Below, one piece after another: positions 1 to 64,000 of a stretch of DNA of 64,000 nucleotides (position 1 is the first letter of the stretch; every line of letters starts with the position of its first letter). Position numbers and translations under genes: made by a program. The stretch spans positions 1 through 64,000 of the forward strand of contig CANJPU010000027.1 of assembly GCA_947476285.1 (NCBI GenBank). The letters are read 5' to 3'. This stretch comes from Comamonadaceae bacterium (GTDB lineage Bacteria > Pseudomonadota > Gammaproteobacteria > Burkholderiales > Burkholderiaceae_C). The notes beneath the pieces are model-generated. The model was not told the origin of the DNA. It made no database searches and was given only the letters and a program-made list of their open reading frames with translations.

Positions 1-146
1 CCGCCTGCCCACCTTTGACCAGCCTGACCGCCTCCATCTTGAATTCCAGCGTGTACTTGGCCCGTTTTCTCGTCTCACTCATTTCGTTCTCCTTGAACTG
101 ATTTTTAACCATCAGCTAAGCAGTACGTTTTTCGGGGGCAAGGTCA
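1..146 (-). mobile_element. Edge of an IS3-family-type insertion sequence: start of orfA (MSETRKRAKYTLEFKMEAVRLVKGGQ...) plus terminal end
   Basis: Reverse complement of 1..82 reads ATGAGTGAGACGAGAAAACGGGCCAAGTACACGCTGGAATTCAAG..., which resembles the OrfA N-terminus of IS3-type elements. The putative IS terminus (minus strand) tgaccttgcccccgaaaaacgtactg ends at about 146. Confidence 0.75.
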
Positions 147-1610
147 AACCCCCAAAATACTGCCATTGCCTTTCTTGCTGCCGGCCTTGCGCCACCCAAG
201 GTGGCGGTGGCCTGCGAACTAGGCTTTGGCCAGGGCGTGAGCATCAATATGCACGCGGCTGCATCCAATGTGCAATGGTGGGGCACTGATTTCAACCCCT
301 CTCACGCCGGCTTCGCCCTTGAGCTTGCCCAGGCCTCCGGTGCACGCGCGCACCTGTTTGACGAATCTTTCGCCGAGCTTTGCGCCAGAACCGATGTGCC
401 GCAGATGGACTACATCGCCCTGCATGGCATCTGGAGCTGGATCAGCGATGAGAACCGCCACCTTATCGTCGATTTCGTCAAAAGAAAGCTCAAGGTCGGT
501 GGTGTGCTCTATGTCAGCTACAACACGCAGCCCGGCTGGGCGGCGATGGTGCCAATGCGTGAGCTGTTTGTGGAACATGCCGCAGTCATGGGCGTTCCGG
601 GCCAGGGACGGGTGTCCAGCGTGGACGCTGCGCTAGACTTTGCCTCCAAGCTGGTTGCCACCAATCCGATGTTTGCGCGCGCCAATCCTCAGGTTGCGGA
701 TCGACTGAAAAAGCTGGTGGCACATGACCGCCACTATTTGGCGCACGAGTACTTCAATCGCGATTGGCAACCGATGTCCTTTGCCAGCATGGCGCACTGG
801 CTCGAGCCAGCCAAGCTGAGCTTTGCATGTTCGGCCAACGGGCTGGACCAAGTCGATGCGCTCAATCTCAGCGCCGAACAACAGGCCTTGCTATCAGCGA
901 TTCCGGACACAGGGTTTCGTCAGACGGTTCGTGACTTCTGCGTCAACCAGGGTTTTCGCAAGGACTACTGGGTCAGGGGCGCACGCTCGATCACCCAAGG
1001 CGAGCAGACAGAAGCTTTGCGTGCTCGGTCGGTTGTTCTGGTTGCCAATGTTGCCGATGTCACGATGAAAGCCAACGGCGTGCTTGGCGAGATCAGTCTG
1101 CACGAGAACATCTATAAGCCCATCCTACAGGCCATGTCTGACAACTTGCCGATCAGTTTGGGCGAGATTGAGAAGAAGGTCCAGGGCGCTGGCATTTCCT
1201 TTTCCCAGCTTCTGCAGGCAGTGATGGTTCTGTCATCCAAGGGGTCGGTCGAGGACGCGCAGGAAGCGCAACTGATCGATCAGGCCAGGCCCGCCACCTC
1301 CAGCCTGAACCGACATCTCATCAAAAAGGCGGTGCTCGGCAAAGAGGTGCCTTTCCTTGCAAGCCCCGTCACCGGCGGCGGAGTCGCGGTCAATCGTTTT
1401 CAACAGTTGTTCCTTGATTCGCTCTCGCGCGGCAGGAAAGATCCCGCTGAATGGGCGGCCGATGCATTGGCCATCATGTCCAGCCAAGGGCAGCGCCTGC
1501 GCAAGGAAGACAAAGTACTTGAGACGCCTGAGCAGAACCTTGCTGAGCTTCTGTCCCTCGCCAATGAATTTGCGACCAAGCGGCTGAACGTGGTGCAGAA
1601 GTTGATCTGA
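147..1610 (+). pseudogene. SAM-dependent methyltransferase with methyltransferase regulatory domain, 5'-truncated by the IS edge
   Basis: ORF 201..1610 carries ELGFGQGVS (SAM-binding motif I-like). The frame stays open and protein-like upstream (NPQNTAIAFLAAGLAPPKVAVACELGFGQG) to the IS boundary at 146/147, so the normal N-terminus is missing. Confidence 0.7.
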
Positions 1611-1652
1611 GGGGTGCTTATTTAACTTTATACGATGTATATTATGTTAATA

Positions 1653-1694
1653 AACTGCTGGGTTGGCTCAATGATTTAAGTCAACCCGCCAGTT
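1653..1694. repeat. Imperfect inverted repeat / hairpin AACTG-CT-GGGTTG-N16-CAACCC-GC-CAGTT
   Basis: Arms AACTG/CAGTT and GGGTTG/CAACCC read directly. It lies just 3' of the truncated methyltransferase gene. Confidence 0.5.
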
Positions 1695-1901
1695 CCCCTC
1701 CTGCTAGCCGCCTAAAAGCACCGCACACGAACCAAAGAAGTAAGGCACGACCCAAGAAAGAAACAACTTCACGATTCGTTACCAAGCCATTGATTTTAAA
1801 TGTTTTTATACGTTAACTACATCACTCTTTGGGCTTGCGGATTTGGTCGCAGAGGCATAACTTGACACATCGATACACAAGATTTGTCGCCTTCGACAAA
1901 A

Positions 1902-2255
1902 ATGACAGATATGGGCTGGTTCAAAGCGAATCTTCGCAGCAGTATTTACGGGCTCTTGGGCAATCCGGCAGCCCCCTCTGATTCCATACTTGAAAACGGG
2001 ATCGAGGACATCCGTGACTCGATGCTAGGCATGCTAGGCCCGGATGCGCTCACGCAGCATCCGCAGATCACGCGTCGCATCCGCTACGCGAGCGACGTAC
2101 ATGCCTTGTGGTACCTGCGAGGCGACCTCATGGGCGTGCTGGCATCCGTGCATGGCGAGCTGGCAGCACGTGAGCAGCTTGCCTCCTTGACCGCCCAGTT
2201 CCAGGGTCTTCTACCCGGTGGATTGAATTCGCGGCCGAGCCCATTGGTCGGTTGA
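1902..2255 (+). CDS. Conserved hypothetical protein (start uncertain; 1884 possible)
   Basis: ORF 1884..2255 with internal Met (MTDMGWFKANLRSSIYGLLG...). No antisense competitor of similar quality except overlapping spurious frames. Confidence 0.5.
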   Translation: MTDMGWFKANLRSSIYGLLGNPAAPSDSILENGIEDIRDSMLGMLGPDALTQHPQITRRIRYASDVHALWYLRGDLMGVLASVHGELAAREQLASLTAQFQGLLPGGLNSRPSPLVG

Positions 2256-2289
2256 ATCGCACCTCCAGCAGGGGGCAAACGCCGGGCAA

Positions 2290-4794
<2,505 letters not shown>

Positions 4795-4798
<4 letters not shown>

Positions 4799-5418
4799 TG
4801 ACTATCCCCCATGCCCAGTTCTTCCATCCACCGCGCGAGTTCGCGCTCGTGCTCGTTGCCCTGTGCGTAGGCAGCTTTGAGCGCCGCATGCGATTCGGGT
4901 CGATGCTGGTTTAGCTTGAGCTTGCATTGCAGATCAACAATTTTCAGCTCAAACGCCTCAATGCCAGCCAGCATTTTGTGCGCAAAATCTTCGCCCAGAT
5001 CATTCCATTGTTGGGCGTAAGATGGCTCGTGGTCACAAATGAGCTTCTTGAGAATGGACTCCTTGGATGCCAAGCCCTGCATCAGCGTGGCAGACACCGT
5101 GCAGTGAACGCTCAGGTAGTTCCAGCTTGGTACCCGCGCCAGATCAGGATAGACCTTGGGCGAGAGGTAGGCATGAGGCCCCAAGAATGTCACCACGGCG
5201 CGTGGCCGCACTTGCAGGTAACGCCAATGCGGATTGGGCTTGGCGCAGTGACCAAGAAGAAACAGCTCTGCCCCGCGCTCTTCCAGGTGCAGCGGAAGGT
5301 GCGTGACAAATGGCAGACCTGAGTCGTCGGTTGAAATCAAGCTGGCGAAGGGGTGCTCGTGCATCAGCGTGGTCGCAAGCGAGTGGTCGCTGGAGTTGAA
5401 CTGGGCTGGCAAGTACAT
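4795..5418 (-). CDS. FMN-binding negative transcriptional regulator, PaiB family
   Basis: MYLPAQFNSSDHSLATTLMHEHPFASLISTDDSGLPFVTHLPLHLE... is typical of PaiB-like FMN-binding proteins. The ORF-track start at 5616 is too long. Confidence 0.85.
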
Positions 5419-5488
5419 TTGAGAGATTGTGCCGCGCCTGAGAACGTGCCGCCAACCTGAATGACTGATCTTTAAAGGACGATGCATC

Positions 5489-6694
5489 ATGGCCCACATC
5501 GAGAACATCCCCGAGCCGACACGGTCCAACATCCTGAACCTGGAATGCCCAAGTCCGCAGTCCCACCCGTTCGTTAACGGGCCGCCGCTGGCGCAGCGTC
5601 GTGTGGCGATCATCACCTCAGCAGCACTTCATTCGCGCAACGAACCGCCTTTTCCGGCGGGCTCCACTGGATTTCGAGAGCTTGCATCATCCATGTCGGC
5701 AGGGGACATCGTGATGAGCCACGTCTCCATCAATTTTGACCGCTACGGTTTTCAACGTGATCTGAATGTTGTTTTTCCGATAGACCGACTCCGTGAATTC
5801 GCGGCGCAGGGTGTGATCGGCTCTGTTGCCGACACGCACTATTCTGTGTTGGGCTCCACTGACCCAGCCGGGATGAGCGAAACCGCTGACCACCTGACGG
5901 CCTTGCTGCAAGGCGACGGAGTTGACGCCGTCCTGCTCAGTCCGGTCTGACCTCTTTGTACGCGCGCCGTGAGCGTGCTTGCACACATGCTGGAGTCCAG
6001 AGGCATTGCCACCACGGTATTGGGTTTGGCCCGTCCGACCCTTGAGAAGGCACAGCCACCGCGAAGCTTGTTCGTTCCGTTTGAGTTGGGCCGCCCAGTT
6101 GGCGAACCCAATGATGCAGCGTTCCAGGCGCGGGTGCTGCAGCAGGCTTTGGGTCTGCTGGATCGGCACGATGGCCCGGTCATTCTGGTGGACTTCCCGG
6201 ATGACGCGCCCGGCGCGACCGATCAGGCACAGTGGCACCCCCCTCTACCATCCTGCGGCGCAGGCACAACCCGCGACATTGCAAGATGGATTGCAGATGT
6301 CAGCGCAGAGATCGCCCTACTGCGCCCTGCATGGGAACAGGCGCGGCAAGCTTCTGGAAGAACCACAGTCGGTGTGAGCGGCCAGCCGCCGCAAGACTGG
6401 GCCGAGTTTGCCGCTTCCTTCATGACCGGGGCGACGCCGGGCACCGTGACCCATACTTCGCCTGCGCTTGCCCTGCGCTACCTGATCGACGATCTCAAGG
6501 CCTACTACGGTGAGGCCGCCCAAGCGCACGAAGCCGCGCCGTCAAGCCGCCAGATCAACCAATGGTTTTGGCGCGAGACGATCGCGGGCGCGTTTGTACT
6601 CGCGTTGCGCGAAGCTTGCATCGGCTCGCCGAACAAGGCGATCGACACAGTTGCAAGTCGCTTTTTCGTACCAAGGCCTTATCTGCCTGACTGA
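5489..6694 (+). CDS. Candidate selenoprotein: glycine/sarcosine/betaine/D-proline reductase component B (PrdB/GrdB)-like protein with in-frame UGA (5948-5950)
   Basis: ORF 5489..5950 ends ...GDGVDAVLLSPV-UGA. The same frame continues PLCTRAVSVLAHMLESRGIATTVLGL... to 6694 without another stop (402 codons including UGA and stop). Both halves read as one reductase-B-like protein. UGA context is U-P-L-C-T (UxxCT motif). Confidence 0.7.
5937..6177 (+). repeat. 241-bp direct repeat, copy 1 (inside the PrdB/GrdB-like gene, including the UGA)
   Basis: Matches 8821..9061 base for base except one substitution (c at 6053 vs a at 8937). Confidence 0.95.
5948..5978 (+). promoter_or_regulatory. Candidate bacterial SECIS: UGA + hairpin GCGCGC-CGUGA-GCGUGC
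   Basis: UGA at 5948-5950; stem 5962-5967 with 5973-5978 (6 bp including one G-U), apical loop CGUGA (5968-5972), 17 nt between UGA and loop. An additional outer pairing CCUCU 5951-5955 / AGAGG 5999-6003 is possible. Confidence 0.45.
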
Positions 6695-6756
6695 ACAACG
6701 ACACGCCTGGCGCGGTGCACCAAAGGGAATTGCACGGAGACGCACAGAGGGGCGAT

Positions 6757-6868
6757 CAGGCCGCCACGTCCAGACGCCCTGGCGGCAAACCCGCGCAATA
6801 CCGTACGTGCATCTCTTCATAGGCCGACTCGATCTGCCTGGTGAACAACTTGCCATCGAACGGGGGAT
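6757..6868 (-). pseudogene. 3' remnant of a glycosyltransferase-41 / TPR O-GlcNAc-transferase-like gene
   Basis: Minus-strand C-terminal peptide PPFDGKLFTRQIESAYEEMHVRYCAGLPPGRLDVAA* resembles C-termini of SPINDLY/O-GlcNAc-transferase-like proteins; frame meets an IS-end-like sequence at about 6869-6893. Confidence 0.35.
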
Positions 6869-6893
6869 ATGGAGTACGTTCTTCGGGGGCAAG
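6869..6893. mobile_element. IS terminal-end relic
   Basis: gtacgttcttcgggggcaagatca closely matches gtacgtttttcgggggcaaggtca at 123..146 (2 mismatches over about 24 nt). Confidence 0.55.
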
Positions 6894-7012
6894 ATCAGGA
6901 TTTTTACTGTTACATTTTACGATCGATTCGCCTCCCAGAAGGATACGAACTTGCCGCTGAGTATCGTTGATGTTATGCTCACAGAGCAATACGTTTCTTT
7001 AAGGGGCGCATA

Positions 7013-7849
7013 TTGAGCGTAAACTATCACTTACAAACGAAGACGCTAGGCCCGCGAGCAGCGCAGCTCCTCACTGAGCTGAATGAGCTGCGCCGGTCTA
7101 CGTTCACCTTGTCGGATGTAGGCTCGATCACCGGCCTGTCGGCGGCATCGGCCCGCAATCTCGTGCACAAGGCCCAGCAGCGTGGCTTGGTGACGCGACT
7201 GAAGCCCGGTCTGTACAACCTCGTGCCGTTCGAGCTTGGCCGGGCCACTGAGCACGTCGACAGCCCATACCTGATCGCGCGTGAACTCGCCGGCACCGCG
7301 TCCTACTTCCTGTCGCATGGCACCGCGCTTGAACTACACCGCATGGTGACGCAGCCGAACTTCACCGTCTATGTGTCATGCACGCGGCGCGTGCGTCCAC
7401 AGACGATCGGCGGCTATGACTTTCGGTTTATTCACATCACTGCGGAACAGGAATTCGGTGTCGTGAAACACTGGATCGACAAAGAGCGATACGTGATGAT
7501 CAGCGACATGGAGCGCACCATCATCGATGGTCTGCGCCATCCGGCACTTGCCGGTGGTATCACCGAAGTTGCCAAGGGCTTGTGGATGAAGCGTGATTCA
7601 CTAAAGACCGCACGGCTGGAGGAATACGCACGACGGCTCGGCGTCGGTGCCGTGGTGCGTCGCCTCGGCTACCTGCTGGAACACTATGGTATCGCCGATG
7701 CATCGGCGCTGGAGCCCTTGCGCGGCATGCTGACGGCGACCTACCAGCGCCTCGATCCGTTGCTCCCCGCCGAGGGGGCTTTCGTCTCACGCTGGCGCCT
7801 CCAGCTCAATGTGACGCCCGAAGAACTCGATGCCGTGAGGCTTGGCTGA
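7013..7849 (+). CDS. AbiEi-family antitoxin (type IV toxin-antitoxin / abortive infection), TTG start
   Basis: N-terminal winged-helix-like segment, SHGTALELHRM, ISDMERTIIDGLRHP; overlaps the downstream AbiEii gene by 1 nt (TGATG). Confidence 0.85.
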   Translation: MSVNYHLQTKTLGPRAAQLLTELNELRRSTFTLSDVGSITGLSAASARNLVHKAQQRGLVTRLKPGLYNLVPFELGRATEHVDSPYLIARELAGTASYFLSHGTALELHRMVTQPNFTVYVSCTRRVRPQTIGGYDFRFIHITAEQEFGVVKHWIDKERYVMISDMERTIIDGLRHPALAGGITEVAKGLWMKRDSLKTARLEEYARRLGVGAVVRRLGYLLEHYGIADASALEPLRGMLTATYQRLDPLLPAEGAFVSRWRLQLNVTPEELDAVRLG

Positions 7850-8691
7850 TGATTCCTCAGCGCAACATTTCCCTGATCTCGAACACGCTGATGACCGCTG
7901 GCGGACGGCGTATCCCCGAGGCCGTCATCGAACGGGATTACGTGCTGGCCTGGTTCCTGACCGGCCTGGCTGGCCATCCGCTGCGCGACGTGTTGGCCTT
8001 TAAGGGCGGCACCGCCCTACGGCGATGCTGGTTCGAAGACTATCGGTTTTCGGAAGACCTGGATTTCACCTTGACCCGCCCGATCACCTTCGAAGAGATC
8101 CTGGTGGGGTTGGACGAAATCTTCGCGACCGTCGAAGCCGACTCAGGCCTGCGGATCGCGTTCGATCGCGAAGACCGGCACGGCCACCAGAACAGCCACA
8201 CCTTCTACCTGCGCTATCAGGGGCCATTGCCGACCGCGAACGACGTGAAGGTGGATATCACGATCAACGAAGTCGTGTGCTTCCCGCTGCAAGATCGTCC
8301 GATTCAGCGCATCTATGACAGCTTTGACGACTTGCCCGAAGGCCCGACCGTGAAGGTCTATGCCATCGAGGAGATTGTGGTTGAAAAGCTGTTGGCCTTG
8401 AGCGACCGAGCGCGTAACGAGCCACGCGACTTGTATGACCTTTGGTATCTGTTCGGTTCCACTGAATTGCGCATTGCTGAGATGCGCGCCGAACTTGATG
8501 CCAAGCTCGCACTGCGCCAGCGTGTCATTGCAGGCATGGAGCGAGCCATTGCGGCCAAGGAAGATCGTCTGCGGCGGCTCTGGGCCACTCGTCTCGCACA
8601 CCAGATGAGCCATTTGCCACCGTACGATGATGTCTTTCGGGAAGTGCTGCGTGCCGTTCGCGCTGCCGACTTGCCGAAGGCGGACGGCTGA
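7849..8691 (+). CDS. AbiEii-family nucleotidyltransferase toxin
   Basis: FKGGTALRRCWFEDYRFSEDLDFTL carries the GGTxLR...SEDLDF nucleotidyltransferase signature; VEKLLALSDRARNEPRDLYDLWYL. Confidence 0.9.
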   Translation: MIPQRNISLISNTLMTAGGRRIPEAVIERDYVLAWFLTGLAGHPLRDVLAFKGGTALRRCWFEDYRFSEDLDFTLTRPITFEEILVGLDEIFATVEADSGLRIAFDREDRHGHQNSHTFYLRYQGPLPTANDVKVDITINEVVCFPLQDRPIQRIYDSFDDLPEGPTVKVYAIEEIVVEKLLALSDRARNEPRDLYDLWYLFGSTELRIAEMRAELDAKLALRQRVIAGMERAIAAKEDRLRRLWATRLAHQMSHLPPYDDVFREVLRAVRAADLPKADG

Positions 8692-8799
8692 TCGGTTATC
8701 TACGTGCCAAAGAGAAGCGCCATGGCCGATTTGTCGTCCATAGAACGACGCAAACTAGAATGATTGCTTAGTATGGGTGGCGAGAAGTCAACTGCCGTT

Positions 8800-8822
8800 T
8801 TCAGGCTCATTCCCACTCGATC
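8800..8822. repeat. Partial duplication of the guaA 3' end (putative att-like site, left)
   Basis: ttcaggctcattcccactcgatc vs native guaA end ttcaggctcattcccactcaatc at 11214..11236 (22/23). Confidence 0.65.
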
Positions 8823-9061
8823 AGTCCGGTCTGACCTCTTTGTACGCGCGCCGTGAGCGTGCTTGCACACATGCTGGAGTCCAGAGGCATTGCCACCACG
8901 GTATTGGGTTTGGCCCGTCCGACCCTTGAGAAGGCAAAGCCACCGCGAAGCTTGTTCGTTCCGTTTGAGTTGGGCCGCCCAGTTGGCGAACCCAATGATG
9001 CAGCGTTCCAGGCGCGGGTGCTGCAGCAGGCTTTGGGTCTGCTGGATCGGCACGATGGCCC
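8821..9061 (+). repeat. 241-bp direct repeat, copy 2 (orphan fragment of the PrdB/GrdB-like gene with UGA at 8832-8834)
   Basis: 240/241 identity to 5937..6177 in the same orientation, 2884 bp apart. Confidence 0.95.
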
Positions 9062-9204
9062 CCACCGCTGGCCGCAAGCAGCACACGGCCCGCCAGAAAC
9101 AGGCAACCTACGGCATACAGGTGCTGATAGAGAAAGCCGCCATGAACCGCTTCGATACGTTTGATCTGGCGTGCATCCTGCACCTGATACGGCGACTCAT
9201 TCAC
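9062..9204 (-). pseudogene. Truncated third gene downstream of hipA (N-terminal ~48 aa only)
   Basis: GTG start at 9204 overlaps the hipA end; reads VNESPYQVQDARQIKRIEAVHGGFLYQHLYAVGCLFLAGRVLLAASGG, then runs abruptly into the antisense of the duplicated repeat. Confidence 0.5.
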
Positions 9205-10459
9205 CAGGTGGTCTTGCAAAGAAGAAACACTCGGGCAGGATGGCGGGAGCGATGTAGTCCAGGTCTTGGGCCGACACACCACACGCGAAGAAGCTCTGGC
9301 GCCATTGGCGCGCCACCATGACGATTTGATCAATTTCCTTGCGGGCATCTTCGGCCGACAGCCCGAAGCGGCCAGCCTGCGACAACAGGTTGTAGAGGCT
9401 GGCCGTGCGACCGTAGTTGCCCACGGTCAGTGCCAGGTCACGTCGCTCCAGGCTAACCACAGGGGTAGGCACCAGGTCATAGGCGGGCGATAGGCGCCAT
9501 CCCTTGGGCCGGCGCAGCAGCGCGTGATTGCGCGGGTGATCGTCGTTGTTGGTTACGGCGGCATTGAAGACCATGCGCCGGAACAGTTCAGCGCAATCGG
9601 CTTCGGGCTTGTCGGACCAGCGACGCAGGTTGTCGGCCAGCAGCGGATAGGACCAGCGTTCACGGTTCAGATAGCTGTCGTCGCAGTCCAGCACCGTCAG
9701 CCCACTGACCAGCCCAAAGCGCAAATAGCCCTTGTCCGTGTGTTCACGATCGAAGCGCTGCAGCATCAACACATCGCTGTCACCGACCGCCTGCAGGCGT
9801 GCCTGCGTGACGTTCAGGCCGCATCGGCGTGCGAGGTCGAGAGTGGCGTACTCGATGCGCTGCAGGTTGCAGCGATCATCTTTGGCGGGAAACTTGCCTA
9901 GCCATAGGCAGTTCGCATCCTCGACGGTGGCCTTGGGACGGGCACCGCCCATGCTGGTGCCGGGATCGAGCTGCTCCAGCAGATGCACGGGCAACGGCTT
10001 GCAGTCTTCGATGGCCTGCGCTGCGGCAATCAATTCAGCGAGCTGGTGGGTGCGGTTGTACTGGCGCTTGGGGGCGGGTGGTTCCGCCTTGAGGCCAAAG
10101 CTCAGATGGCCAGCACCATCCTGTGGACCGTGCAGCAGATAGTCGATTTCATGCAGATCACCGGCGGCGCGTTCGAGCTTGTGCTCGATGACCCGCCGCC
10201 CCCAGGCGTCTGGGCTCGCATCGCGCAGCGCGCCGGGGATGCCTTTGAGTTGGGTGAACTCGTGGACAGTTTTGTCCAGCGGCAGGCGGTACGGATCGAG
10301 TGCCACCGCTTCGGCACGCTGGAGATAGCGGTCGCCATAGCGAAAGCGGCCGATCTGCGTGCCGTCGGGCAGGGTCTGCACTTTCAGCAACGCCGCCGGC
10401 ACCGTATCCAGGGTGCCGGGAAGCTGGATATAGACGTAGGCTTCGCGTTCAGAAGTCAT
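9197..10459 (-). CDS. hipA: HipA-family kinase toxin
   Basis: SMGGARPKA (P-loop-like), FNAAVTNNDDHPRNHALL, LSPAYDLVPTP motifs of the HipA kinase fold. Confidence 0.9.
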   Translation of the reverse strand: MTSEREAYVYIQLPGTLDTVPAALLKVQTLPDGTQIGRFRYGDRYLQRAEAVALDPYRLPLDKTVHEFTQLKGIPGALRDASPDAWGRRVIEHKLERAAGDLHEIDYLLHGPQDGAGHLSFGLKAEPPAPKRQYNRTHQLAELIAAAQAIEDCKPLPVHLLEQLDPGTSMGGARPKATVEDANCLWLGKFPAKDDRCNLQRIEYATLDLARRCGLNVTQARLQAVGDSDVLMLQRFDREHTDKGYLRFGLVSGLTVLDCDDSYLNRERWSYPLLADNLRRWSDKPEADCAELFRRMVFNAAVTNNDDHPRNHALLRRPKGWRLSPAYDLVPTPVVSLERRDLALTVGNYGRTASLYNLLSQAGRFGLSAEDARKEIDQIVMVARQWRQSFFACGVSAQDLDYIAPAILPECFFFARPPGE

Positions 10460-10781
10460 AGTCGTTGCCGGTCTTGCGCGGTTTGCCCGCGCGAGTGGGA
10501 CGACGCGAAGCTTCGAGCGCCTTGCCATGAACATCGGTGTCCGGATCGGCCACCGCCTCCAGGGACTTTTCCAGGCCGAGCGCCCACAGCACGGTGAAGC
10601 AGACGCCGATGGCCGTGCCGGGCTTGCCGAGTTCCAGGGCCGTTAGGGTGTTGCGGTTGACCCCTGCCTTGCTGGCGAGGTCCACCACCGACCAGCCGCG
10701 ACGAATCCGCGCGACGCGGATGCGCAGGCCGAGCTGAGCGACACGCTCGGAGACATTTGACGGAATGGAAAAGTTGCTCAT
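10449..10781 (-). CDS. hipB: HipB-like XRE/HTH antitoxin (start 10781 or 10799)
   Basis: LGLRIRVARIRRGWSVVDLASKAGVNRNTLTALELGKPGTAI HTH; overlaps the hipA start. Confidence 0.85.
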   Translation of the reverse strand: MSNFSIPSNVSERVAQLGLRIRVARIRRGWSVVDLASKAGVNRNTLTALELGKPGTAIGVCFTVLWALGLEKSLEAVADPDTDVHGKALEASRRPTRAGKPRKTGNDYDF

Positions 10782-10806
10782 TATTTTGAGTTTATCCATG
10801 CTTAAC

Positions 10807-10822
10807 GCCTATCATAATAGGC
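10807..10822. promoter_or_regulatory. Candidate HipB operator: GCCTAT-CATA-ATAGGC
   Basis: 6-bp perfect inverted repeat immediately upstream of hipB; the half-site ataataggc recurs at 10867..10875. Confidence 0.55.
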
Positions 10823-10926
10823 AACTTATTCTTTTCACGCAAGCTACAAAAGCAAACGTGATGAAAATAATAGGCGCAACACAGGTCAATGGCAGGTTAA
10901 GTAGGCAAACTCTGCTTCCGCGCAAG

Positions 10927-11199
10927 TTAAGCGCTTGCTTTCCGCGCTGCCAGTTTTGCCTCAAGCAGACGATAGGCCCGCTTCTCATCAAGCTTCGGGA
11001 GCTTCGGTTCGTTCTGCAGGAGATCAGCCAGCACCGGCGTCACAACATCGAACAGTGCCGACGGCAGCGCTTCGCGGACTGCGCGCGGCTCCGCAAGATC
11101 CTCCAGCAGTCCCGACATTTCGCCGTGGGCGAGCTTGTTGCCGCCTTCTCGATAGACTTTGTGGACTGCGGCATCCACCGTGAGCGCGCCCTCGAGCAC
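10927..11199 (-). pseudogene. C-terminal gene remnant of unknown product abutting the guaA 3' end
   Basis: Frame TEDETVLEGALTVDAAVHKVYREGGNKLAHGEMSGLLEDL... begins directly beyond the guaA stop region with no proper upstream. Confidence 0.35.
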
Positions 11200-11220
11200 G
11201 GTCTCGTCCTCAGTTCAGGC

Positions 11221-12843
11221 TCATTCCCACTCAATCGTCGCCGGCGGCTTGCTGCTCACGTCGTAAGTCACACGATTGATGCCGCGCACCTCATTGATGA
11301 TGCGGCTGGAAACCTTCTTGAGCAGTGCGTAGGGCAGCTCGGCCCAGTCAGCGGTCATGAAGTCGCTGGTTTGCACGGCGCGCAGGGCCACGACGTAGTC
11401 GTAAGTGCGCCCATCGCCCATGACGCCCACGCTCTTGACTGGCAGGAACACGGTAAACGCCTGGCTGGTGAGCTCATACCAGTTCTTGCCGGAGGCTGCA
11501 TCTTTGAAGCTGCGCAGCTCTTCGATGAAGATCGCATCGGCACGGCGCAACAGGTCGGCGTATTCTTTCTTCACTTCGCCCAGGATGCGCACGCCCAGGC
11601 CTGGGCCTGGGAAGGGATGGCGGTACACCATTTCTGGTGGCAGGCCCAGGGCCACGCCGAGTTCACGCACTTCGTCCTTGAACAGATCGCGCAAAGGCTC
11701 CAGCAGTTTCAGACCTAGCTGTTCGGGTAGACCACCCACGTTGTGGTGGCTCTTGATGGTGACGGCCTTCTTGCTCTTGGCACCGCCCGATTCGATCACG
11801 TCGGGGTAGATGGTGCCTTGGGCCAGCCACTTGGCGCCCTTGTGGGCGCCATCGAGTCCCGCCTTCAGGCGCGCTGCCTCAGCCTTGAACACTTCGACGA
11901 ACTCACGTCCGATGATCTTGCGCTTGGCCTCCGGATCGCTCACACCCGCGAGCTTGCCAAGAAATGCTTCGCTGGCATCGACACGTATCACCCGCGCATG
12001 CAGCTTGCCGGCGAACATGTCCATCACCATGTCGCCCTCATTGAGGCGCAGTAGGCCATGATCAACGAACACGCAGGTGAGCTGATCGCCGATGGCTCGG
12101 TGAATAAGCGCCGCAGCCACCGAAGAATCAACGCCGCCTGACAAGCCCAGGATGACTTCTTCGTCGCCCACCTGTTGGCGTATGGCCTGCACCGCCTCTG
12201 CCACGTGGTCACGCATGACCCAATCGGGCTGCACAGCGCAGATGCCAAGCACAAAGCGCTCAAGAATCGCCTTGCCCTGCTGAGTGTGGGTGACCTCGGG
12301 GTGAAACTGAACCGCATAGAAGCGCCGCGCCTCATCGGCCATGCCGGCAATGGGACAGCTTTCGGTGGACGCCAGCAGCTTGAAGCCGGGCGGCAGCTGC
12401 GTCACCTTGTCGCCATGGCTCATCCAGACATTGAGCATGCCGTGGCCTTCACTGGTGGTGAAGTCGGCAATATCGCGCAGCAGTTCGGTGTGCCCGCGCG
12501 CGCGCACCGAGGCAAAGCCGAACTCGCGCTTGTGCCCGCCCTCGACCTTGCCGCCCAGCTGATGCGCCATGGTCTGCATGCCGTAGCAGATACCCAGCAC
12601 CGGCACACCCAACTCGAATACCGCCTGCGGTGCCTTGTCGGTGGTGTCTTCGTAAACGCTGGCATGGCTGCCGGAGAGGATCACGCCGCGCAGTGCGCCA
12701 TCGGCCGCGAACTGGCGCACCCAGTCGTCGCTGACATCGCAGGGGTGGACCTCGCAGAACACATGGGCTTCGCGCACGCGCCGTGCGATGAGTTGAGTGA
12801 CTTGCGAGCCAAAATCGAGAATGAGGATTTTCTGGTGTTGCAT
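11221..12843 (-). CDS. guaA: GMP synthase (glutamine-hydrolysing)
   Basis: [34 protein letters not shown]...[13 protein letters not shown]...KPPATIEWE. Confidence 0.97.
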
Positions 12844-12885
12844 GTTGGCGTTCAGAGCTGAGACGGCAGGCCGCATCCGACAGGG

Positions 12886-14355
12886 TCAATCGGCTCGGTA
12901 GTTCGGCGCTTCTTTGGTGATCTGAACGTCATGCACATGGCTCTCGCGTATGCCCGCGGCAGTGATTTCGACAAACTCAGCTTTGCTGCGCAAATCTTCG
13001 ATGGTGGCACAGCCGCAATAGCCCATGCTGGCCCGCACGCCGCCGGCCATCTGGTACACGATGGAGACCAGTGAGCCCTTGTAAGGCACCCGCCCTTCAA
13101 TGCCTTCGGGCACCAGCTTGTCGGCATTGGGATTGCCTGTGGTGGCTTCCTGGAAATAGCGGTCGGCACTGCCTTGCTGCATGGCGCCGATGGATCCCAT
13201 GCCGCGGTAGCTCTTGTAGCTGCGTCCCTGGTACAACACGATCTCGCCCGGCGCCTCTTCGGTGCCGGCAAAGATGCCGCCCATCATCACGCAGTGCGCG
13301 CCGGCAGCGATGGCTTTGGAAATGTCGCCAGAGAAGCGGATGCCGCCATCGGCGATCAGCGGCACGCCAGTGCCCTGCAGCGCAGTGGCCACATTGTCGA
13401 TCGCGGTGATTTGCGGCACACCCACGCCCGCGACGATGCGGGTGGTGCATATGGAGCCGGGGCCGATGCCGACCTTCACCGCATCCGCCCCAGCCTCCAC
13501 CAGCGCTCTGGCTGCCGCGCCGGTGGCGATGTTGCCGCCAATCACATCCACCTGAGGATAGTTTTGCTTGACCCAGCGCACCCGCTCGATCACGCCTTTG
13601 CTGTGACCATGCGCGGTGTCCACCACGATCGCGTCCACCCCAGCTCTGACCAGCGCTTCGACGCGCTCCTCTGTGCCCTCGCCCACGCCTACAGCCGCAC
13701 CCACACGCAAACGCCCCGCTGCGTCGCGCGCCGCATAGGGGAAGCTGGTCTGTTTGGTGATGTCCTTGACGGTGATCAGGCCCTTGAGCTCAAAGGCATC
13801 GTTGATGACCAGCAGGCGCTCCAGCCTGTACTTGTTGAGCAGAGCCTTGGCTTCTTCCGGGGTGGTGCCTTCCTTGACGGTGATCAGCTTCTCGCGAGGC
13901 GTCATGATCTGGCTGACAGGAACCTCGTAGCGAGTCTCAAACCGCAGGTCGCGACCGGTGACAATGCCCACCACCTTGCCGCCATCGACCACCGGGAAGC
14001 CTGAGATGCCCAGTTGCTCCTGCATATCAATCACCTGCCGCACCGTGTGCGAGGGGGTGATGATGACTGGGTCTCGCAGCACGCCGGACTCATACCGCTT
14101 GACCCGCGAGACTTCAGCCGCCTGTTGCTTTGCGGTGAGGTTCTTGTGGACGATCCCCATGCCGCCTTCCTGGGCGATCGCTATGGCCAACCGTGCTTCG
14201 GTCACGGTGTCCATGGCAGCGGACACCAAGGGCAGGTTCAGCGTGATGTTGCGTGAAAGGCGGGTGGCAAGGGAAGTGTCCTTGGGGAGGACTTGGGAGA
14301 ACGCCGGCACCAGCAACACATCGTCGAAGGTGAGCGCTTTTCCTAAAAGGCGCAT
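12886..14355 (-). CDS. guaB: IMP dehydrogenase
   Basis: [26 protein letters not shown]...CBS region...[20 protein letters not shown]. Confidence 0.97.
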
Positions 14356-14495
14356 GTCAAAGCTCCAAAAGACGGATTGTACCCGCGTCAATTCGCCGCT
14401 TACCCTGGCCACGAGCCAGCACAGGGCGTGGCTTCGTACCAACGAATTCTCTGGCAGCGCTTCCCGTTCACTGTGGTGACGCTACACTCCATTCG

Positions 14496-15014
14496 ATGAA
14501 GTTGCTACGCGTCGCCCTGACCGGCCTTGCATGCGCCCTGCCGGCCTTTTGCTTGGCTCAATGGCAATGGATGGACAAGAGTGGGCGTCAGGTGTTCAGC
14601 GATCAGGCCCCGCCAATGGACATTCCGGCGCGCAGCATCCTGCGTCAACCGGGCGTCAAGCCCCAGAGTGCGGCTGAGGCGCCCGACTCCGCCGCTTCCG
14701 CGCCGCCCCAGCCTGCCAGGGCTACGGCACCCGCCCCGCGCTTGAGCGGCAAAGAGAAAGACCTGGAAGACCGAAAGAAGCAGGTGGCCAGCGCCGAGGC
14801 CGACAAGAAAAAAGCTCAGGACGATGAGCGCGAGCGCATCCGCGCCGACAACTGCGATCGGGCCAAGCGATCCAAGATCGCACTTGACTCGGGCGTACGA
14901 ATCTCACGCATCAACGACAAAGGCGAACCCGAGATTCTCGACGACACCACTCGGGCAGCCGAAGCCAGGCGCACGAACGCCGTCATTGCCAGCGAATGCC
15001 AGGCCGGCAGCTGA
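14496..15014 (+). CDS. DUF4124-domain protein (secreted)
   Basis: Signal peptide MKLLRVALTGLACALPAFCLA then QWQWMDKSGRQVFSDQAPP. Confidence 0.8.
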   Translation: MKLLRVALTGLACALPAFCLAQWQWMDKSGRQVFSDQAPPMDIPARSILRQPGVKPQSAAEAPDSAASAPPQPARATAPAPRLSGKEKDLEDRKKQVASAEADKKKAQDDERERIRADNCDRAKRSKIALDSGVRISRINDKGEPEILDDTTRAAEARRTNAVIASECQAGS

Positions 15015-15032
15015 CAAGCCCGCCGTTTTCGT

Positions 15033-15365
15033 TCACCGCGACTTTCGTGTAAACAGACCTGCTGCGCGCACGCCCTGCTTTCTGAATCGTTCGCGTCGCG
15101 CGAGCTTGGGATCCACCACTAGCGGCCGGTAAACCTCAATGCGGTCGCCCTCTCGAAGCGGTTGATCCAGCCGGGTCTTGCGGCCCCAGATGCCTAGCGC
15201 GCAGTGGCGCAAATCGATATCAGGGAATTCGGCGCCCAGACCGCTGGCTTGCAAAGCCTGCAATACGGTAGTGCCGATTGGCACTGCCAAAGCCCACTCG
15301 CGCACCTCGCGCGGCGCCGGAGAATAAAGCACCAAGACCTGCACCAGAGCTTGGGCTTCAGGCAT
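15033..15365 (-). CDS. rnfH: RnfH-family ubiquitin-like protein
   Basis: VQVLVLYSPAPREVREWALAVPIGTTVLQALQASGL...GDRIEVYRPLVVDPKLARRERFRKQG. Confidence 0.85.
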   Translation of the reverse strand: MPEAQALVQVLVLYSPAPREVREWALAVPIGTTVLQALQASGLGAEFPDIDLRHCALGIWGRKTRLDQPLREGDRIEVYRPLVVDPKLARRERFRKQGVRAAGLFTRKSR

Positions 15366-15798
15366 AGATCTGCTCAGCCCGCTTCACAAAGGCATCGACC
15401 AGACTGGCCGCGATCTTGTCGAACACCGGGCCCACCAGGGTCCCCAGGGTGGTGCTGCTGAATCCGTAGTGCAGTTTCAGATCGACCTTGCAGGCGCGTT
15501 GCTGGCCATCGCCGATGGGGGCAAAAGTCCATTGACCGTCGAGCTTGGAAAATGGCCCTTCTGTGAGCTTCATGCGCACTTCACGGCCCGGCACATGTTC
15601 ATTGCGGGTGCGAAAGACCTGATGGATGCCACTAAAGGCAATGCCGATTTCGGCGTTCATGCCATGCGCATCCTGCGACAGCACGGCGGCACGGTCGCAC
15701 CAGGGTAGAAACTCGCTATACCGGGCCACATCTGTGACCAGAGCGTACATTTCCTCGGCGCTATACCAGATGAGGACGGATTTATGGACGGTTTTCAT
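15358..15798 (-). CDS. RatA/Coq10-like START-domain (SRPBCC) protein
   Basis: MKTVHKSVLIWYSAEEMYALVTDVARYSEFLPWCDRA; overlaps rnfH start. Confidence 0.85.
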   Translation of the reverse strand: MKTVHKSVLIWYSAEEMYALVTDVARYSEFLPWCDRAAVLSQDAHGMNAEIGIAFSGIHQVFRTRNEHVPGREVRMKLTEGPFSKLDGQWTFAPIGDGQQRACKVDLKLHYGFSSTTLGTLVGPVFDKIAASLVDAFVKRAEQIYA

Positions 15799-15874
15799 GG
15801 AGAATGCGGAGCCCGCTAGCGCGCAACACTGCACCTCTCATTGTAGTTAGGCCCGCCTCCCCCATTTGGAATCC

Positions 15875-16348
15875 ATGGCCAAGAAACCCGAAACCGCAAG
15901 CCGCATCGCCGACAACAAGAAGGCGGCGTACAACTACTTCTTCGAAGAAAGATTCGAGGCTGGCATGGTGCTGCAAGGCTGGGAAGTCAAAGCCCTGCGC
16001 GAAGGTAAAGTGCAGCTCACCGACGGCTATGTGGTGATCAAGAACGGAGAGCTGTACGTCATAGGCTGTCAGATCAACCCGCTCAAGACAGCATCCACCC
16101 ATGTCAACCCGGACGCGGTTCGCACCAAGAAGCTGCTGCTGCACAAGGACGAGATCCGTCGCCTGGTCGGCAAGATCGAGCAAAAAGGCTACACCCTGGT
16201 GCCACTCAATCTTCACTGGAAGGCTGGCAAGGTCAAATGCGAAATCGCCCTGGCCAAGGGCAAGGCCGAGCACGACAAGCGCGACACCATCAAAGACCGG
16301 GAAGGCAAGCGCGAGGTGGAGCGGGCGATGAAGAGCCGTAGTCGTTAA
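15875..16348 (+). CDS. smpB: SsrA-binding protein
   Basis: [48 protein letters not shown]...[27 protein letters not shown]. Confidence 0.97.
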
Positions 16349-16467
16349 CGCACGGTCTGAAGAAAACCGTTAGCATCGAGCAATGCCGCGCTCACCGGAG
16401 TTCAACTCGGCCGCGGCAGCAGGAACGCCGCACGCAAGCGGCTGCAATACCACCACCAGGAGTCCCC

Positions 16468-16833
16468 ATGAGAATCCTCGCGCCCATCCTCCTTGCCGCC
16501 TATTGCACCGTATGCTTGGCGGCCGACCCACCGGCCAATGCAACCGCAGGGATACTTACCGGCCCCAACGGCATGACGCTCTACACCTTTACCAACGACC
16601 CCGTCGGTAGCGGCAAGTCGGTATGCAATGGGCCTTGCGCTGCCTTGTGGCCTCCGCTAGCGGCATCCGCGAGCGACAAGGGTAGCGGCGAGTACAGCGT
16701 CATCGCACGCGACGACGGCTCTCGGCAATGGGCATACAAGGGCAAGCCCCTGTATTTTTGGGTCAGGGACGTGAAGTCTGGAGACAAGACGGGTGATGGG
16801 GTCAACAACGTTTGGCACTTAGCTCGCCCCTGA
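16468..16833 (+). CDS. COG4315-like secreted repeat protein
   Basis: Signal peptide and GPNGMTLYTFTNDPVGSGKSVCNGPCAALWPPL / GKPLYFWVRD motif. Confidence 0.75.
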   Translation: MRILAPILLAAYCTVCLAADPPANATAGILTGPNGMTLYTFTNDPVGSGKSVCNGPCAALWPPLAASASDKGSGEYSVIARDDGSRQWAYKGKPLYFWVRDVKSGDKTGDGVNNVWHLARP

Positions 16834-16882
16834 CCTTGGACGGGCCTCACCAGCGTAACCAGCTTATTGGCCAGTCAGAGAA

Positions 16883-17968
16883 TCAGTTGAGATGTCGCAG
16901 CGGATGCGCATGAGCCGGCCAAGGGCTATCGAAAAAAGCACGCCACATGTCGGCTGTGACGTCCTCGATGCGCGCTGGGTTCCAGCGCGGTGAGTGGTCC
17001 TTGTCCACCGCCAGGGCGCGAACGCCTTCGACGGTTTCACTCGCGGCGCCAGGGCGAAGATGAAAGCTGTTGCGCACCATATCGCGTTCCATGCGCAGGT
17101 CATCGGCCAGGCCCAGACTGCGCCCGCGGCGTACCTGCTCCAGCACCACATGCAGCATCAGCGGCGAGCGTTGCCGCAGGGTCCCTGCGGTGTCCGTCGC
17201 CCATTTTGAATCGTCGGCCTCAAGCGCATCGATGATCTCTTTCACGCTCGCAAGGCCAAAGAAGTGGTCGATCTGCTGGCGATGCGCAACGAGCGCGCCT
17301 GACTGACCGGCGGTATCCGACCGTTGTGCGTGTTCCAGAGCCACAAGCCCGGTGCGCGCCACTTCACCCCACAGATCATTCAATGAGCCCGAATCCACCA
17401 TCACGTCAGCCAGACCAAGCTGCAGCGCATCCACGCCACCGAGCATGTGGCCGGTGAGCGCCAGGTATTCGCCGGTTCGACCAGGACAGCGTGAGAGAAA
17501 ATAGCCGCCACCGACATCGGGGAAGAGTCCGATGTTGGTCTCGGGCATGGCCATCTTCGTGCGCTCTGTCACGATGCGGTGCTTGGCACCCTGCCGCGTA
17601 TGCCCGGAGATGCCCATGCCGCCACCCATCACGATGCCGTCGAGGAACGCGATATAGGGCTTGGGATAGCAATGAATCAGGTGGTTGAGGCTATATTCCT
17701 CGGTGAAGAAGTCTTCCAGGCGGGGGTCACCGGACAGCCCTGCCTGATGAAAGAAGCGGATGTCGCCGCCGGCGCAAAAGGCGCCGAACGGGCCCTCCTT
17801 GCCATGACCGCGTATCGCAATCGCGTGCACAGTGTCCAGATCGCGCCAGCCCAGCAAAGCGGCAGTGAGTTCGCGAATCATGGGCAGGCTCAAAGCATTG
17901 AGCGCCTTGGGCCTGTTGAGCGTGATCATGCCCACGCCATTGCACACTTCAATCTGAATGTCGCTCAT
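16883..17968 (-). CDS. Enoyl-CoA hydratase/isomerase family (3-hydroxyisobutyryl-CoA hydrolase-like)
   Basis: MSDIQIEVCNGVGMITLNRPKALNALSLPMIREL...GIVMGGGMGISGHTRQ...ETNIGLFPDVGGGYFLSR. Confidence 0.88.
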   Translation of the reverse strand: MSDIQIEVCNGVGMITLNRPKALNALSLPMIRELTAALLGWRDLDTVHAIAIRGHGKEGPFGAFCAGGDIRFFHQAGLSGDPRLEDFFTEEYSLNHLIHCYPKPYIAFLDGIVMGGGMGISGHTRQGAKHRIVTERTKMAMPETNIGLFPDVGGGYFLSRCPGRTGEYLALTGHMLGGVDALQLGLADVMVDSGSLNDLWGEVARTGLVALEHAQRSDTAGQSGALVAHRQQIDHFFGLASVKEIIDALEADDSKWATDTAGTLRQRSPLMLHVVLEQVRRGRSLGLADDLRMERDMVRNSFHLRPGAASETVEGVRALAVDKDHSPRWNPARIEDVTADMWRAFFDSPWPAHAHPLRHLN

Positions 17969-18837
17969 GTTCTCAAACGCCAAGATATGAACTCGTTGAC
18001 CAAAAGGGCTCCCAGCACCAGTGCACCGCCCGCCAGCACGGTGAAGCTGGGCACCTCCCCTGCCCCCAGCCATGCCAGCGCAATTCCGAAAATCACCTCC
18101 AGCGTGGCCAGCAACGCGATCTCCGGGGCTTTGAGTACGCGGGCGCAAACCACCGAGAGGGTACACGGAATCGCAAGCTGAACCAAGCCGAGCAACGCGA
18201 GCAGGGACACGTCGTGTGCCGATGCCTGCAAGGGCACCGCGAGCGGAAGTGTCAGAGCAACGGAAAGGATGGCTCCCACCAACACTGCAGGCACCAGATC
18301 GATCTGGGCCCCGCGGGACTGCGAGCGCTGCGCGACGGTCCAGTTCACCGCGCTGGCCACGGGCACACACAAGGCCACCAGTGTTCCAGTCAGTTGATCT
18401 CCCGTGACCTGGTCGGCGTACATGAACCCGATGCCCACTCCTGCAATGAGGATCGCGATCCAGGTGCGCAAAGGGATTCGATGCCCGATGAAAATGCGAG
18501 CCATCATCGCGGTCAGAAAAGGACCGACCGACATGGTCACCAACACATTGGCCACTGTCGTCAGCGTCAATGCCACCATGAAGGCAGTGAACATGACGCA
18601 CCAGCACAGACCGGAAATCCACAGCATCAGGCCGCCTGAGCGCACCTGGCCCAGCACCTGCCGGCCCTGCCACACAGGGAGAATGACCAGGAGCGATAGT
18701 GCCGTGAATAGGCTGCGCCAGAAAGTCAGCTCAAAGCTGCGCGCATGCTCCAACTGCCGGGTCACCACGCCGGCGATCGACCACATCAGTGTGACGGCCA
18801 CCATCAAAAGGACGGCCCGGGAGCGGGTGAGCTTCAC
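17965..18837 (-). CDS. DMT-superfamily (EamA) transporter
   Basis: Ten hydrophobic segments; [30 protein letters not shown]. Confidence 0.85.
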   Translation of the reverse strand: MKLTRSRAVLLMVAVTLMWSIAGVVTRQLEHARSFELTFWRSLFTALSLLVILPVWQGRQVLGQVRSGGLMLWISGLCWCVMFTAFMVALTLTTVANVLVTMSVGPFLTAMMARIFIGHRIPLRTWIAILIAGVGIGFMYADQVTGDQLTGTLVALCVPVASAVNWTVAQRSQSRGAQIDLVPAVLVGAILSVALTLPLAVPLQASAHDVSLLALLGLVQLAIPCTLSVVCARVLKAPEIALLATLEVIFGIALAWLGAGEVPSFTVLAGGALVLGALLVNEFISWRLRT

Positions 18838-20666
18838 ACCGTTTCGCGCGACGCGCGCTTGCGCTCGTGTTCCTTCAGGTGGCGCTTGCGCAGGCGAATG
18901 CTCTTTGGGGTGATCTCGACCAGTTCGTCGTCCTCGATGAACTCGACCGCATACTCCAGAGTCAACTGAATCGGCGGCGTGATCTTGATCGCGTCTTCCT
19001 TGCCGGAGACGCGGAAGTTGGTGAGCTGCTTCATGCGCACGGCGTTGACGACCAGATCGTTGTCGCGGCTGTGGATGCCGACGATCATGCCTTCATAGAC
19101 CGGATCACCGGCCTTGACGAACATGCGGCCGCGGTCATCGAGCTTGCCCAAAGCGTAGGTCACAATTTCGCCGTCGTCCATGCTGATCAGCACGCCGTTC
19201 TTGCGGTTGGCGATATCGCCCTTGAAGGCTTCGTATCCGTCAAAAATATTGCTGGCCAGGCCAGTGCCCCTGGTCAGGTTCAAGAATTCGTTCTGGAAGC
19301 CGATCAAGCCCCGCGCGGGAATTCGGTACTCAAGGCGCACACGTCCACGGCTATCGGGCTCCATGTTCACCAGTTCGCCCTTGCGCTCACCCAGAGCCTG
19401 CATCACTCCGCCCTGGTGGCCTTCTTCGATATCCACGGTGAGCAGCTCGATGGGTTCGTGCTTGTCGCCGTTGACTTCCTTGAACACCACGCGCGGTTTG
19501 GAGACGGCCAACTCGTAGCCCTCGCGACGCATGTTCTCCAGCAAAATTGTCAGGTGAAGCTCGCCGCGGCCCGACACTTCATAGATGCCATCCTCGTCGG
19601 TGTCGCGCACACGCAGCGCCACATTGGCCTGCAATTCTCGGTCAAGCCTGTCGCGCAATTGGCGGCCGGTGACGAACTTGCCCTCGCGCCCAGCCAGTGG
19701 AGAATTGTTGACGCAGAAGTTCATCGTCAGTGTGGGCTCATCGATCTCCAGCATGGGTAGCGGAATCGGGTTCGCAGGGTCGGTGATGGTCACGCCGATG
19801 CCCACTTGCTCGATGCCGCTGATCAGCACGATGTCGCCAGGGCCAGCTTCCTGCGCGGGAATGCGCTCAAGGCCGTCGAACTTGAGAATCTGCTGCACCT
19901 TGGCAAGCGCTGGCGCGCCCTCGACACCTTCGTACACAGCCACCTGTTGATTCACTCTGATGGTGCCCTGGTTGATCCGGCCTACGCCAATGCGGCCCAC
20001 ATAGGTGGAATAGTCAAGCGAGGAAATCTGCAATTGAAGCGCGGCGTCGGCTTCGCCCTCGTGCGCCGGCACGTGGGTGAGGATGGTGTCGAACAGCGGC
20101 GCGAGGTCCTTGCCCCACTGCTCGCCTGCGGCGCCCTCTTCCATGGAAGCCCAGCCGTTCAAACCTGAGGCATACACCACCGGAAAATCAAGTTGGTCTT
20201 CGGTGGCACCGAGCTTGTCGAACAGGTCGAATGCCGCGTTGATCACGTAATCGGGCCGCGAACCAGGACGGTCTACCTTGTTGACCACAACGATCGGCTT
20301 CAAGCCCAGGGCAAGGGCTTTCTTGGTGACAAAGCGGGTTTGCGGCATGGGGCCTTCAACCGCATCGATCAGCAGCACGACGCCATCGACCATGGACAAT
20401 GCGCGCTCGACCTCGCCGCCGAAGTCGGCATGGCCTGGAGTGTCAACGATGTTGATATGCGTGCCGTGCCAGCTCACCGCGCAGTTCTTGGCCAGGATGG
20501 TGATGCCGCGCTCTCTTTCAAGATCATTGCTGTCCATCACACGCTCAGTGACTTTTTCGTTGGCGCGGAATGTGCCAGACTGACGCAGCAGCATGTCGAC
20601 CAGCGTGGTCTTGCCGTGGTCCACGTGGGCGATGATGGCGATGTTGCGAATTTGCTTGTTGCTCAT
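18834..20666 (-). CDS. typA: Ribosome-associated GTPase TypA/BipA
   Basis: [29 protein letters not shown]...[21 protein letters not shown]. Confidence 0.96.
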
Positions 20667-21610
20667 AGTTTGCTTTCCAGAATCTGTGAAATCTCGGGCG
20701 GGCTCAAAAGCCGGCTGGGGATCAATTCGCCGCCCTTGATGTGGGCGGTGCCCAGCAGTGAGACGGGCTGGTCACCGTAAACGGCGACACGTTCGTTGTC
20801 GCTCCAGTCGCCCCGGCGGCGCAGACCGCTGAGGAAGCGACCGGCATTGTCCGAATCCAGCGTGACCCGCGTGTGTTCGGGCAGAAGCGAATCCACCGGC
20901 AGGAGGCGGGCCAGGCGCTGGTCCTCGCTCATGGCTTCCAACGCCAGCAGCGTGACGCAGCCGGACAGATCGAAATGCCCGGTAGCCACGCGGCGCAGCG
21001 CGATGAGGTGGCCACCGCATCCCAGGGCCTGGCCGATTTCTTCGCCCAGGGTGCGTATGTAGGTACCCTTGCTGACCTTGGCGACCAGTTTGATGCAATT
21101 GTGAGCATCTTCGAAGGCTGTGAGCGAGAGCGCGTGCACGACGACATCGCGCGCCTCCCGATCGACAAGCTCCCCTGCGCGCGCATATTCGTAGAGGGCT
21201 TTGCCATCCTTCTTCAGCGCACTGTGCATGGGTGGCACTTGACGAATGGGGCCGGTGAACTGCCGCACCACCTCGGCTAGTCGCGCTGGCGAGATCTCAG
21301 GCACCGCGCGTTCTTCAAGAATTTCGCCCTCGGCGTCGCCTGTGGAAGTCTTGATGCCCAGACGCACCGTCGCTTCGTATGTTTTGTCGGCATCAAGCTG
21401 GAGCTGGCTGAACTTGGTGGCAGCGCCAAAGCACAGCGGCAGCACGCCAGTCGCAAGGGGATCGAGCGTGCCAGTGTGGCCTGCCTTTTCGGCGCGCATC
21501 AGCCACTTGCATTTCTGCAAAGCGTCGTTACTGGACTGACCCAGCGGTTTATCAAGCAGCAACACCCCATGCACAGGGCGCCGCTGCACCCTTGTGCGTG
21601 GCGCGTTCAT
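20663..21610 (-). CDS. truB: tRNA pseudouridine(55) synthase
   Basis: VHGVLLLDKPLGQSSNDALQK...KAGHTGTLDPLATGVLPLCFG. Confidence 0.95.
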   Translation of the reverse strand: MNAPRTRVQRRPVHGVLLLDKPLGQSSNDALQKCKWLMRAEKAGHTGTLDPLATGVLPLCFGAATKFSQLQLDADKTYEATVRLGIKTSTGDAEGEILEERAVPEISPARLAEVVRQFTGPIRQVPPMHSALKKDGKALYEYARAGELVDREARDVVVHALSLTAFEDAHNCIKLVAKVSKGTYIRTLGEEIGQALGCGGHLIALRRVATGHFDLSGCVTLLALEAMSEDQRLARLLPVDSLLPEHTRVTLDSDNAGRFLSGLRRRGDWSDNERVAVYGDQPVSLLGTAHIKGGELIPSRLLSPPEISQILESKL

Positions 21611-21612
21611 GC

Positions 21613-21984
21613 TCAGTCGTCTTTCGCGCGCGAGGAAACTGCCCGCGCGATCAGCGCGTTCATGTCGGCCGCCCGCTCGGTGGTGCGGTCGAACAGGAAG
21701 TGCAGCGTAGGCACGGTGTGGATATGCAAACGCTTGACAAGCCCATTGCGCAGGAAGCCGGCCGCCTGGTTCAGGGCTACTTCGCACTCTGCGGGGTCGC
21801 CCACCAGCACGCTGAAGAATATCTTGGCGTGAGCGTAGTCAGGCGTCACCTCGACGGCTTGAATGGTGACCATGCCCACGCGAGGGTCCTTCAACTCGCG
21901 CGCGATCAAGTCCGTCAGATCGCGCTGGATCTGATCGGCCACCTTGAAGGCGCGGTTAGGAGTAGCTGACTTTCTTGCAGGCAT
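21613..21984 (-). CDS. rbfA: Ribosome-binding factor A
   Basis: [49 protein letters not shown]. Confidence 0.93.
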
Positions 21985-22100
21985 ACAAACAATGTTCGCA
22001 ATGTCACGAGATCGGGATGCCAACTAGCCGGGCCGCCGCAGGCAGTACAAGTGTTGCACTGCCGGGCGACCCAAGGACGACGGGGCCCGATATCGTGGCG

Positions 22101-24983
22101 CTACAACGTGCGAGCAACTTCCTTGATTTCGAAGAACTCCAACTGATCGCCCACCGCGATGTCGTTGTAATTCTTGAGCTTGATACCGCACTCGAAGCCT
22201 TCCTTGACTTCGCGCACATCGTCCTTGAGACGTTTGAGCGAATCGAGTTCGCCCGTGTACACCACGACGTTGTCGCGAAGCAGGCGGAAATGCGCGCTGC
22301 GATTGACCATGCCGGAGGTAACCATGCAACCTGCAACAGTGCCGATCTTGGAGGCAACGAATACCGTGCGAATCTCGGCAGTTCCGATGACTTCTTCGCG
22401 CTTGTCTGGAGCCAGCATGCCGGACATGGCGATCTTGAGCTCGTCCACCGCATCGTAAATGATGCTGTAGTAGCGGATGTCGACGCCGTTGCCTTCGGCC
22501 AGCTTGCGCGCACCGGCATCAGCCCGCACATTGAAGCCAATGATCACTGCCTTGGAAGCGATAGCCAGGTTGACATCGGACTCGCTGATGCCGCCCACTG
22601 CCGTATAGACCAGTTGCACCTTGACTTCTTCGGTTGACAGTTTGAGCAGCGATTGCGCCAGCGCTTCCTGCGAGCCTTGTACATCGGCCTTGATGATGAT
22701 GGGAACCATCTTCACTTCGCCGGCAGTGATGTCGGTGAACATGTTCTCCAGCTTCGCCGCCTGCTGCTTGGCAAGCTTGGTGTTGCGGAATTTGCCAGCG
22801 CGATAGGTGGAAATTTCGCGCGCTCTGCGCTCGTCGGTCAGCACCATGAACTCGTCGCCGGCCTGCGGCACTTCGGTCAGACCCTGGATTTCCACCGGAA
22901 TGGAAGGCCCGGCCGACTTGATAGATTTGCCATTCTCATCGAGCATGGCGCGAACGCGGCCGTAGGTCTGGCCTGCCAGCACCACGTCGCCTGTCTTGAG
23001 CGTGCCCGATTGCACCAGCACGGTAGCCACTGGGCCGCGGCCCTTGTCCAGTTTCGCCTCGATCACCAGGCCCTTGGCCATGGCTTGCACCGGCGCCTTG
23101 AGCTCAAGCACCTCGGCTTGCAGCAAGACTTGTTCAAGCAGGGCGTCAATGCCCTCCCCGGTCTTGGCGGACACTGGCACAAACGGCGACTCACCGCCGT
23201 ACTCCTCTGGCACGACTTCTTCGGCCACCAACTCCTGCTTGACACGGTCGGCGTTGGCATCGGGCTTGTCGATCTTGTTGATGGCAACCACGATGGGCAC
23301 GCCCGCCGCCTTCGCGTGCTTGATCGCTTCCTTGGTCTGAGGCATGACGCCGTCATCGGCGGCCACCACCAAAATGACGATGTCTGTGGCTTTTGCTCCG
23401 CGTGCGCGCATCGCGGTGAAGGCCTCGTGACCCGGAGTATCCAGGAAGGAGATCATGCCGCGATCTGTCTGCACATGGTAGGCGCCGATGTGCTGGGTAA
23501 TGCCGCCTGCTTCGCCCGCTGCCACCTTGGCACGCCGGATGTAATCGAGCAAGGATGTCTTGCCGTGGTCCACGTGACCCATGACGGTGACAACCGGCGC
23601 ACGAGGCACCGCCTCGCCCTCGACGACGCCCACGTCGGCTTCGGTGAATGCCTCAGGATCGTCCAGCGCGGCCGTTACCGCTTTGTGCCCCATTTCCTCG
23701 ACCAAGATCATGGCCGTGTCCTGGTCCAGAGGCTGGTTGATGGTGACCATCTGCCCGAGCTTCATCAGGTGCTTGATCACCTCGGATGCTTTCACGGCCA
23801 TCTTGTGCGCGAGTTCCGCCACGGTGATGGTCTCGGGTACGTGGACCTCGATCACCCGTGCCTCGGCCGGTGCGGCCTGCACCTGCTCTTCACGGTGGTC
23901 GCGCTCGTTGCCTCGGCGCCCCCGGGGTCCGCCACGCCAGCTATTGCGACCGACACCGCCAGTGGCATCGCCACGGGTCGGGATCGCCTTCTTCTTCGCC
24001 GGATCGCCAGCCCAACTGGATGAGAGTTTGGCGGATTTGACTTCCTTACCGGCGCCGGGCCCCGCCGCGGGCGCGGCAGCGCCTGGCGCGGGCCGACCGG
24101 TGCCCGTGCCCACGGCTGGCTTGTGCAAAGTGCCCTTGGCGGCTGTCTTGTTCGCGGCGTCGCCAGGCTTGACGACCGGCTTGGGTTCTTCAGGCTTCTT
24201 GGCAACCAGCACCTTCTTGGGCGCTGACATCATGGAACGGATGGCTGCAGCCTCCGCTTCGGCCTTGCGGCGACGATCGCCCAGGTCGGCTGCCCTGGCT
24301 GCCTCTTCGTCTGCTCTGGCCTTTGATTCGGCGGCGGCTTTCTCGCGCGCCTGCGCCTGGGCGGCGGCCTTGGCTTGCGCAGCGTCAACGGCTTCTTGAG
24401 AGGCCTCGGACTTTTCAGTGGAGACCTGCTCCTTTTTCTGCGCTTCCTGGGCCGCGTACTGGGAGGCGCGCTCTTCTGCTTCACGATCGCGCTTCTCTAG
24501 TGCCTCGCGCTCACGGCGCTTCTCGGCCAGGTCCTCCTCCTGCCGGCGGATCAGCTCAGCCTGACGCCGGGCTTCTTCCTCACGGCGGGCGAGTTCGGCA
24601 TCGTCGACACCTGGTGCTGTGGCAGCAGCATGTGCCGGTGCTTCGGGCTCTGGCGCCTCGATCACGGCGGTGTCGCCACCTTCGTCGCGCTTGACGAATG
24701 TGCGCTTCTTGCGCACCTCCACCTGGATGGTGCGGGCTTTGCCCGAAGAGTCCGCCTGCTTGATCTCGCTGGTTGACTTCTTCACCAAGGTGATTTTCTT
24801 GCGTTCGGACGCAGCAGTACCATGACTGGTCTGCAGGAAAGCCAGCAACTTGTGCTTGTCTGCGTCACTTAGCGCATCGGAGGTGGCGGCTTTGGCCACA
24901 CCTGCGCTGCGAAGCTGCTCAAGCAAAGTTTCAGGAGACTTCTTGAGTTCGGCGGCAAACTCGGCGACTGTGGTACTGGACAT
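22101..24983 (-). CDS. infB: Translation initiation factor IF-2
   Basis: 960 aa; [40 protein letters not shown]. Confidence 0.97.
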
Positions 24984-25006
24984 GTGTTGTGGTGCCTTCC
25001 ATCACA

Positions 25007-26503
25007 TTACTCTTGAGCGGCGGTGGCAGTGGTGAACCAATGCTCGCGCGCTTTCATGATCAGGGTTTTGGCCTCGTCCGTGGACTGGGCGGTGATATCG
25101 GTGAGCTCATCGACGGCCAGATCGGCCAGGTCGTCGCGGGTGTGGACGCCGCCTTCGGCGAGCTTGACGATCAGCTCCGGTGTAAGGCCCTCGAGGTCGC
25201 GCAGGTCCTGCGAGACTTCTTCGACGCTCTCCTCGCGGGCGATCTCCATGGTGAGCAAGGCATCCTTGGCACGCGTGCGCAATTCGTTGACGGTTTCTTC
25301 GTCGAAGGATTCGATCTCCAGCATCTCCTGGATGGGCACATAAGCCACTTCTTCCAGGCTGGTGAAGCCTTCGGAGAACAGGATGTCGGCGATCTCCTGG
25401 TCGACATCGAGCTTTTCCATGAAAAGCTTGCGGATGGTGTCGGTTTCCTCGGCGTTCTTTTGTGCCGATTCGTTCGCATCCATGATGTTGATCTTCCACC
25501 CCGTCAGGTCAGAGGCCAGCCGCACATTCTGGCCGCCGCGGCCGATGGCAATGGCGAGGTTTTCCTCGTCGACCACCACATCCATCGCGTGCTTTTCTTC
25601 GTCAACAACGATGGAGGACACATTGGCAGGCGCCAGTGCACCGATCACAAACTGCGCCGGGTCTTCGCTCCATAGCACGATGTCCACGCGCTCGCCGGCC
25701 AGCTCATTGGTGACACCATTGACGCGAGTACCTCGAACACCGACACAAGTGCCGATGGGGTCGACCCGCTTGTCGTGGGACAGGACTGCGATCTTGGCGC
25801 GAGAGCCAGGGTCGCGCGCACAACTCTTGATTTCCAGCAGGCCTTGCTCGATCTCGGGGACCTCTTGGCGAAACAGCTCAATCATGAATTCGGGCGCCGA
25901 CCGCGACAGGATGATGGGTGCGCCGCGCAGCGTCAGGTCCACTTCCATGATCATGGCCCGCACGCGATCACCGTTGCGCAGATTTTCCTTCGGGATCATC
26001 TCGCCCCTGCGCAGACGTCCTTCGACGCGGCCGGACTCGACGATGATGTCGCCCTTGTCCATGCGCTTGACCGTACCGACGAAAATCTTGTCGCCGCGCG
26101 ACATGAAGTCGTTGAGCAGCATTTCGCGCTCAGCATCACGGATTTTTTGAAGGATGACTTGCTTGGCCGCCATTGCGCCGATGCGGCCAATGGGCACGGA
26201 ATCGACGGACTCTTCGATGTAGTCGTCCAGTTCGATGTCGGGGATTTGCTCCTTGGCTTCGAACAGCAGGACTTCCTGATCTGGCAATTGCAGACCTGCC
26301 TCGTCGGGCACGACATGCCAGCGGCGGAAAGTTTCATAGTTGCCAGAGTCCCTGTCGATGGCCACGCGGATGTCCACGTCACCTTCGTGCAGTTTCTTGG
26401 TTGCCTGGGCCAGCGCCGACTCCACTGCACCGAAGACCACGTCGCGTTCGACGTTCTTCTCGCGGGAAATCGCATCCACCAGCATCAACAATTCGCGATT
26501 CAT
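25007..26503 (-). CDS. nusA: Transcription termination/antitermination factor NusA
   Basis: [38 protein letters not shown]1/KH regions. Confidence 0.96.
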
Positions 26504-26504
26504 T

Positions 26505-27071
26505 TCACGACTCTCCTACTGACACGGGCTTGCGCCCCTTGAAATCCACAATCGAAGCCAGGCGAGCTTCCTTGAGCTCGTCCAGCGTAAACCCCAGCGC
26601 CTGCGCCGGTGCGGGCACCCTCTTCTTGCTGACCTTCTGGCCAGGCTTGACCGCCGGCGCATCGCTCCAGACGATTTGCCAGCCCTCGCCTTCCGCACGC
26701 TCTAGCGTGCCGCGAAACTTTTTGCGGTTGGCTGCCACCTGGCCTTGCCCCGCTGCGCCCATGGGCGCCTTGAGCGTGACGTCCACCATATGGCCGGCAA
26801 ATCGCTCAAAATCCTTCTGTGAACGCAACGGCCTGTCAATACCAGGCGAAGACACTTCCAGCCGCCGATACTCAATCTCGTCGACCTCCAGGGCAAACTG
26901 CAACTGGCGCGTGACTTTCTCGCAGTCCTCGACATTCACAAACTGTTGCCGCCCCGGCTGCCATGGCAAGTCGATCGTGATGCGCAGCAAGCCACCGGCG
27001 GAGCGCTCGATCTCCACCAGGTCGTAACCCAGACCGGTCACGGTTTGCTCAACGATATCCTGCAGTGCCAC
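26505..27071 (-). CDS. rimP: Ribosome maturation factor RimP
   Basis: [36 protein letters not shown]...[21 protein letters not shown]. Confidence 0.94.
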
Positions 27072-27161
27072 TGTGTCGCGTCAACCTTTAAAACGGGTCC
27101 GACCGCCAACCCCAAGGGCTGGCCGCCTACGACACTCGCGCAAAGGGCGTTTATCGACGGC

Positions 27162-27194
27162 GAAAAAAAACGGGCGGTGATTACCCGCCCGTTT
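27162..27194 (-). terminator. Rho-independent terminator-like hairpin (minus strand) in the leader upstream of rimP
   Basis: Minus strand: ACGGGCGG-GTAATCA-CCGCCCGT followed by TTTTTTTT. Confidence 0.75.
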
Positions 27195-27411
27195 GGTCGT
27201 GAAGCGGCAATTGTAACTCGTAAAGCCTTGATTTGCAACGATTCAGGGGCGCAATTTCATATTGGGGGTTGCCCTTGCGGGCAGATGGCAGACCGTCATC
27301 GTTCCCAAGAATCACGCAGCATGCCGCGTGCTTGACTTTTGCGTCGACAGAGCGACTCACATGCGAGAATCAGAGCGCGCTCGATAGTTACGGCTCGCTG
27401 GAAGGAATTGA

Positions 27412-28134
27412 GTGAAAGAGCAAGGAAAAGACCATCGCACAGTGAGTCGCGTCATGGGCATCCTGGAGCACGTCGCCAGACAAGGTGCTGGCGTGAAAAT
27501 GCCAGACCTGGTGCGGGAACTGGATGCCCCGCGCACTTCCTTGTACGGTTTGGTTGCCGGCCTGGTCTCCTGCGGCTATCTGCAGGCAGGCCCTGACGGC
27601 TTCACCCTGGGTCCCTCAGTCGGGGCGTTGGTCTCCACCCGCCGGACGATCGACGAGGTTGCCCGGCCCGCCCTTAGCCGGCTGTCTGAAGAGGTGGGCG
27701 AAACAGTCATGCTGGCCGTGCGAATCGGCGACTTTCTGGTCTATGTCGACGCGGTGGAGTCGGCGCAGCTGATACGCTACTCCGCACCCCTGTACGAGCG
27801 CCGTGAGCTCTATCCCGCGAGCTCCGGCAAATGCTTTCTCGCATTCGGCCCACAAAGCTTCACCGACCCGTACCTGAAGAAGTTCGTAAAGCCGGCGCCG
27901 CGTCAGGCCGTGCAGACCGAGTTGGCGAAAGTAGCGCGAATTGGTTATTCAGTGAATCGGGGTGAAACCATTCCAGACGTCACGGCTGTGGCCGTGCCGA
28001 TTCTCGTGCGCGAGCGCCTGGTCGCCTGCATCGCGGTGGCAGGGCCAAGCGTACGGATATCGAACGCGCAGATTCCGGTCATCGCCGGACACGCGCGCAA
28101 AGCCGCCCAGGCGGTGTCCGAACTCCTGCAGTGA
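27412..28134 (+). CDS. IclR-family transcriptional regulator
   Basis: VMGILEHVARQGAGVKMPDLVRELDAPRTSLYGLVAGLVSCGYL HTH followed by IclR effector domain. Confidence 0.88.
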   Translation: MKEQGKDHRTVSRVMGILEHVARQGAGVKMPDLVRELDAPRTSLYGLVAGLVSCGYLQAGPDGFTLGPSVGALVSTRRTIDEVARPALSRLSEEVGETVMLAVRIGDFLVYVDAVESAQLIRYSAPLYERRELYPASSGKCFLAFGPQSFTDPYLKKFVKPAPRQAVQTELAKVARIGYSVNRGETIPDVTAVAVPILVRERLVACIAVAGPSVRISNAQIPVIAGHARKAAQAVSELLQ

Positions 28135-29375
28135 TTGCAATGCCAGCCGCACTGCCATTGAACGCAAGGCAGATTGCTGCAGGCGACTGGCCAGCCGCGC
28201 AGGCCGGCGGCTTGCTGCTCGAGTGGCTGGGGGCACAGGTTTGCCGGCAACCGACTGGCAGCCCCTCCAATGTGGCCCTGTCCGACAATTCCGGCTCGGT
28301 AATCCACTCCCCTTCGACCCACGAAGAAGATTGGAGATGCACCGGATTGGCGGCGCTCACGGGCCGCGCCAGCGGCCCGCCACTTCAAGGACCGGGTCAC
28401 CCCGGCACGCTGGCCCGTGCAGTGCAGTTCGCAGTGAATCTTCTCGCGGGCGTCGATGCCGTCTCGCCTCACTGGCTGGGGGAGCGCGCTCGTCTCCTGG
28501 GCCTTACACGCAACGGCGACAGCTCGGCCGGGTCGGCGGCGCGCATCATCGCCGCATCGGATGGTTGGTTTGCCTTGAATCTACCTCGCGACTGCGATAC
28601 GGACTTGGTGCCAGCACTGGTCGAAACACAGGTCCGTTGCCAGGCTTGGGAGGCGATTGCCGCATGGGCCCAAACGCAGAGCGTGGATGCCGCCATGGAG
28701 CGCGCCATGATGCTCGGGCTGGCAGTCGGCCGCGTGGCCAGGCCGGGCCCCGTGCCTGCGCTCGAAACTCCGTGGGCGATCCAGATGCAAGCCTGCACGC
28801 CGCTCGGCCGGCGGCCGCCGCTTCGCGTGGTCAATCTCGGCGCGCTGTGGGCGGCACCGCTGTGTGCCCAAGTGCTGCGGCGTTGCGCAATGCGGGTTCT
28901 CGATGTGCATTCGGTCGCCCGCGTGGACGAAGGTCCACCGGACGTCTATCGAGCACTGCACGAAGGACATGAGCGGCTGGTGCTCGACTTCGCGGCGCCA
29001 GAAGGCCGCCAGGCGTTGCGTGAGGCGCTGCAGGAGGCCGACATCGTGATCGAAGCCAGCCGCGCCCGAGCCCTGGAACAATTGGGTGTTGCGGCGCCAC
29101 GGATCATGATGGACCGCCGCCCACGAACCTGGATCCGCATCACCGGCCATGGCCACGACTCAAACCGGATCGCTTTCGGCGACGATGCCGCAGTTGAAGG
29201 CGGCTTGACCGCCTGGGACAATACCGGCCCGATGTTCGTTGGAGACGCCCTGGCAGATCCGCTTACCGGCCTGCTGGCGGCAGTTGCGGCGCTGGCCTGC
29301 AGCCAATCCGCCGACCATGCTTGGATCGTGGATGTGGCCATGGTCCGATCGGCCAGGCTGGCCGCGGCCCTGTGA
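28131..29375 (+). CDS. CaiB/BaiF (family III) CoA-transferase-like protein
   Basis: Overlaps the IclR stop; RVVNLGALWAAPLCAQVLRRCAMRVLDVHS..., typical family III segment in the C-terminal half. Confidence 0.65.
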   Translation: MIAMPAALPLNARQIAAGDWPAAQAGGLLLEWLGAQVCRQPTGSPSNVALSDNSGSVIHSPSTHEEDWRCTGLAALTGRASGPPLQGPGHPGTLARAVQFAVNLLAGVDAVSPHWLGERARLLGLTRNGDSSAGSAARIIAASDGWFALNLPRDCDTDLVPALVETQVRCQAWEAIAAWAQTQSVDAAMERAMMLGLAVGRVARPGPVPALETPWAIQMQACTPLGRRPPLRVVNLGALWAAPLCAQVLRRCAMRVLDVHSVARVDEGPPDVYRALHEGHERLVLDFAAPEGRQALREALQEADIVIEASRARALEQLGVAAPRIMMDRRPRTWIRITGHGHDSNRIAFGDDAAVEGGLTAWDNTGPMFVGDALADPLTGLLAAVAALACSQSADHAWIVDVAMVRSARLAAAL

Positions 29376-29376
29376 C

Positions 29377-30105
29377 CTACGACCAATGGGTCTGTCCGGC
29401 CAGGGCTATGCCCCGCACGGGCGGTTGGGACGGGTCGATCTGATTCGATCCCTGGGTCTGTTCAAGCAGGATGAAGTCCGCCTGAGTGCCCAGCCAGGAG
29501 TCGGAGCCTGCTTGAACGAGATCCCGACGCGTGGACGCGCAGCGCAAGGCCTGCGTCAAGCTCAACCCCCGGCCGGGAAAATTCCTGGTGGCGCCATTGC
29601 GTGACACCGCTCCCGCGATGGAGTGCCAACGCCCGGGGCTGCCCACCGGCGCGTCCGATCCGAAGCTGACGGGAATGCCTGCCTGCAGCAATTGCCAGAG
29701 CGGCTGGTAGAACGCCGCCTCCGCGCCTTCGGCCATTTCCACCAATGCATCGGCACGCTCCAGCACGAATCCTGGATTGGCGCACACCATGCACCCGGCT
29801 TGCGCGACGCGCTCGATCACCGCCTCTGGGCAGACAGATGCATGCTCTATCCGATCCTCACGTCCCGCCTGCGTACAGGCAGCAACAATCTGATCGGGCT
29901 CCACCGCGTGGAAAGCGGATGGGCGCGTGAGCTTGCAAGATACCGCCTCGGGTTCGAAGTACTTGATGTGCGTGGCATGCGGCAACGGGTCCCGCGCGGC
30001 GCCCATGAAATCGACATGGACAGGCGCAAGCGCAGCGCGCAGCCAGGCCACACGCTCCTGGCTGGCAGCGGTAAGCGGTGTGGCGTTGCGCACCAGCAGG
30101 CTCAT
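29377..30105 (-). CDS. Amidohydrolase-like protein, possibly truncated (lacks N-terminal metal-site HxH)
   Basis: EDRIEHASVCPEAVIERVAQAGCMVCANPGFVL...GIPVSFGSDAPVGSPG resembles the C-terminal half of amidohydrolase family 3; only 242 aa. Confidence 0.5.
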   Translation of the reverse strand: MSLLVRNATPLTAASQERVAWLRAALAPVHVDFMGAARDPLPHATHIKYFEPEAVSCKLTRPSAFHAVEPDQIVAACTQAGREDRIEHASVCPEAVIERVAQAGCMVCANPGFVLERADALVEMAEGAEAAFYQPLWQLLQAGIPVSFGSDAPVGSPGRWHSIAGAVSRNGATRNFPGRGLSLTQALRCASTRRDLVQAGSDSWLGTQADFILLEQTQGSNQIDPSQPPVRGIALAGQTHWS

Positions 30106-30163
30106 TGGGCCACCTGCACTTTTCCCGCTGTGGTGTGAGCGCCTTCGATCGGCCTTGCAGCGC

Positions 30164-31228
30164 TCACGAGAGCACCTCGTCCACCAGTCCCCATTCGGCG
30201 GCGGTCAACGCACCGATTGTCTGGCCGCTCAGCATGAGGTAGGCGGCCCGCCAGCGTCCGATGCGTCGGGGAATCGACACCGTGCCTCCGGCACCAGGCA
30301 ACAGCCCCATGCCCAGCTCGGGCAGGCGCAAGAAAGTGTCCCGGTGGGCGGACACCTGATGCGCAAAGGCGGCGAGCTCTGCCCCGGCGCCCACACACGC
30401 ACCGTGCAGCGCGACCCGCAGCCGACGCGCGCACAAGTGGAGCCGCCACGCGACGCTGGATTCCAGGCGCACCAGGTGCGAAGCCACCGGCTCCCGTGCC
30501 AGGCCGAATTCGCAGAGATCTCCGCCGCTGCAGAACGAGGCGCCGCGACCGGTCATGTGAATCTGCACGCGCCCATCCACGAGCGCCAGCTCAAGGCATT
30601 CGAGCAAGTCGTCACGCATGCGCCGACTCAGCGCATTGTGACGAACGGGGTCGTTGAGAACCAGGTGCAGAACGTCACCTTCACGCCGCATGTCGACCAG
30701 AGCTTCCTCGCCCGTCTCCGGTCGCACCGCAGGCTGATCGCCACGCCGACCCAGCCAGGCCGAGAACTCAGGCCCACTCTGCAGTAACGAGTAAGCCTGC
30801 GATTCGCGCTCCAGTCCCTGCCGCGTGTCGCTGCCAGCGGACGCCCGCAGGAGTGAGGCCAGGATCAGAGCGGCACGCGGGCACGACAGGATGCGCATTT
30901 CGAGGTCTTGGCAGGCCTTGGCGATGTCATCCACTTGAACGGCCATTTTCGACTGAACCGGACTTTCCGACAGGCAGAAGTCGAGCCCACCGATGGCTTG
31001 CGCCTCGCAGCGGCTTGCAGGAGGGTGGATGCCCACCAGGATGCGTCCGCAAGCCTGCTGGGCCAGGCACGCCAGCACGTCGTCGTCATGTGCAGTCGTG
31101 CTGTCCGTGAGGTCCGTGAGGTCCACGAAGGCCATCGGAGCCTGCGGCTCGCCGTCCTGACCGAGCAGCGCAGTCGCGCTCAGCCAATCGCGAAGCTCGC
31201 TCCATCGAATACGCGCAGCGGCGGGCAT
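30164..31228 (-). CDS. Enoyl-CoA hydratase/isomerase family protein with N-terminal extension
   Basis: VLHLVLNDPVRHNALSRRMRDDLLECLELAL...GRGASFCSGGDLCEFG...GLLPGAGGTVSIPRRIG. Confidence 0.82.
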   Translation of the reverse strand: MPAAARIRWSELRDWLSATALLGQDGEPQAPMAFVDLTDLTDSTTAHDDDVLACLAQQACGRILVGIHPPASRCEAQAIGGLDFCLSESPVQSKMAVQVDDIAKACQDLEMRILSCPRAALILASLLRASAGSDTRQGLERESQAYSLLQSGPEFSAWLGRRGDQPAVRPETGEEALVDMRREGDVLHLVLNDPVRHNALSRRMRDDLLECLELALVDGRVQIHMTGRGASFCSGGDLCEFGLAREPVASHLVRLESSVAWRLHLCARRLRVALHGACVGAGAELAAFAHQVSAHRDTFLRLPELGMGLLPGAGGTVSIPRRIGRWRAAYLMLSGQTIGALTAAEWGLVDEVLS

Positions 31229-31241
31229 GACGGCTGCTGCG

Positions 31242-32447
31242 TCAGATCACGCCCAGTCGCGCCAGCCCGTCCAACTGCTCGTCGCTCATGGCCAACTCGC
31301 GCTTGAGCACGCTGCGCGTGTCCCTGCCCAAGGCGCCTCCCGCGCGCGACACCCGCCCCGGCGTTTCGGTGAGCTTCGGAATGACGCCGCGCATCGCCAT
31401 CTCGCCAATGTCATCGGTCTGTACCCGGATGATCTGCTCTCGCGCAGCATAGTGCGCGTCCTTCATGATGTCCTCCATGGAATAGAGCTTGCCCGCCGGC
31501 ACGCTGGCCTGGGTGAGTAGGGACACCAGTGGGCCATGGTCCATGGACAGAGCCCAGTCTTGCACGATGCCCTCGATCTCGTTGCGCACGCGAATGCGTT
31601 CCTGGTTGGTGCGAAAGCGCGGCTCATCAAGCAGATCGGGCCGGCCCATGGCGTGGGCAAGGCGAGTGAAAAGTTCGTCGCTGCTGCAGGCGATCGCGAT
31701 CCATGCGCCATCCCGTGTCTTGAAGTGCGTGTGAGGCGCGGCGCTGGGATTTTCGGCGCCGCATGGCCCCCGCACCTCGCCGCGCTTGTCAAAGACTTCG
31801 ACATGGTCCTCCAGCATATGGAAGACCGGCTCGAACAGTGCCAGGTCGACTTGTTGGCCTTCGCCGGTTGCCTCGCGGCTGCGCAGCGCCAGCATGGCAC
31901 CGAAGGCGGCGTAGATGCCTCCCAGGTAATCCGCGAGCGCGGCGACTCCTGGCAGCAGCGGCTTGCCACCCACCTCTCCCACCAGGTGCGTGAGCCCGCC
32001 GAAAGCCATCGCGGTGCGGGCTACCGAGGTGAGGTCCTTCAGCGGTCCTGTCTGTCCGAAGCCAGAGACGCTGACCATGATGAGCCGCAGATTGTCTGCC
32101 CGGAGGGTCTCGAAATCCAGCCCCCACTTGTTGAGTGTGCCGGGCCGGTAATTTTCGATCACGATGTCTGCCTCGCGGCACAGAGCCCGCACGATCGACT
32201 GCCCTTCGGCCTTGCGCATGTCAATGGTGATTGTTTCTTTGTTGCGCGATATGGTCCGCCAGTAGTAGCTGGTGCCCTCCTGTGAGGCGCCCAGGCGCCG
32301 CAGCGGATCGCCAATGAGCGGCATTTCCACCTTGATCACGTTGGCTCCGAAGTCACCGAACAGGGTGCCGCAATACGGACCCGCGATGAACACGGACAGG
32401 TCCAGAACTTTCACCCCCTCAAGGGGCCGCGGCTTTGGTTGGGTCAT
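31242..32447 (-). CDS. CaiB/BaiF CoA-transferase
   Basis: PLEGVKVLDLSVFIAGPYCGTLFGDFGANVIKVEMP...GDPLRRLG. Confidence 0.92.
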   Translation of the reverse strand: MTQPKPRPLEGVKVLDLSVFIAGPYCGTLFGDFGANVIKVEMPLIGDPLRRLGASQEGTSYYWRTISRNKETITIDMRKAEGQSIVRALCREADIVIENYRPGTLNKWGLDFETLRADNLRLIMVSVSGFGQTGPLKDLTSVARTAMAFGGLTHLVGEVGGKPLLPGVAALADYLGGIYAAFGAMLALRSREATGEGQQVDLALFEPVFHMLEDHVEVFDKRGEVRGPCGAENPSAAPHTHFKTRDGAWIAIACSSDELFTRLAHAMGRPDLLDEPRFRTNQERIRVRNEIEGIVQDWALSMDHGPLVSLLTQASVPAGKLYSMEDIMKDAHYAAREQIIRVQTDDIGEMAMRGVIPKLTETPGRVSRAGGALGRDTRSVLKRELAMSDEQLDGLARLGVI

Positions 32448-32464
32448 GCGTTGTGCTCCTGCGC

Positions 32465-33424
32465 TCAGTCCTTGCCCAGGACCTTGCGGGAGTTGGCAAG
32501 GTCCACTCTCAGGTGCTTGGCGAACTCTTCCGGCCCAAGCAGCTCGGCCACCAGCGAAGCGCGCGACATGCGCTCTTGCACCTCCGGCATGGAGAAGGCC
32601 TTGGCGATCGCGCCGTGCAAGCGCTCCACGCGATCGCGTGGCGTGCCGGCGGGCGCGAGGAATCCGAACCAGACCTCGGCCGTGAAGCCCGGCTGCCCCA
32701 ACGCCTCCGCCAGTGTCGGTACATCTGCCAGCTTCGCAAGCCTGCGGCCTGAGCCGATTGCGATAGCGCGCAGCTTGCCCGCCTCAATGAGCGGCGCGGC
32801 GGCTGGCAACGAGATGAGCGAAGTCAGCACCACGGCAGAGGATATGTCGGTCATCGGCTGAGTAGCGGATTTGTACATCACTTCCTCGACCTTGAGTCCC
32901 GAAGCCTTCTTGATGAGGTTCATGTAAATCTGCGCTGGAGACCCTGCGCCAGGCGCTGAGAAAAACGCCTTGTCCTGGTTCGCTGCTGCGTAATCCTTCA
33001 GTTCCTGGAAGTTTCGTATCGGCAACTGCGGGGACACCACGAGGACCAGCGGCACAGCACCCACACGCGCGATCGGTGTAAAGCTGGTCAGCGGGTCGTA
33101 CGGGGGACTGGCCTGGAGCAGCGGGGCCACAGTGAAAGGAGGATTGGCGGCCATCACCATGGCGTAGCCGTCCTTGACCGCGCGCATGGCCGCTTGAGTG
33201 CCCACCACGCCCGCGGCGCCCTCGCGGTTGTCAATGATGACTGGCACTCCCAGGATGGACTGCAGCGCCTCGTTATAAATGCGGGCGATGACATCAATGC
33301 CGCTGCCGGCACTGAACGGGACGATCAAGTCAATCTTCTTGGCTGGGAAATCCTGCGCAAGGCTGGGTCCCTGACATGCAAGCGCCGCGATGAGGGCCGC
33401 CGTGATTCGAATCCATTTCTTCAT
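32465..33424 (-). CDS. Tripartite tricarboxylate transporter substrate-binding protein (Bug family)
   Basis: Signal peptide then FPAKKIDLIVPFSAGSGIDVIARI...VIIDNREGAAGVVG. Confidence 0.92.
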   Translation of the reverse strand: MKKWIRITAALIAALACQGPSLAQDFPAKKIDLIVPFSAGSGIDVIARIYNEALQSILGVPVIIDNREGAAGVVGTQAAMRAVKDGYAMVMAANPPFTVAPLLQASPPYDPLTSFTPIARVGAVPLVLVVSPQLPIRNFQELKDYAAANQDKAFFSAPGAGSPAQIYMNLIKKASGLKVEEVMYKSATQPMTDISSAVVLTSLISLPAAAPLIEAGKLRAIAIGSGRRLAKLADVPTLAEALGQPGFTAEVWFGFLAPAGTPRDRVERLHGAIAKAFSMPEVQERMSRASLVAELLGPEEFAKHLRVDLANSRKVLGKD

Positions 33425-33462
33425 TTCTGTCTCCTTTTAATGGCGTGAAAGAAACTCCGCAG

Positions 33463-34524
33463 TCAGCGCCAGACATAGGTCTGGCGCGTGGAAAGGAGCG
33501 GGCGCCGCCCGGCAGCCGCTGGCGCCTCGGCCTCGAATCGGCTGTGGATGACCGCGAACACCAGAGGCCCGTCCTTGCCGTCCTTGACGTACAGGTCCTC
33601 GTAGCGGCTGAGCACACTGATTCGCTCCCCCATGCGTGCAAGAGAGAACATGGTGTGGTCGCTGCCGCCGTTGAGAAAGCGTTTGAGCGGCAGGTCCAGC
33701 GACTCCAAGCCCAAAATTGTGCTGAGCTGCCCGAATCCGTCGAAGTGCGGATCGGCGACGGCGGCGCTCAGAGGATCGGGCGTTCCCGCTGCACGGCGTA
33801 AGGCATGCAGCGGAAACAAAGGCGGTGCGACGATCTGGCCGAAGCGACCGGCTTGGGCGGCAGCATCGTCTGCGTACCAGGGATCAGGGTCCATGATGGC
33901 TTGTGCGAAACGCCGTATGGCCCCTCGCTCAACCGGCTCTGGCGCGTACTGCCGCTCGCTCCACTTACCCACTTGGCTTGTCTGGTGAGGCCCGAGGAGA
34001 CGGCTGGCCGCAGGAGACAGCGGGCTGCGGGCCACGGCGCACGGCACCGCGTCCTCAGTTGGCTGCAGCGGCTCGGGCACCGTGTCACCGCCACGCAGAG
34101 GCAGCATCACGACCGCCTCGCCAAGAGTGTTGGACGCATTTCCCGCGTCGCTGAGTTCCACCGAACACCGGACGAGGCCGAACCCAGTGCGACGCTCCAA
34201 GCCGATGACGCGGCCGCGTGCACCGAGCGTTGCGCCGCATGCATCCGTGCCGCGGTACTGGAACCGCAAGCTGCGCAGCCAGCCACCGCGTCCCGCCCAG
34301 TCCTTGAACAGCTGCGCGAGAACGTGCTGCTTCCAGGACCCGGCCACCACGACGTCAGGCAGGCCGTCGTGGCCCGTGGCAAACGGTGCGTCGTAGTGGA
34401 TGCGGTGCCAGTTCTCGATGGCGGCGGACCAGCGCATCAGGTGCATGGACGTCAGTGGCCCCTTCAATAGCGGGCCGACTTCCTGGCCCTGTTCGATGTC
34501 CTCGAAGAAAAGCTGTGTGCTCAT
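33463..34524 (-). CDS. FAS1-like dehydratase / MaoC-type hotdog protein
   Basis: MSTQLFFEDIEQGQEVGPLLKGPLTSMHLMRWSAAIENWHRIHYDAPFA plus second hotdog region. Confidence 0.75.
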   Translation of the reverse strand: MSTQLFFEDIEQGQEVGPLLKGPLTSMHLMRWSAAIENWHRIHYDAPFATGHDGLPDVVVAGSWKQHVLAQLFKDWAGRGGWLRSLRFQYRGTDACGATLGARGRVIGLERRTGFGLVRCSVELSDAGNASNTLGEAVVMLPLRGGDTVPEPLQPTEDAVPCAVARSPLSPAASRLLGPHQTSQVGKWSERQYAPEPVERGAIRRFAQAIMDPDPWYADDAAAQAGRFGQIVAPPLFPLHALRRAAGTPDPLSAAVADPHFDGFGQLSTILGLESLDLPLKRFLNGGSDHTMFSLARMGERISVLSRYEDLYVKDGKDGPLVFAVIHSRFEAEAPAAAGRRPLLSTRQTYVWR

Positions 34525-36062
34525 GGCCCCTGCGTCTCCTCTGTCTCCACTGCAGCGTCGGTGCTGCGAAACGCTTCCGCGACCTGCCTGCGCAGCAGCT
34601 TGCCCGTGCTCGTGTAGGGAAGTTGCGGCCAGAGCGCGATGCAGTCCGGCGTGCGCGCGCTTCGCACCACGCCGCGGACAAAACTGCGCAGTTCTTCTGT
34701 GCTCGGGTGGTGACCCGACCTGAGGACCACGGCCGCCACGATGCGTTGGCCCCACTGCGGATCAGCAATGCCTGCAACCGCTGCTTCGAGCACGCCCGGA
34801 TGCGTGAGCAGAACTTCCTCGATTTCAGCCGGTGCAATGTTTTCTCCACCACGAATGATCGTGTCGTCATGCCGGCCCTCGATGAACAGGTAGCCGTCTG
34901 GGTCCAGGTGCGCCTTGTCGCGGGTGTTGAACCAGCCGAGTGGGTCCAGGGCGGTTTCGCTGCCAAGATATTCACCCGAGACCTGCGGGCCACGCACCCA
35001 GAGCATTCCACTGCTCCCAGCCGCCAGGCTCGCACCCGCTTCATCGCGGATGTCGAGTTCGATGCCCTCAAGCGGACGACCTGCCGATCCGAGCCGCGCC
35101 CGGACGTGTTCCTGTGGGCTTGCCAACGCAGCGCGGTGGTCCTGGGGACCTAGCATCGCAATGGTCGAGCTCGTCTCTGTGAGCCCGTAGGCGTTGACGA
35201 AGTCCACGTGCGGCAGCAACTTCAGGGCGAGCTCCACCACGTTGCGTGCAAGCGCCGCTCCGCCATACGAGACAGTGCGCAGACTGTCCAGTTCGGGGTT
35301 CCCATCCAAGATCTTCAACTCATCGACGATGCGCGCTAGCATGGTCGGAACCAGCATGGCCTGTGAGACGCGCTGCGTGCGCGCCACATGCAGCCATTGC
35401 GTTGCACTGAAGTTATCGAGATAAGCGATTGTTCGCGTGGCGTAGATGTTGCTCAGCAGATTGCTCACACCGGCGATGTGGTACGGCGGCACGCTCACCA
35501 GCGCCATCTCGGACGCCTCGGCGCTCCCGAAATCCATGTTGGTGAAAATGTAGGAGCTCACATGCGAATGGCGAAGCACCGCGGACTTCGGTGCGGACGA
35601 AGTGCCGCTGGTTTGCAGGAGGATCGCAACACTGTCAGAGGCAGCTTCACCCAGCTCGATGTCTTGTTCCTGAGGCACCTGGAGTGCAACTCCGATCCAA
35701 TCGGCCGCCAGCGCGCACTGCCATCCCAGCCTTCGCAAGCGTTCGGCCGATGTGGCATCGCCAAGCAACATCGGGCGTGCCAGCGCCGCCAAGGCCGCGC
35801 TCAGTTGAGCATCCCCCAAGCGATAGTTCAAGGGCAGCAGCGGTACTCCCGCAGCAGCAGCCCCGAACACAGCCACCGCGAATGCGGGATGGTTCGCCCC
35901 CATGTAGACCACGTGGCTGGAACCGCCCGCGCGCACCTGCCGCGCTAGCGAGAGCGACATCTGCCGCAGGTCCTCGTAGCTGAGACGGGAATCTCCCCAA
36001 ACGATCGCGCAGCGGTCGGGCGTGGCGCAAGCAGCCATGTCCAAGAGCGTCCAGATCGACAT
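34521..36062 (-). CDS. AMP-dependent acyl-CoA synthetase/ligase
   Basis: LLQTSGTSSAPKSAVLRHSHV; YGLTETSS; GYLFIEGRHDDTIIRGGENIAPAEIEEVL. Confidence 0.92.
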   Translation of the reverse strand: MSIWTLLDMAACATPDRCAIVWGDSRLSYEDLRQMSLSLARQVRAGGSSHVVYMGANHPAFAVAVFGAAAAGVPLLPLNYRLGDAQLSAALAALARPMLLGDATSAERLRRLGWQCALAADWIGVALQVPQEQDIELGEAASDSVAILLQTSGTSSAPKSAVLRHSHVSSYIFTNMDFGSAEASEMALVSVPPYHIAGVSNLLSNIYATRTIAYLDNFSATQWLHVARTQRVSQAMLVPTMLARIVDELKILDGNPELDSLRTVSYGGAALARNVVELALKLLPHVDFVNAYGLTETSSTIAMLGPQDHRAALASPQEHVRARLGSAGRPLEGIELDIRDEAGASLAAGSSGMLWVRGPQVSGEYLGSETALDPLGWFNTRDKAHLDPDGYLFIEGRHDDTIIRGGENIAPAEIEEVLLTHPGVLEAAVAGIADPQWGQRIVAAVVLRSGHHPSTEELRSFVRGVVRSARTPDCIALWPQLPYTSTGKLLRRQVAEAFRSTDAAVETEETQGP

Positions 36063-36072
36063 CGGCCATTCC

Positions 36073-36381
36073 TCAATCGGAGGCGGGCAGCTTGCGCGGC
36101 CCCATTTGCTGCAAAGGCTCCGCTCCCAGCGAAAGGCTGCCTGCGCCACCCCGCACGCACAGCACCTCCAGGACTGCGCCGCTCTTCTCATAGCGCTTAC
36201 CCAGAAGTGTTCCGTCGGCAAACGCTGGGTCCATGGATGTCGGTGGCTCTTGTGCATCGCTGGCTGCCCGCATCGCCGTCCCGCCGCAGCGCAGATCCAC
36301 GTCGCCAGCTTGCGCGCGCACGACCACCACCTCCGTTTCGCACACGGCACTTCGCAGGCGCGCTCCTGGTTTCAGATTCAT
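36073..36381 (-). CDS. Small protein of unknown function in acyl-CoA operon
   Basis: MNLKPGARLRSAVCETEVVVVRAQAGDVDLRCGGTAM...; coupled (4-nt overlap) to the upstream gene. Confidence 0.65.
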   Translation of the reverse strand: MNLKPGARLRSAVCETEVVVVRAQAGDVDLRCGGTAMRAASDAQEPPTSMDPAFADGTLLGKRYEKSGAVLEVLCVRGGAGSLSLGAEPLQQMGPRKLPASD

Positions 36382-37634
36382 TGTGCATCCTCGCGCGTGA
36401 CCGCACCACCCAGGTCGCGCGGGATGGGAAGTGGGACAAGACCGCTGGCTCGGGTGGGAAGCGCGACGGTTGCGGTGCCCACCGTCGTCACTTCACCACG
36501 CTGGTTGTCCGCATGAAGTTCCAGATCCACCAGCTTGTAGTCACCAACCACTCGCTTGCCCACGACACTTCCGCGCCACCAGAGCGTGTCTCCAAACAGA
36601 TTGGGACGCTTGAGGGTGGCCGAGAACTTGTGCAGCACGCCCTCGTCACCCATCCAATGGGTCACCAGGTTGCCACCCCAGGAAACCCGCTGAAAGCCCG
36701 AGTCGTAGGCGCCGCCCATGCCAATATCACCACCCACATCCGCCTCCAGGTGGCCACGGCCGGGCGATTGCTTCACCCCGGAATCCGAGATGTCGTAGTC
36801 CGCATGGCGCTGGCGATAGTGCACAGCGTCAGCATGGGCGCCCCCATAGGGGCGCGCACCCATCGCACCCGCGTAGAAGGCCACCATGTCGTTGGAGTTC
36901 AGTGGCCCCTTGACCACGGCGGGCAACTGCTCACCGACCTTCACGTCCTCGAAATAGCGAGGAACGGCACCACGGGGCGTCTCGCGCAGGATCTCGTTCT
37001 CGATGGCCTCGATCTCCTGCGCGGCATAGCGGTGTGGTGGCCTGCGCTCGTATTTCACCTTGCCTTCTTTCTTGAGCGCGGCGCCGCGCGGTGTGCGCGC
37101 ATTGCGTCCATAGGCCTCGGCGATGAGCAGCCCATCGGGGCGCTGGTAACGCGTATAGCCCGTCTGCAGCAGCCAACGGTTTGAGAAACGGCCGGTCTTC
37201 AAGTCCTGTGCGTGGAATGTCGTCACCGGACGGATCTCGTCTCCAAGGCGCACGACATCGTAGAAAGTCCAGTCCACGCCGGCATAGATCCATTGCAGTC
37301 CCGGCAGGCGCGGTGCGACGATCGTGTTGTCGAAGGCGAACAGGAACATCGGGGGCGCGATCAGCCCGCCCCAGCGTGTCTTGCTTGCGTACGCCGGGTC
37401 ACGGTAGAGTGGGTTGCGGTCGCCGATGCCTTCCACGAAATGGGCTATGGCGTCGCGCGTGGCCTGTGTCACCCACTGCATTCGGTCGCGCCGAAGCTGC
37501 GTGCCGAGCAGCGATGCCGCATCGGCGATCGCCGCATCGGTGAGCTCGCCCCATGGCTGTGCCACAGCCGGCTGTGCCTGCGTGGCTTGCGATTGTTCTT
37601 GTTCCATGGGCGTCTCGTCTCCTGTTCGGTTCAT
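36378..37634 (-). CDS. FAS1-like dehydratase/MaoC domain protein
   Basis: HFVEGIGDRNPLYRDPAYASKTRWGGLIAPPMFLFAFDNT; similar to the protein encoded at 52322..53482. Confidence 0.85.
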   Translation of the reverse strand: MNRTGDETPMEQEQSQATQAQPAVAQPWGELTDAAIADAASLLGTQLRRDRMQWVTQATRDAIAHFVEGIGDRNPLYRDPAYASKTRWGGLIAPPMFLFAFDNTIVAPRLPGLQWIYAGVDWTFYDVVRLGDEIRPVTTFHAQDLKTGRFSNRWLLQTGYTRYQRPDGLLIAEAYGRNARTPRGAALKKEGKVKYERRPPHRYAAQEIEAIENEILRETPRGAVPRYFEDVKVGEQLPAVVKGPLNSNDMVAFYAGAMGARPYGGAHADAVHYRQRHADYDISDSGVKQSPGRGHLEADVGGDIGMGGAYDSGFQRVSWGGNLVTHWMGDEGVLHKFSATLKRPNLFGDTLWWRGSVVGKRVVGDYKLVDLELHADNQRGEVTTVGTATVALPTRASGLVPLPIPRDLGGAVTREDAQ

Positions 37635-39991
37635 GCGGGTTGAGGACGGGGATCCGTTCCATCGAACGCTCCGTGCGCATGCAATGTTTCCAGCTCATCG
37701 TGCGATAGGCCAAGCTCGGCCAACACTTCGGCCGAGTGCTCCCCCAGGTCGGGCGCGCGGCCACGCACGGTGGCGATCGGCGGCTCAGCCCGCATGGGCG
37801 TTCCATAGATCGGCAATGGCCCAAGGATGTGGTGATCGACTTTCACGATCGACATCCGGGCCAGCGCATGCGCGTCTTCCAGCAGATGTTCGACGGCATA
37901 CACCGGTGCAGCCGGCACCCCAGCCTCGGCCAGCAAAGCGAAGGCACTTTGCGCTGAGCGCGCCGCGGCCCATGCACGGATCCAGTCCTCGATCTCGGCG
38001 CCGTGCTGTCGGCGCTCCGACGCATTGAGCGGCTTGGCCCATGAGGGGGCTTTGAGCACCTGGTGCAGCATCTGCCAATCGCCGTCGCAGCGAACCGCGA
38101 TGCTGATCCAGTCGTCTTCTCCCGCGGTTCGATAGATCCCATGGGGCGTGAATGCCACGTGCTCGTTGTGCACCGCCGGCCGTGCGCTGGCATCGATCTG
38201 GCGCGCCACCATCAAGGGGCCCAAATGATAGGCCGCGGATTCCATCATTGAGGTATCGACGATAACGCCCCGGCCACAGGACTGTGCGCGCCGCACAGCA
38301 GCCAGCGCGGCCAGCGAGGCAAAGAGCGCTGCGCTCACATCGCCCAGGTTCAGGGTGACCAAACCGATGGGCGGTTCGCTGCGGTATGCGCACAGCGCAT
38401 CGAGCCCGCCAAGGGCCGTGCTCTGTGCAGCATAGCCACGCAATGTGGCGTCAGGGCCTTTTTGTCCGCATATGCTGATGCGCACCATCACCAGATCGGG
38501 CTTGATGCGCGCGAACCATTCCGGCGAAAGTCCGAGCCGGTCCAGGGAGCCGGCCCCGAAGTTCTCAACGACCATGTCAGCCTGCGCGACCAGCCTGGCA
38601 AGCACCGTCTTGCCGGCCTCGCTCGCGATGTCAAGTACCAAGCTGCGCTTGCCGCGGTTCACGTTGTTGAAATGCGGCATGAGGTTGGGCAGAAGCCCGT
38701 CTTCATCTTCCGCAGGATCGATGTCGAGCAGGGGCACGCCCACCCGGGATGTGTCCAACTTGGACTTCGATTCGATCTTGATCACATCTGCTCCCAGGTC
38801 ACCCATGGTCTGTGCAACGAGCGGACCGCTCAAGACCCAGCCCAGGTCCAGCACGCGTATACCGGCAAGTGGCAGCGCCTGAGCAGACGGCACAGGCGCT
38901 GCCGCAGCTGGCGCGGCCGGCGGCTGTGTGCCTTCTGAGCCGAGTTCTGTCAGTGTGAAAGGGGGGCGCGGTACTTTCAGCTTGCCCCCCTCGTGCGAAC
39001 GCTCGACCATGAAGCCGCGGCTCGCGAGCTGGCGATCGACCAGCAGGTCGTCGATCGTCTGTACCGCTGCGAATGGAATGCCGTGCTGCACAGCGATTTC
39101 GCGCAGTTGGGCTTTGGTGTGCTGGCTCAGCCATGCGCCGACCAAGCGATCCAGTTCCTGGACGTGCTTCTCGCCGTTCACGCGGCGATCGGCAAACTCC
39201 GGTTGCGAGCCCCAGGCAGGATCGCCCATGATCTTCAATAGCTTCTTCCATTGACGACCCTGAAGGCACACCAGGGAGACTGCGCCATCCTTGCAAGGCA
39301 GCACGGTGAACGGATACGGATTTGGCTTGCGGGGGCCAGCACGGCGGGAGACATCGCCGACAAGCGCCGCCAGGCTGTACAGGCCGGCAACATGGTTTGT
39401 TGCCAGCACATCCGCTTCGGCAAGGTCAACCCGTGTAAGCCCTGGGCGCCGCAGCGAGGCAAGGGCCGAGATGGCAGCCATGACCCCGCCCTGGTAGGCG
39501 GCCAGCATGATCGGCGGTGCAATCGGCTCGCGCGCCGCATCGCCAACGTAGGCGGCGATCGCACCGTAGGCCATCAGGTTGAGCTCTGTTGCGGGCCGGC
39601 CAGCATAAGGGCCTTCTTGGCCGAAGGCTGACAAATGAACCCAGACAGCCTTGTCCTGCCCCAACATCTGCGCCCAGGGCGCGCAGTCGGTGCGCGTCTC
39701 GCCAGACGTGAAGAGGACGTCGAATGGCGCAGCCGCATGCGCCTGTTTCAGCTCATCCACACTGTGCGCAAGGGTCTTGCTCTGATCAAGGGCAATTGCC
39801 AGGGCGGCCAAGTCCAGCAATGGCACATCCGCAGGCTCATCCTCTGGGTGCGACTCAAGACGAAAGACTTCGGCGCCCAGATCAGCGAGCAACGCGCCCG
39901 CGACACGGACCGACAGTCGCCCCGGGATTTCCAACACGCGCAATCCGGCGAGCGGGCCCGAAGGTGACAGCGGGGGAAGTGCGACAGTCAC
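37631..39991 (-). CDS. Tandem two-domain CaiB/BaiF CoA-transferase fusion (786 aa)
   Basis: Two successive family III modules: PLAGLRVLEIPGRLSVRVAGALLADLGAEVFRLE and PLAGIRVLDLGWVLSGPLVAQTMGDLGADVIKIE. Confidence 0.88.
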   Translation of the reverse strand: MTVALPPLSPSGPLAGLRVLEIPGRLSVRVAGALLADLGAEVFRLESHPEDEPADVPLLDLAALAIALDQSKTLAHSVDELKQAHAAAPFDVLFTSGETRTDCAPWAQMLGQDKAVWVHLSAFGQEGPYAGRPATELNLMAYGAIAAYVGDAAREPIAPPIMLAAYQGGVMAAISALASLRRPGLTRVDLAEADVLATNHVAGLYSLAALVGDVSRRAGPRKPNPYPFTVLPCKDGAVSLVCLQGRQWKKLLKIMGDPAWGSQPEFADRRVNGEKHVQELDRLVGAWLSQHTKAQLREIAVQHGIPFAAVQTIDDLLVDRQLASRGFMVERSHEGGKLKVPRPPFTLTELGSEGTQPPAAPAAAAPVPSAQALPLAGIRVLDLGWVLSGPLVAQTMGDLGADVIKIESKSKLDTSRVGVPLLDIDPAEDEDGLLPNLMPHFNNVNRGKRSLVLDIASEAGKTVLARLVAQADMVVENFGAGSLDRLGLSPEWFARIKPDLVMVRISICGQKGPDATLRGYAAQSTALGGLDALCAYRSEPPIGLVTLNLGDVSAALFASLAALAAVRRAQSCGRGVIVDTSMMESAAYHLGPLMVARQIDASARPAVHNEHVAFTPHGIYRTAGEDDWISIAVRCDGDWQMLHQVLKAPSWAKPLNASERRQHGAEIEDWIRAWAAARSAQSAFALLAEAGVPAAPVYAVEHLLEDAHALARMSIVKVDHHILGPLPIYGTPMRAEPPIATVRGRAPDLGEHSAEVLAELGLSHDELETLHAHGAFDGTDPRPQPA

Positions 39992-40030
39992 ACCAGATCC
40001 TCATGTGATCGGCGTTGGATCATTCATAAA

Positions 40031-40046
40031 TGTCGTATATACGACA
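40031..40046. promoter_or_regulatory. 16-bp perfect palindrome TGTCGTATATACGACA, candidate operator of the 39991-leftward operon
   Basis: Read directly; sits 40 bp upstream of the CoA-transferase start and next to an IclR gene. Confidence 0.65.
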
Positions 40047-40122
40047 AGATAGACGCGATACGGATAGTGTAGTGTCGCTCGTTAGAAGGGTCAAGAATGG
40101 CGGACGACTCAGGACCACGATT

Positions 40123-40956
40123 TCAGGCAGTCACTGCCACGCCGTAACCAAACGGATAGACGGTGCAGCCTACTCGTTGCGACAGGGTTCGCCCGGCGGC
40201 GTGCAGGGCGACGACCATTCGCGCTTCTTCTTCTTCGGTGACCGCATGGCTAGGGAAAGCCAAGCTGAGGGTGCCGATGGCCTCGGGCCCGCGACCGAAC
40301 ACCGGTGCCGATATCACCCCAAGGCCAGGTGTCGTTTCACCCCGCTGCACCGAATAGCCTTGGGCCCGCGCCTGATCGATCAGGCGGTCAATTTCAGCGG
40401 GCTCGGTCACTGTGAATTCAGAAATTCGTTCTAGTGGTTGCTGAACCCGCAGGCGCTGCGAGCGCTCTCGGTCTATGAAAGCCAACAAGACGCGACCCGC
40501 CGAAGTGGAGTGAACCGGCAGCCAGGTGCCCGCACGCCAGCCGGTATCGACAAACAAGGGGCCTTCGATTCCCAGAAGGTAAAGCACCCGGTCGCCGTCG
40601 AGCACCGACAGCCGGGCACTGTGGCCGGTTTTGTTGACCAAATCTCGCATCACCGGCATTGCACCTCGGCTGAGCGTATCGAAGGTGACGTAGCGCGAGC
40701 CCAGCACAAAGAGTCTGGCACCCGCCTGGTAGCGCCGTGATTCCACGTGCTGGCTGAGCAAGCCGAACTCGGCAAAGGTCGCCAGAACCTTTGACACTTG
40801 GCTCTTGGACAGCTTGCAGCGCTCGGCGAGCTCACCCACTCCAAAATCTTGTCGCTCGCCGGCAAATTCCATCAGCACACGCAAAGCCGAACGCAGGGAT
40901 TTCATGCCCTCGGCATCTGCCCCCGCGCTCGACTTGTCGGTCAGGTCTTGCTCCAT
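40123..40956 (-). CDS. IclR-family transcriptional regulator
   Basis: SALRVLMEFAGERQDFGVGELAERCKLSKSQVSKVLATFAEFGLL; IclR effector domain. Confidence 0.88.
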   Translation of the reverse strand: MEQDLTDKSSAGADAEGMKSLRSALRVLMEFAGERQDFGVGELAERCKLSKSQVSKVLATFAEFGLLSQHVESRRYQAGARLFVLGSRYVTFDTLSRGAMPVMRDLVNKTGHSARLSVLDGDRVLYLLGIEGPLFVDTGWRAGTWLPVHSTSAGRVLLAFIDRERSQRLRVQQPLERISEFTVTEPAEIDRLIDQARAQGYSVQRGETTPGLGVISAPVFGRGPEAIGTLSLAFPSHAVTEEEEARMVVALHAAGRTLSQRVGCTVYPFGYGVAVTA

Positions 40957-40959
40957 GAT

Positions 40960-42207
40960 TTACCACGCCTGTTTCAAGAGTTGAAGGATGGCCTCTGCAC
41001 TGACGGTTCGACGCGGGTTGAAATACGTGCCCCGATCGACCAGCGCGTGATCGGCAATCAGAGGCAACAAAGAAATATCAAGCCCCGTGTCCCGCAACCG
41101 TGTCGGCACCTTTGCGCTTACCTGTAGTTCGCGCACCTTTTGAATGGCGGCCTGAGCTTGCTCTGCTTCAGTGCCCTGCATCACACCCATCGCCTGCGCC
41201 ATGCCGGCGAGTTCAGTCTGCGCCACCGGCAGGTTATAGAGCATCACGTGCGGCAACATGATCGAATTGGCCACCCCATGGGACAACCCGCCAGCCGCGC
41301 CCAGGCAATGGCATATGGCGTGATGAATACCCACCCGCGCGTTCGATATCACCATTCCCGAAAGGTGCGCCGCGTTGAGCACACCTGCGCGCGCGTCGAT
41401 GTCCTTTGGATTGGCCACCATTCTCGGCAGTGCGTCCATGAACAGGCGTATGCCGTGCAGCGCCAATGCGTCGGAGATTGGGTTTCGAAGGCGAGAGTAC
41501 AGGCCTTCGACACAATGGGCGAAACCGTTCATGGCGGTGGTGGCCATCACGGCCACTGGCACTTCCACGTTCGCCTCAGGGTCCAGCACGATCAAGCGGC
41601 TTGCCAGCGTGTTGTCCCAGAACAGGAGCTTGCGGCCGTCGTTGTCACGAATGCCCAGGCCTGGCGTCACCTCAGCAGCCGAGGCGGTGGTCACCACCGT
41701 GATGACGGGTAGCTTAGGCGCCGGCAATGGCTTGGGGAAAAACCGATCTGGTGGCTCGAAGCGACTCGCATGCTCTTGCAGGCGCCCGCCCTCGCCAAGC
41801 AAAATCGCAATGCCCTTGGCGCTGTCGGATGCGCTGCCCCCGCCCACCGCCACGAGGCCATCGACGCGATGTTCGCGTGCGAGTTGCGCGCCCCGCGTGA
41901 CCATATCGACAGCAGAGTGCTCGACCACCTGATCGAACACCAGTACCGCGCGTGGACCCAACGCAGCCAGCACGCGATCAAACAACTTGCTTCGTCGGGT
42001 GTTGCCGCCACACACGACCATCACTCGCTCGCATCCCAGCGCCTTGGCTTCTGCCCCAAGCGTGTCGATCGCGCCAGGTCTGTGGACTACGCGTGTGCCG
42101 GTGTTGCGATAGTCGAGCCAACCCGCCGGAAGGATATCGGGTGCGCGCTCGGCTGAGGCAGCCAATGGAGTCAGGTCTTGCGTCATGAATGTGTCTGATA
42201 TGTTCAC
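40960..42207 (-). CDS. Iron-containing alcohol dehydrogenase / maleylacetate reductase-like
   Basis: VAVGGGSASDSAKGIAILL...TTASAAEVTPG...ARVGIHHAICHCLGAAGGLSHGVANSIMLPHVM; GTG start overlaps upstream permease stop. Confidence 0.82.
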   Translation of the reverse strand: MNISDTFMTQDLTPLAASAERAPDILPAGWLDYRNTGTRVVHRPGAIDTLGAEAKALGCERVMVVCGGNTRRSKLFDRVLAALGPRAVLVFDQVVEHSAVDMVTRGAQLAREHRVDGLVAVGGGSASDSAKGIAILLGEGGRLQEHASRFEPPDRFFPKPLPAPKLPVITVVTTASAAEVTPGLGIRDNDGRKLLFWDNTLASRLIVLDPEANVEVPVAVMATTAMNGFAHCVEGLYSRLRNPISDALALHGIRLFMDALPRMVANPKDIDARAGVLNAAHLSGMVISNARVGIHHAICHCLGAAGGLSHGVANSIMLPHVMLYNLPVAQTELAGMAQAMGVMQGTEAEQAQAAIQKVRELQVSAKVPTRLRDTGLDISLLPLIADHALVDRGTYFNPRRTVSAEAILQLLKQAW

Positions 42208-42995
42208 TGCTTGTTCGACCAGTGATCCTGGGCGTTGGCGTCCCAAAAGACGATTTTTCGGTGGGCCCAATCGGCCAGCAGATACAGGCTCACCCCGAAA
42301 GAGCTGAGGATCAAGAGAATGGCAAATACGCCGGGTGTGTCGAGCTTGAACATCAACTGGCTCATCAGATAGCCAAGCCCCGCTTCCGCACCTACAAACT
42401 CTGCCGCTATCGCGCCCAGCAAGGCAAGCACCACGGCCGTTTTCATACCTGCGAAGATGTACGGCGCGGCGCTGGGCAGCCGAACCCAGATCAGCTCATG
42501 CCGCCACCCGCCTTTGAGAGAGCGTATCAAGGCAATGCGGTCGGAATCCACCGCACGCAAGCCCACAATCACGTTGACCAACACGGGGAAGATCGCAACG
42601 ATCATGGTGATGAGTATCTTGGACTCAATGCCAAAGCCCACCCAGATCATCATGAGCGGCGCCAAGGCGATCTTCGGCATGGTCTGCAGCGCGAGCAGGT
42701 AGGGGTAGACCATCACCTCGAAGGTACGCGAGAGCGCAATGGGCACGCCCACCAAAATGCCGAAGCTCACCCCAAGCACGTAGCCCATGACGACTTCCTG
42801 CGCGGTCACGGCGATATGCTTTTGAAACATGCCGGTACGAAAGCCCTCGCTCAGCGATTTCAGAATGTCTGAGGGTTTGGGCAGAATCATCTGCTGCACC
42901 TTGAACACATGCACCGCAATCTCCCAGGCGCCAATCAGCGCGATGAAGAGTAACAAGGGTCCACCGATGCGAAACCAGCGGCTTGTGACATTCAT
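42204..42995 (-). CDS. ABC transporter permease (nitrate/sulfonate/taurine type)
   Basis: SsuC/TauC-like membrane protein; EFVGAEAGLGYLMSQL. Confidence 0.9.
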   Translation of the reverse strand: MNVTSRWFRIGGPLLLFIALIGAWEIAVHVFKVQQMILPKPSDILKSLSEGFRTGMFQKHIAVTAQEVVMGYVLGVSFGILVGVPIALSRTFEVMVYPYLLALQTMPKIALAPLMMIWVGFGIESKILITMIVAIFPVLVNVIVGLRAVDSDRIALIRSLKGGWRHELIWVRLPSAAPYIFAGMKTAVVLALLGAIAAEFVGAEAGLGYLMSQLMFKLDTPGVFAILLILSSFGVSLYLLADWAHRKIVFWDANAQDHWSNKQ

Positions 42996-43831
42996 TTCGG
43001 ATTCCTCCCGTACAAGCAGGCGCGAACCTCGCTCGAATACTGGGCAAACTTGCCCGAGTCGATGGTGATCAGGTCGCGCGGCCGAGGCAGATCAACTCGG
43101 ATGTCAGCCAGCACGCGGCCGGGTCGGGCACTCATCACCAAGATGCGATCCGCCAGAAAGACGGCCTCGCTGATCGAGTGGGTGACGAAGACCACAGATT
43201 TTTGATTGAGCATCCAGATGCGTTGCAACTCTGCGTTCATGGTCTCGCGCGTCAGCGCATCGAGCGCGCCGAAGGGTTCATCCATCAACAAGAGCGCTGG
43301 GTCGTGCACCAGCGCCCGCGCCATGCCCACACGCTGCTGCATTCCTCCGGACAGCTCGCTGGGGTATCGATCAGCGAATTCCTCCAGCCCAACCACTTTC
43401 AACAATGCGCGGGCTCGATCTTCCCAGCCGGCCCGCCCCGCCCTGCCCTGCACGCGCAAGGGCAGCAGCACGTTTCCAAGAATGGTCAGCCAAGGAAGCA
43501 AGGTGGCGCTTTGAAACACGAAGCCAATGTCGTCACGCGCAAGCCCGATCTTTTCGGAACCGATGCGGCCCTGTCCGCCGCTGGGTGGCACCAATCCCGC
43601 CAGCACTTTGAGCAAGGTTGATTTCCCGCAGCCGCTGGGACCGACGATCACGCAAAATTCGCCATCCCATAGCTGGAAGTCCATGCGGTCAATCGCCAGC
43701 AGAGGCTCGCCATTGCGCGTCCGATAGCTGACCTCAAGCTCCTTGATGTCAACGAAGGGCCTGCCTGCCTGCTGTTCAGGTGCTACCTGATCGGGCGGGA
43801 CCGCGGACTCGGTGGAACTGGATGATTGCAT
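42992..43831 (-). CDS. ABC transporter ATP-binding protein (nitrate/sulfonate/taurine type)
   Basis: VGPSGCGKSTLLKVLAGL; ELSGGMQQRVGMARALVHDPALLLMDEPFGALD. Confidence 0.93.
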   Translation of the reverse strand: MQSSSSTESAVPPDQVAPEQQAGRPFVDIKELEVSYRTRNGEPLLAIDRMDFQLWDGEFCVIVGPSGCGKSTLLKVLAGLVPPSGGQGRIGSEKIGLARDDIGFVFQSATLLPWLTILGNVLLPLRVQGRAGRAGWEDRARALLKVVGLEEFADRYPSELSGGMQQRVGMARALVHDPALLLMDEPFGALDALTRETMNAELQRIWMLNQKSVVFVTHSISEAVFLADRILVMSARPGRVLADIRVDLPRPRDLITIDSGKFAQYSSEVRACLYGRNPK

Positions 43832-43873
43832 TTGATTTGTGAATCTTTGAAGAATGGTGTTGGGTCTGGCCGC

Positions 43874-44974
43874 TCAATCGACGCGGTAGCGAGACAGCTT
43901 GGCCGCATCCAGGCGAACACCCAGTCCTGGCGCCTCGCTCGCCCGCATCCGGCCCCCTACGATGGGTGGCAATGCGTCATCTTCCAGCAGGTCAGCCACC
44001 GTGTTGAGGTGAAAGCCCAGTTCGGCCGGCTGACTGGCCGTTGCACGGTGAGCCACGGTGAAATGCAGCGCAGCCAGGATGCCCAGCGTGCTGTCGCCCT
44101 GGCTTGCAATGACGTTGCGAATACGAAGCGCCGCGCATTGAGCCACAATGTTGCGCGAGATGCGAAAACCGGTTCGTGCCGTCTTGATCCCCACGAGCTG
44201 AACGAATCCATCGGCGACCTCTCGGGCAACTTCGGCTGGATTGCGGCAGCTTTCATCGCCCATGATGGGCACGCGCGTGTGCTTCTGAACCAGGGCTCGT
44301 CCAGGTCGGTCGTCTCGATGCACCGGCTCTTCGGCCCAGGCCATGCCAATCTCATATCCGGCGTCCAGCACCCGCAGTGCGTCGGATGCGTTGAGCCCTG
44401 AATTGCCATCCACATACAAGGTGACATCGGGCAAGGCCTGTCGCAGTGTGTGCAGCATGGCAACGTCCTGTCGTGCGTCCACGCCCACCTTCAGCTTGAA
44501 GCTGTCGATGCCATAGCGTTCCCGCACTGCCAGAGCTTCATCCGCCATGGCTTGCGGCGCCCCGTAGCCGCAGATGTAGGTCACGCGCGCGCTCGTATCC
44601 CAGCCACCCAGCAAGCGGTGACACGGCACGCCCATCGCCTGTCCGGCGATGTCGTGCATGGCTATGTCAAGCGCGCCTTTGATGGTGTCGTTGTGCTCGA
44701 CCTGGTCGAACGCCGCCCAAGCCCTCTCAAAGCCCATCGGGTCCTGGCCCACCAAAGCTGGGGCAAACCATTGGCGCACGGCCGCGAGCATGCTCGCCTG
44801 CGATTCGCCGTAGAAGAACGGTCGTGACGGTGCCTCAGCGCTTCCAATCAAGCCCTCATCCGTGTGCACCTGCACCAGCACATGCTCGCTGACCGTGAGC
44901 GTGCCCCCGGCATAGCGCACCGGGTTCTTCATAGGCAGATTGAAGGGGATGCAGTCGATCCGAGTGATTTGCAT
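43874..44974 (-). CDS. Mandelate racemase/muconate lactonizing enzyme family (enolase) 1
   Basis: FKLKVGVDARQDVAMLHTLRQALPDVTLYVDGNSGL...EEPVHRDD...IMGDESC. Confidence 0.88.
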   Translation of the reverse strand: MQITRIDCIPFNLPMKNPVRYAGGTLTVSEHVLVQVHTDEGLIGSAEAPSRPFFYGESQASMLAAVRQWFAPALVGQDPMGFERAWAAFDQVEHNDTIKGALDIAMHDIAGQAMGVPCHRLLGGWDTSARVTYICGYGAPQAMADEALAVRERYGIDSFKLKVGVDARQDVAMLHTLRQALPDVTLYVDGNSGLNASDALRVLDAGYEIGMAWAEEPVHRDDRPGRALVQKHTRVPIMGDESCRNPAEVAREVADGFVQLVGIKTARTGFRISRNIVAQCAALRIRNVIASQGDSTLGILAALHFTVAHRATASQPAELGFHLNTVADLLEDDALPPIVGGRMRASEAPGLGVRLDAAKLSRYRVD

Positions 44975-45010
44975 GTTTGATTTCAGGTTCAATCGCTGTC
45001 AAGCGCGTGC

Positions 45011-46111
45011 TTACCCGCGCGCGCTCATGTGTGCCTGCACAAGCGCCTCGTCGATGGGCAAGCCCAGGCCTGGGCCAGTGGGCGCTGCGACCTCACCCTT
45101 GATGATGTCCAGCGAGCCCTGCCAGATGGACGGCCAACCCGGCCATAGCTCCACACCCGATGCGTTTGGCGTGGCGCACATCAAGTGCACATTGAGCTCG
45201 GGATAAACATGCCCCGCCATTTCAATGCCTGCTATTTCCGCGGCAGCCGCGATTTTTCGCCAGCCTGTGATGCCGCCAACGCGCTGCAGGTTGGGCATCA
45301 AGATGTCGCAGGATCGTTCGCTGATAGCGCGGCCCGCTGCCGCGACCCCGAACAGGTTCTCGCCAGTTGCCAGATCCATTGAGATGGCGCTGCGCACCTG
45401 TGCATGGCCGTAAAAGTCGTCGGCGCGCACCGGCTCCTCCAGCCAGCGCAGCTCGCAATCGTCCATGGCGCGTGCCCAGCGAATCGCGCCTTTTGCGCTC
45501 CACTGCTGATTGCCATCCACTGCGATAGAAACTTTCGCTCCGACCGCATCGCGCACAGCCAGGATTCGCTCGCGGTCACCCTCGATGCCGTGTCCGGCCT
45601 TGATCTTGATGGCGGTGTGCCCCTTGGCGACAAAACCTTCGGCTTCACGGCACAAGGCATCGATTGACAGGGAAAGGGAGCCGCCGCTGGCATAGGCGTT
45701 TGTCTTCTCGCGCGCACCACCGAGCAATTGCCACAGCGGTTTGCCAAGGCACTTTCCAGCCAGGTCCCACAAGGCCATATCAATTGCCGACAACGCCGCC
45801 AAGGCAACCCCAGTGGGCCCCGCGATGGCAAGCAGTTGGTGCATCTCGCGCCAGTGCCGTTCTATGGCGAGCGTCTCCATACCGATTCGGGTATCGCCAA
45901 GCGATCGGGCGATGTGCAGAACGGGCAGAGCGTCGGCCGCTCCAAAAGCAAAGGCGACTCCGGCCCCCTCAACGCCCTGGTCATCGCGGATACGCACCAA
46001 CACCACGTCCACACTATCGATCAGCCTGATCGCAGCCCGAAATGGCGGCGATAGGGGAAAGCACAAGGCCGTTGTGCTGATCGATGCAATGCGGGACGCT
46101 GCAGTAGACAT
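45011..46111 (-). CDS. Mandelate racemase/muconate lactonizing enzyme family (enolase) 2
   Basis: IKIKAGHGIEGDRERILAVRDAVGAKVSIAVDGNQQWS...LEEPVRADD. Confidence 0.88.
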   Translation of the reverse strand: MSTAASRIASISTTALCFPLSPPFRAAIRLIDSVDVVLVRIRDDQGVEGAGVAFAFGAADALPVLHIARSLGDTRIGMETLAIERHWREMHQLLAIAGPTGVALAALSAIDMALWDLAGKCLGKPLWQLLGGAREKTNAYASGGSLSLSIDALCREAEGFVAKGHTAIKIKAGHGIEGDRERILAVRDAVGAKVSIAVDGNQQWSAKGAIRWARAMDDCELRWLEEPVRADDFYGHAQVRSAISMDLATGENLFGVAAAGRAISERSCDILMPNLQRVGGITGWRKIAAAAEIAGIEMAGHVYPELNVHLMCATPNASGVELWPGWPSIWQGSLDIIKGEVAAPTGPGLGLPIDEALVQAHMSARG

Positions 46112-47220
46112 CAGCCCTTGAATTCGCGCGCCCGACGGCGGACTTGCGCGACATCGAAGCGGTTGATCTCGTCGATCAATTCGTTGCTGTAGATCGATTT
46201 TGGATCGAGTTGCTTGTCCACATCCCCAATCTTCTTGAGCATGTTGACGTAGGTGTTGACGTCCACTTCATGCATGAAGCCCCATTTGTCGCGCTTGACC
46301 ACCATGTTGTCGATGCGCATGTTGGTCAGGCGGGCCATCAGCGAGCGCCGGCCCAGCGCGAGCGCGGTGGCGTCGTCCACATTCGATGGGCGCTGCTCAG
46401 GATAGCGCTTGAAGTGAATGCGAACCGCAGCGTCCGGGTTCTCCAGCGCAAAAACGGTGCTCTTGGCGTGCGCGCGGCCCAGGCGAATCAAGGCATCGCG
46501 CTTGTTCTTGAGCGTCTCTGGCTTGACAACCAAAGCAGTCTGGAAACTGATTCTGTCTGACAAGGGCGAGGTAAGAATGCGCAGCTTGTATTTTTCGGGG
46601 TTGACGCTTTCAATGGCCGAATAAACGCTGTCGTACATTGCGAGCGCATCGACCTGCTTGGTCAGCCAAAGTGCAGCGGCCGCCTGTGCGCCGTAGCCCA
46701 CGTCGACAAAGGTCACGGAGTTGGGGTCAATGCCCGCGTCTTCCAGCACTGCCTTGACGATGGGCACGGTGGCAGTGGCCTGGCCGATCACGCCGAGCTT
46801 CTTGCCTTTCAGATCAACAAGACTACGGATCGGGCTTTCCGCGGGAACAGCCGGCATCTGGAAATTTTGCGTGATCATGTTGTAGAAAGCCACCAGCGGG
46901 GAGCCCTTGGATGCCGGCACCATCAGACCCACTGAGGTACCGGCGTGCACGATATCGGCCTGCCCTGTAATGACCAACTGAGCCCCCAGAGCAGATCCGC
47001 GCGCCGACTTAAGTTCGACGTCCAATCCTTCTTCTTCGAAGAAACCTGCCGCGTAGGGCACTGAAGTCTGGGTAGCCGTGCCCACTTCAAAGGTGGCGGA
47101 TGACACCACCCAAACAAGTTTCTGCTTGGCTCCTTGAGACCAGGAGAGCCCGGGAAGTCCAGAGGTGGCTGCCGCAGCGGCGCTACCAAGAAGCTGTCGA
47201 CGGGTAAACGAATTGGACAT
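46111..47220 (-). CDS. ABC transporter substrate-binding protein (NMT1/SsuA-like), twin-arginine-type leader
   Basis: MSNSFTRRQLLGSAAAAATSGLPGLSWSQ...YAAGFFEEEGLDVELKSARGSALGAQLVITGQADIVHAG. Confidence 0.88.
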   Translation of the reverse strand: MSNSFTRRQLLGSAAAAATSGLPGLSWSQGAKQKLVWVVSSATFEVGTATQTSVPYAAGFFEEEGLDVELKSARGSALGAQLVITGQADIVHAGTSVGLMVPASKGSPLVAFYNMITQNFQMPAVPAESPIRSLVDLKGKKLGVIGQATATVPIVKAVLEDAGIDPNSVTFVDVGYGAQAAAALWLTKQVDALAMYDSVYSAIESVNPEKYKLRILTSPLSDRISFQTALVVKPETLKNKRDALIRLGRAHAKSTVFALENPDAAVRIHFKRYPEQRPSNVDDATALALGRRSLMARLTNMRIDNMVVKRDKWGFMHEVDVNTYVNMLKKIGDVDKQLDPKSIYSNELIDEINRFDVAQVRRRAREFKG

Positions 47221-47251
47221 AAGATCCCCTCATTGAAAAGCTCAAAACAGA

Positions 47252-47268
47252 GTTTCCCAATAATAAAC
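47252..47268. promoter_or_regulatory. Candidate operator GTTTC-N7-TAAAC
   Basis: GTTTCCCAATAATAAAC in the divergent promoter region between the substrate-binding protein and cyclase genes. Confidence 0.4.
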
Positions 47269-47351
47269 TGCGTACTTGAACTGCAAAAGGAATTTTTCGG
47301 TTTCGAAGTCCGTGTTTGCCCTTAGCTTCAAAGCCTTCACGAGGGAAATAG

Positions 47352-48347
47352 ATGCACATTCCGACCTACGAAGAATTGCTGCAACGCACCGATGCCCCCG
47401 CTGGATCAGCATGGGGCGTATTTGGCCCGCATGACGAAATTGGCACGCTCAATTTTCTAACACCCGAGTGCATGCGCGATGCAGCCCGCCTGGTGCGACG
47501 CGGTCAGGCGTTTAATCTCGACCACCGGCTGGACGCTTTCCACCCGCCAGTTGCGCGGCACCGCCATGCGCCCAGCCACACGATCTTCAGCAACAGCCCC
47601 CACCACCGCGATGACCGCATCGACGGCTTGTATCTGCAGGGCACCACGCAAGTGGACAGCCTGCGCCACTTCAGACACCCCGACCATGGCTTCTACAACC
47701 ACACGCCCGATGAAAAGGTCGTGGTTGGTTCCCCCACGATTGGCGTCAACAGGTACGCTGAGCGCGGTATCGCCGGACGCGGTGTCTTGCTCGACATTGA
47801 CCGGCATTTGCGCCGCAGCGGCAAGTCGCTTGATTTTCGACAAGGCGAATCGTTTTCGGTGGACTTGCTGGACGAAGTCGCCCAAGCGCAAGGTGTCCAA
47901 TTTCGCCATGGCGACATCCTGTTGATGCGCACAGGCTGGCTGGCCTTCTATTTCAACGAAATGACACCGCAAGAGCAACTGGCTTTACCCGAGAAACTCA
48001 TGTGCCCCGGCCTGGAGCAGGCCCATCGCACCTTGGCGTGGCTTTGGGACCACCGCATCTCAGTCATCGCGTCCGATAACCTGGGAGTTGAGGCTATTCC
48101 CTCGCGGGCCGACTCGCCTTTTGTATCCAACTATGACCGTGCCGCAGCCACAGACCCAATCCATTCAGGGCTCATGCATCCGACTATCATCGCGTTGCTC
48201 GGCTTCTGTCTGGGCGAGTTGTGGGACCTTGAAGCACTGGCACAAGACTGTGCAAGTACTGGCGTGTATGAATGCTTTCTCACCTGCAAACCGCTGAACA
48301 TGACCGGCGGTGTGGGCTCGCCCGCCAACGCGCTGGCGATGGTGTAG
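47352..48347 (+). CDS. Cyclase family protein (kynurenine-formamidase-like fold)
   Basis: TQVDSLRHFRHPDHGFYN...AERGIAGRGVLLDIDRHL; metal-binding cyclase signature. Confidence 0.82.
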   Translation: MHIPTYEELLQRTDAPAGSAWGVFGPHDEIGTLNFLTPECMRDAARLVRRGQAFNLDHRLDAFHPPVARHRHAPSHTIFSNSPHHRDDRIDGLYLQGTTQVDSLRHFRHPDHGFYNHTPDEKVVVGSPTIGVNRYAERGIAGRGVLLDIDRHLRRSGKSLDFRQGESFSVDLLDEVAQAQGVQFRHGDILLMRTGWLAFYFNEMTPQEQLALPEKLMCPGLEQAHRTLAWLWDHRISVIASDNLGVEAIPSRADSPFVSNYDRAAATDPIHSGLMHPTIIALLGFCLGELWDLEALAQDCASTGVYECFLTCKPLNMTGGVGSPANALAMV

Positions 48348-48387
48348 AGAACCCTACGCGACGGGCGCGGCCTGAGCCTGCGGGCGC

Positions 48388-49245
48388 TTAGGCGACAACG
48401 CGCCCACAAGGCTCACCGACCAAGGTGGTGCGATACATCACTCGCGGTTCAGCGTGCTGGTGGTCGGCCACTGCCATGTGCAGTGTGCAGCGGTTGTCCC
48501 ACAGCACGATGTCGTGCTGCTTCCACGCGTGCCGGTAGGTGAACTCCATCCGGGTCTGCTGCTTGAAAAGGTAATTGAGGATGAGGTCGCTTTCCTCGCG
48601 TGACATGCCAACGATGTCGGTGCTGAGGGCTTCGCTGACATACAGGGCCTTGCGGCCGGTTTCGTCATGCACCCTGACCACCGGTTGCGCAATGCGGGGG
48701 TTTTGCATTTTCATGTCACGCACCTGACCCTGGTCGAGGTCTTCCTTATTCTTGTTCTTTGAAAACAATTCGTGCACTGACTGAAGCGGCTCGATCATTT
48801 CGCGAAAGGCAGGTGACAGCCCTTCATATGCCAGGTATTGGTTTGCAAAGGCCGTCGTGCCTCCCACCTGGGGAATCTGGACACACCGAAGCATGGAGCC
48901 CATTGCCGGCTTTGAGGTGAACGAGAGGTCCGAGTGCCAGTGACGCGCGTTGTTCGCGGTCTGGGACACCGTCCCATCGGCATTCATGTTGGTCAGAAGG
49001 AAGATTTCCGGAAAGCCCGGCAACCGATACGGCACCAAGGGATATTCCTCGACCAAGCCAAGCTGACGGGTGAATCGGATTTGCTGCTGCGGCGTGATGT
49101 CCTGGCCGGGGAACACCAGCACCAAATGCTCAAGCCATGCGCGCCTGATAGCGTCCACCGTCGCCGAGTCGAGATCCGTGCGCAAATCGACCCCGCTTAC
49201 TTGCGCACCCAGCGCAGAGGTCAGTGGCCTTACCTGTAGATCCAT
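48388..49245 (-). CDS. TauD/TfdA-family Fe(II)/2-oxoglutarate dioxygenase
   Basis: NARHWHSDLSFTSKPAMGSML (HxD), YRHAWKQHDIVLWDNRCTLHMAVAD, RVMYRTTLVGEP. Confidence 0.9.
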   Translation of the reverse strand: MDLQVRPLTSALGAQVSGVDLRTDLDSATVDAIRRAWLEHLVLVFPGQDITPQQQIRFTRQLGLVEEYPLVPYRLPGFPEIFLLTNMNADGTVSQTANNARHWHSDLSFTSKPAMGSMLRCVQIPQVGGTTAFANQYLAYEGLSPAFREMIEPLQSVHELFSKNKNKEDLDQGQVRDMKMQNPRIAQPVVRVHDETGRKALYVSEALSTDIVGMSREESDLILNYLFKQQTRMEFTYRHAWKQHDIVLWDNRCTLHMAVADHQHAEPRVMYRTTLVGEPCGRVVA

Positions 49246-49255
49246 TTGAAGCCTT

Positions 49256-49272
49256 GTTTCTGTAAGGGAAAC
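49256..49272. promoter_or_regulatory. Candidate operator GTTTC-N7-GAAAC (overlaps GGGAAA-CCATA-TTTCCC at 49266..49282)
   Basis: GTTTCTGTAAGGGAAAC in the divergent dioxygenase/aldolase promoter region. Confidence 0.55.
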
Positions 49273-49344
49273 CATATTTCCCACGAAGGAATCATAGACA
49301 GTACACTCGTTGAACGTCAAGCGTGCATCACGCGAGGAGGCTTT

Positions 49345-50127
49345 ATGAAGAGTGACGACTTGAGTTCAATCGCCATTACCACTGCGCCGGCTGGCATGTC
49401 TGAAGTGGAGTGGCAACTGCGGGTAGACCTCGCCGCCTGCTACCGGCTGTTTCATCACTTCCGCATGACGGACCTGATCTACAACCACATCTCAGCTCGT
49501 GTGCCCGGGCCCGACCAGCACTTCCTGATCAACCCCTACGGATTGATGTATGAAGAGGTCACGGCCTCCAGTCTGGTCAAGGTGGATGTGCAGGGCAAGG
49601 TTATCCACGACCCGCTGGGCATGGGCGTCAACCCAGGTGGCTTCACCATCCACAGCGCGGTCCACATGGCGCGGCACGATGTGCAATGTGTGATGCACAC
49701 GCACACTGCAGCAACCATTGCCGTGGCCACCATGGAGTGCGGATTGCTTGGGCTGACCCAGCATGCGATGCGTTTCATGGACCGCATTGCATACCACCGC
49801 TACGACGGAATTTTCTTCACCGACGAAGAAAGGCAACGCTTGAAGCAAGGCCTGGGTGACAAGATGGTGATGCTGCTGCGAAACCACGGCACCCTGGTGT
49901 GCGGCCGCTCCGTCGGAGAAGCTTTCGACACCATGTATTACCTTGAACGCGCCTGCCAGAGTCAGGTGACCCTCATGTCTTGCGGCCAGGCATTGGTACA
50001 CCCGTCCCCCGAGGCGGCGCAGCAGGTTGCACTGGCCTTTGAATCACCCAAGCGCCAGGGTGGCGACAAGACATGGCCCGCGATGTTGCGGCTGGTGCAG
50101 AGGGAGTATCCCGACTACTGTCGATGA
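49345..50127 (+). CDS. Class II aldolase/adducin family protein
   Basis: LIYNHISARVPGPDQHFLINPYGLMYEEVTASSLVKVD...MHTHTAATIAVA...LLRNHGTLVCG. Confidence 0.92.
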   Translation: MKSDDLSSIAITTAPAGMSEVEWQLRVDLAACYRLFHHFRMTDLIYNHISARVPGPDQHFLINPYGLMYEEVTASSLVKVDVQGKVIHDPLGMGVNPGGFTIHSAVHMARHDVQCVMHTHTAATIAVATMECGLLGLTQHAMRFMDRIAYHRYDGIFFTDEERQRLKQGLGDKMVMLLRNHGTLVCGRSVGEAFDTMYYLERACQSQVTLMSCGQALVHPSPEAAQQVALAFESPKRQGGDKTWPAMLRLVQREYPDYCR

Positions 50128-50150
50128 GTGTCCAAGCCGGCAGGCCGTGA

Positions 50151-51677
50151 TCACTCTGCAGTGATCGTTTGCGCTTCAAGCAAAGCGCGACAGGCCGCCA
50201 GATCGACTTTGCCGCTGCCCAAGCGCGGCAAGGCCTGCACAAAGGCCACGCTTCTCGGAATCTTGTAAGCCCCCAGCGCCGCACGACACGCCTTGTCGAT
50301 CTGCGGGCGACTCAACTGCGGGTCAGACGCAACGACGACTGCCGCCACGCGCTGACCCAGACGTTCGTCCGGCAGCCCAAGCACCACTGCATCGCTGACT
50401 TGCGGCATGGCCAAGAGCACTGACACCACCTCGTCGGGAAACACGTTTTCACCGCCGGTCTTGATCATGTGGTCATCACGCCCCAGGAAGTGGAGATTTC
50501 CCTCGGGGTCGATGAAGCCAAGATCCGCAGTAGGCTGCCAACCGCCGTCGTAGCTTGGCACGAAGCGAATGTAGGCGCCGTCCCAATAGCCAGGAGATAC
50601 ACCGTCGCCCTTGAAGCAGACTTCGCCGATGACGCCATCGGCACATCGCAGCTTGGTGCTGGGATCGATGATGGCAAGCTCGCTGCTATTTCGGTTGGGC
50701 AGGCCGTTATGGTCGAAGCGCCGCTTCGTGATGTCCAGTGGGTTGTAGCTGAGCCCGCCCTCTGTTCGGCTATAGCCTTGCAGGAACACACCCCCAACGC
50801 GCTCTTCGAAGGCAAGGAAACTATCCGGGCTGAGCGAATGCCCGCCGCCCCAGGTGAAGCGCATCCGGCTTCTTCCCTTCAGCGGCTCGAACACGGCGGC
50901 CGGCGCACTGGCAATGTCAACGACCAGAGTGCCGATCATGTGCATGAAAGTCACCCTCTCCTTGGCCACCAGTTGGACGAATTGATCAAGATCCCATTTC
51001 TCCTGCAGGATCAGCGTGCATCCCGCAAAGATGGCATTGGAAAAGACGCTCAGGCCACTGGTGTGAAAGAGCGGCGAGATGCAAAGAGCCACGTCACGGC
51101 CGGAAAGCTCGAAGCAATCCGCCATCGCCGCAGCAACCGCCACACGCATGCCGTGGGTGTGGATGGCGGCTTTTGGGGTGGAGGTTGTGCCCGATGTGTA
51201 CAGCAGATTGGCCACGTCGGCACTCTGACAAGGAGCGGCACGGTATCGCGGCTGCGCATCCTGGATCGCACTCCAGAAGCTTCCCTCTTTGGTGTTGTCG
51301 CCCAGGCTCATTAGCAGGGCGCTGCCCTTCAGATGGCTGCCGAGCTCCTGGGCGCGCTCTTGCGTGGTCAGAAGACAGCCGGGCTTGCAATGCGCCACCA
51401 CGCGGTACAACTCTTGGCCGGCCAGACGCCAATTCAAGGGCACCGCAACAACGCCCGCCTTCATGCACCCCAGCAGCGTGATCACCGCCTCTGCCCGGTT
51501 GGGCAAGAGCACCGCCATCCGATCGCCGCGGCCCATTCCCCTGTGTGACAGCGTGGCCGCCAATCGGTTCGACCAACTGTCCAGCTCTGCCCACGTCAGA
51601 CGTAAACGCTGATCGACCAGAGCCAGATCGTCAGGAGACGTCCTGGCCTTGATCTCCAGGAACAACGCGAAATTCAT
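50151..51677 (-). CDS. AMP-dependent acyl-CoA synthetase/ligase
   Basis: LLYTSGTTSTPKAAIHTHG; GEVCFKGDGVSPGYWDG; GRDDHMIKTGGENVFPDEVV. Confidence 0.92.
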   Translation of the reverse strand: MNFALFLEIKARTSPDDLALVDQRLRLTWAELDSWSNRLAATLSHRGMGRGDRMAVLLPNRAEAVITLLGCMKAGVVAVPLNWRLAGQELYRVVAHCKPGCLLTTQERAQELGSHLKGSALLMSLGDNTKEGSFWSAIQDAQPRYRAAPCQSADVANLLYTSGTTSTPKAAIHTHGMRVAVAAAMADCFELSGRDVALCISPLFHTSGLSVFSNAIFAGCTLILQEKWDLDQFVQLVAKERVTFMHMIGTLVVDIASAPAAVFEPLKGRSRMRFTWGGGHSLSPDSFLAFEERVGGVFLQGYSRTEGGLSYNPLDITKRRFDHNGLPNRNSSELAIIDPSTKLRCADGVIGEVCFKGDGVSPGYWDGAYIRFVPSYDGGWQPTADLGFIDPEGNLHFLGRDDHMIKTGGENVFPDEVVSVLLAMPQVSDAVVLGLPDERLGQRVAAVVVASDPQLSRPQIDKACRAALGAYKIPRSVAFVQALPRLGSGKVDLAACRALLEAQTITAE

Positions 51678-51685
51678 GGGCGACC

Positions 51686-52120
51686 TTAGCCGCGCGCACC
51701 TTTCTCAAGCTCGGCGATGTAGTCCACAACCTTGTAGCCGGTAACGCCCCAGGTTGTCACGCCGCACACATGCATCACCTGCATGCAAGCCTCGGCCAAC
51801 TCGCCGGACGTCATGCCAGCCATGAATGCTGCGTGCCCATGATTCTTTGCGCCCTCCAGATTGCCAGTGACGATGTCGAGCACGGTGTAGAGAAACTCTT
51901 TGGTCTTCAAATCAAGGTGGGCGCCGTCGCTCTGCTTGCGATACACAGACTCTCTGAATTTCAGATAGCCAACAAAGGTGTGCGGCACATGGTCCATCAT
52001 GGCCCTGATGGGCTCGGGCAAGTTGCCCAAGGTCTCCATGAAATGCGCCTTGCCGCGCGCAACGCCTGCCTGCAGGTCCAATTCTTCCGACTTCGTGTTT
52101 TCGCCCATTGCATGCTCCAA
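51686..52120 (-). CDS. Carboxymuconolactone decarboxylase family protein
   Basis: LDLKTKEFLYTVLDIVTGNLEGAKNHGHAAFMAGMTSGELAEACMQV. Confidence 0.82.
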   Translation of the reverse strand: MEHAMGENTKSEELDLQAGVARGKAHFMETLGNLPEPIRAMMDHVPHTFVGYLKFRESVYRKQSDGAHLDLKTKEFLYTVLDIVTGNLEGAKNHGHAAFMAGMTSGELAEACMQVMHVCGVTTWGVTGYKVVDYIAELEKGARG

Positions 52121-52145
52121 GAGAACTATTGTGGTGAGAATCAGT

Positions 52146-52162
52146 GTTTGCTATTGAGAAAC
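52146..52162. promoter_or_regulatory. Candidate operator GTTTG-N7-GAAAC
   Basis: GTTTGCTATTGAGAAAC in the divergent promoter region. Confidence 0.45.
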
Positions 52163-52283
52163 TACGTTGCCGATCCTACGCGATCTGCTTTGCCGACGTC
52201 AAACTCAGGCTGTATCGCCAGCGAGGGTGCCCGTTTGCTTGACAGATGCCAAGCTCCAAACGATACTTTTCCAGGGAAACATA

Positions 52284-52300
52284 GTTTCTCCCTAAGAAAC
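52284..52300. promoter_or_regulatory. Candidate operator GTTTC-N7-GAAAC (arms extend to AGTTTCT/AGAAACT)
   Basis: GTTTCTCCCTAAGAAAC 21 bp upstream of the ATG at 52322. Confidence 0.55.
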
Positions 52301-52321
52301 TCTACAGGATTTAATCGAACC

Positions 52322-53482
52322 ATGTCACAGGGCGCACCCGCAAACCAACACCTTCTCGCCCCCGAAATGGGCCCTGAGGCTTTAGCCGAAGCTCGCCGCT
52401 TGATCGGCATGCCGATCAGGGTCGAACAGTGGAACTACGAGGCGAGCCGCGACGTGATCCGCCACTACAGCTGGGGCCTGGGCGATGACAATCCGCTTTA
52501 CGAAGACCCTGCTTATGCGGCCAAGACAAAGTGGGGCGGCATCATCGCGCCACCCACGTTCTTCTTTGGCATTTTTGATGCCGTTGTGTCGCCAGGTCTG
52601 CCTGAAATTCAGTGGTACTACTCGGGCATCGACGCCGAGTTCTATCACCCGATTCGGCGCGGCGATGAAATCACCGCATCAGCCGAGTACGTTGATGTGA
52701 AGCCTTTGTCGGGCAAGCTGGTCAAGCAGCTTCTGGTGCAAACGGGCGATGTGCGCTATCACAACCAAAAGGGCGAATTGGTCACCAAGGTTCTGTCGCA
52801 CACTTTCCGTGTAGCGCGTCAGGGCGCGGCCGGCGGCCTGCACTATGAGGCGCGTGCCAAGCAGGAATACACCCCAGAGCAGCTTGACGAAATCATGAAC
52901 CAGACCCTGTCAGAGTTCCGCCAGGGTGACAAGATCCGTTATTGGGAAGACGTTGAAGTGGGTGCCGCCCTGCCCGGCACGGTGCGCGGCCCCTTGAACC
53001 AGATGGACATGACAGCCTACTACGCGGGTGCGGTGGGCACATCGGGCTATAAGTCCACCAAGCTGAAGTGGAAGTACACCCACTGGGCCCGCACCGACAA
53101 CGACAAGCTGCCGAACAACTACGACAAGTGCTATTACGGTGCTGCGGTGCTGCCGAGCATCGGGCACCAGGATGCTGCCGTAGCCGTCAAGGATCTGGGC
53201 ATGCCCGGCCCCTATGACAACGGTCCCCAGCGCATTGGCATGCTGGCTGGCTGCGCCACGAACTGGATGGGTGATGACGGTGTCATGACTCGCCTCAGCG
53301 CACGCCTGAAGCTCCCTGTGATTTTCGGAGACACCACCTACACCAAGGGCCGTGTCACTGGCAAGCGCATTGAGGACAACAAAGGCCTGGTCGATCTGGA
53401 ACTGTGGGCCGAAAACCAGTTGGGTCAAATCACGCTCAGCGGCACCGCCACCGTCGCCTTGCCGCGTCGCGCTGCCGCGTAA
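52322..53482 (+). CDS. FAS1-like dehydratase/MaoC domain protein
   Basis: YSWGLGDDNPLYEDPAYAAKTKWGGIIAPPTFFFGIFDAVVSPGLPEIQWYYSGIDAEFYHPI; similar to the protein encoded at 36378..37634. The ORF-track start at 51770 is far too early. Confidence 0.86.
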   Translation: MSQGAPANQHLLAPEMGPEALAEARRLIGMPIRVEQWNYEASRDVIRHYSWGLGDDNPLYEDPAYAAKTKWGGIIAPPTFFFGIFDAVVSPGLPEIQWYYSGIDAEFYHPIRRGDEITASAEYVDVKPLSGKLVKQLLVQTGDVRYHNQKGELVTKVLSHTFRVARQGAAGGLHYEARAKQEYTPEQLDEIMNQTLSEFRQGDKIRYWEDVEVGAALPGTVRGPLNQMDMTAYYAGAVGTSGYKSTKLKWKYTHWARTDNDKLPNNYDKCYYGAAVLPSIGHQDAAVAVKDLGMPGPYDNGPQRIGMLAGCATNWMGDDGVMTRLSARLKLPVIFGDTTYTKGRVTGKRIEDNKGLVDLELWAENQLGQITLSGTATVALPRRAAA

Positions 53483-53487
53483 ACGCG

Positions 53488-53814
53488 TCAGGCGAAAAGC
53501 GTGGCAACTTTCGCCAGCACTTCGTCCATGACGGCGTCTGGCAGGGTGTCCACCTTGCGAGCGTGGCGGGCAACCAGGTCAATCACGCGCGGCTGATCGC
53601 AGCGTACGACGCCGGTGGTCTTGATGCCGGTCACGGGCACCGCGAAGCCCAGGCGGCGGGCGAACTCACCGCCGTTGGTGATTGGCAGGATCACCGGCAA
53701 CTTGGTGGCCTCGTTGAATTCGACGGGCGACACGACCAGAACGGGACGGCTACCGCTTTGCTCATGCCCTGCGGTCGGATCGAGCGACACCAGGTAAATG
53801 TCGCCGCGCTTCAT
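53488..53814 (-). CDS. MazF/PemK-family endoribonuclease toxin
   Basis: MKRGDIYLVSLDPTAGHEQSGSRPVLVVSPVEFNEATKLPVILPITNGG. Confidence 0.92.
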   Translation of the reverse strand: MKRGDIYLVSLDPTAGHEQSGSRPVLVVSPVEFNEATKLPVILPITNGGEFARRLGFAVPVTGIKTTGVVRCDQPRVIDLVARHARKVDTLPDAVMDEVLAKVATLFA

Positions 53815-54068
53815 AGCAGTTCGCCGCCCACCGCGGACGCATCGACCCATTCACGTTCGTCGGCTGGTTGCGGCTGCGAATAGTCTGAGGCAGCCAACAG
53901 CTCCGCTAGCGTGTAGTGCGGCCGCGGTCTGGGGTTGACCACCAAGCAGCCGTGATCGACGGCCAAGCCGACGGTCGCACCGGCTTGCAGATGCAGTTGA
54001 TCGAGAAAGGCTGGTGGGACGGCCAACATGATCGATCCACCCACTTTGCGCAGATTGGTTGTGTGCAT
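53811..54068 (-). CDS. MazE/AbrB-type antitoxin
   Basis: MHTTNLRKVGGSIMLAVPPAFLDQLHLQAGATVGLAVDHGCLVVNPRPRP; 4-nt overlap with toxin. Confidence 0.9.
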   Translation of the reverse strand: MHTTNLRKVGGSIMLAVPPAFLDQLHLQAGATVGLAVDHGCLVVNPRPRPHYTLAELLAASDYSQPQPADEREWVDASAVGGELL

Positions 54069-54214
54069 AGCGCACCTCCGTGCGATTAGGTTATATAAAA
54101 GTATAATTCAAGTCGATCTATCCTGCAAGACCACCACGTCGCCAGACACTTGTTTTACGACATGACTGCAGCGTCAGGCGAGCACACCCGACACTGAGGT
54201 GTGCACAGGCCGGG

Positions 54215-54628
54215 TCATTCCGATACCCGGCCACGCAACACCTTGACCTGTGATCTCAGGTTCTTGGCGTCCAGCCGGCGTCTCTTTGACGCCTGGGTCG
54301 GTTTCGTAGGCCTGCGTACCCTGGGCGGCAAGGCCACGCTGTCCACCAGTTCCTGCAGCCGGCCCATTGCTTCGGCCCGGTTCATGTCCTGGCTGCGGTG
54401 GGTCTGTGCCTTGATGACCAGCACGCCGTCGCGGGTGATGCGTTGATCTGAAAGCGCCAGCAGCCTCGCCTTGTGATCCTCACTCAAGGATGAATTACCG
54501 ATGTCAAAACGCAGGTGAATGGCACTGGACACCTTGTTGACGTTTTGCCCCCCCGCGCCTTGCGAACGCACTGCGGTCATCTCGACTTCCGTGTCGGCGA
54601 TGGGCGTGCTGGGTGCATTGTTCTCCAT
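54215..54628 (-). CDS. arfB: Alternative ribosome-rescue factor ArfB (YaeJ-like peptidyl-tRNA hydrolase)
   Basis: MTAVRSQGAGGQNVNKVSSAIHLRFD (GGQ) and basic C-terminal tail RVRRPTKPTQASKRRRLDAK. Confidence 0.9.
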   Translation of the reverse strand: MENNAPSTPIADTEVEMTAVRSQGAGGQNVNKVSSAIHLRFDIGNSSLSEDHKARLLALSDQRITRDGVLVIKAQTHRSQDMNRAEAMGRLQELVDSVALPPRVRRPTKPTQASKRRRLDAKNLRSQVKVLRGRVSE

Positions 54629-54636
54629 GGCAAGCC

Positions 54637-56238
54637 TCAGGACGCAGCCGCAACCAGGACGCGTGTGTATTCTTCTTGTGGTGCATCAAGCACTTGTGCC
54701 ACCGTGCCGGCCTCGACGATGTTGCCATCTTTCATGACCATCACATCATGGGCCATGGCACGAATCACGTCCACGTCGTGCGTGATCAAGAGGTAGCTCA
54801 AGCCCTTTTTCTGCTGAAGCCCCTGCAGCAGTTGGAGCACCTGCTTCTGGATCGTGACGTCCAGCGCACTGGTCGGCTCGTCCAGCACCAGTAATTCGGG
54901 GCGAACAATGAGTGCGCGGGCAATGGCCAGGCGCTGACGCTGGCCGCCAGAGAACTCATGCGGATAGCGCTGCAACAGGCCGGGGAATTGCCCCTCGCCC
55001 AGCCCCACATCAGACAGCGCCTCGATCACACGCGCGCGCCGCTCGGCCTCGTCCAACCCCGGCTCATGCACCAGCAGGCCTTCGCCCACCAGTTCTTCCA
55101 CGGTCATGCGCGGCGACAAGGAAGAGAACGGATCCTGGAACACCACCTGCACCAGCCTGCGAATGGCTTTGTTGCCGGCGGCATCGGGCCCCCAGCGTCG
55201 GCCGAGAACCTGAAGCTCGCCGCCAAGTGGCAAGAGCCCAAGCGCCGCCAGGGCCAAGGTGGATTTGCCCGACCCCGATTCGCCCACGATGCCCAGCGTG
55301 CGGCCCTTACCAATACTGAAACCGGCCTGCTTGACCGCGACGAACTCGCCCTTGCGAAACCAGCCCCGAATACCAGGAATAGAGATCGGATAGGCAACGC
55401 GCAGCTCACTCGCCCGCATCACTTCTTCGACACCTGCGCTGCCCTCACTCACCGCGCGGGTGGGCCGGCTTTCGATCAGCCTGCGGGTGTAGGGATGCTG
55501 AGGATTTTGAAATACCGCTTCCACATCGCCCTGCTCCACCAACACGCCGTTCTCCATCACGGCGATGCGGTCGGCAAATTTGCGCACCAGGTTCAGATCG
55601 TGCGTGATCAAGAGCACGGCCATGCCATTGCTGCGCTGGAGCGCGCTGAGCAAATCAAGTATCTGCCCCCTGAGCGTGACATCCAGCGCGGTGGTGGGCT
55701 CATCGGCCAGCAACAAGCGAGGCTTGCATGCCAGGGCCATGGCAATCATCGCCCGTTGGCGCTGACCGCCGGACAACTGGTGGGGGTAGGAATTGGCCCG
55801 ACGCGCAGGCTCGGTGATGCCGGTGTCCGCGAGCAGGCGCACGGCGGCCTCATGCGCCTCCTGGCGTGACAAGGCCTGCTTGAGTTGCAGCACTTCCGCG
55901 ATCTGGTCGCCCACGGTGTAGACCGGGTTCAGCGCCGTCATCGGCTCCTGAAAAATCATCGCGATCTCGCGGCCGCGCACCGCCATCAATTCGCGTTCTG
56001 GCATGGCCAGCAAGTCACGTCCGTCAAAGAGGGCTTGCCCTGAAATTTGCGCGTCGTGCAGCAGACGCAGCAAGCTAAGGGCCGTGACTGTCTTGCCCGA
56101 GCCGGACTCACCCACCAGCGCCAGCTTCTCGCCCGGCCGCAGGCTAAAGCTGATCTCACTCACCACTTGCCTGCCAGCGAACGAGACGCTGAGATTGCGC
56201 ACATCCAGCAAAGAATCTGACGCTGGTGCGGCACTCAT
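54637..56238 (-). CDS. yejF: ABC transporter, dual ATP-binding protein (YejF-like)
   Basis: Two Walker A motifs (GESGSGKTVTALSLL, GESGSGKSTLALAAL) and two LSGGQ/FSGGQ signatures. Confidence 0.9.
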   Translation of the reverse strand: MSAAPASDSLLDVRNLSVSFAGRQVVSEISFSLRPGEKLALVGESGSGKTVTALSLLRLLHDAQISGQALFDGRDLLAMPERELMAVRGREIAMIFQEPMTALNPVYTVGDQIAEVLQLKQALSRQEAHEAAVRLLADTGITEPARRANSYPHQLSGGQRQRAMIAMALACKPRLLLADEPTTALDVTLRGQILDLLSALQRSNGMAVLLITHDLNLVRKFADRIAVMENGVLVEQGDVEAVFQNPQHPYTRRLIESRPTRAVSEGSAGVEEVMRASELRVAYPISIPGIRGWFRKGEFVAVKQAGFSIGKGRTLGIVGESGSGKSTLALAALGLLPLGGELQVLGRRWGPDAAGNKAIRRLVQVVFQDPFSSLSPRMTVEELVGEGLLVHEPGLDEAERRARVIEALSDVGLGEGQFPGLLQRYPHEFSGGQRQRLAIARALIVRPELLVLDEPTSALDVTIQKQVLQLLQGLQQKKGLSYLLITHDVDVIRAMAHDVMVMKDGNIVEAGTVAQVLDAPQEEYTRVLVAAAS

Positions 56239-57302
56239 GCGTCGGCCTTTCTTGGGTCCAGCGCGTCCCGCAGCGCGTCGCCCATGAAGGTGAGCAGCAA
56301 AAGCGTGATGGCCAGCACCGCGAAGGTGGAGATCGAAATCCACCATGCGTCGATGTTGTTCTTGCCCTGGCTGAGCAACTCGCCCAGCGACGGCGTGCCC
56401 GGCGGCACGCCCAGGCCCAGAAAGTCCAGTGAAGTCAGCGCCAGGATGGCACCGCTCATGCGAAATGGAAGGAAGGTGATGACTGGGGTCATGCTGTTGG
56501 GCAGGATGTGGCGCCACATGATTCGCCCGTTGCCGACCCCCAGTGCGCGCGCCGCCTTCACATACTCCATCTGTCGGTTGCGCAAGAACTCCGCACGCAC
56601 ATATTGTGATAGGCCGATCCAGCCGAACAGACTGAGCAGCACCAGCAGCAAGGCCACGCTGGGCGCGAACACAGCGCTGAAAATGATGAGCAGGTACAGC
56701 TCTGGCATTGAGTCCCAGACCTCGATGAACCGCTGCAGCGCCAGATCGATCTTGCCGGCAAAGAAACCCTGAATGGCGCCCGACACAATGCCGATGAAGG
56801 TGCCGGTGACAGTCAGCGCCAGCGCGAACAACACGCTGAGCCGAAACCCGTAGATCAGTTGCGCCAGCAGATCGCGGCCGCGATCATCGGTGCCCAGCAG
56901 GTTGTCTCTGCTCGGACCAGATGGGTTGGGGTCTTTCGCAAAGTAATTGATGGTGCGCGAGCCGTAGGGGTTGGGCGCGTACACCGCCCAGTTGCCGGCC
57001 TGGGTGAGCTGCTCGCGAATGAAAGGGTCGAGGTAATCTGCCTGCGAATCAAAATCACCGCCGAAGGTTTTCTCCGAATAGCTCACCGCGACCGGAAAGT
57101 AAAACGCGCCCTGGTAACGCACGATCAGCGGCTTGTCATTGGAGATGGCCTCGGCGAACAGGCTGAGCACCAGCATGATGCTGAAAATCCAAAGACTCCA
57201 GATGCCCAGCCGGTTACGCTTGAAGCGCTGCCATGCACGCCGGCTCGGCGACTGGCGCGGTGGCACGGTGGCCTTGGCTGGGGTTTCAGTCAAATCTGAC
57301 AC
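56235..57302 (-). CDS. yejE: ABC transporter permease (YejE-like), start 57302 or 57326
   Basis: RAWQRFKRNRLGIWSLWIF...YQGAFYFPVAVSYSEKTFGGDFDSQADYLDPFI. Confidence 0.9.
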   Translation of the reverse strand: MSDLTETPAKATVPPRQSPSRRAWQRFKRNRLGIWSLWIFSIMLVLSLFAEAISNDKPLIVRYQGAFYFPVAVSYSEKTFGGDFDSQADYLDPFIREQLTQAGNWAVYAPNPYGSRTINYFAKDPNPSGPSRDNLLGTDDRGRDLLAQLIYGFRLSVLFALALTVTGTFIGIVSGAIQGFFAGKIDLALQRFIEVWDSMPELYLLIIFSAVFAPSVALLLVLLSLFGWIGLSQYVRAEFLRNRQMEYVKAARALGVGNGRIMWRHILPNSMTPVITFLPFRMSGAILALTSLDFLGLGVPPGTPSLGELLSQGKNNIDAWWISISTFAVLAITLLLLTFMGDALRDALDPRKADA

Positions 57303-58314
57303 GCGGGTCCACCATGACGTAGCCAATGTCGCTGATCAGCTTGGTCACCAGACCGATCAGGGTAAAAAGATAAAGCGTGCCCAGCACCACTGGGTAATCG
57401 CGCCGGATCACGCTCTCATAACTGAGCAAGCCCAGTCCGTCGAGGGAAAACAAGGTCTCGATCAGCAATGACCCTGTGAAAAACGCACCCAGGAATGCCG
57501 CTGGAAAGCCCGCGACGATGGGCATCATCGCATTGCGCAAGACATGCTTCCACAAGACCTGACGTTCGCTGAGCCCCTTGGCGCGAGCCGTGAGCACATA
57601 TTGCTTGCGGATCTCCTCCAGGAAAGTGTTCTTGGTCAGCATGGTCGTGACTGCAAAGCTTCCGACCACCATCGCCGTCACAGGCAGTGTGATGTGCCAC
57701 AGGTAATCGACGATGCGCGCGCCCCAGCTCATCGCATCCCAGTTGACCGAGGTCAGGCCGCGCAGAGGAAACCACTGCAACTGCCCGCCAAATATCACCA
57801 GCAAAGCCACGCCCAGCACAAAACCTGGCACCGCATAGCCCGCCAGCACAAGCAAGGTGGTGACAAGGTCAAAGCGTGAACCAGCCCGCACCGCCTTGGC
57901 CACGCCCAGCGGCACCGCGATCAGGTAGCTGATGAAAAATGTCCACATGCCAAGGCTGATGGACACCGGCAGCTTCTCGCGCACGAGTTGCCAGACGTCT
58001 TTGTTCTGGAAGAAGCTGCGCCCCAGATCAAAGCGTGCGTATTGGCCGAGCATCTGCCAGAAGCGCTCATGAGCGGGCTTGTCAAAGCCATACAAGGCCT
58101 TGATCTGCTCGATTCGCTTTGGGTCCACGCCCTGCGCGCCTCGGTAGCTCAGCCCGCCGCCTTCGGCCGACGAGCCCGCGCCGGCCTTGGCTTCAGCCAT
58201 GTATTGCTCCACCGGCCCGCCCGGCACGAACTGCGTCACGATAAAGGTGACCAGCAGCACGCCCAGCAAGGTCGGCAGCATCAGCAAGAGGCGCTTGAAA
58301 ATGTATGAAGCCAT
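57286..58314 (-). CDS. yejB: ABC transporter permease (YejB-like)
   Basis: MASYIFKRLLLMLPTLLGVLLVTFIVTQFVPGGPVEQYMAE. Confidence 0.92.
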   Translation of the reverse strand: MASYIFKRLLLMLPTLLGVLLVTFIVTQFVPGGPVEQYMAEAKAGAGSSAEGGGLSYRGAQGVDPKRIEQIKALYGFDKPAHERFWQMLGQYARFDLGRSFFQNKDVWQLVREKLPVSISLGMWTFFISYLIAVPLGVAKAVRAGSRFDLVTTLLVLAGYAVPGFVLGVALLVIFGGQLQWFPLRGLTSVNWDAMSWGARIVDYLWHITLPVTAMVVGSFAVTTMLTKNTFLEEIRKQYVLTARAKGLSERQVLWKHVLRNAMMPIVAGFPAAFLGAFFTGSLLIETLFSLDGLGLLSYESVIRRDYPVVLGTLYLFTLIGLVTKLISDIGYVMVDPRVRFD

Positions 58315-58329
58315 GGTGCGTGTGTATCC

Positions 58330-60132
58330 CTATTTGCCCCGGCTCCACCAGGTGTCAATTGCCCAGGCCTCGCTTTGCGCATAGGGCGGCATCTGAGCGG
58401 GCATGGCCAGGCGCCACGCGTTGTAGGCGATGCGGTGGGTACTGGATGTCCATTGAGGAATCAGGTAGTGACTGTGGGCGATGATGCGCTCCAGCGCGCG
58501 GCAGGCAGGCAGCAAATCTTCTTTTGTCTTGGCGCCCGTCATGCGTGTGATCATCGCATCGACTGCGGGGCTCTTCACGCCGGCGTGGTTACCCGAGTCT
58601 TCGACATCGGCAGTCTTGCTGCCAAACAGGTCTGCAAACTCCTGCCCCGGGGTGAGCGTGCCCTGATAGGCCAATGAGGCCATCTCGAAATCAAATTTCT
58701 GCAGCCTCTGCTGGTAAAGCGCGAAGTCAACCCCGCGGTAATTGAGCTTGATGCCGAGTTTTTCCAGGTTGCGAATCCAGGGGCTCACAGTACGCGATCC
58801 GCTTTCATTGCTGTCCAGGTATTCCAACACGAAGGCCTCGCCCTTGGCATTGCGCAAGGCGCCATCGCGCACCTGCCAGCCTGCCTGCGTCAGCAGATCG
58901 CGGGCACGCCGCAGATTGGCCCGCAGCGAAGAGGCACCATCGGTGCGAGGCGGCCGGTACATCGGCCCCCACACCGCATCGGGCACCTTGCCACGCCAAG
59001 GCTCCAACAGCGCCAACTCCTGCGGGCTGGGCGGGCCGCTGGCCTGGCAGTCGGTGTTGCCGAACAGGCCCACCACCCGGTCGTACGAGTTGTAGAACAT
59101 CTGCCGGTTCATCCACTCGTAGTCCATGGCCAGGCCCAGCGCCTCGCGCACCCGGATGTCCTTGAGCTTGTCGCGTCGCGTGTTGAGCACGTAGCTTTGA
59201 AAACCCGAAGCCAGCTTGTGGCGGAATTCGCCCTTGACCAGTTCGCCCGTCTTGAAGCGCTTGCCATTGACGCGGCGGGCCCAGTCACCGGCGGAGAAGA
59301 AACGCATCAAGTCGAATTCGCCCGCCTTGAGCGCCTCCAGCCGCGCGGTGTTGTCCTTGTAGATCTTCACCGTGATGCGGTCGAAATTGGCGGTGCCACG
59401 GCGCACGTTCAAGTCGCGCGCCCAGTAGGCCGGATCACGCAGGTAGGTGATGTCCTTGCCGAAGTTGACCGGGCCAATGCGGTACGGGCCGCTGCCAATC
59501 GGTATGTCCATGACCACTTGATCGAATGGCTTGGCCTTGCCGGCCTCCATGCCCCATTTGCGGCTGAAGATAGGCAGCCCGCCAACTGTCAGCGGCAGCT
59601 CCCGGTTTTGCCGCTTGAAGCGAAAGCGCACGCTGCGCTCATCGATCAGATCAAGGCCAGCCACATCTTCCAGAATGGTCTTGTAGCCCGGCGAAGCAAA
59701 AGGCCCCATCAGGGTTTCAAAGCTGTGCTTCACATCGGCGCCAAGCACCGGGTCGCCATTGTGAAAACGCGCCTGCGGCCGCAAGCGAAAGACCGCCGAC
59801 AAACCATCGGGCGCGACCTCCACGTCCTGCGCCAGCAGGCCGTAGCCTGAGCCTGTTTCATCCAGAGAACTGGTCAACAGGCTGTCGAACAACAGGCCCG
59901 AGAGGTAGGCCGGCGCGTTCCCCTTGATGGTGAAAGGGTTGTACTTGTCGAAGGTGGACACCCGCAAGTTGCTGACCAGCCGAAGCTCGCCGCCTTTTGG
60001 CGCCGCCGGATTGACGTATTCGAAATGCGCGAATTCGGGCGAATACTTGAGATCGCCCCACAGTGCATAGCCATGAGCTGCCCACACAGGAGCAGCCAGC
60101 AATGAAGCCAGAAAAAGAAACCAAGCCCGCAT
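58330..60132 (-). CDS. yejA: Extracellular solute-binding protein family 5 (YejA-like)
   Basis: MRAWFLFLASLLAAPVWAAHGYALWGDLKYSPEFAHFEYVNPAAPKGGELRL; ORF-track N-terminal extension to 61005 rejected. Confidence 0.92.
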   Translation of the reverse strand: MRAWFLFLASLLAAPVWAAHGYALWGDLKYSPEFAHFEYVNPAAPKGGELRLVSNLRVSTFDKYNPFTIKGNAPAYLSGLLFDSLLTSSLDETGSGYGLLAQDVEVAPDGLSAVFRLRPQARFHNGDPVLGADVKHSFETLMGPFASPGYKTILEDVAGLDLIDERSVRFRFKRQNRELPLTVGGLPIFSRKWGMEAGKAKPFDQVVMDIPIGSGPYRIGPVNFGKDITYLRDPAYWARDLNVRRGTANFDRITVKIYKDNTARLEALKAGEFDLMRFFSAGDWARRVNGKRFKTGELVKGEFRHKLASGFQSYVLNTRRDKLKDIRVREALGLAMDYEWMNRQMFYNSYDRVVGLFGNTDCQASGPPSPQELALLEPWRGKVPDAVWGPMYRPPRTDGASSLRANLRRARDLLTQAGWQVRDGALRNAKGEAFVLEYLDSNESGSRTVSPWIRNLEKLGIKLNYRGVDFALYQQRLQKFDFEMASLAYQGTLTPGQEFADLFGSKTADVEDSGNHAGVKSPAVDAMITRMTGAKTKEDLLPACRALERIIAHSHYLIPQWTSSTHRIAYNAWRLAMPAQMPPYAQSEAWAIDTWWSRGK

Positions 60133-60171
60133 GCGACAATTCTGCCGGCTTTTCACTGATTTGAGAGATAT

Positions 60172-60969
60172 ATGGGTTTCCTCACTGGCAAGAAATTGTT
60201 GATCACCGGCGTCCTGTCCAACCGCTCGATAGCCTACGGCATCGCCAAGGCGTGCCACGCGCAGGGGGCCGAGCTGGCCTTTAGCTACGTGGGCGAGCGT
60301 TTCAAGGAACGCATCGTCGAGTTTGCGTCTGACTTTGGCTCTAGCCTCATCTTTGACTGCGACGTGGGCGACGATGCGCAGATCGCCCGCATGTTTGGCG
60401 ACCTGTCCGCAGTGTGGCCGAAATTCGATGGCTTCGTGCACAGCATTGGCTTTGCACCGCGCGAGGCGATCGCCGGGAATTTCCTTGAGGGCATCACCCG
60501 AGAAAATTTTCGCATCGCCCACGACATCAGCGCCTACAGCTTCCCGGCCCTGGCCAAGGCTGCGCTGCCCATGCTGAACGACAAGTCGGCACTGCTGACC
60601 ATGACCTACCTGGGCGCCATGCGCGCCATTCCCAACTACAACACCATGGGCTTGGCCAAGGCCAGCCTGGAAGCCTCGGTGCGCTACCTGGCCGAGGCGG
60701 TCGGCCGCCTGCCCGATGGCAGAAGCATCCGGGTCAACGGCATCAGCGCCGGCCCCATCAAGACGCTTGCGGCCAGTGGCATCAAAGATTTCGGCAAGCT
60801 GCTCAACGTGGTGGCGAGTGCATCGCCCCTGCGCCGCAACGTCACCATCGAAGACGTGGGCAATGTCGCAGCCTTCTTGATGAGCAATCTGGCCTCTGGC
60901 GTCACTGCCGAAATCAGTTATGTGGACGGCGGCTTCAGCCAGACCGCCGTGGCGATCATCGACAACTGA
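60172..60969 (+). CDS. fabI: Enoyl-[acyl-carrier-protein] reductase
   Basis: [44 protein letters not shown]...[19 protein letters not shown]. Confidence 0.95.
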
Positions 60970-61011
60970 AGCAGCAGCCATTGCCTGTGGTGATGGCTCG
61001 CGCACCCTCCG

Positions 61012-63300
61012 TCAATCTTTCACGCAGTCCGCGTAGTAGCGGACCTTGCCGTCCGCTGCGGCCTCCTCCACCAAGCCGTGGATGTCGGTCTCAAAGCCCG
61101 GGCACTGCAGGTTGAACTCGCGCGAGAATTTGAGGTAATCCACGATTTTCTTGTTGAACACTTCACCTGGAATCAGCAGAGGAATGCCGGGTGGGTAAGG
61201 CGTTACCAGCGAAGTGGTGATCCGCCCTGCCAGGTGGTCTATCTCCACCCGCTCGGTCTTGCGGTGGGCTATGTAGGCGAACGCGTCGCTGGGCTTCATG
61301 GCCGGCGTTAAATCGCTCAGGTACATGTCAGTGGTCAGGCGGGCGATGTCGTACTTGGCGTACAGCTCATGCACATGCTGGCACAGATCGGCCAGGCCCA
61401 TGCGCTCGTAGCGCGGAAACTGCTGGCAGAACTCGGGCAAGATGCGCCACATCGGCTGGTTGCGCGCGTAGTCGTCCTTGAACTGCTGCAAGGCCGACAG
61501 CAACGTGTTCCAACGGCCCTTGGTGATGCCGATGGTGAACAGGATGAAGAAACTATAGAGCCCGGTTTTCTCCACGATGATGCCGTGCTCGGCCAGGAAG
61601 CGGGTGACGATGCTGGCCGGAATGCCAGTCTTGGAGAACTTGCCATTGAGGTCCAGGCCGGGCGTGACGATGGTGGACTTGATCGGGTCCAGCATATTAA
61701 AGCCCTCGGCCAGATTGCCAAAGCCGTGCCAGTTGCGCGCCGGGTTCTGGCCCGTCTTGGCAGTGCGTGTCTCGCCCTGAAGAATCCAGTCCTCTGCGCT
61801 GCCAATGCCCTCGTCGGCCAGCTTGTCCGGCCCCCAGACCTTGAACCACCAGTCTTCGCCGTATTCGAGATCGACCTTGCGCATCGCGCGGCGAAAGTCC
61901 AGCGCCTCCAGGATGCTTTCTTCCACCAGTGCGGTGCCACCGGGCGGCTCCATCATGGCGGCGGCCACGTCGCAGCTCGCGATGATCGCGTACTGCGGGC
62001 TGGTGGAGGTGTGCATCAGGTAGGCCTCGTTGAACAAGTGCCGGTCCAGCTTGCGGTTTTGCGAATCTTGCACCAGCACATGGCTGGCCTGGCTGATGCC
62101 CGCCAGCAACTTGTGGGTGGATTGCGTCGCGAAGGTGAGCGATTCACGCGGCCGCACCCGGTTCTTGCCCATGGCATGGTAGGAGCCGTAGAACCTGTGA
62201 AAAGCCGCGTGCGGCAGCCAGGCTTCGTCAAAATGCAGCGTGTCCACATAGCCGTCAAGCATGTTCTTGATGGTCTCGGTGTTGTAGATCACACCGTCGT
62301 AGGTGGACTGGGTGAGCGTCATCACCCGTGGCTTGACTTTGTCGGCATCGACACCCTTGAGCAGTGGGTTGTCCCTGATCTTGGCCTTGATGGCCTCGGG
62401 CTCGAACTCGCTCTTGGGGATGGGGCCGATGATGCCGAAATGATTGCGCGTGGGCTTCATGAAAACCGGAATCGAGCCAGTCATGATGATGGCGTGCAAG
62501 ATTGACTTGTGGCAGTTGCGGTCCACCACCACCACATCGCCCGGTGCCACCGTGTGGTGCCAGACCATCTTGTTGGAAGTGCTGGTGCCGTTGGTCACGA
62601 AGAAGCAATGGTCGGCATTGAAGATGCGCGCCGCGTTGCGCTCACTGGCCGCCACCGGGCCGGTGTGGTCCAGCAACTGGCCCAGCTCATCGACCGCATT
62701 GCACACGTCCGCCCGCAACATGTTCTCGCCAAAGAACTGATGGAACATCTGCCCCACCGGGCTCTTGAGAAACGCGACGCCACCTGAGTGGCCCGGGCAA
62801 TGCCATGAGTAAGAGCCGTCTTCTGCGTAGTCGAGCAAGGCCTTGAAGAACGGCGGCTGCACGCCTTCCAGATAGCTCTTGGCCTCGCGGATGATGTGCC
62901 GGGCCACGAATTCGGGCGTGTCCTCGAACATGTGGATGAAGCCGTGCAACTCGCGCAGGATGTCGTTTGGAATATGCCGCGAAGTCTTGGTCTCTCCGTG
63001 CACATAGATCGGCACATCGGTGTTCTTGCGCCGCACCTCCTCGATGAAGCTGCGCAGATTCAGCACGGCGGGGTCCAGATCAGGCCCCGGTGTGAACTCT
63101 TCGTCGTCGATGGACAAGATAAACGCGCTGGCGCGGCTTTGCTGCTGAGCAAACTGCGACAGATCGCCATAGCGGGTGACGCCCAGTACCTCAAAGCCCT
63201 CCGCCTCAATGGCTTGCGCAAGCGCGCGAATGCCCAGCCCGGACGAATTCTCCGAGCGGTAGTCCTCGTCGATGATGACGATAGGAAAGCGAAATTTCAT
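61012..63300 (-). CDS. Arginine/lysine/ornithine decarboxylase (fold type I PLP)
   Basis: PGHSGGVAFLKSPVGQMFHQFFGENMLRADVCNAVDELGQLLDHTGP; STHKLLAGISQASHVLVQ (PLP lysine). Confidence 0.94.
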   Translation of the reverse strand: MKFRFPIVIIDEDYRSENSSGLGIRALAQAIEAEGFEVLGVTRYGDLSQFAQQQSRASAFILSIDDEEFTPGPDLDPAVLNLRSFIEEVRRKNTDVPIYVHGETKTSRHIPNDILRELHGFIHMFEDTPEFVARHIIREAKSYLEGVQPPFFKALLDYAEDGSYSWHCPGHSGGVAFLKSPVGQMFHQFFGENMLRADVCNAVDELGQLLDHTGPVAASERNAARIFNADHCFFVTNGTSTSNKMVWHHTVAPGDVVVVDRNCHKSILHAIIMTGSIPVFMKPTRNHFGIIGPIPKSEFEPEAIKAKIRDNPLLKGVDADKVKPRVMTLTQSTYDGVIYNTETIKNMLDGYVDTLHFDEAWLPHAAFHRFYGSYHAMGKNRVRPRESLTFATQSTHKLLAGISQASHVLVQDSQNRKLDRHLFNEAYLMHTSTSPQYAIIASCDVAAAMMEPPGGTALVEESILEALDFRRAMRKVDLEYGEDWWFKVWGPDKLADEGIGSAEDWILQGETRTAKTGQNPARNWHGFGNLAEGFNMLDPIKSTIVTPGLDLNGKFSKTGIPASIVTRFLAEHGIIVEKTGLYSFFILFTIGITKGRWNTLLSALQQFKDDYARNQPMWRILPEFCQQFPRYERMGLADLCQHVHELYAKYDIARLTTDMYLSDLTPAMKPSDAFAYIAHRKTERVEIDHLAGRITTSLVTPYPPGIPLLIPGEVFNKKIVDYLKFSREFNLQCPGFETDIHGLVEEAAADGKVRYYADCVKD

Positions 63301-63439
63301 GGGGCGGCTTTCAATACAAAGGGCCGAAAAAGCGGAAAACAGGCGCGAAGTGTATGCAAATAAAAAGGCCCCCTTGTTGCGCCCGATCGGATTTCAACCA
63401 AAATGTGGTGTCACCAACACATAAGCATTAGGAGAGTCC

Positions 63440-63865
63440 ATGGCTGAATCCACCATCTGGTGGCTGTTGACGGGCACCGCAGTCGCCGTCGAATTGCTCA
63501 CCGGCACCTTCTACCTGCTGATGCTCGCGCTCGGCATGGCGGCTGGCGCGCTGGCCGCACATGCGGGCCTGGGCACCACGGCCCAACTCATCACGGCGGC
63601 AGCAGTGGGCGGTGGCGCGGTGGCAGCCTGGCATCAGCAGCGCCGCAAACACCCCAAGGCGCTCGCCCCGTCGGCCAACCATGATGTGAACATGGACGTT
63701 GGCGAAACCGTGCATGTCGATGCCTGGAACAGCGATGGCACGGCCAACGTCAAGTACCGCGGCGCCAACTGGACCGTGATCGCCCTGGACGGCGTGGTGC
63801 ACGGCACAGGCGCGCACCGCGTGCGCGAAGTCGTGGGCAGCCGCCTGGTCGTCGAAAAAATCTGA
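63440..63865 (+). CDS. NfeD-family membrane protein
   Basis: LTGTFYLLMLALGMAAGALAAHAG...GETVHVDAWNSDGTANVKYRGANWTVIAL. Confidence 0.85.
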   Translation: MAESTIWWLLTGTAVAVELLTGTFYLLMLALGMAAGALAAHAGLGTTAQLITAAAVGGGAVAAWHQQRRKHPKALAPSANHDVNMDVGETVHVDAWNSDGTANVKYRGANWTVIALDGVVHGTGAHRVREVVGSRLVVEKI

Positions 63866-63888
63866 TCCCCCAACTGGAGCACAACTCA

Positions 63889-64000
63889 ATGGAAATCGCA
63901 CTCATCCTGTTCGTCGTAGCCGTCATCTTCGTGGTGCGCGCCATCAAGGTCGTACCCCAGCAAAACGCCTGGGTGGTAGAGCGCCTGGGCAAGTACCACT
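63889..64000 (+). CDS. SPFH/stomatin-family protein, N-terminus only (runs off window)
   Basis: MEIALILFVVAVIFVVRAIKVVPQQNAWVVERLGKYH; follows NfeD as usual. Confidence 0.85.
   Translation, partial: MEIALILFVVAVIFVVRAIKVVPQQNAWVVERLGKYH

Follow-up and report, generated by a model that had tools for sequence, protein, structure and literature searches.

Regulators of the IclR family recognise palindromic operators that comparative genomics has sorted into two main forms, the group 1 motif GKTYCRYW3-4RYGRAMC and the group 2 motif TGRAACAN1-2TGTTYCA (Suvorova and Gelfand 2021; PMC8222616). Many of these operators are composite. Three-box sites with alternating half-sites were predicted for 32 orthologous groups, tandem sites spaced by 18–22 nt for 94, and three-box sites have been reported for PcaU, PobR and HmgR (PMC8222616). 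The catabolic gene cluster described here lies in the window, that is the whole 64 kb stretch of DNA that we analysed, and its operators share with the three-box and tandem sites of that survey (PMC8222616) the GAAAC/GTTTC half-site, the alternating boxes, a 20 bp tandem and the position upstream of genes. Each site here shows both an N7 pairing as in group 1 and an N3 pairing as in group 2. The local regulon is real and its operator is of a known, conserved type, ordinary in kind and useful in its detail.

Two further described systems come close. The gammaproteobacterial KdgR box RWWGAAACGNCGTTTCAKKA (PMC8222616, Table 1) has the core GAAAC-N3-GTTTC in common with the sites in our cluster, which differ from it in the pathway genes that they accompany, in the GGGAAAC arms of the best sites and in the presence of a third and a fourth box. 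The boxes of PcaR, PcaU and PobR read GTNCG where those in the cluster read GTTTC, and among the cluster genes examined we recognised none of the beta-ketoadipate pathway.

The sequence-only reading had proposed a 17-bp operator, GTTTC-N7-GAAAC, at four places between divergently transcribed genes. Upon re-reading the window, we found all four sequences where it had put them, starting at 47252 (A), 49256 (B), 52146 (C) and 52284 (D), in three intergenic regions of one catabolic cluster: A is flanked by the genes for the substrate-binding protein (SBP) and the cyclase, B by those for the TauD-family dioxygenase and the aldolase, and C and D share the region between the CMD-family and MaoC genes (Table 1). 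The arms are perfect in B and D, and A and C carry one mismatch each.

The 17-mer is the middle of a larger element, GAAAC-N3-GTTTC-N7-GAAAC(-N3-GTTTC), and corresponds to the junction of two GAAAC-N3-GTTTC palindromes whose centres lie 20 bp apart. The left GAAAC box, which was absent from the motif as first described, occurs at offset -8 from the GTTTC in four of four sites with at most one mismatch; its chance occurrence in this DNA is about 3% per site. B and C contain a further GTTTC-like box 20 bases after the first GTTTC. The cluster operators thus contain palindromes of both the group 1 and the group 2 type, and tandem centres 20 nt apart, within the 18–22 nt seen in many but not all IclR groups, occur in the window at operators B and C and, in another genome, at L053:3066 (contig G326:C114); A and D stop at three boxes.

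Table 1. Operators, predicted promoters and genes of the cluster, with their positions in the window.
Feature	Position	Strand	Description
Operator A	47244..47268	+	AAAAC-N3-GTTTC-N7-TAAAC, three boxes, 2 mismatches in 15
Operator B	49248..49280	+	GAAGC-N3-GTTTC-N7-GAAAC-N3-ATTTC, four boxes, 2 mismatches in 20
Operator C	52138..52170	+	GAATC-N3-GTTTG-N7-GAAAC-N3-GTTGC, four boxes, 3 mismatches in 20
Operator D	52276..52300	+	GAAAC-N3-GTTTC-N7-GAAAC, three boxes, perfect
Possible weak fifth palindrome	50436..50452	+	GGGAAACACGTTTTCAC, inside ligase gene, 2 mismatches
Predicted promoter of SBP gene run	47260..47287	-	TTTGCA-16-TATTAT, consensus match only
Predicted TauD promoter	49291..49320	-	TTGACG-18-TATGAT, consensus match only
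Predicted CMD-ligase promoter	52173..52202	-	TTGACG-18-TAGGAT, consensus match only
Predicted MaoC promoter	52239..52267	+	TTGACA-17-GATACT, consensus match only
IclR-family regulator, proposed cognate repressor	40123..40956	-	Pfam HTH_IclR and IclR_C, both above cut-off
NMT1/THI5-like ABC substrate-binding protein (SBP)	46111..47220	-	First gene of minus-strand run
Cyclase-family protein	47352..48347	+	PF04199
TauD-family dioxygenase	48388..49245	-	
Class II aldolase family protein	49345..50127	+	
AMP-forming acyl-CoA ligase	50151..51677	-	
CMD-family protein, first of CMD-ligase pair	51686..52108	-	PF02627
MaoC-type dehydratase	52322..53482	+	PF13452/PF01575

At a tolerance of one mismatch, A–D are the only matches to GTTTC-N7-GAAAC in the window. 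At two mismatches the pattern is found 18 times against 19.1 expected, which is the level of chance, so the mismatch tolerance matters. Pattern searches of the genome (4.89 Mb) returned 64 places when one mismatch was allowed, six of them perfect, a frequency that predicts 0.066 sites (about 0.07) per 5.05 kb, where we see four. The genome-wide enrichment that the sequence-only reading had put forward as a check did not appear (64 places against 177 for a reversed control pattern); what stands is the concentration at the cluster. The nine one-mismatch sites that we inspected elsewhere all lie inside long open frames. GTTTC-N7-GAAAC is a local feature rather than a global one.

The longer forms of the operator are much more selective. 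GRGAAAC-N3-GTTTCYC with up to one mismatch occurs at three places genome-wide, two of which are in this cluster. The third, C26:7830, was set aside because no IclR gene was seen in the 8 kb inspected there and because it sits between the ends of a desaturase-like and a thioredoxin-reductase-like gene. With up to two mismatches, the three-box pattern yields 13 rows genome-wide, eight of them at A–D and at one promoter in the cluster of an IclR paralogue on contig C18 of the same genome. This paralogue is 50% identical to the 40123..40956 protein, and the divergent promoter of its catabolic gene run carries GAAATAGCGTTTCTAATACAGAAAC, with the operator at C18:62639. Separately, a perfect GTTTCAGAGACTGAAAC elsewhere in this genome, at G000:C11:75250 (L001, position ~1501), lies ~500 bp before a TauD-like gene and is possibly a further target or a site of the paralogue.

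The operator also recurs in other genomes, where the site is conserved upstream of orthologous genes. In a member of another genus (G326), contig C114 carries a syntenic SBP and two enolase-superfamily proteins (75, 73 and 53% identical), and its divergent promoter region contains a four-box site matching in 19 of 20 letters (position 3066) and a D-like site (3252); another operator match follows at 10144. Contig C421 of the same genome holds a gene run with IclR (52% identity) and MaoC homologues, headed by GGGAAACTTTGTTTCTC, with a second site at a distance of 41 bp. An alphaproteobacterial metagenome-assembled genome (L019) encodes a 70%-identical cyclase with GTAACCAAGTTTCTTAAAAAGAAACTTGGTTTC ~80–110 bp ahead of the start; on the opposite strand this reads as a perfect three-box site, which occurs nowhere else in the 2.3 Mb searched. 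No IclR gene is visible beside the operators of L019 and G326:C114 because those contigs end. A Variovorax plasmid encodes IclR, MaoC, CMD and ligase homologues, with a partial operator (three mismatches) between the IclR gene and the divergent genes, and G401 encodes a 50%-identical IclR, the presumed start of whose gene run lies off the contig. As a side observation, G326:C114 (L053, positions 1–12463) also encodes a branched-chain-type ABC transporter and several proteins of the enolase superfamily.

In a gap-free alignment of the nine clearest sites, the central boxes are invariant in their GTTT and AAAC. When a weight matrix trained solely on sites outside the window was scanned over the window, B, D and C came out as its top three places, and the second palindrome in each of B and C took ranks 4 and 5. 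Operator A, the weakest of the four, ranks seventh with 11.9 bits, a score reached at ~1.9 places per window by chance and not significant alone. The matrix gives no support to the fifth palindrome, at whose score ~6 places are expected by chance.

A four-box search of 301 genomes of the family found matches in two, this genome and G127. Order-level (E <= 1e-75) and own-genus (E <= 1e-70) searches returned no further IclR homologue, although the large searches scored six candidates per genome and may have passed over some. A cyclase probe found no close relatives in the 300 other family genomes; cyclase relatives elsewhere are mostly actinobacterial, and a three-box site with up to two mismatches is absent at the eleven cyclase-relative loci L016–L018 and L020–L027.

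These observations point to a single local regulator, as had been proposed from the sequence, and the likeliest one is the IclR-family protein encoded at 40123..40956: the motif is of the published IclR type, recurs at clusters with homologues of this protein and lies on predicted promoters. We consider it highly probable that A–D are operators of this protein, the cluster's own regulator. It is 33% identical to Klebsiella KdgR and scores 131.2 bits with the NCBIfam KdgR model (cut-off 275); its best hit is the PcaR/PcaU/PobR model (143.8 against a cut-off of 284.75), and the BhcR model likewise hits below its cut-off. Because it fails these curated cut-offs, we file it only as a member of the IclR family.

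The placement of the sites suggests how control may be exerted. The region contains six predicted sigma-70-like promoters against 1.4 expected by chance, and four of these are at the four sites. Operator A overlaps the predicted -10 element of the SBP promoter, and B, C and D start 10, 2 and 8 bases past the predicted -10 elements of the TauD, CMD and MaoC promoters, where they would cover the presumed transcription start. This geometry, with operators on or just after the predicted -10, fits repression by occlusion. The cyclase and aldolase promoters show no consensus sigma-70 match; at these genes the start codon follows ~80–90 bp after the site.

What the DNA shows directly is the sites themselves, how they are built, that they are conserved and where they stand with respect to consensus promoters; from this we infer binding by IclR, its tetrameric form, the direction of control, the existence of an inducer and the continuity of the operons. 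Three or four alternating half-site boxes would seat two dimers, that is a tetramer, side by side at a distance of about two helical turns. As long as inducer is absent, IclR would sit over the -10 and start region and block transcription from the SBP, TauD, CMD-ligase and MaoC promoters; those of the divergent cyclase and aldolase genes would probably be blocked as well. A substrate or intermediate of the pathway would then release it. The minus-strand run that starts with the SBP gene also includes enolase-superfamily, ABC, Fe-ADH and IclR genes, and because the IclR gene belongs to this run headed by operator A, autoregulation is probable. The ligase, which had been counted in the regulon, apparently belongs to it through the CMD operon and site C and not by a site of its own.

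It is most improbable that A–D are palindromes which arose by chance because intergenic DNA is rich in AT. The two-mismatch count in the window and the flat genome-wide frequency would suit such an origin, but in 20,000 shuffles of the DNA from the three intergenic regions (443 bp, 45% GC) the mean was 0.0135 sites and none reached three, and the operator has been kept in different genera and at different loci. A genuine operator could still serve another regulator. The window encodes a second IclR-family protein (27412..28134, plus strand; PF09339, PF01614), and this protein or the C18 paralogue, each a family member or close homologue, might use the sites. We think this improbable: the 27412..28134 protein is only 17.5% identical to that of 40123..40956 and lies ~20 kb away, and the operator loci of relatives contain homologues of the 40123..40956 protein and no close homologues of the other. 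What speaks for it is that the cluster of the C18 paralogue has the same operator, so that cross-talk between the two regulators is likely.

Regulators of the PcaR/PcaU/PobR type, to which the 40123..40956 protein is related, include activators, and it could act at these sites as an activator or dual regulator instead of a simple repressor. The distance of the sites from the cyclase and aldolase start codons would agree with this. At the SBP, TauD, CMD and MaoC genes, however, the sites lie on the predicted -10 or just beyond it, which fits repression, and we regard activation or dual control as unlikely. Repression by the cluster's own IclR protein is the reading that we carry forward. A more speculative idea, to which we give little credence, is that the dimer switches register on one operator, pairing GTTTC-N7-GAAAC in one state (for example, ligand-bound) and GAAAC-N3-GTTTC in the other; this would be directly testable on the three-box (A, D) versus four-box (B, C) operators.

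With these sites, an uncharacterised IclR regulator gains a concrete putative operator and regulon, and transporter, cyclase, dioxygenase, aldolase, ligase and dehydratase genes are grouped as one regulated pathway. Since the paralogous C18 cluster carries this operator too, the two clusters are predicted to be cross-regulated in the same cell, and the mixture of three-box and four-box sites offers a natural series for testing alternative dimerisation in the IclR family.

The surroundings yielded three minor observations. A CaiB-type CoA-transferase gene and a tripartite-tricarboxylate-type SBP gene lie within ~6 kb after 27412–28134. The cluster encodes a pair of proteins of the MaoC/FAS1-dehydratase type that agree in their domains, at 52322–53482 and 36378–37634. 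Next to the end of the cluster, a frame on the minus strand (53488–53850), judged by eye from its sequence, resembles a PemK/MazF-type toxin.
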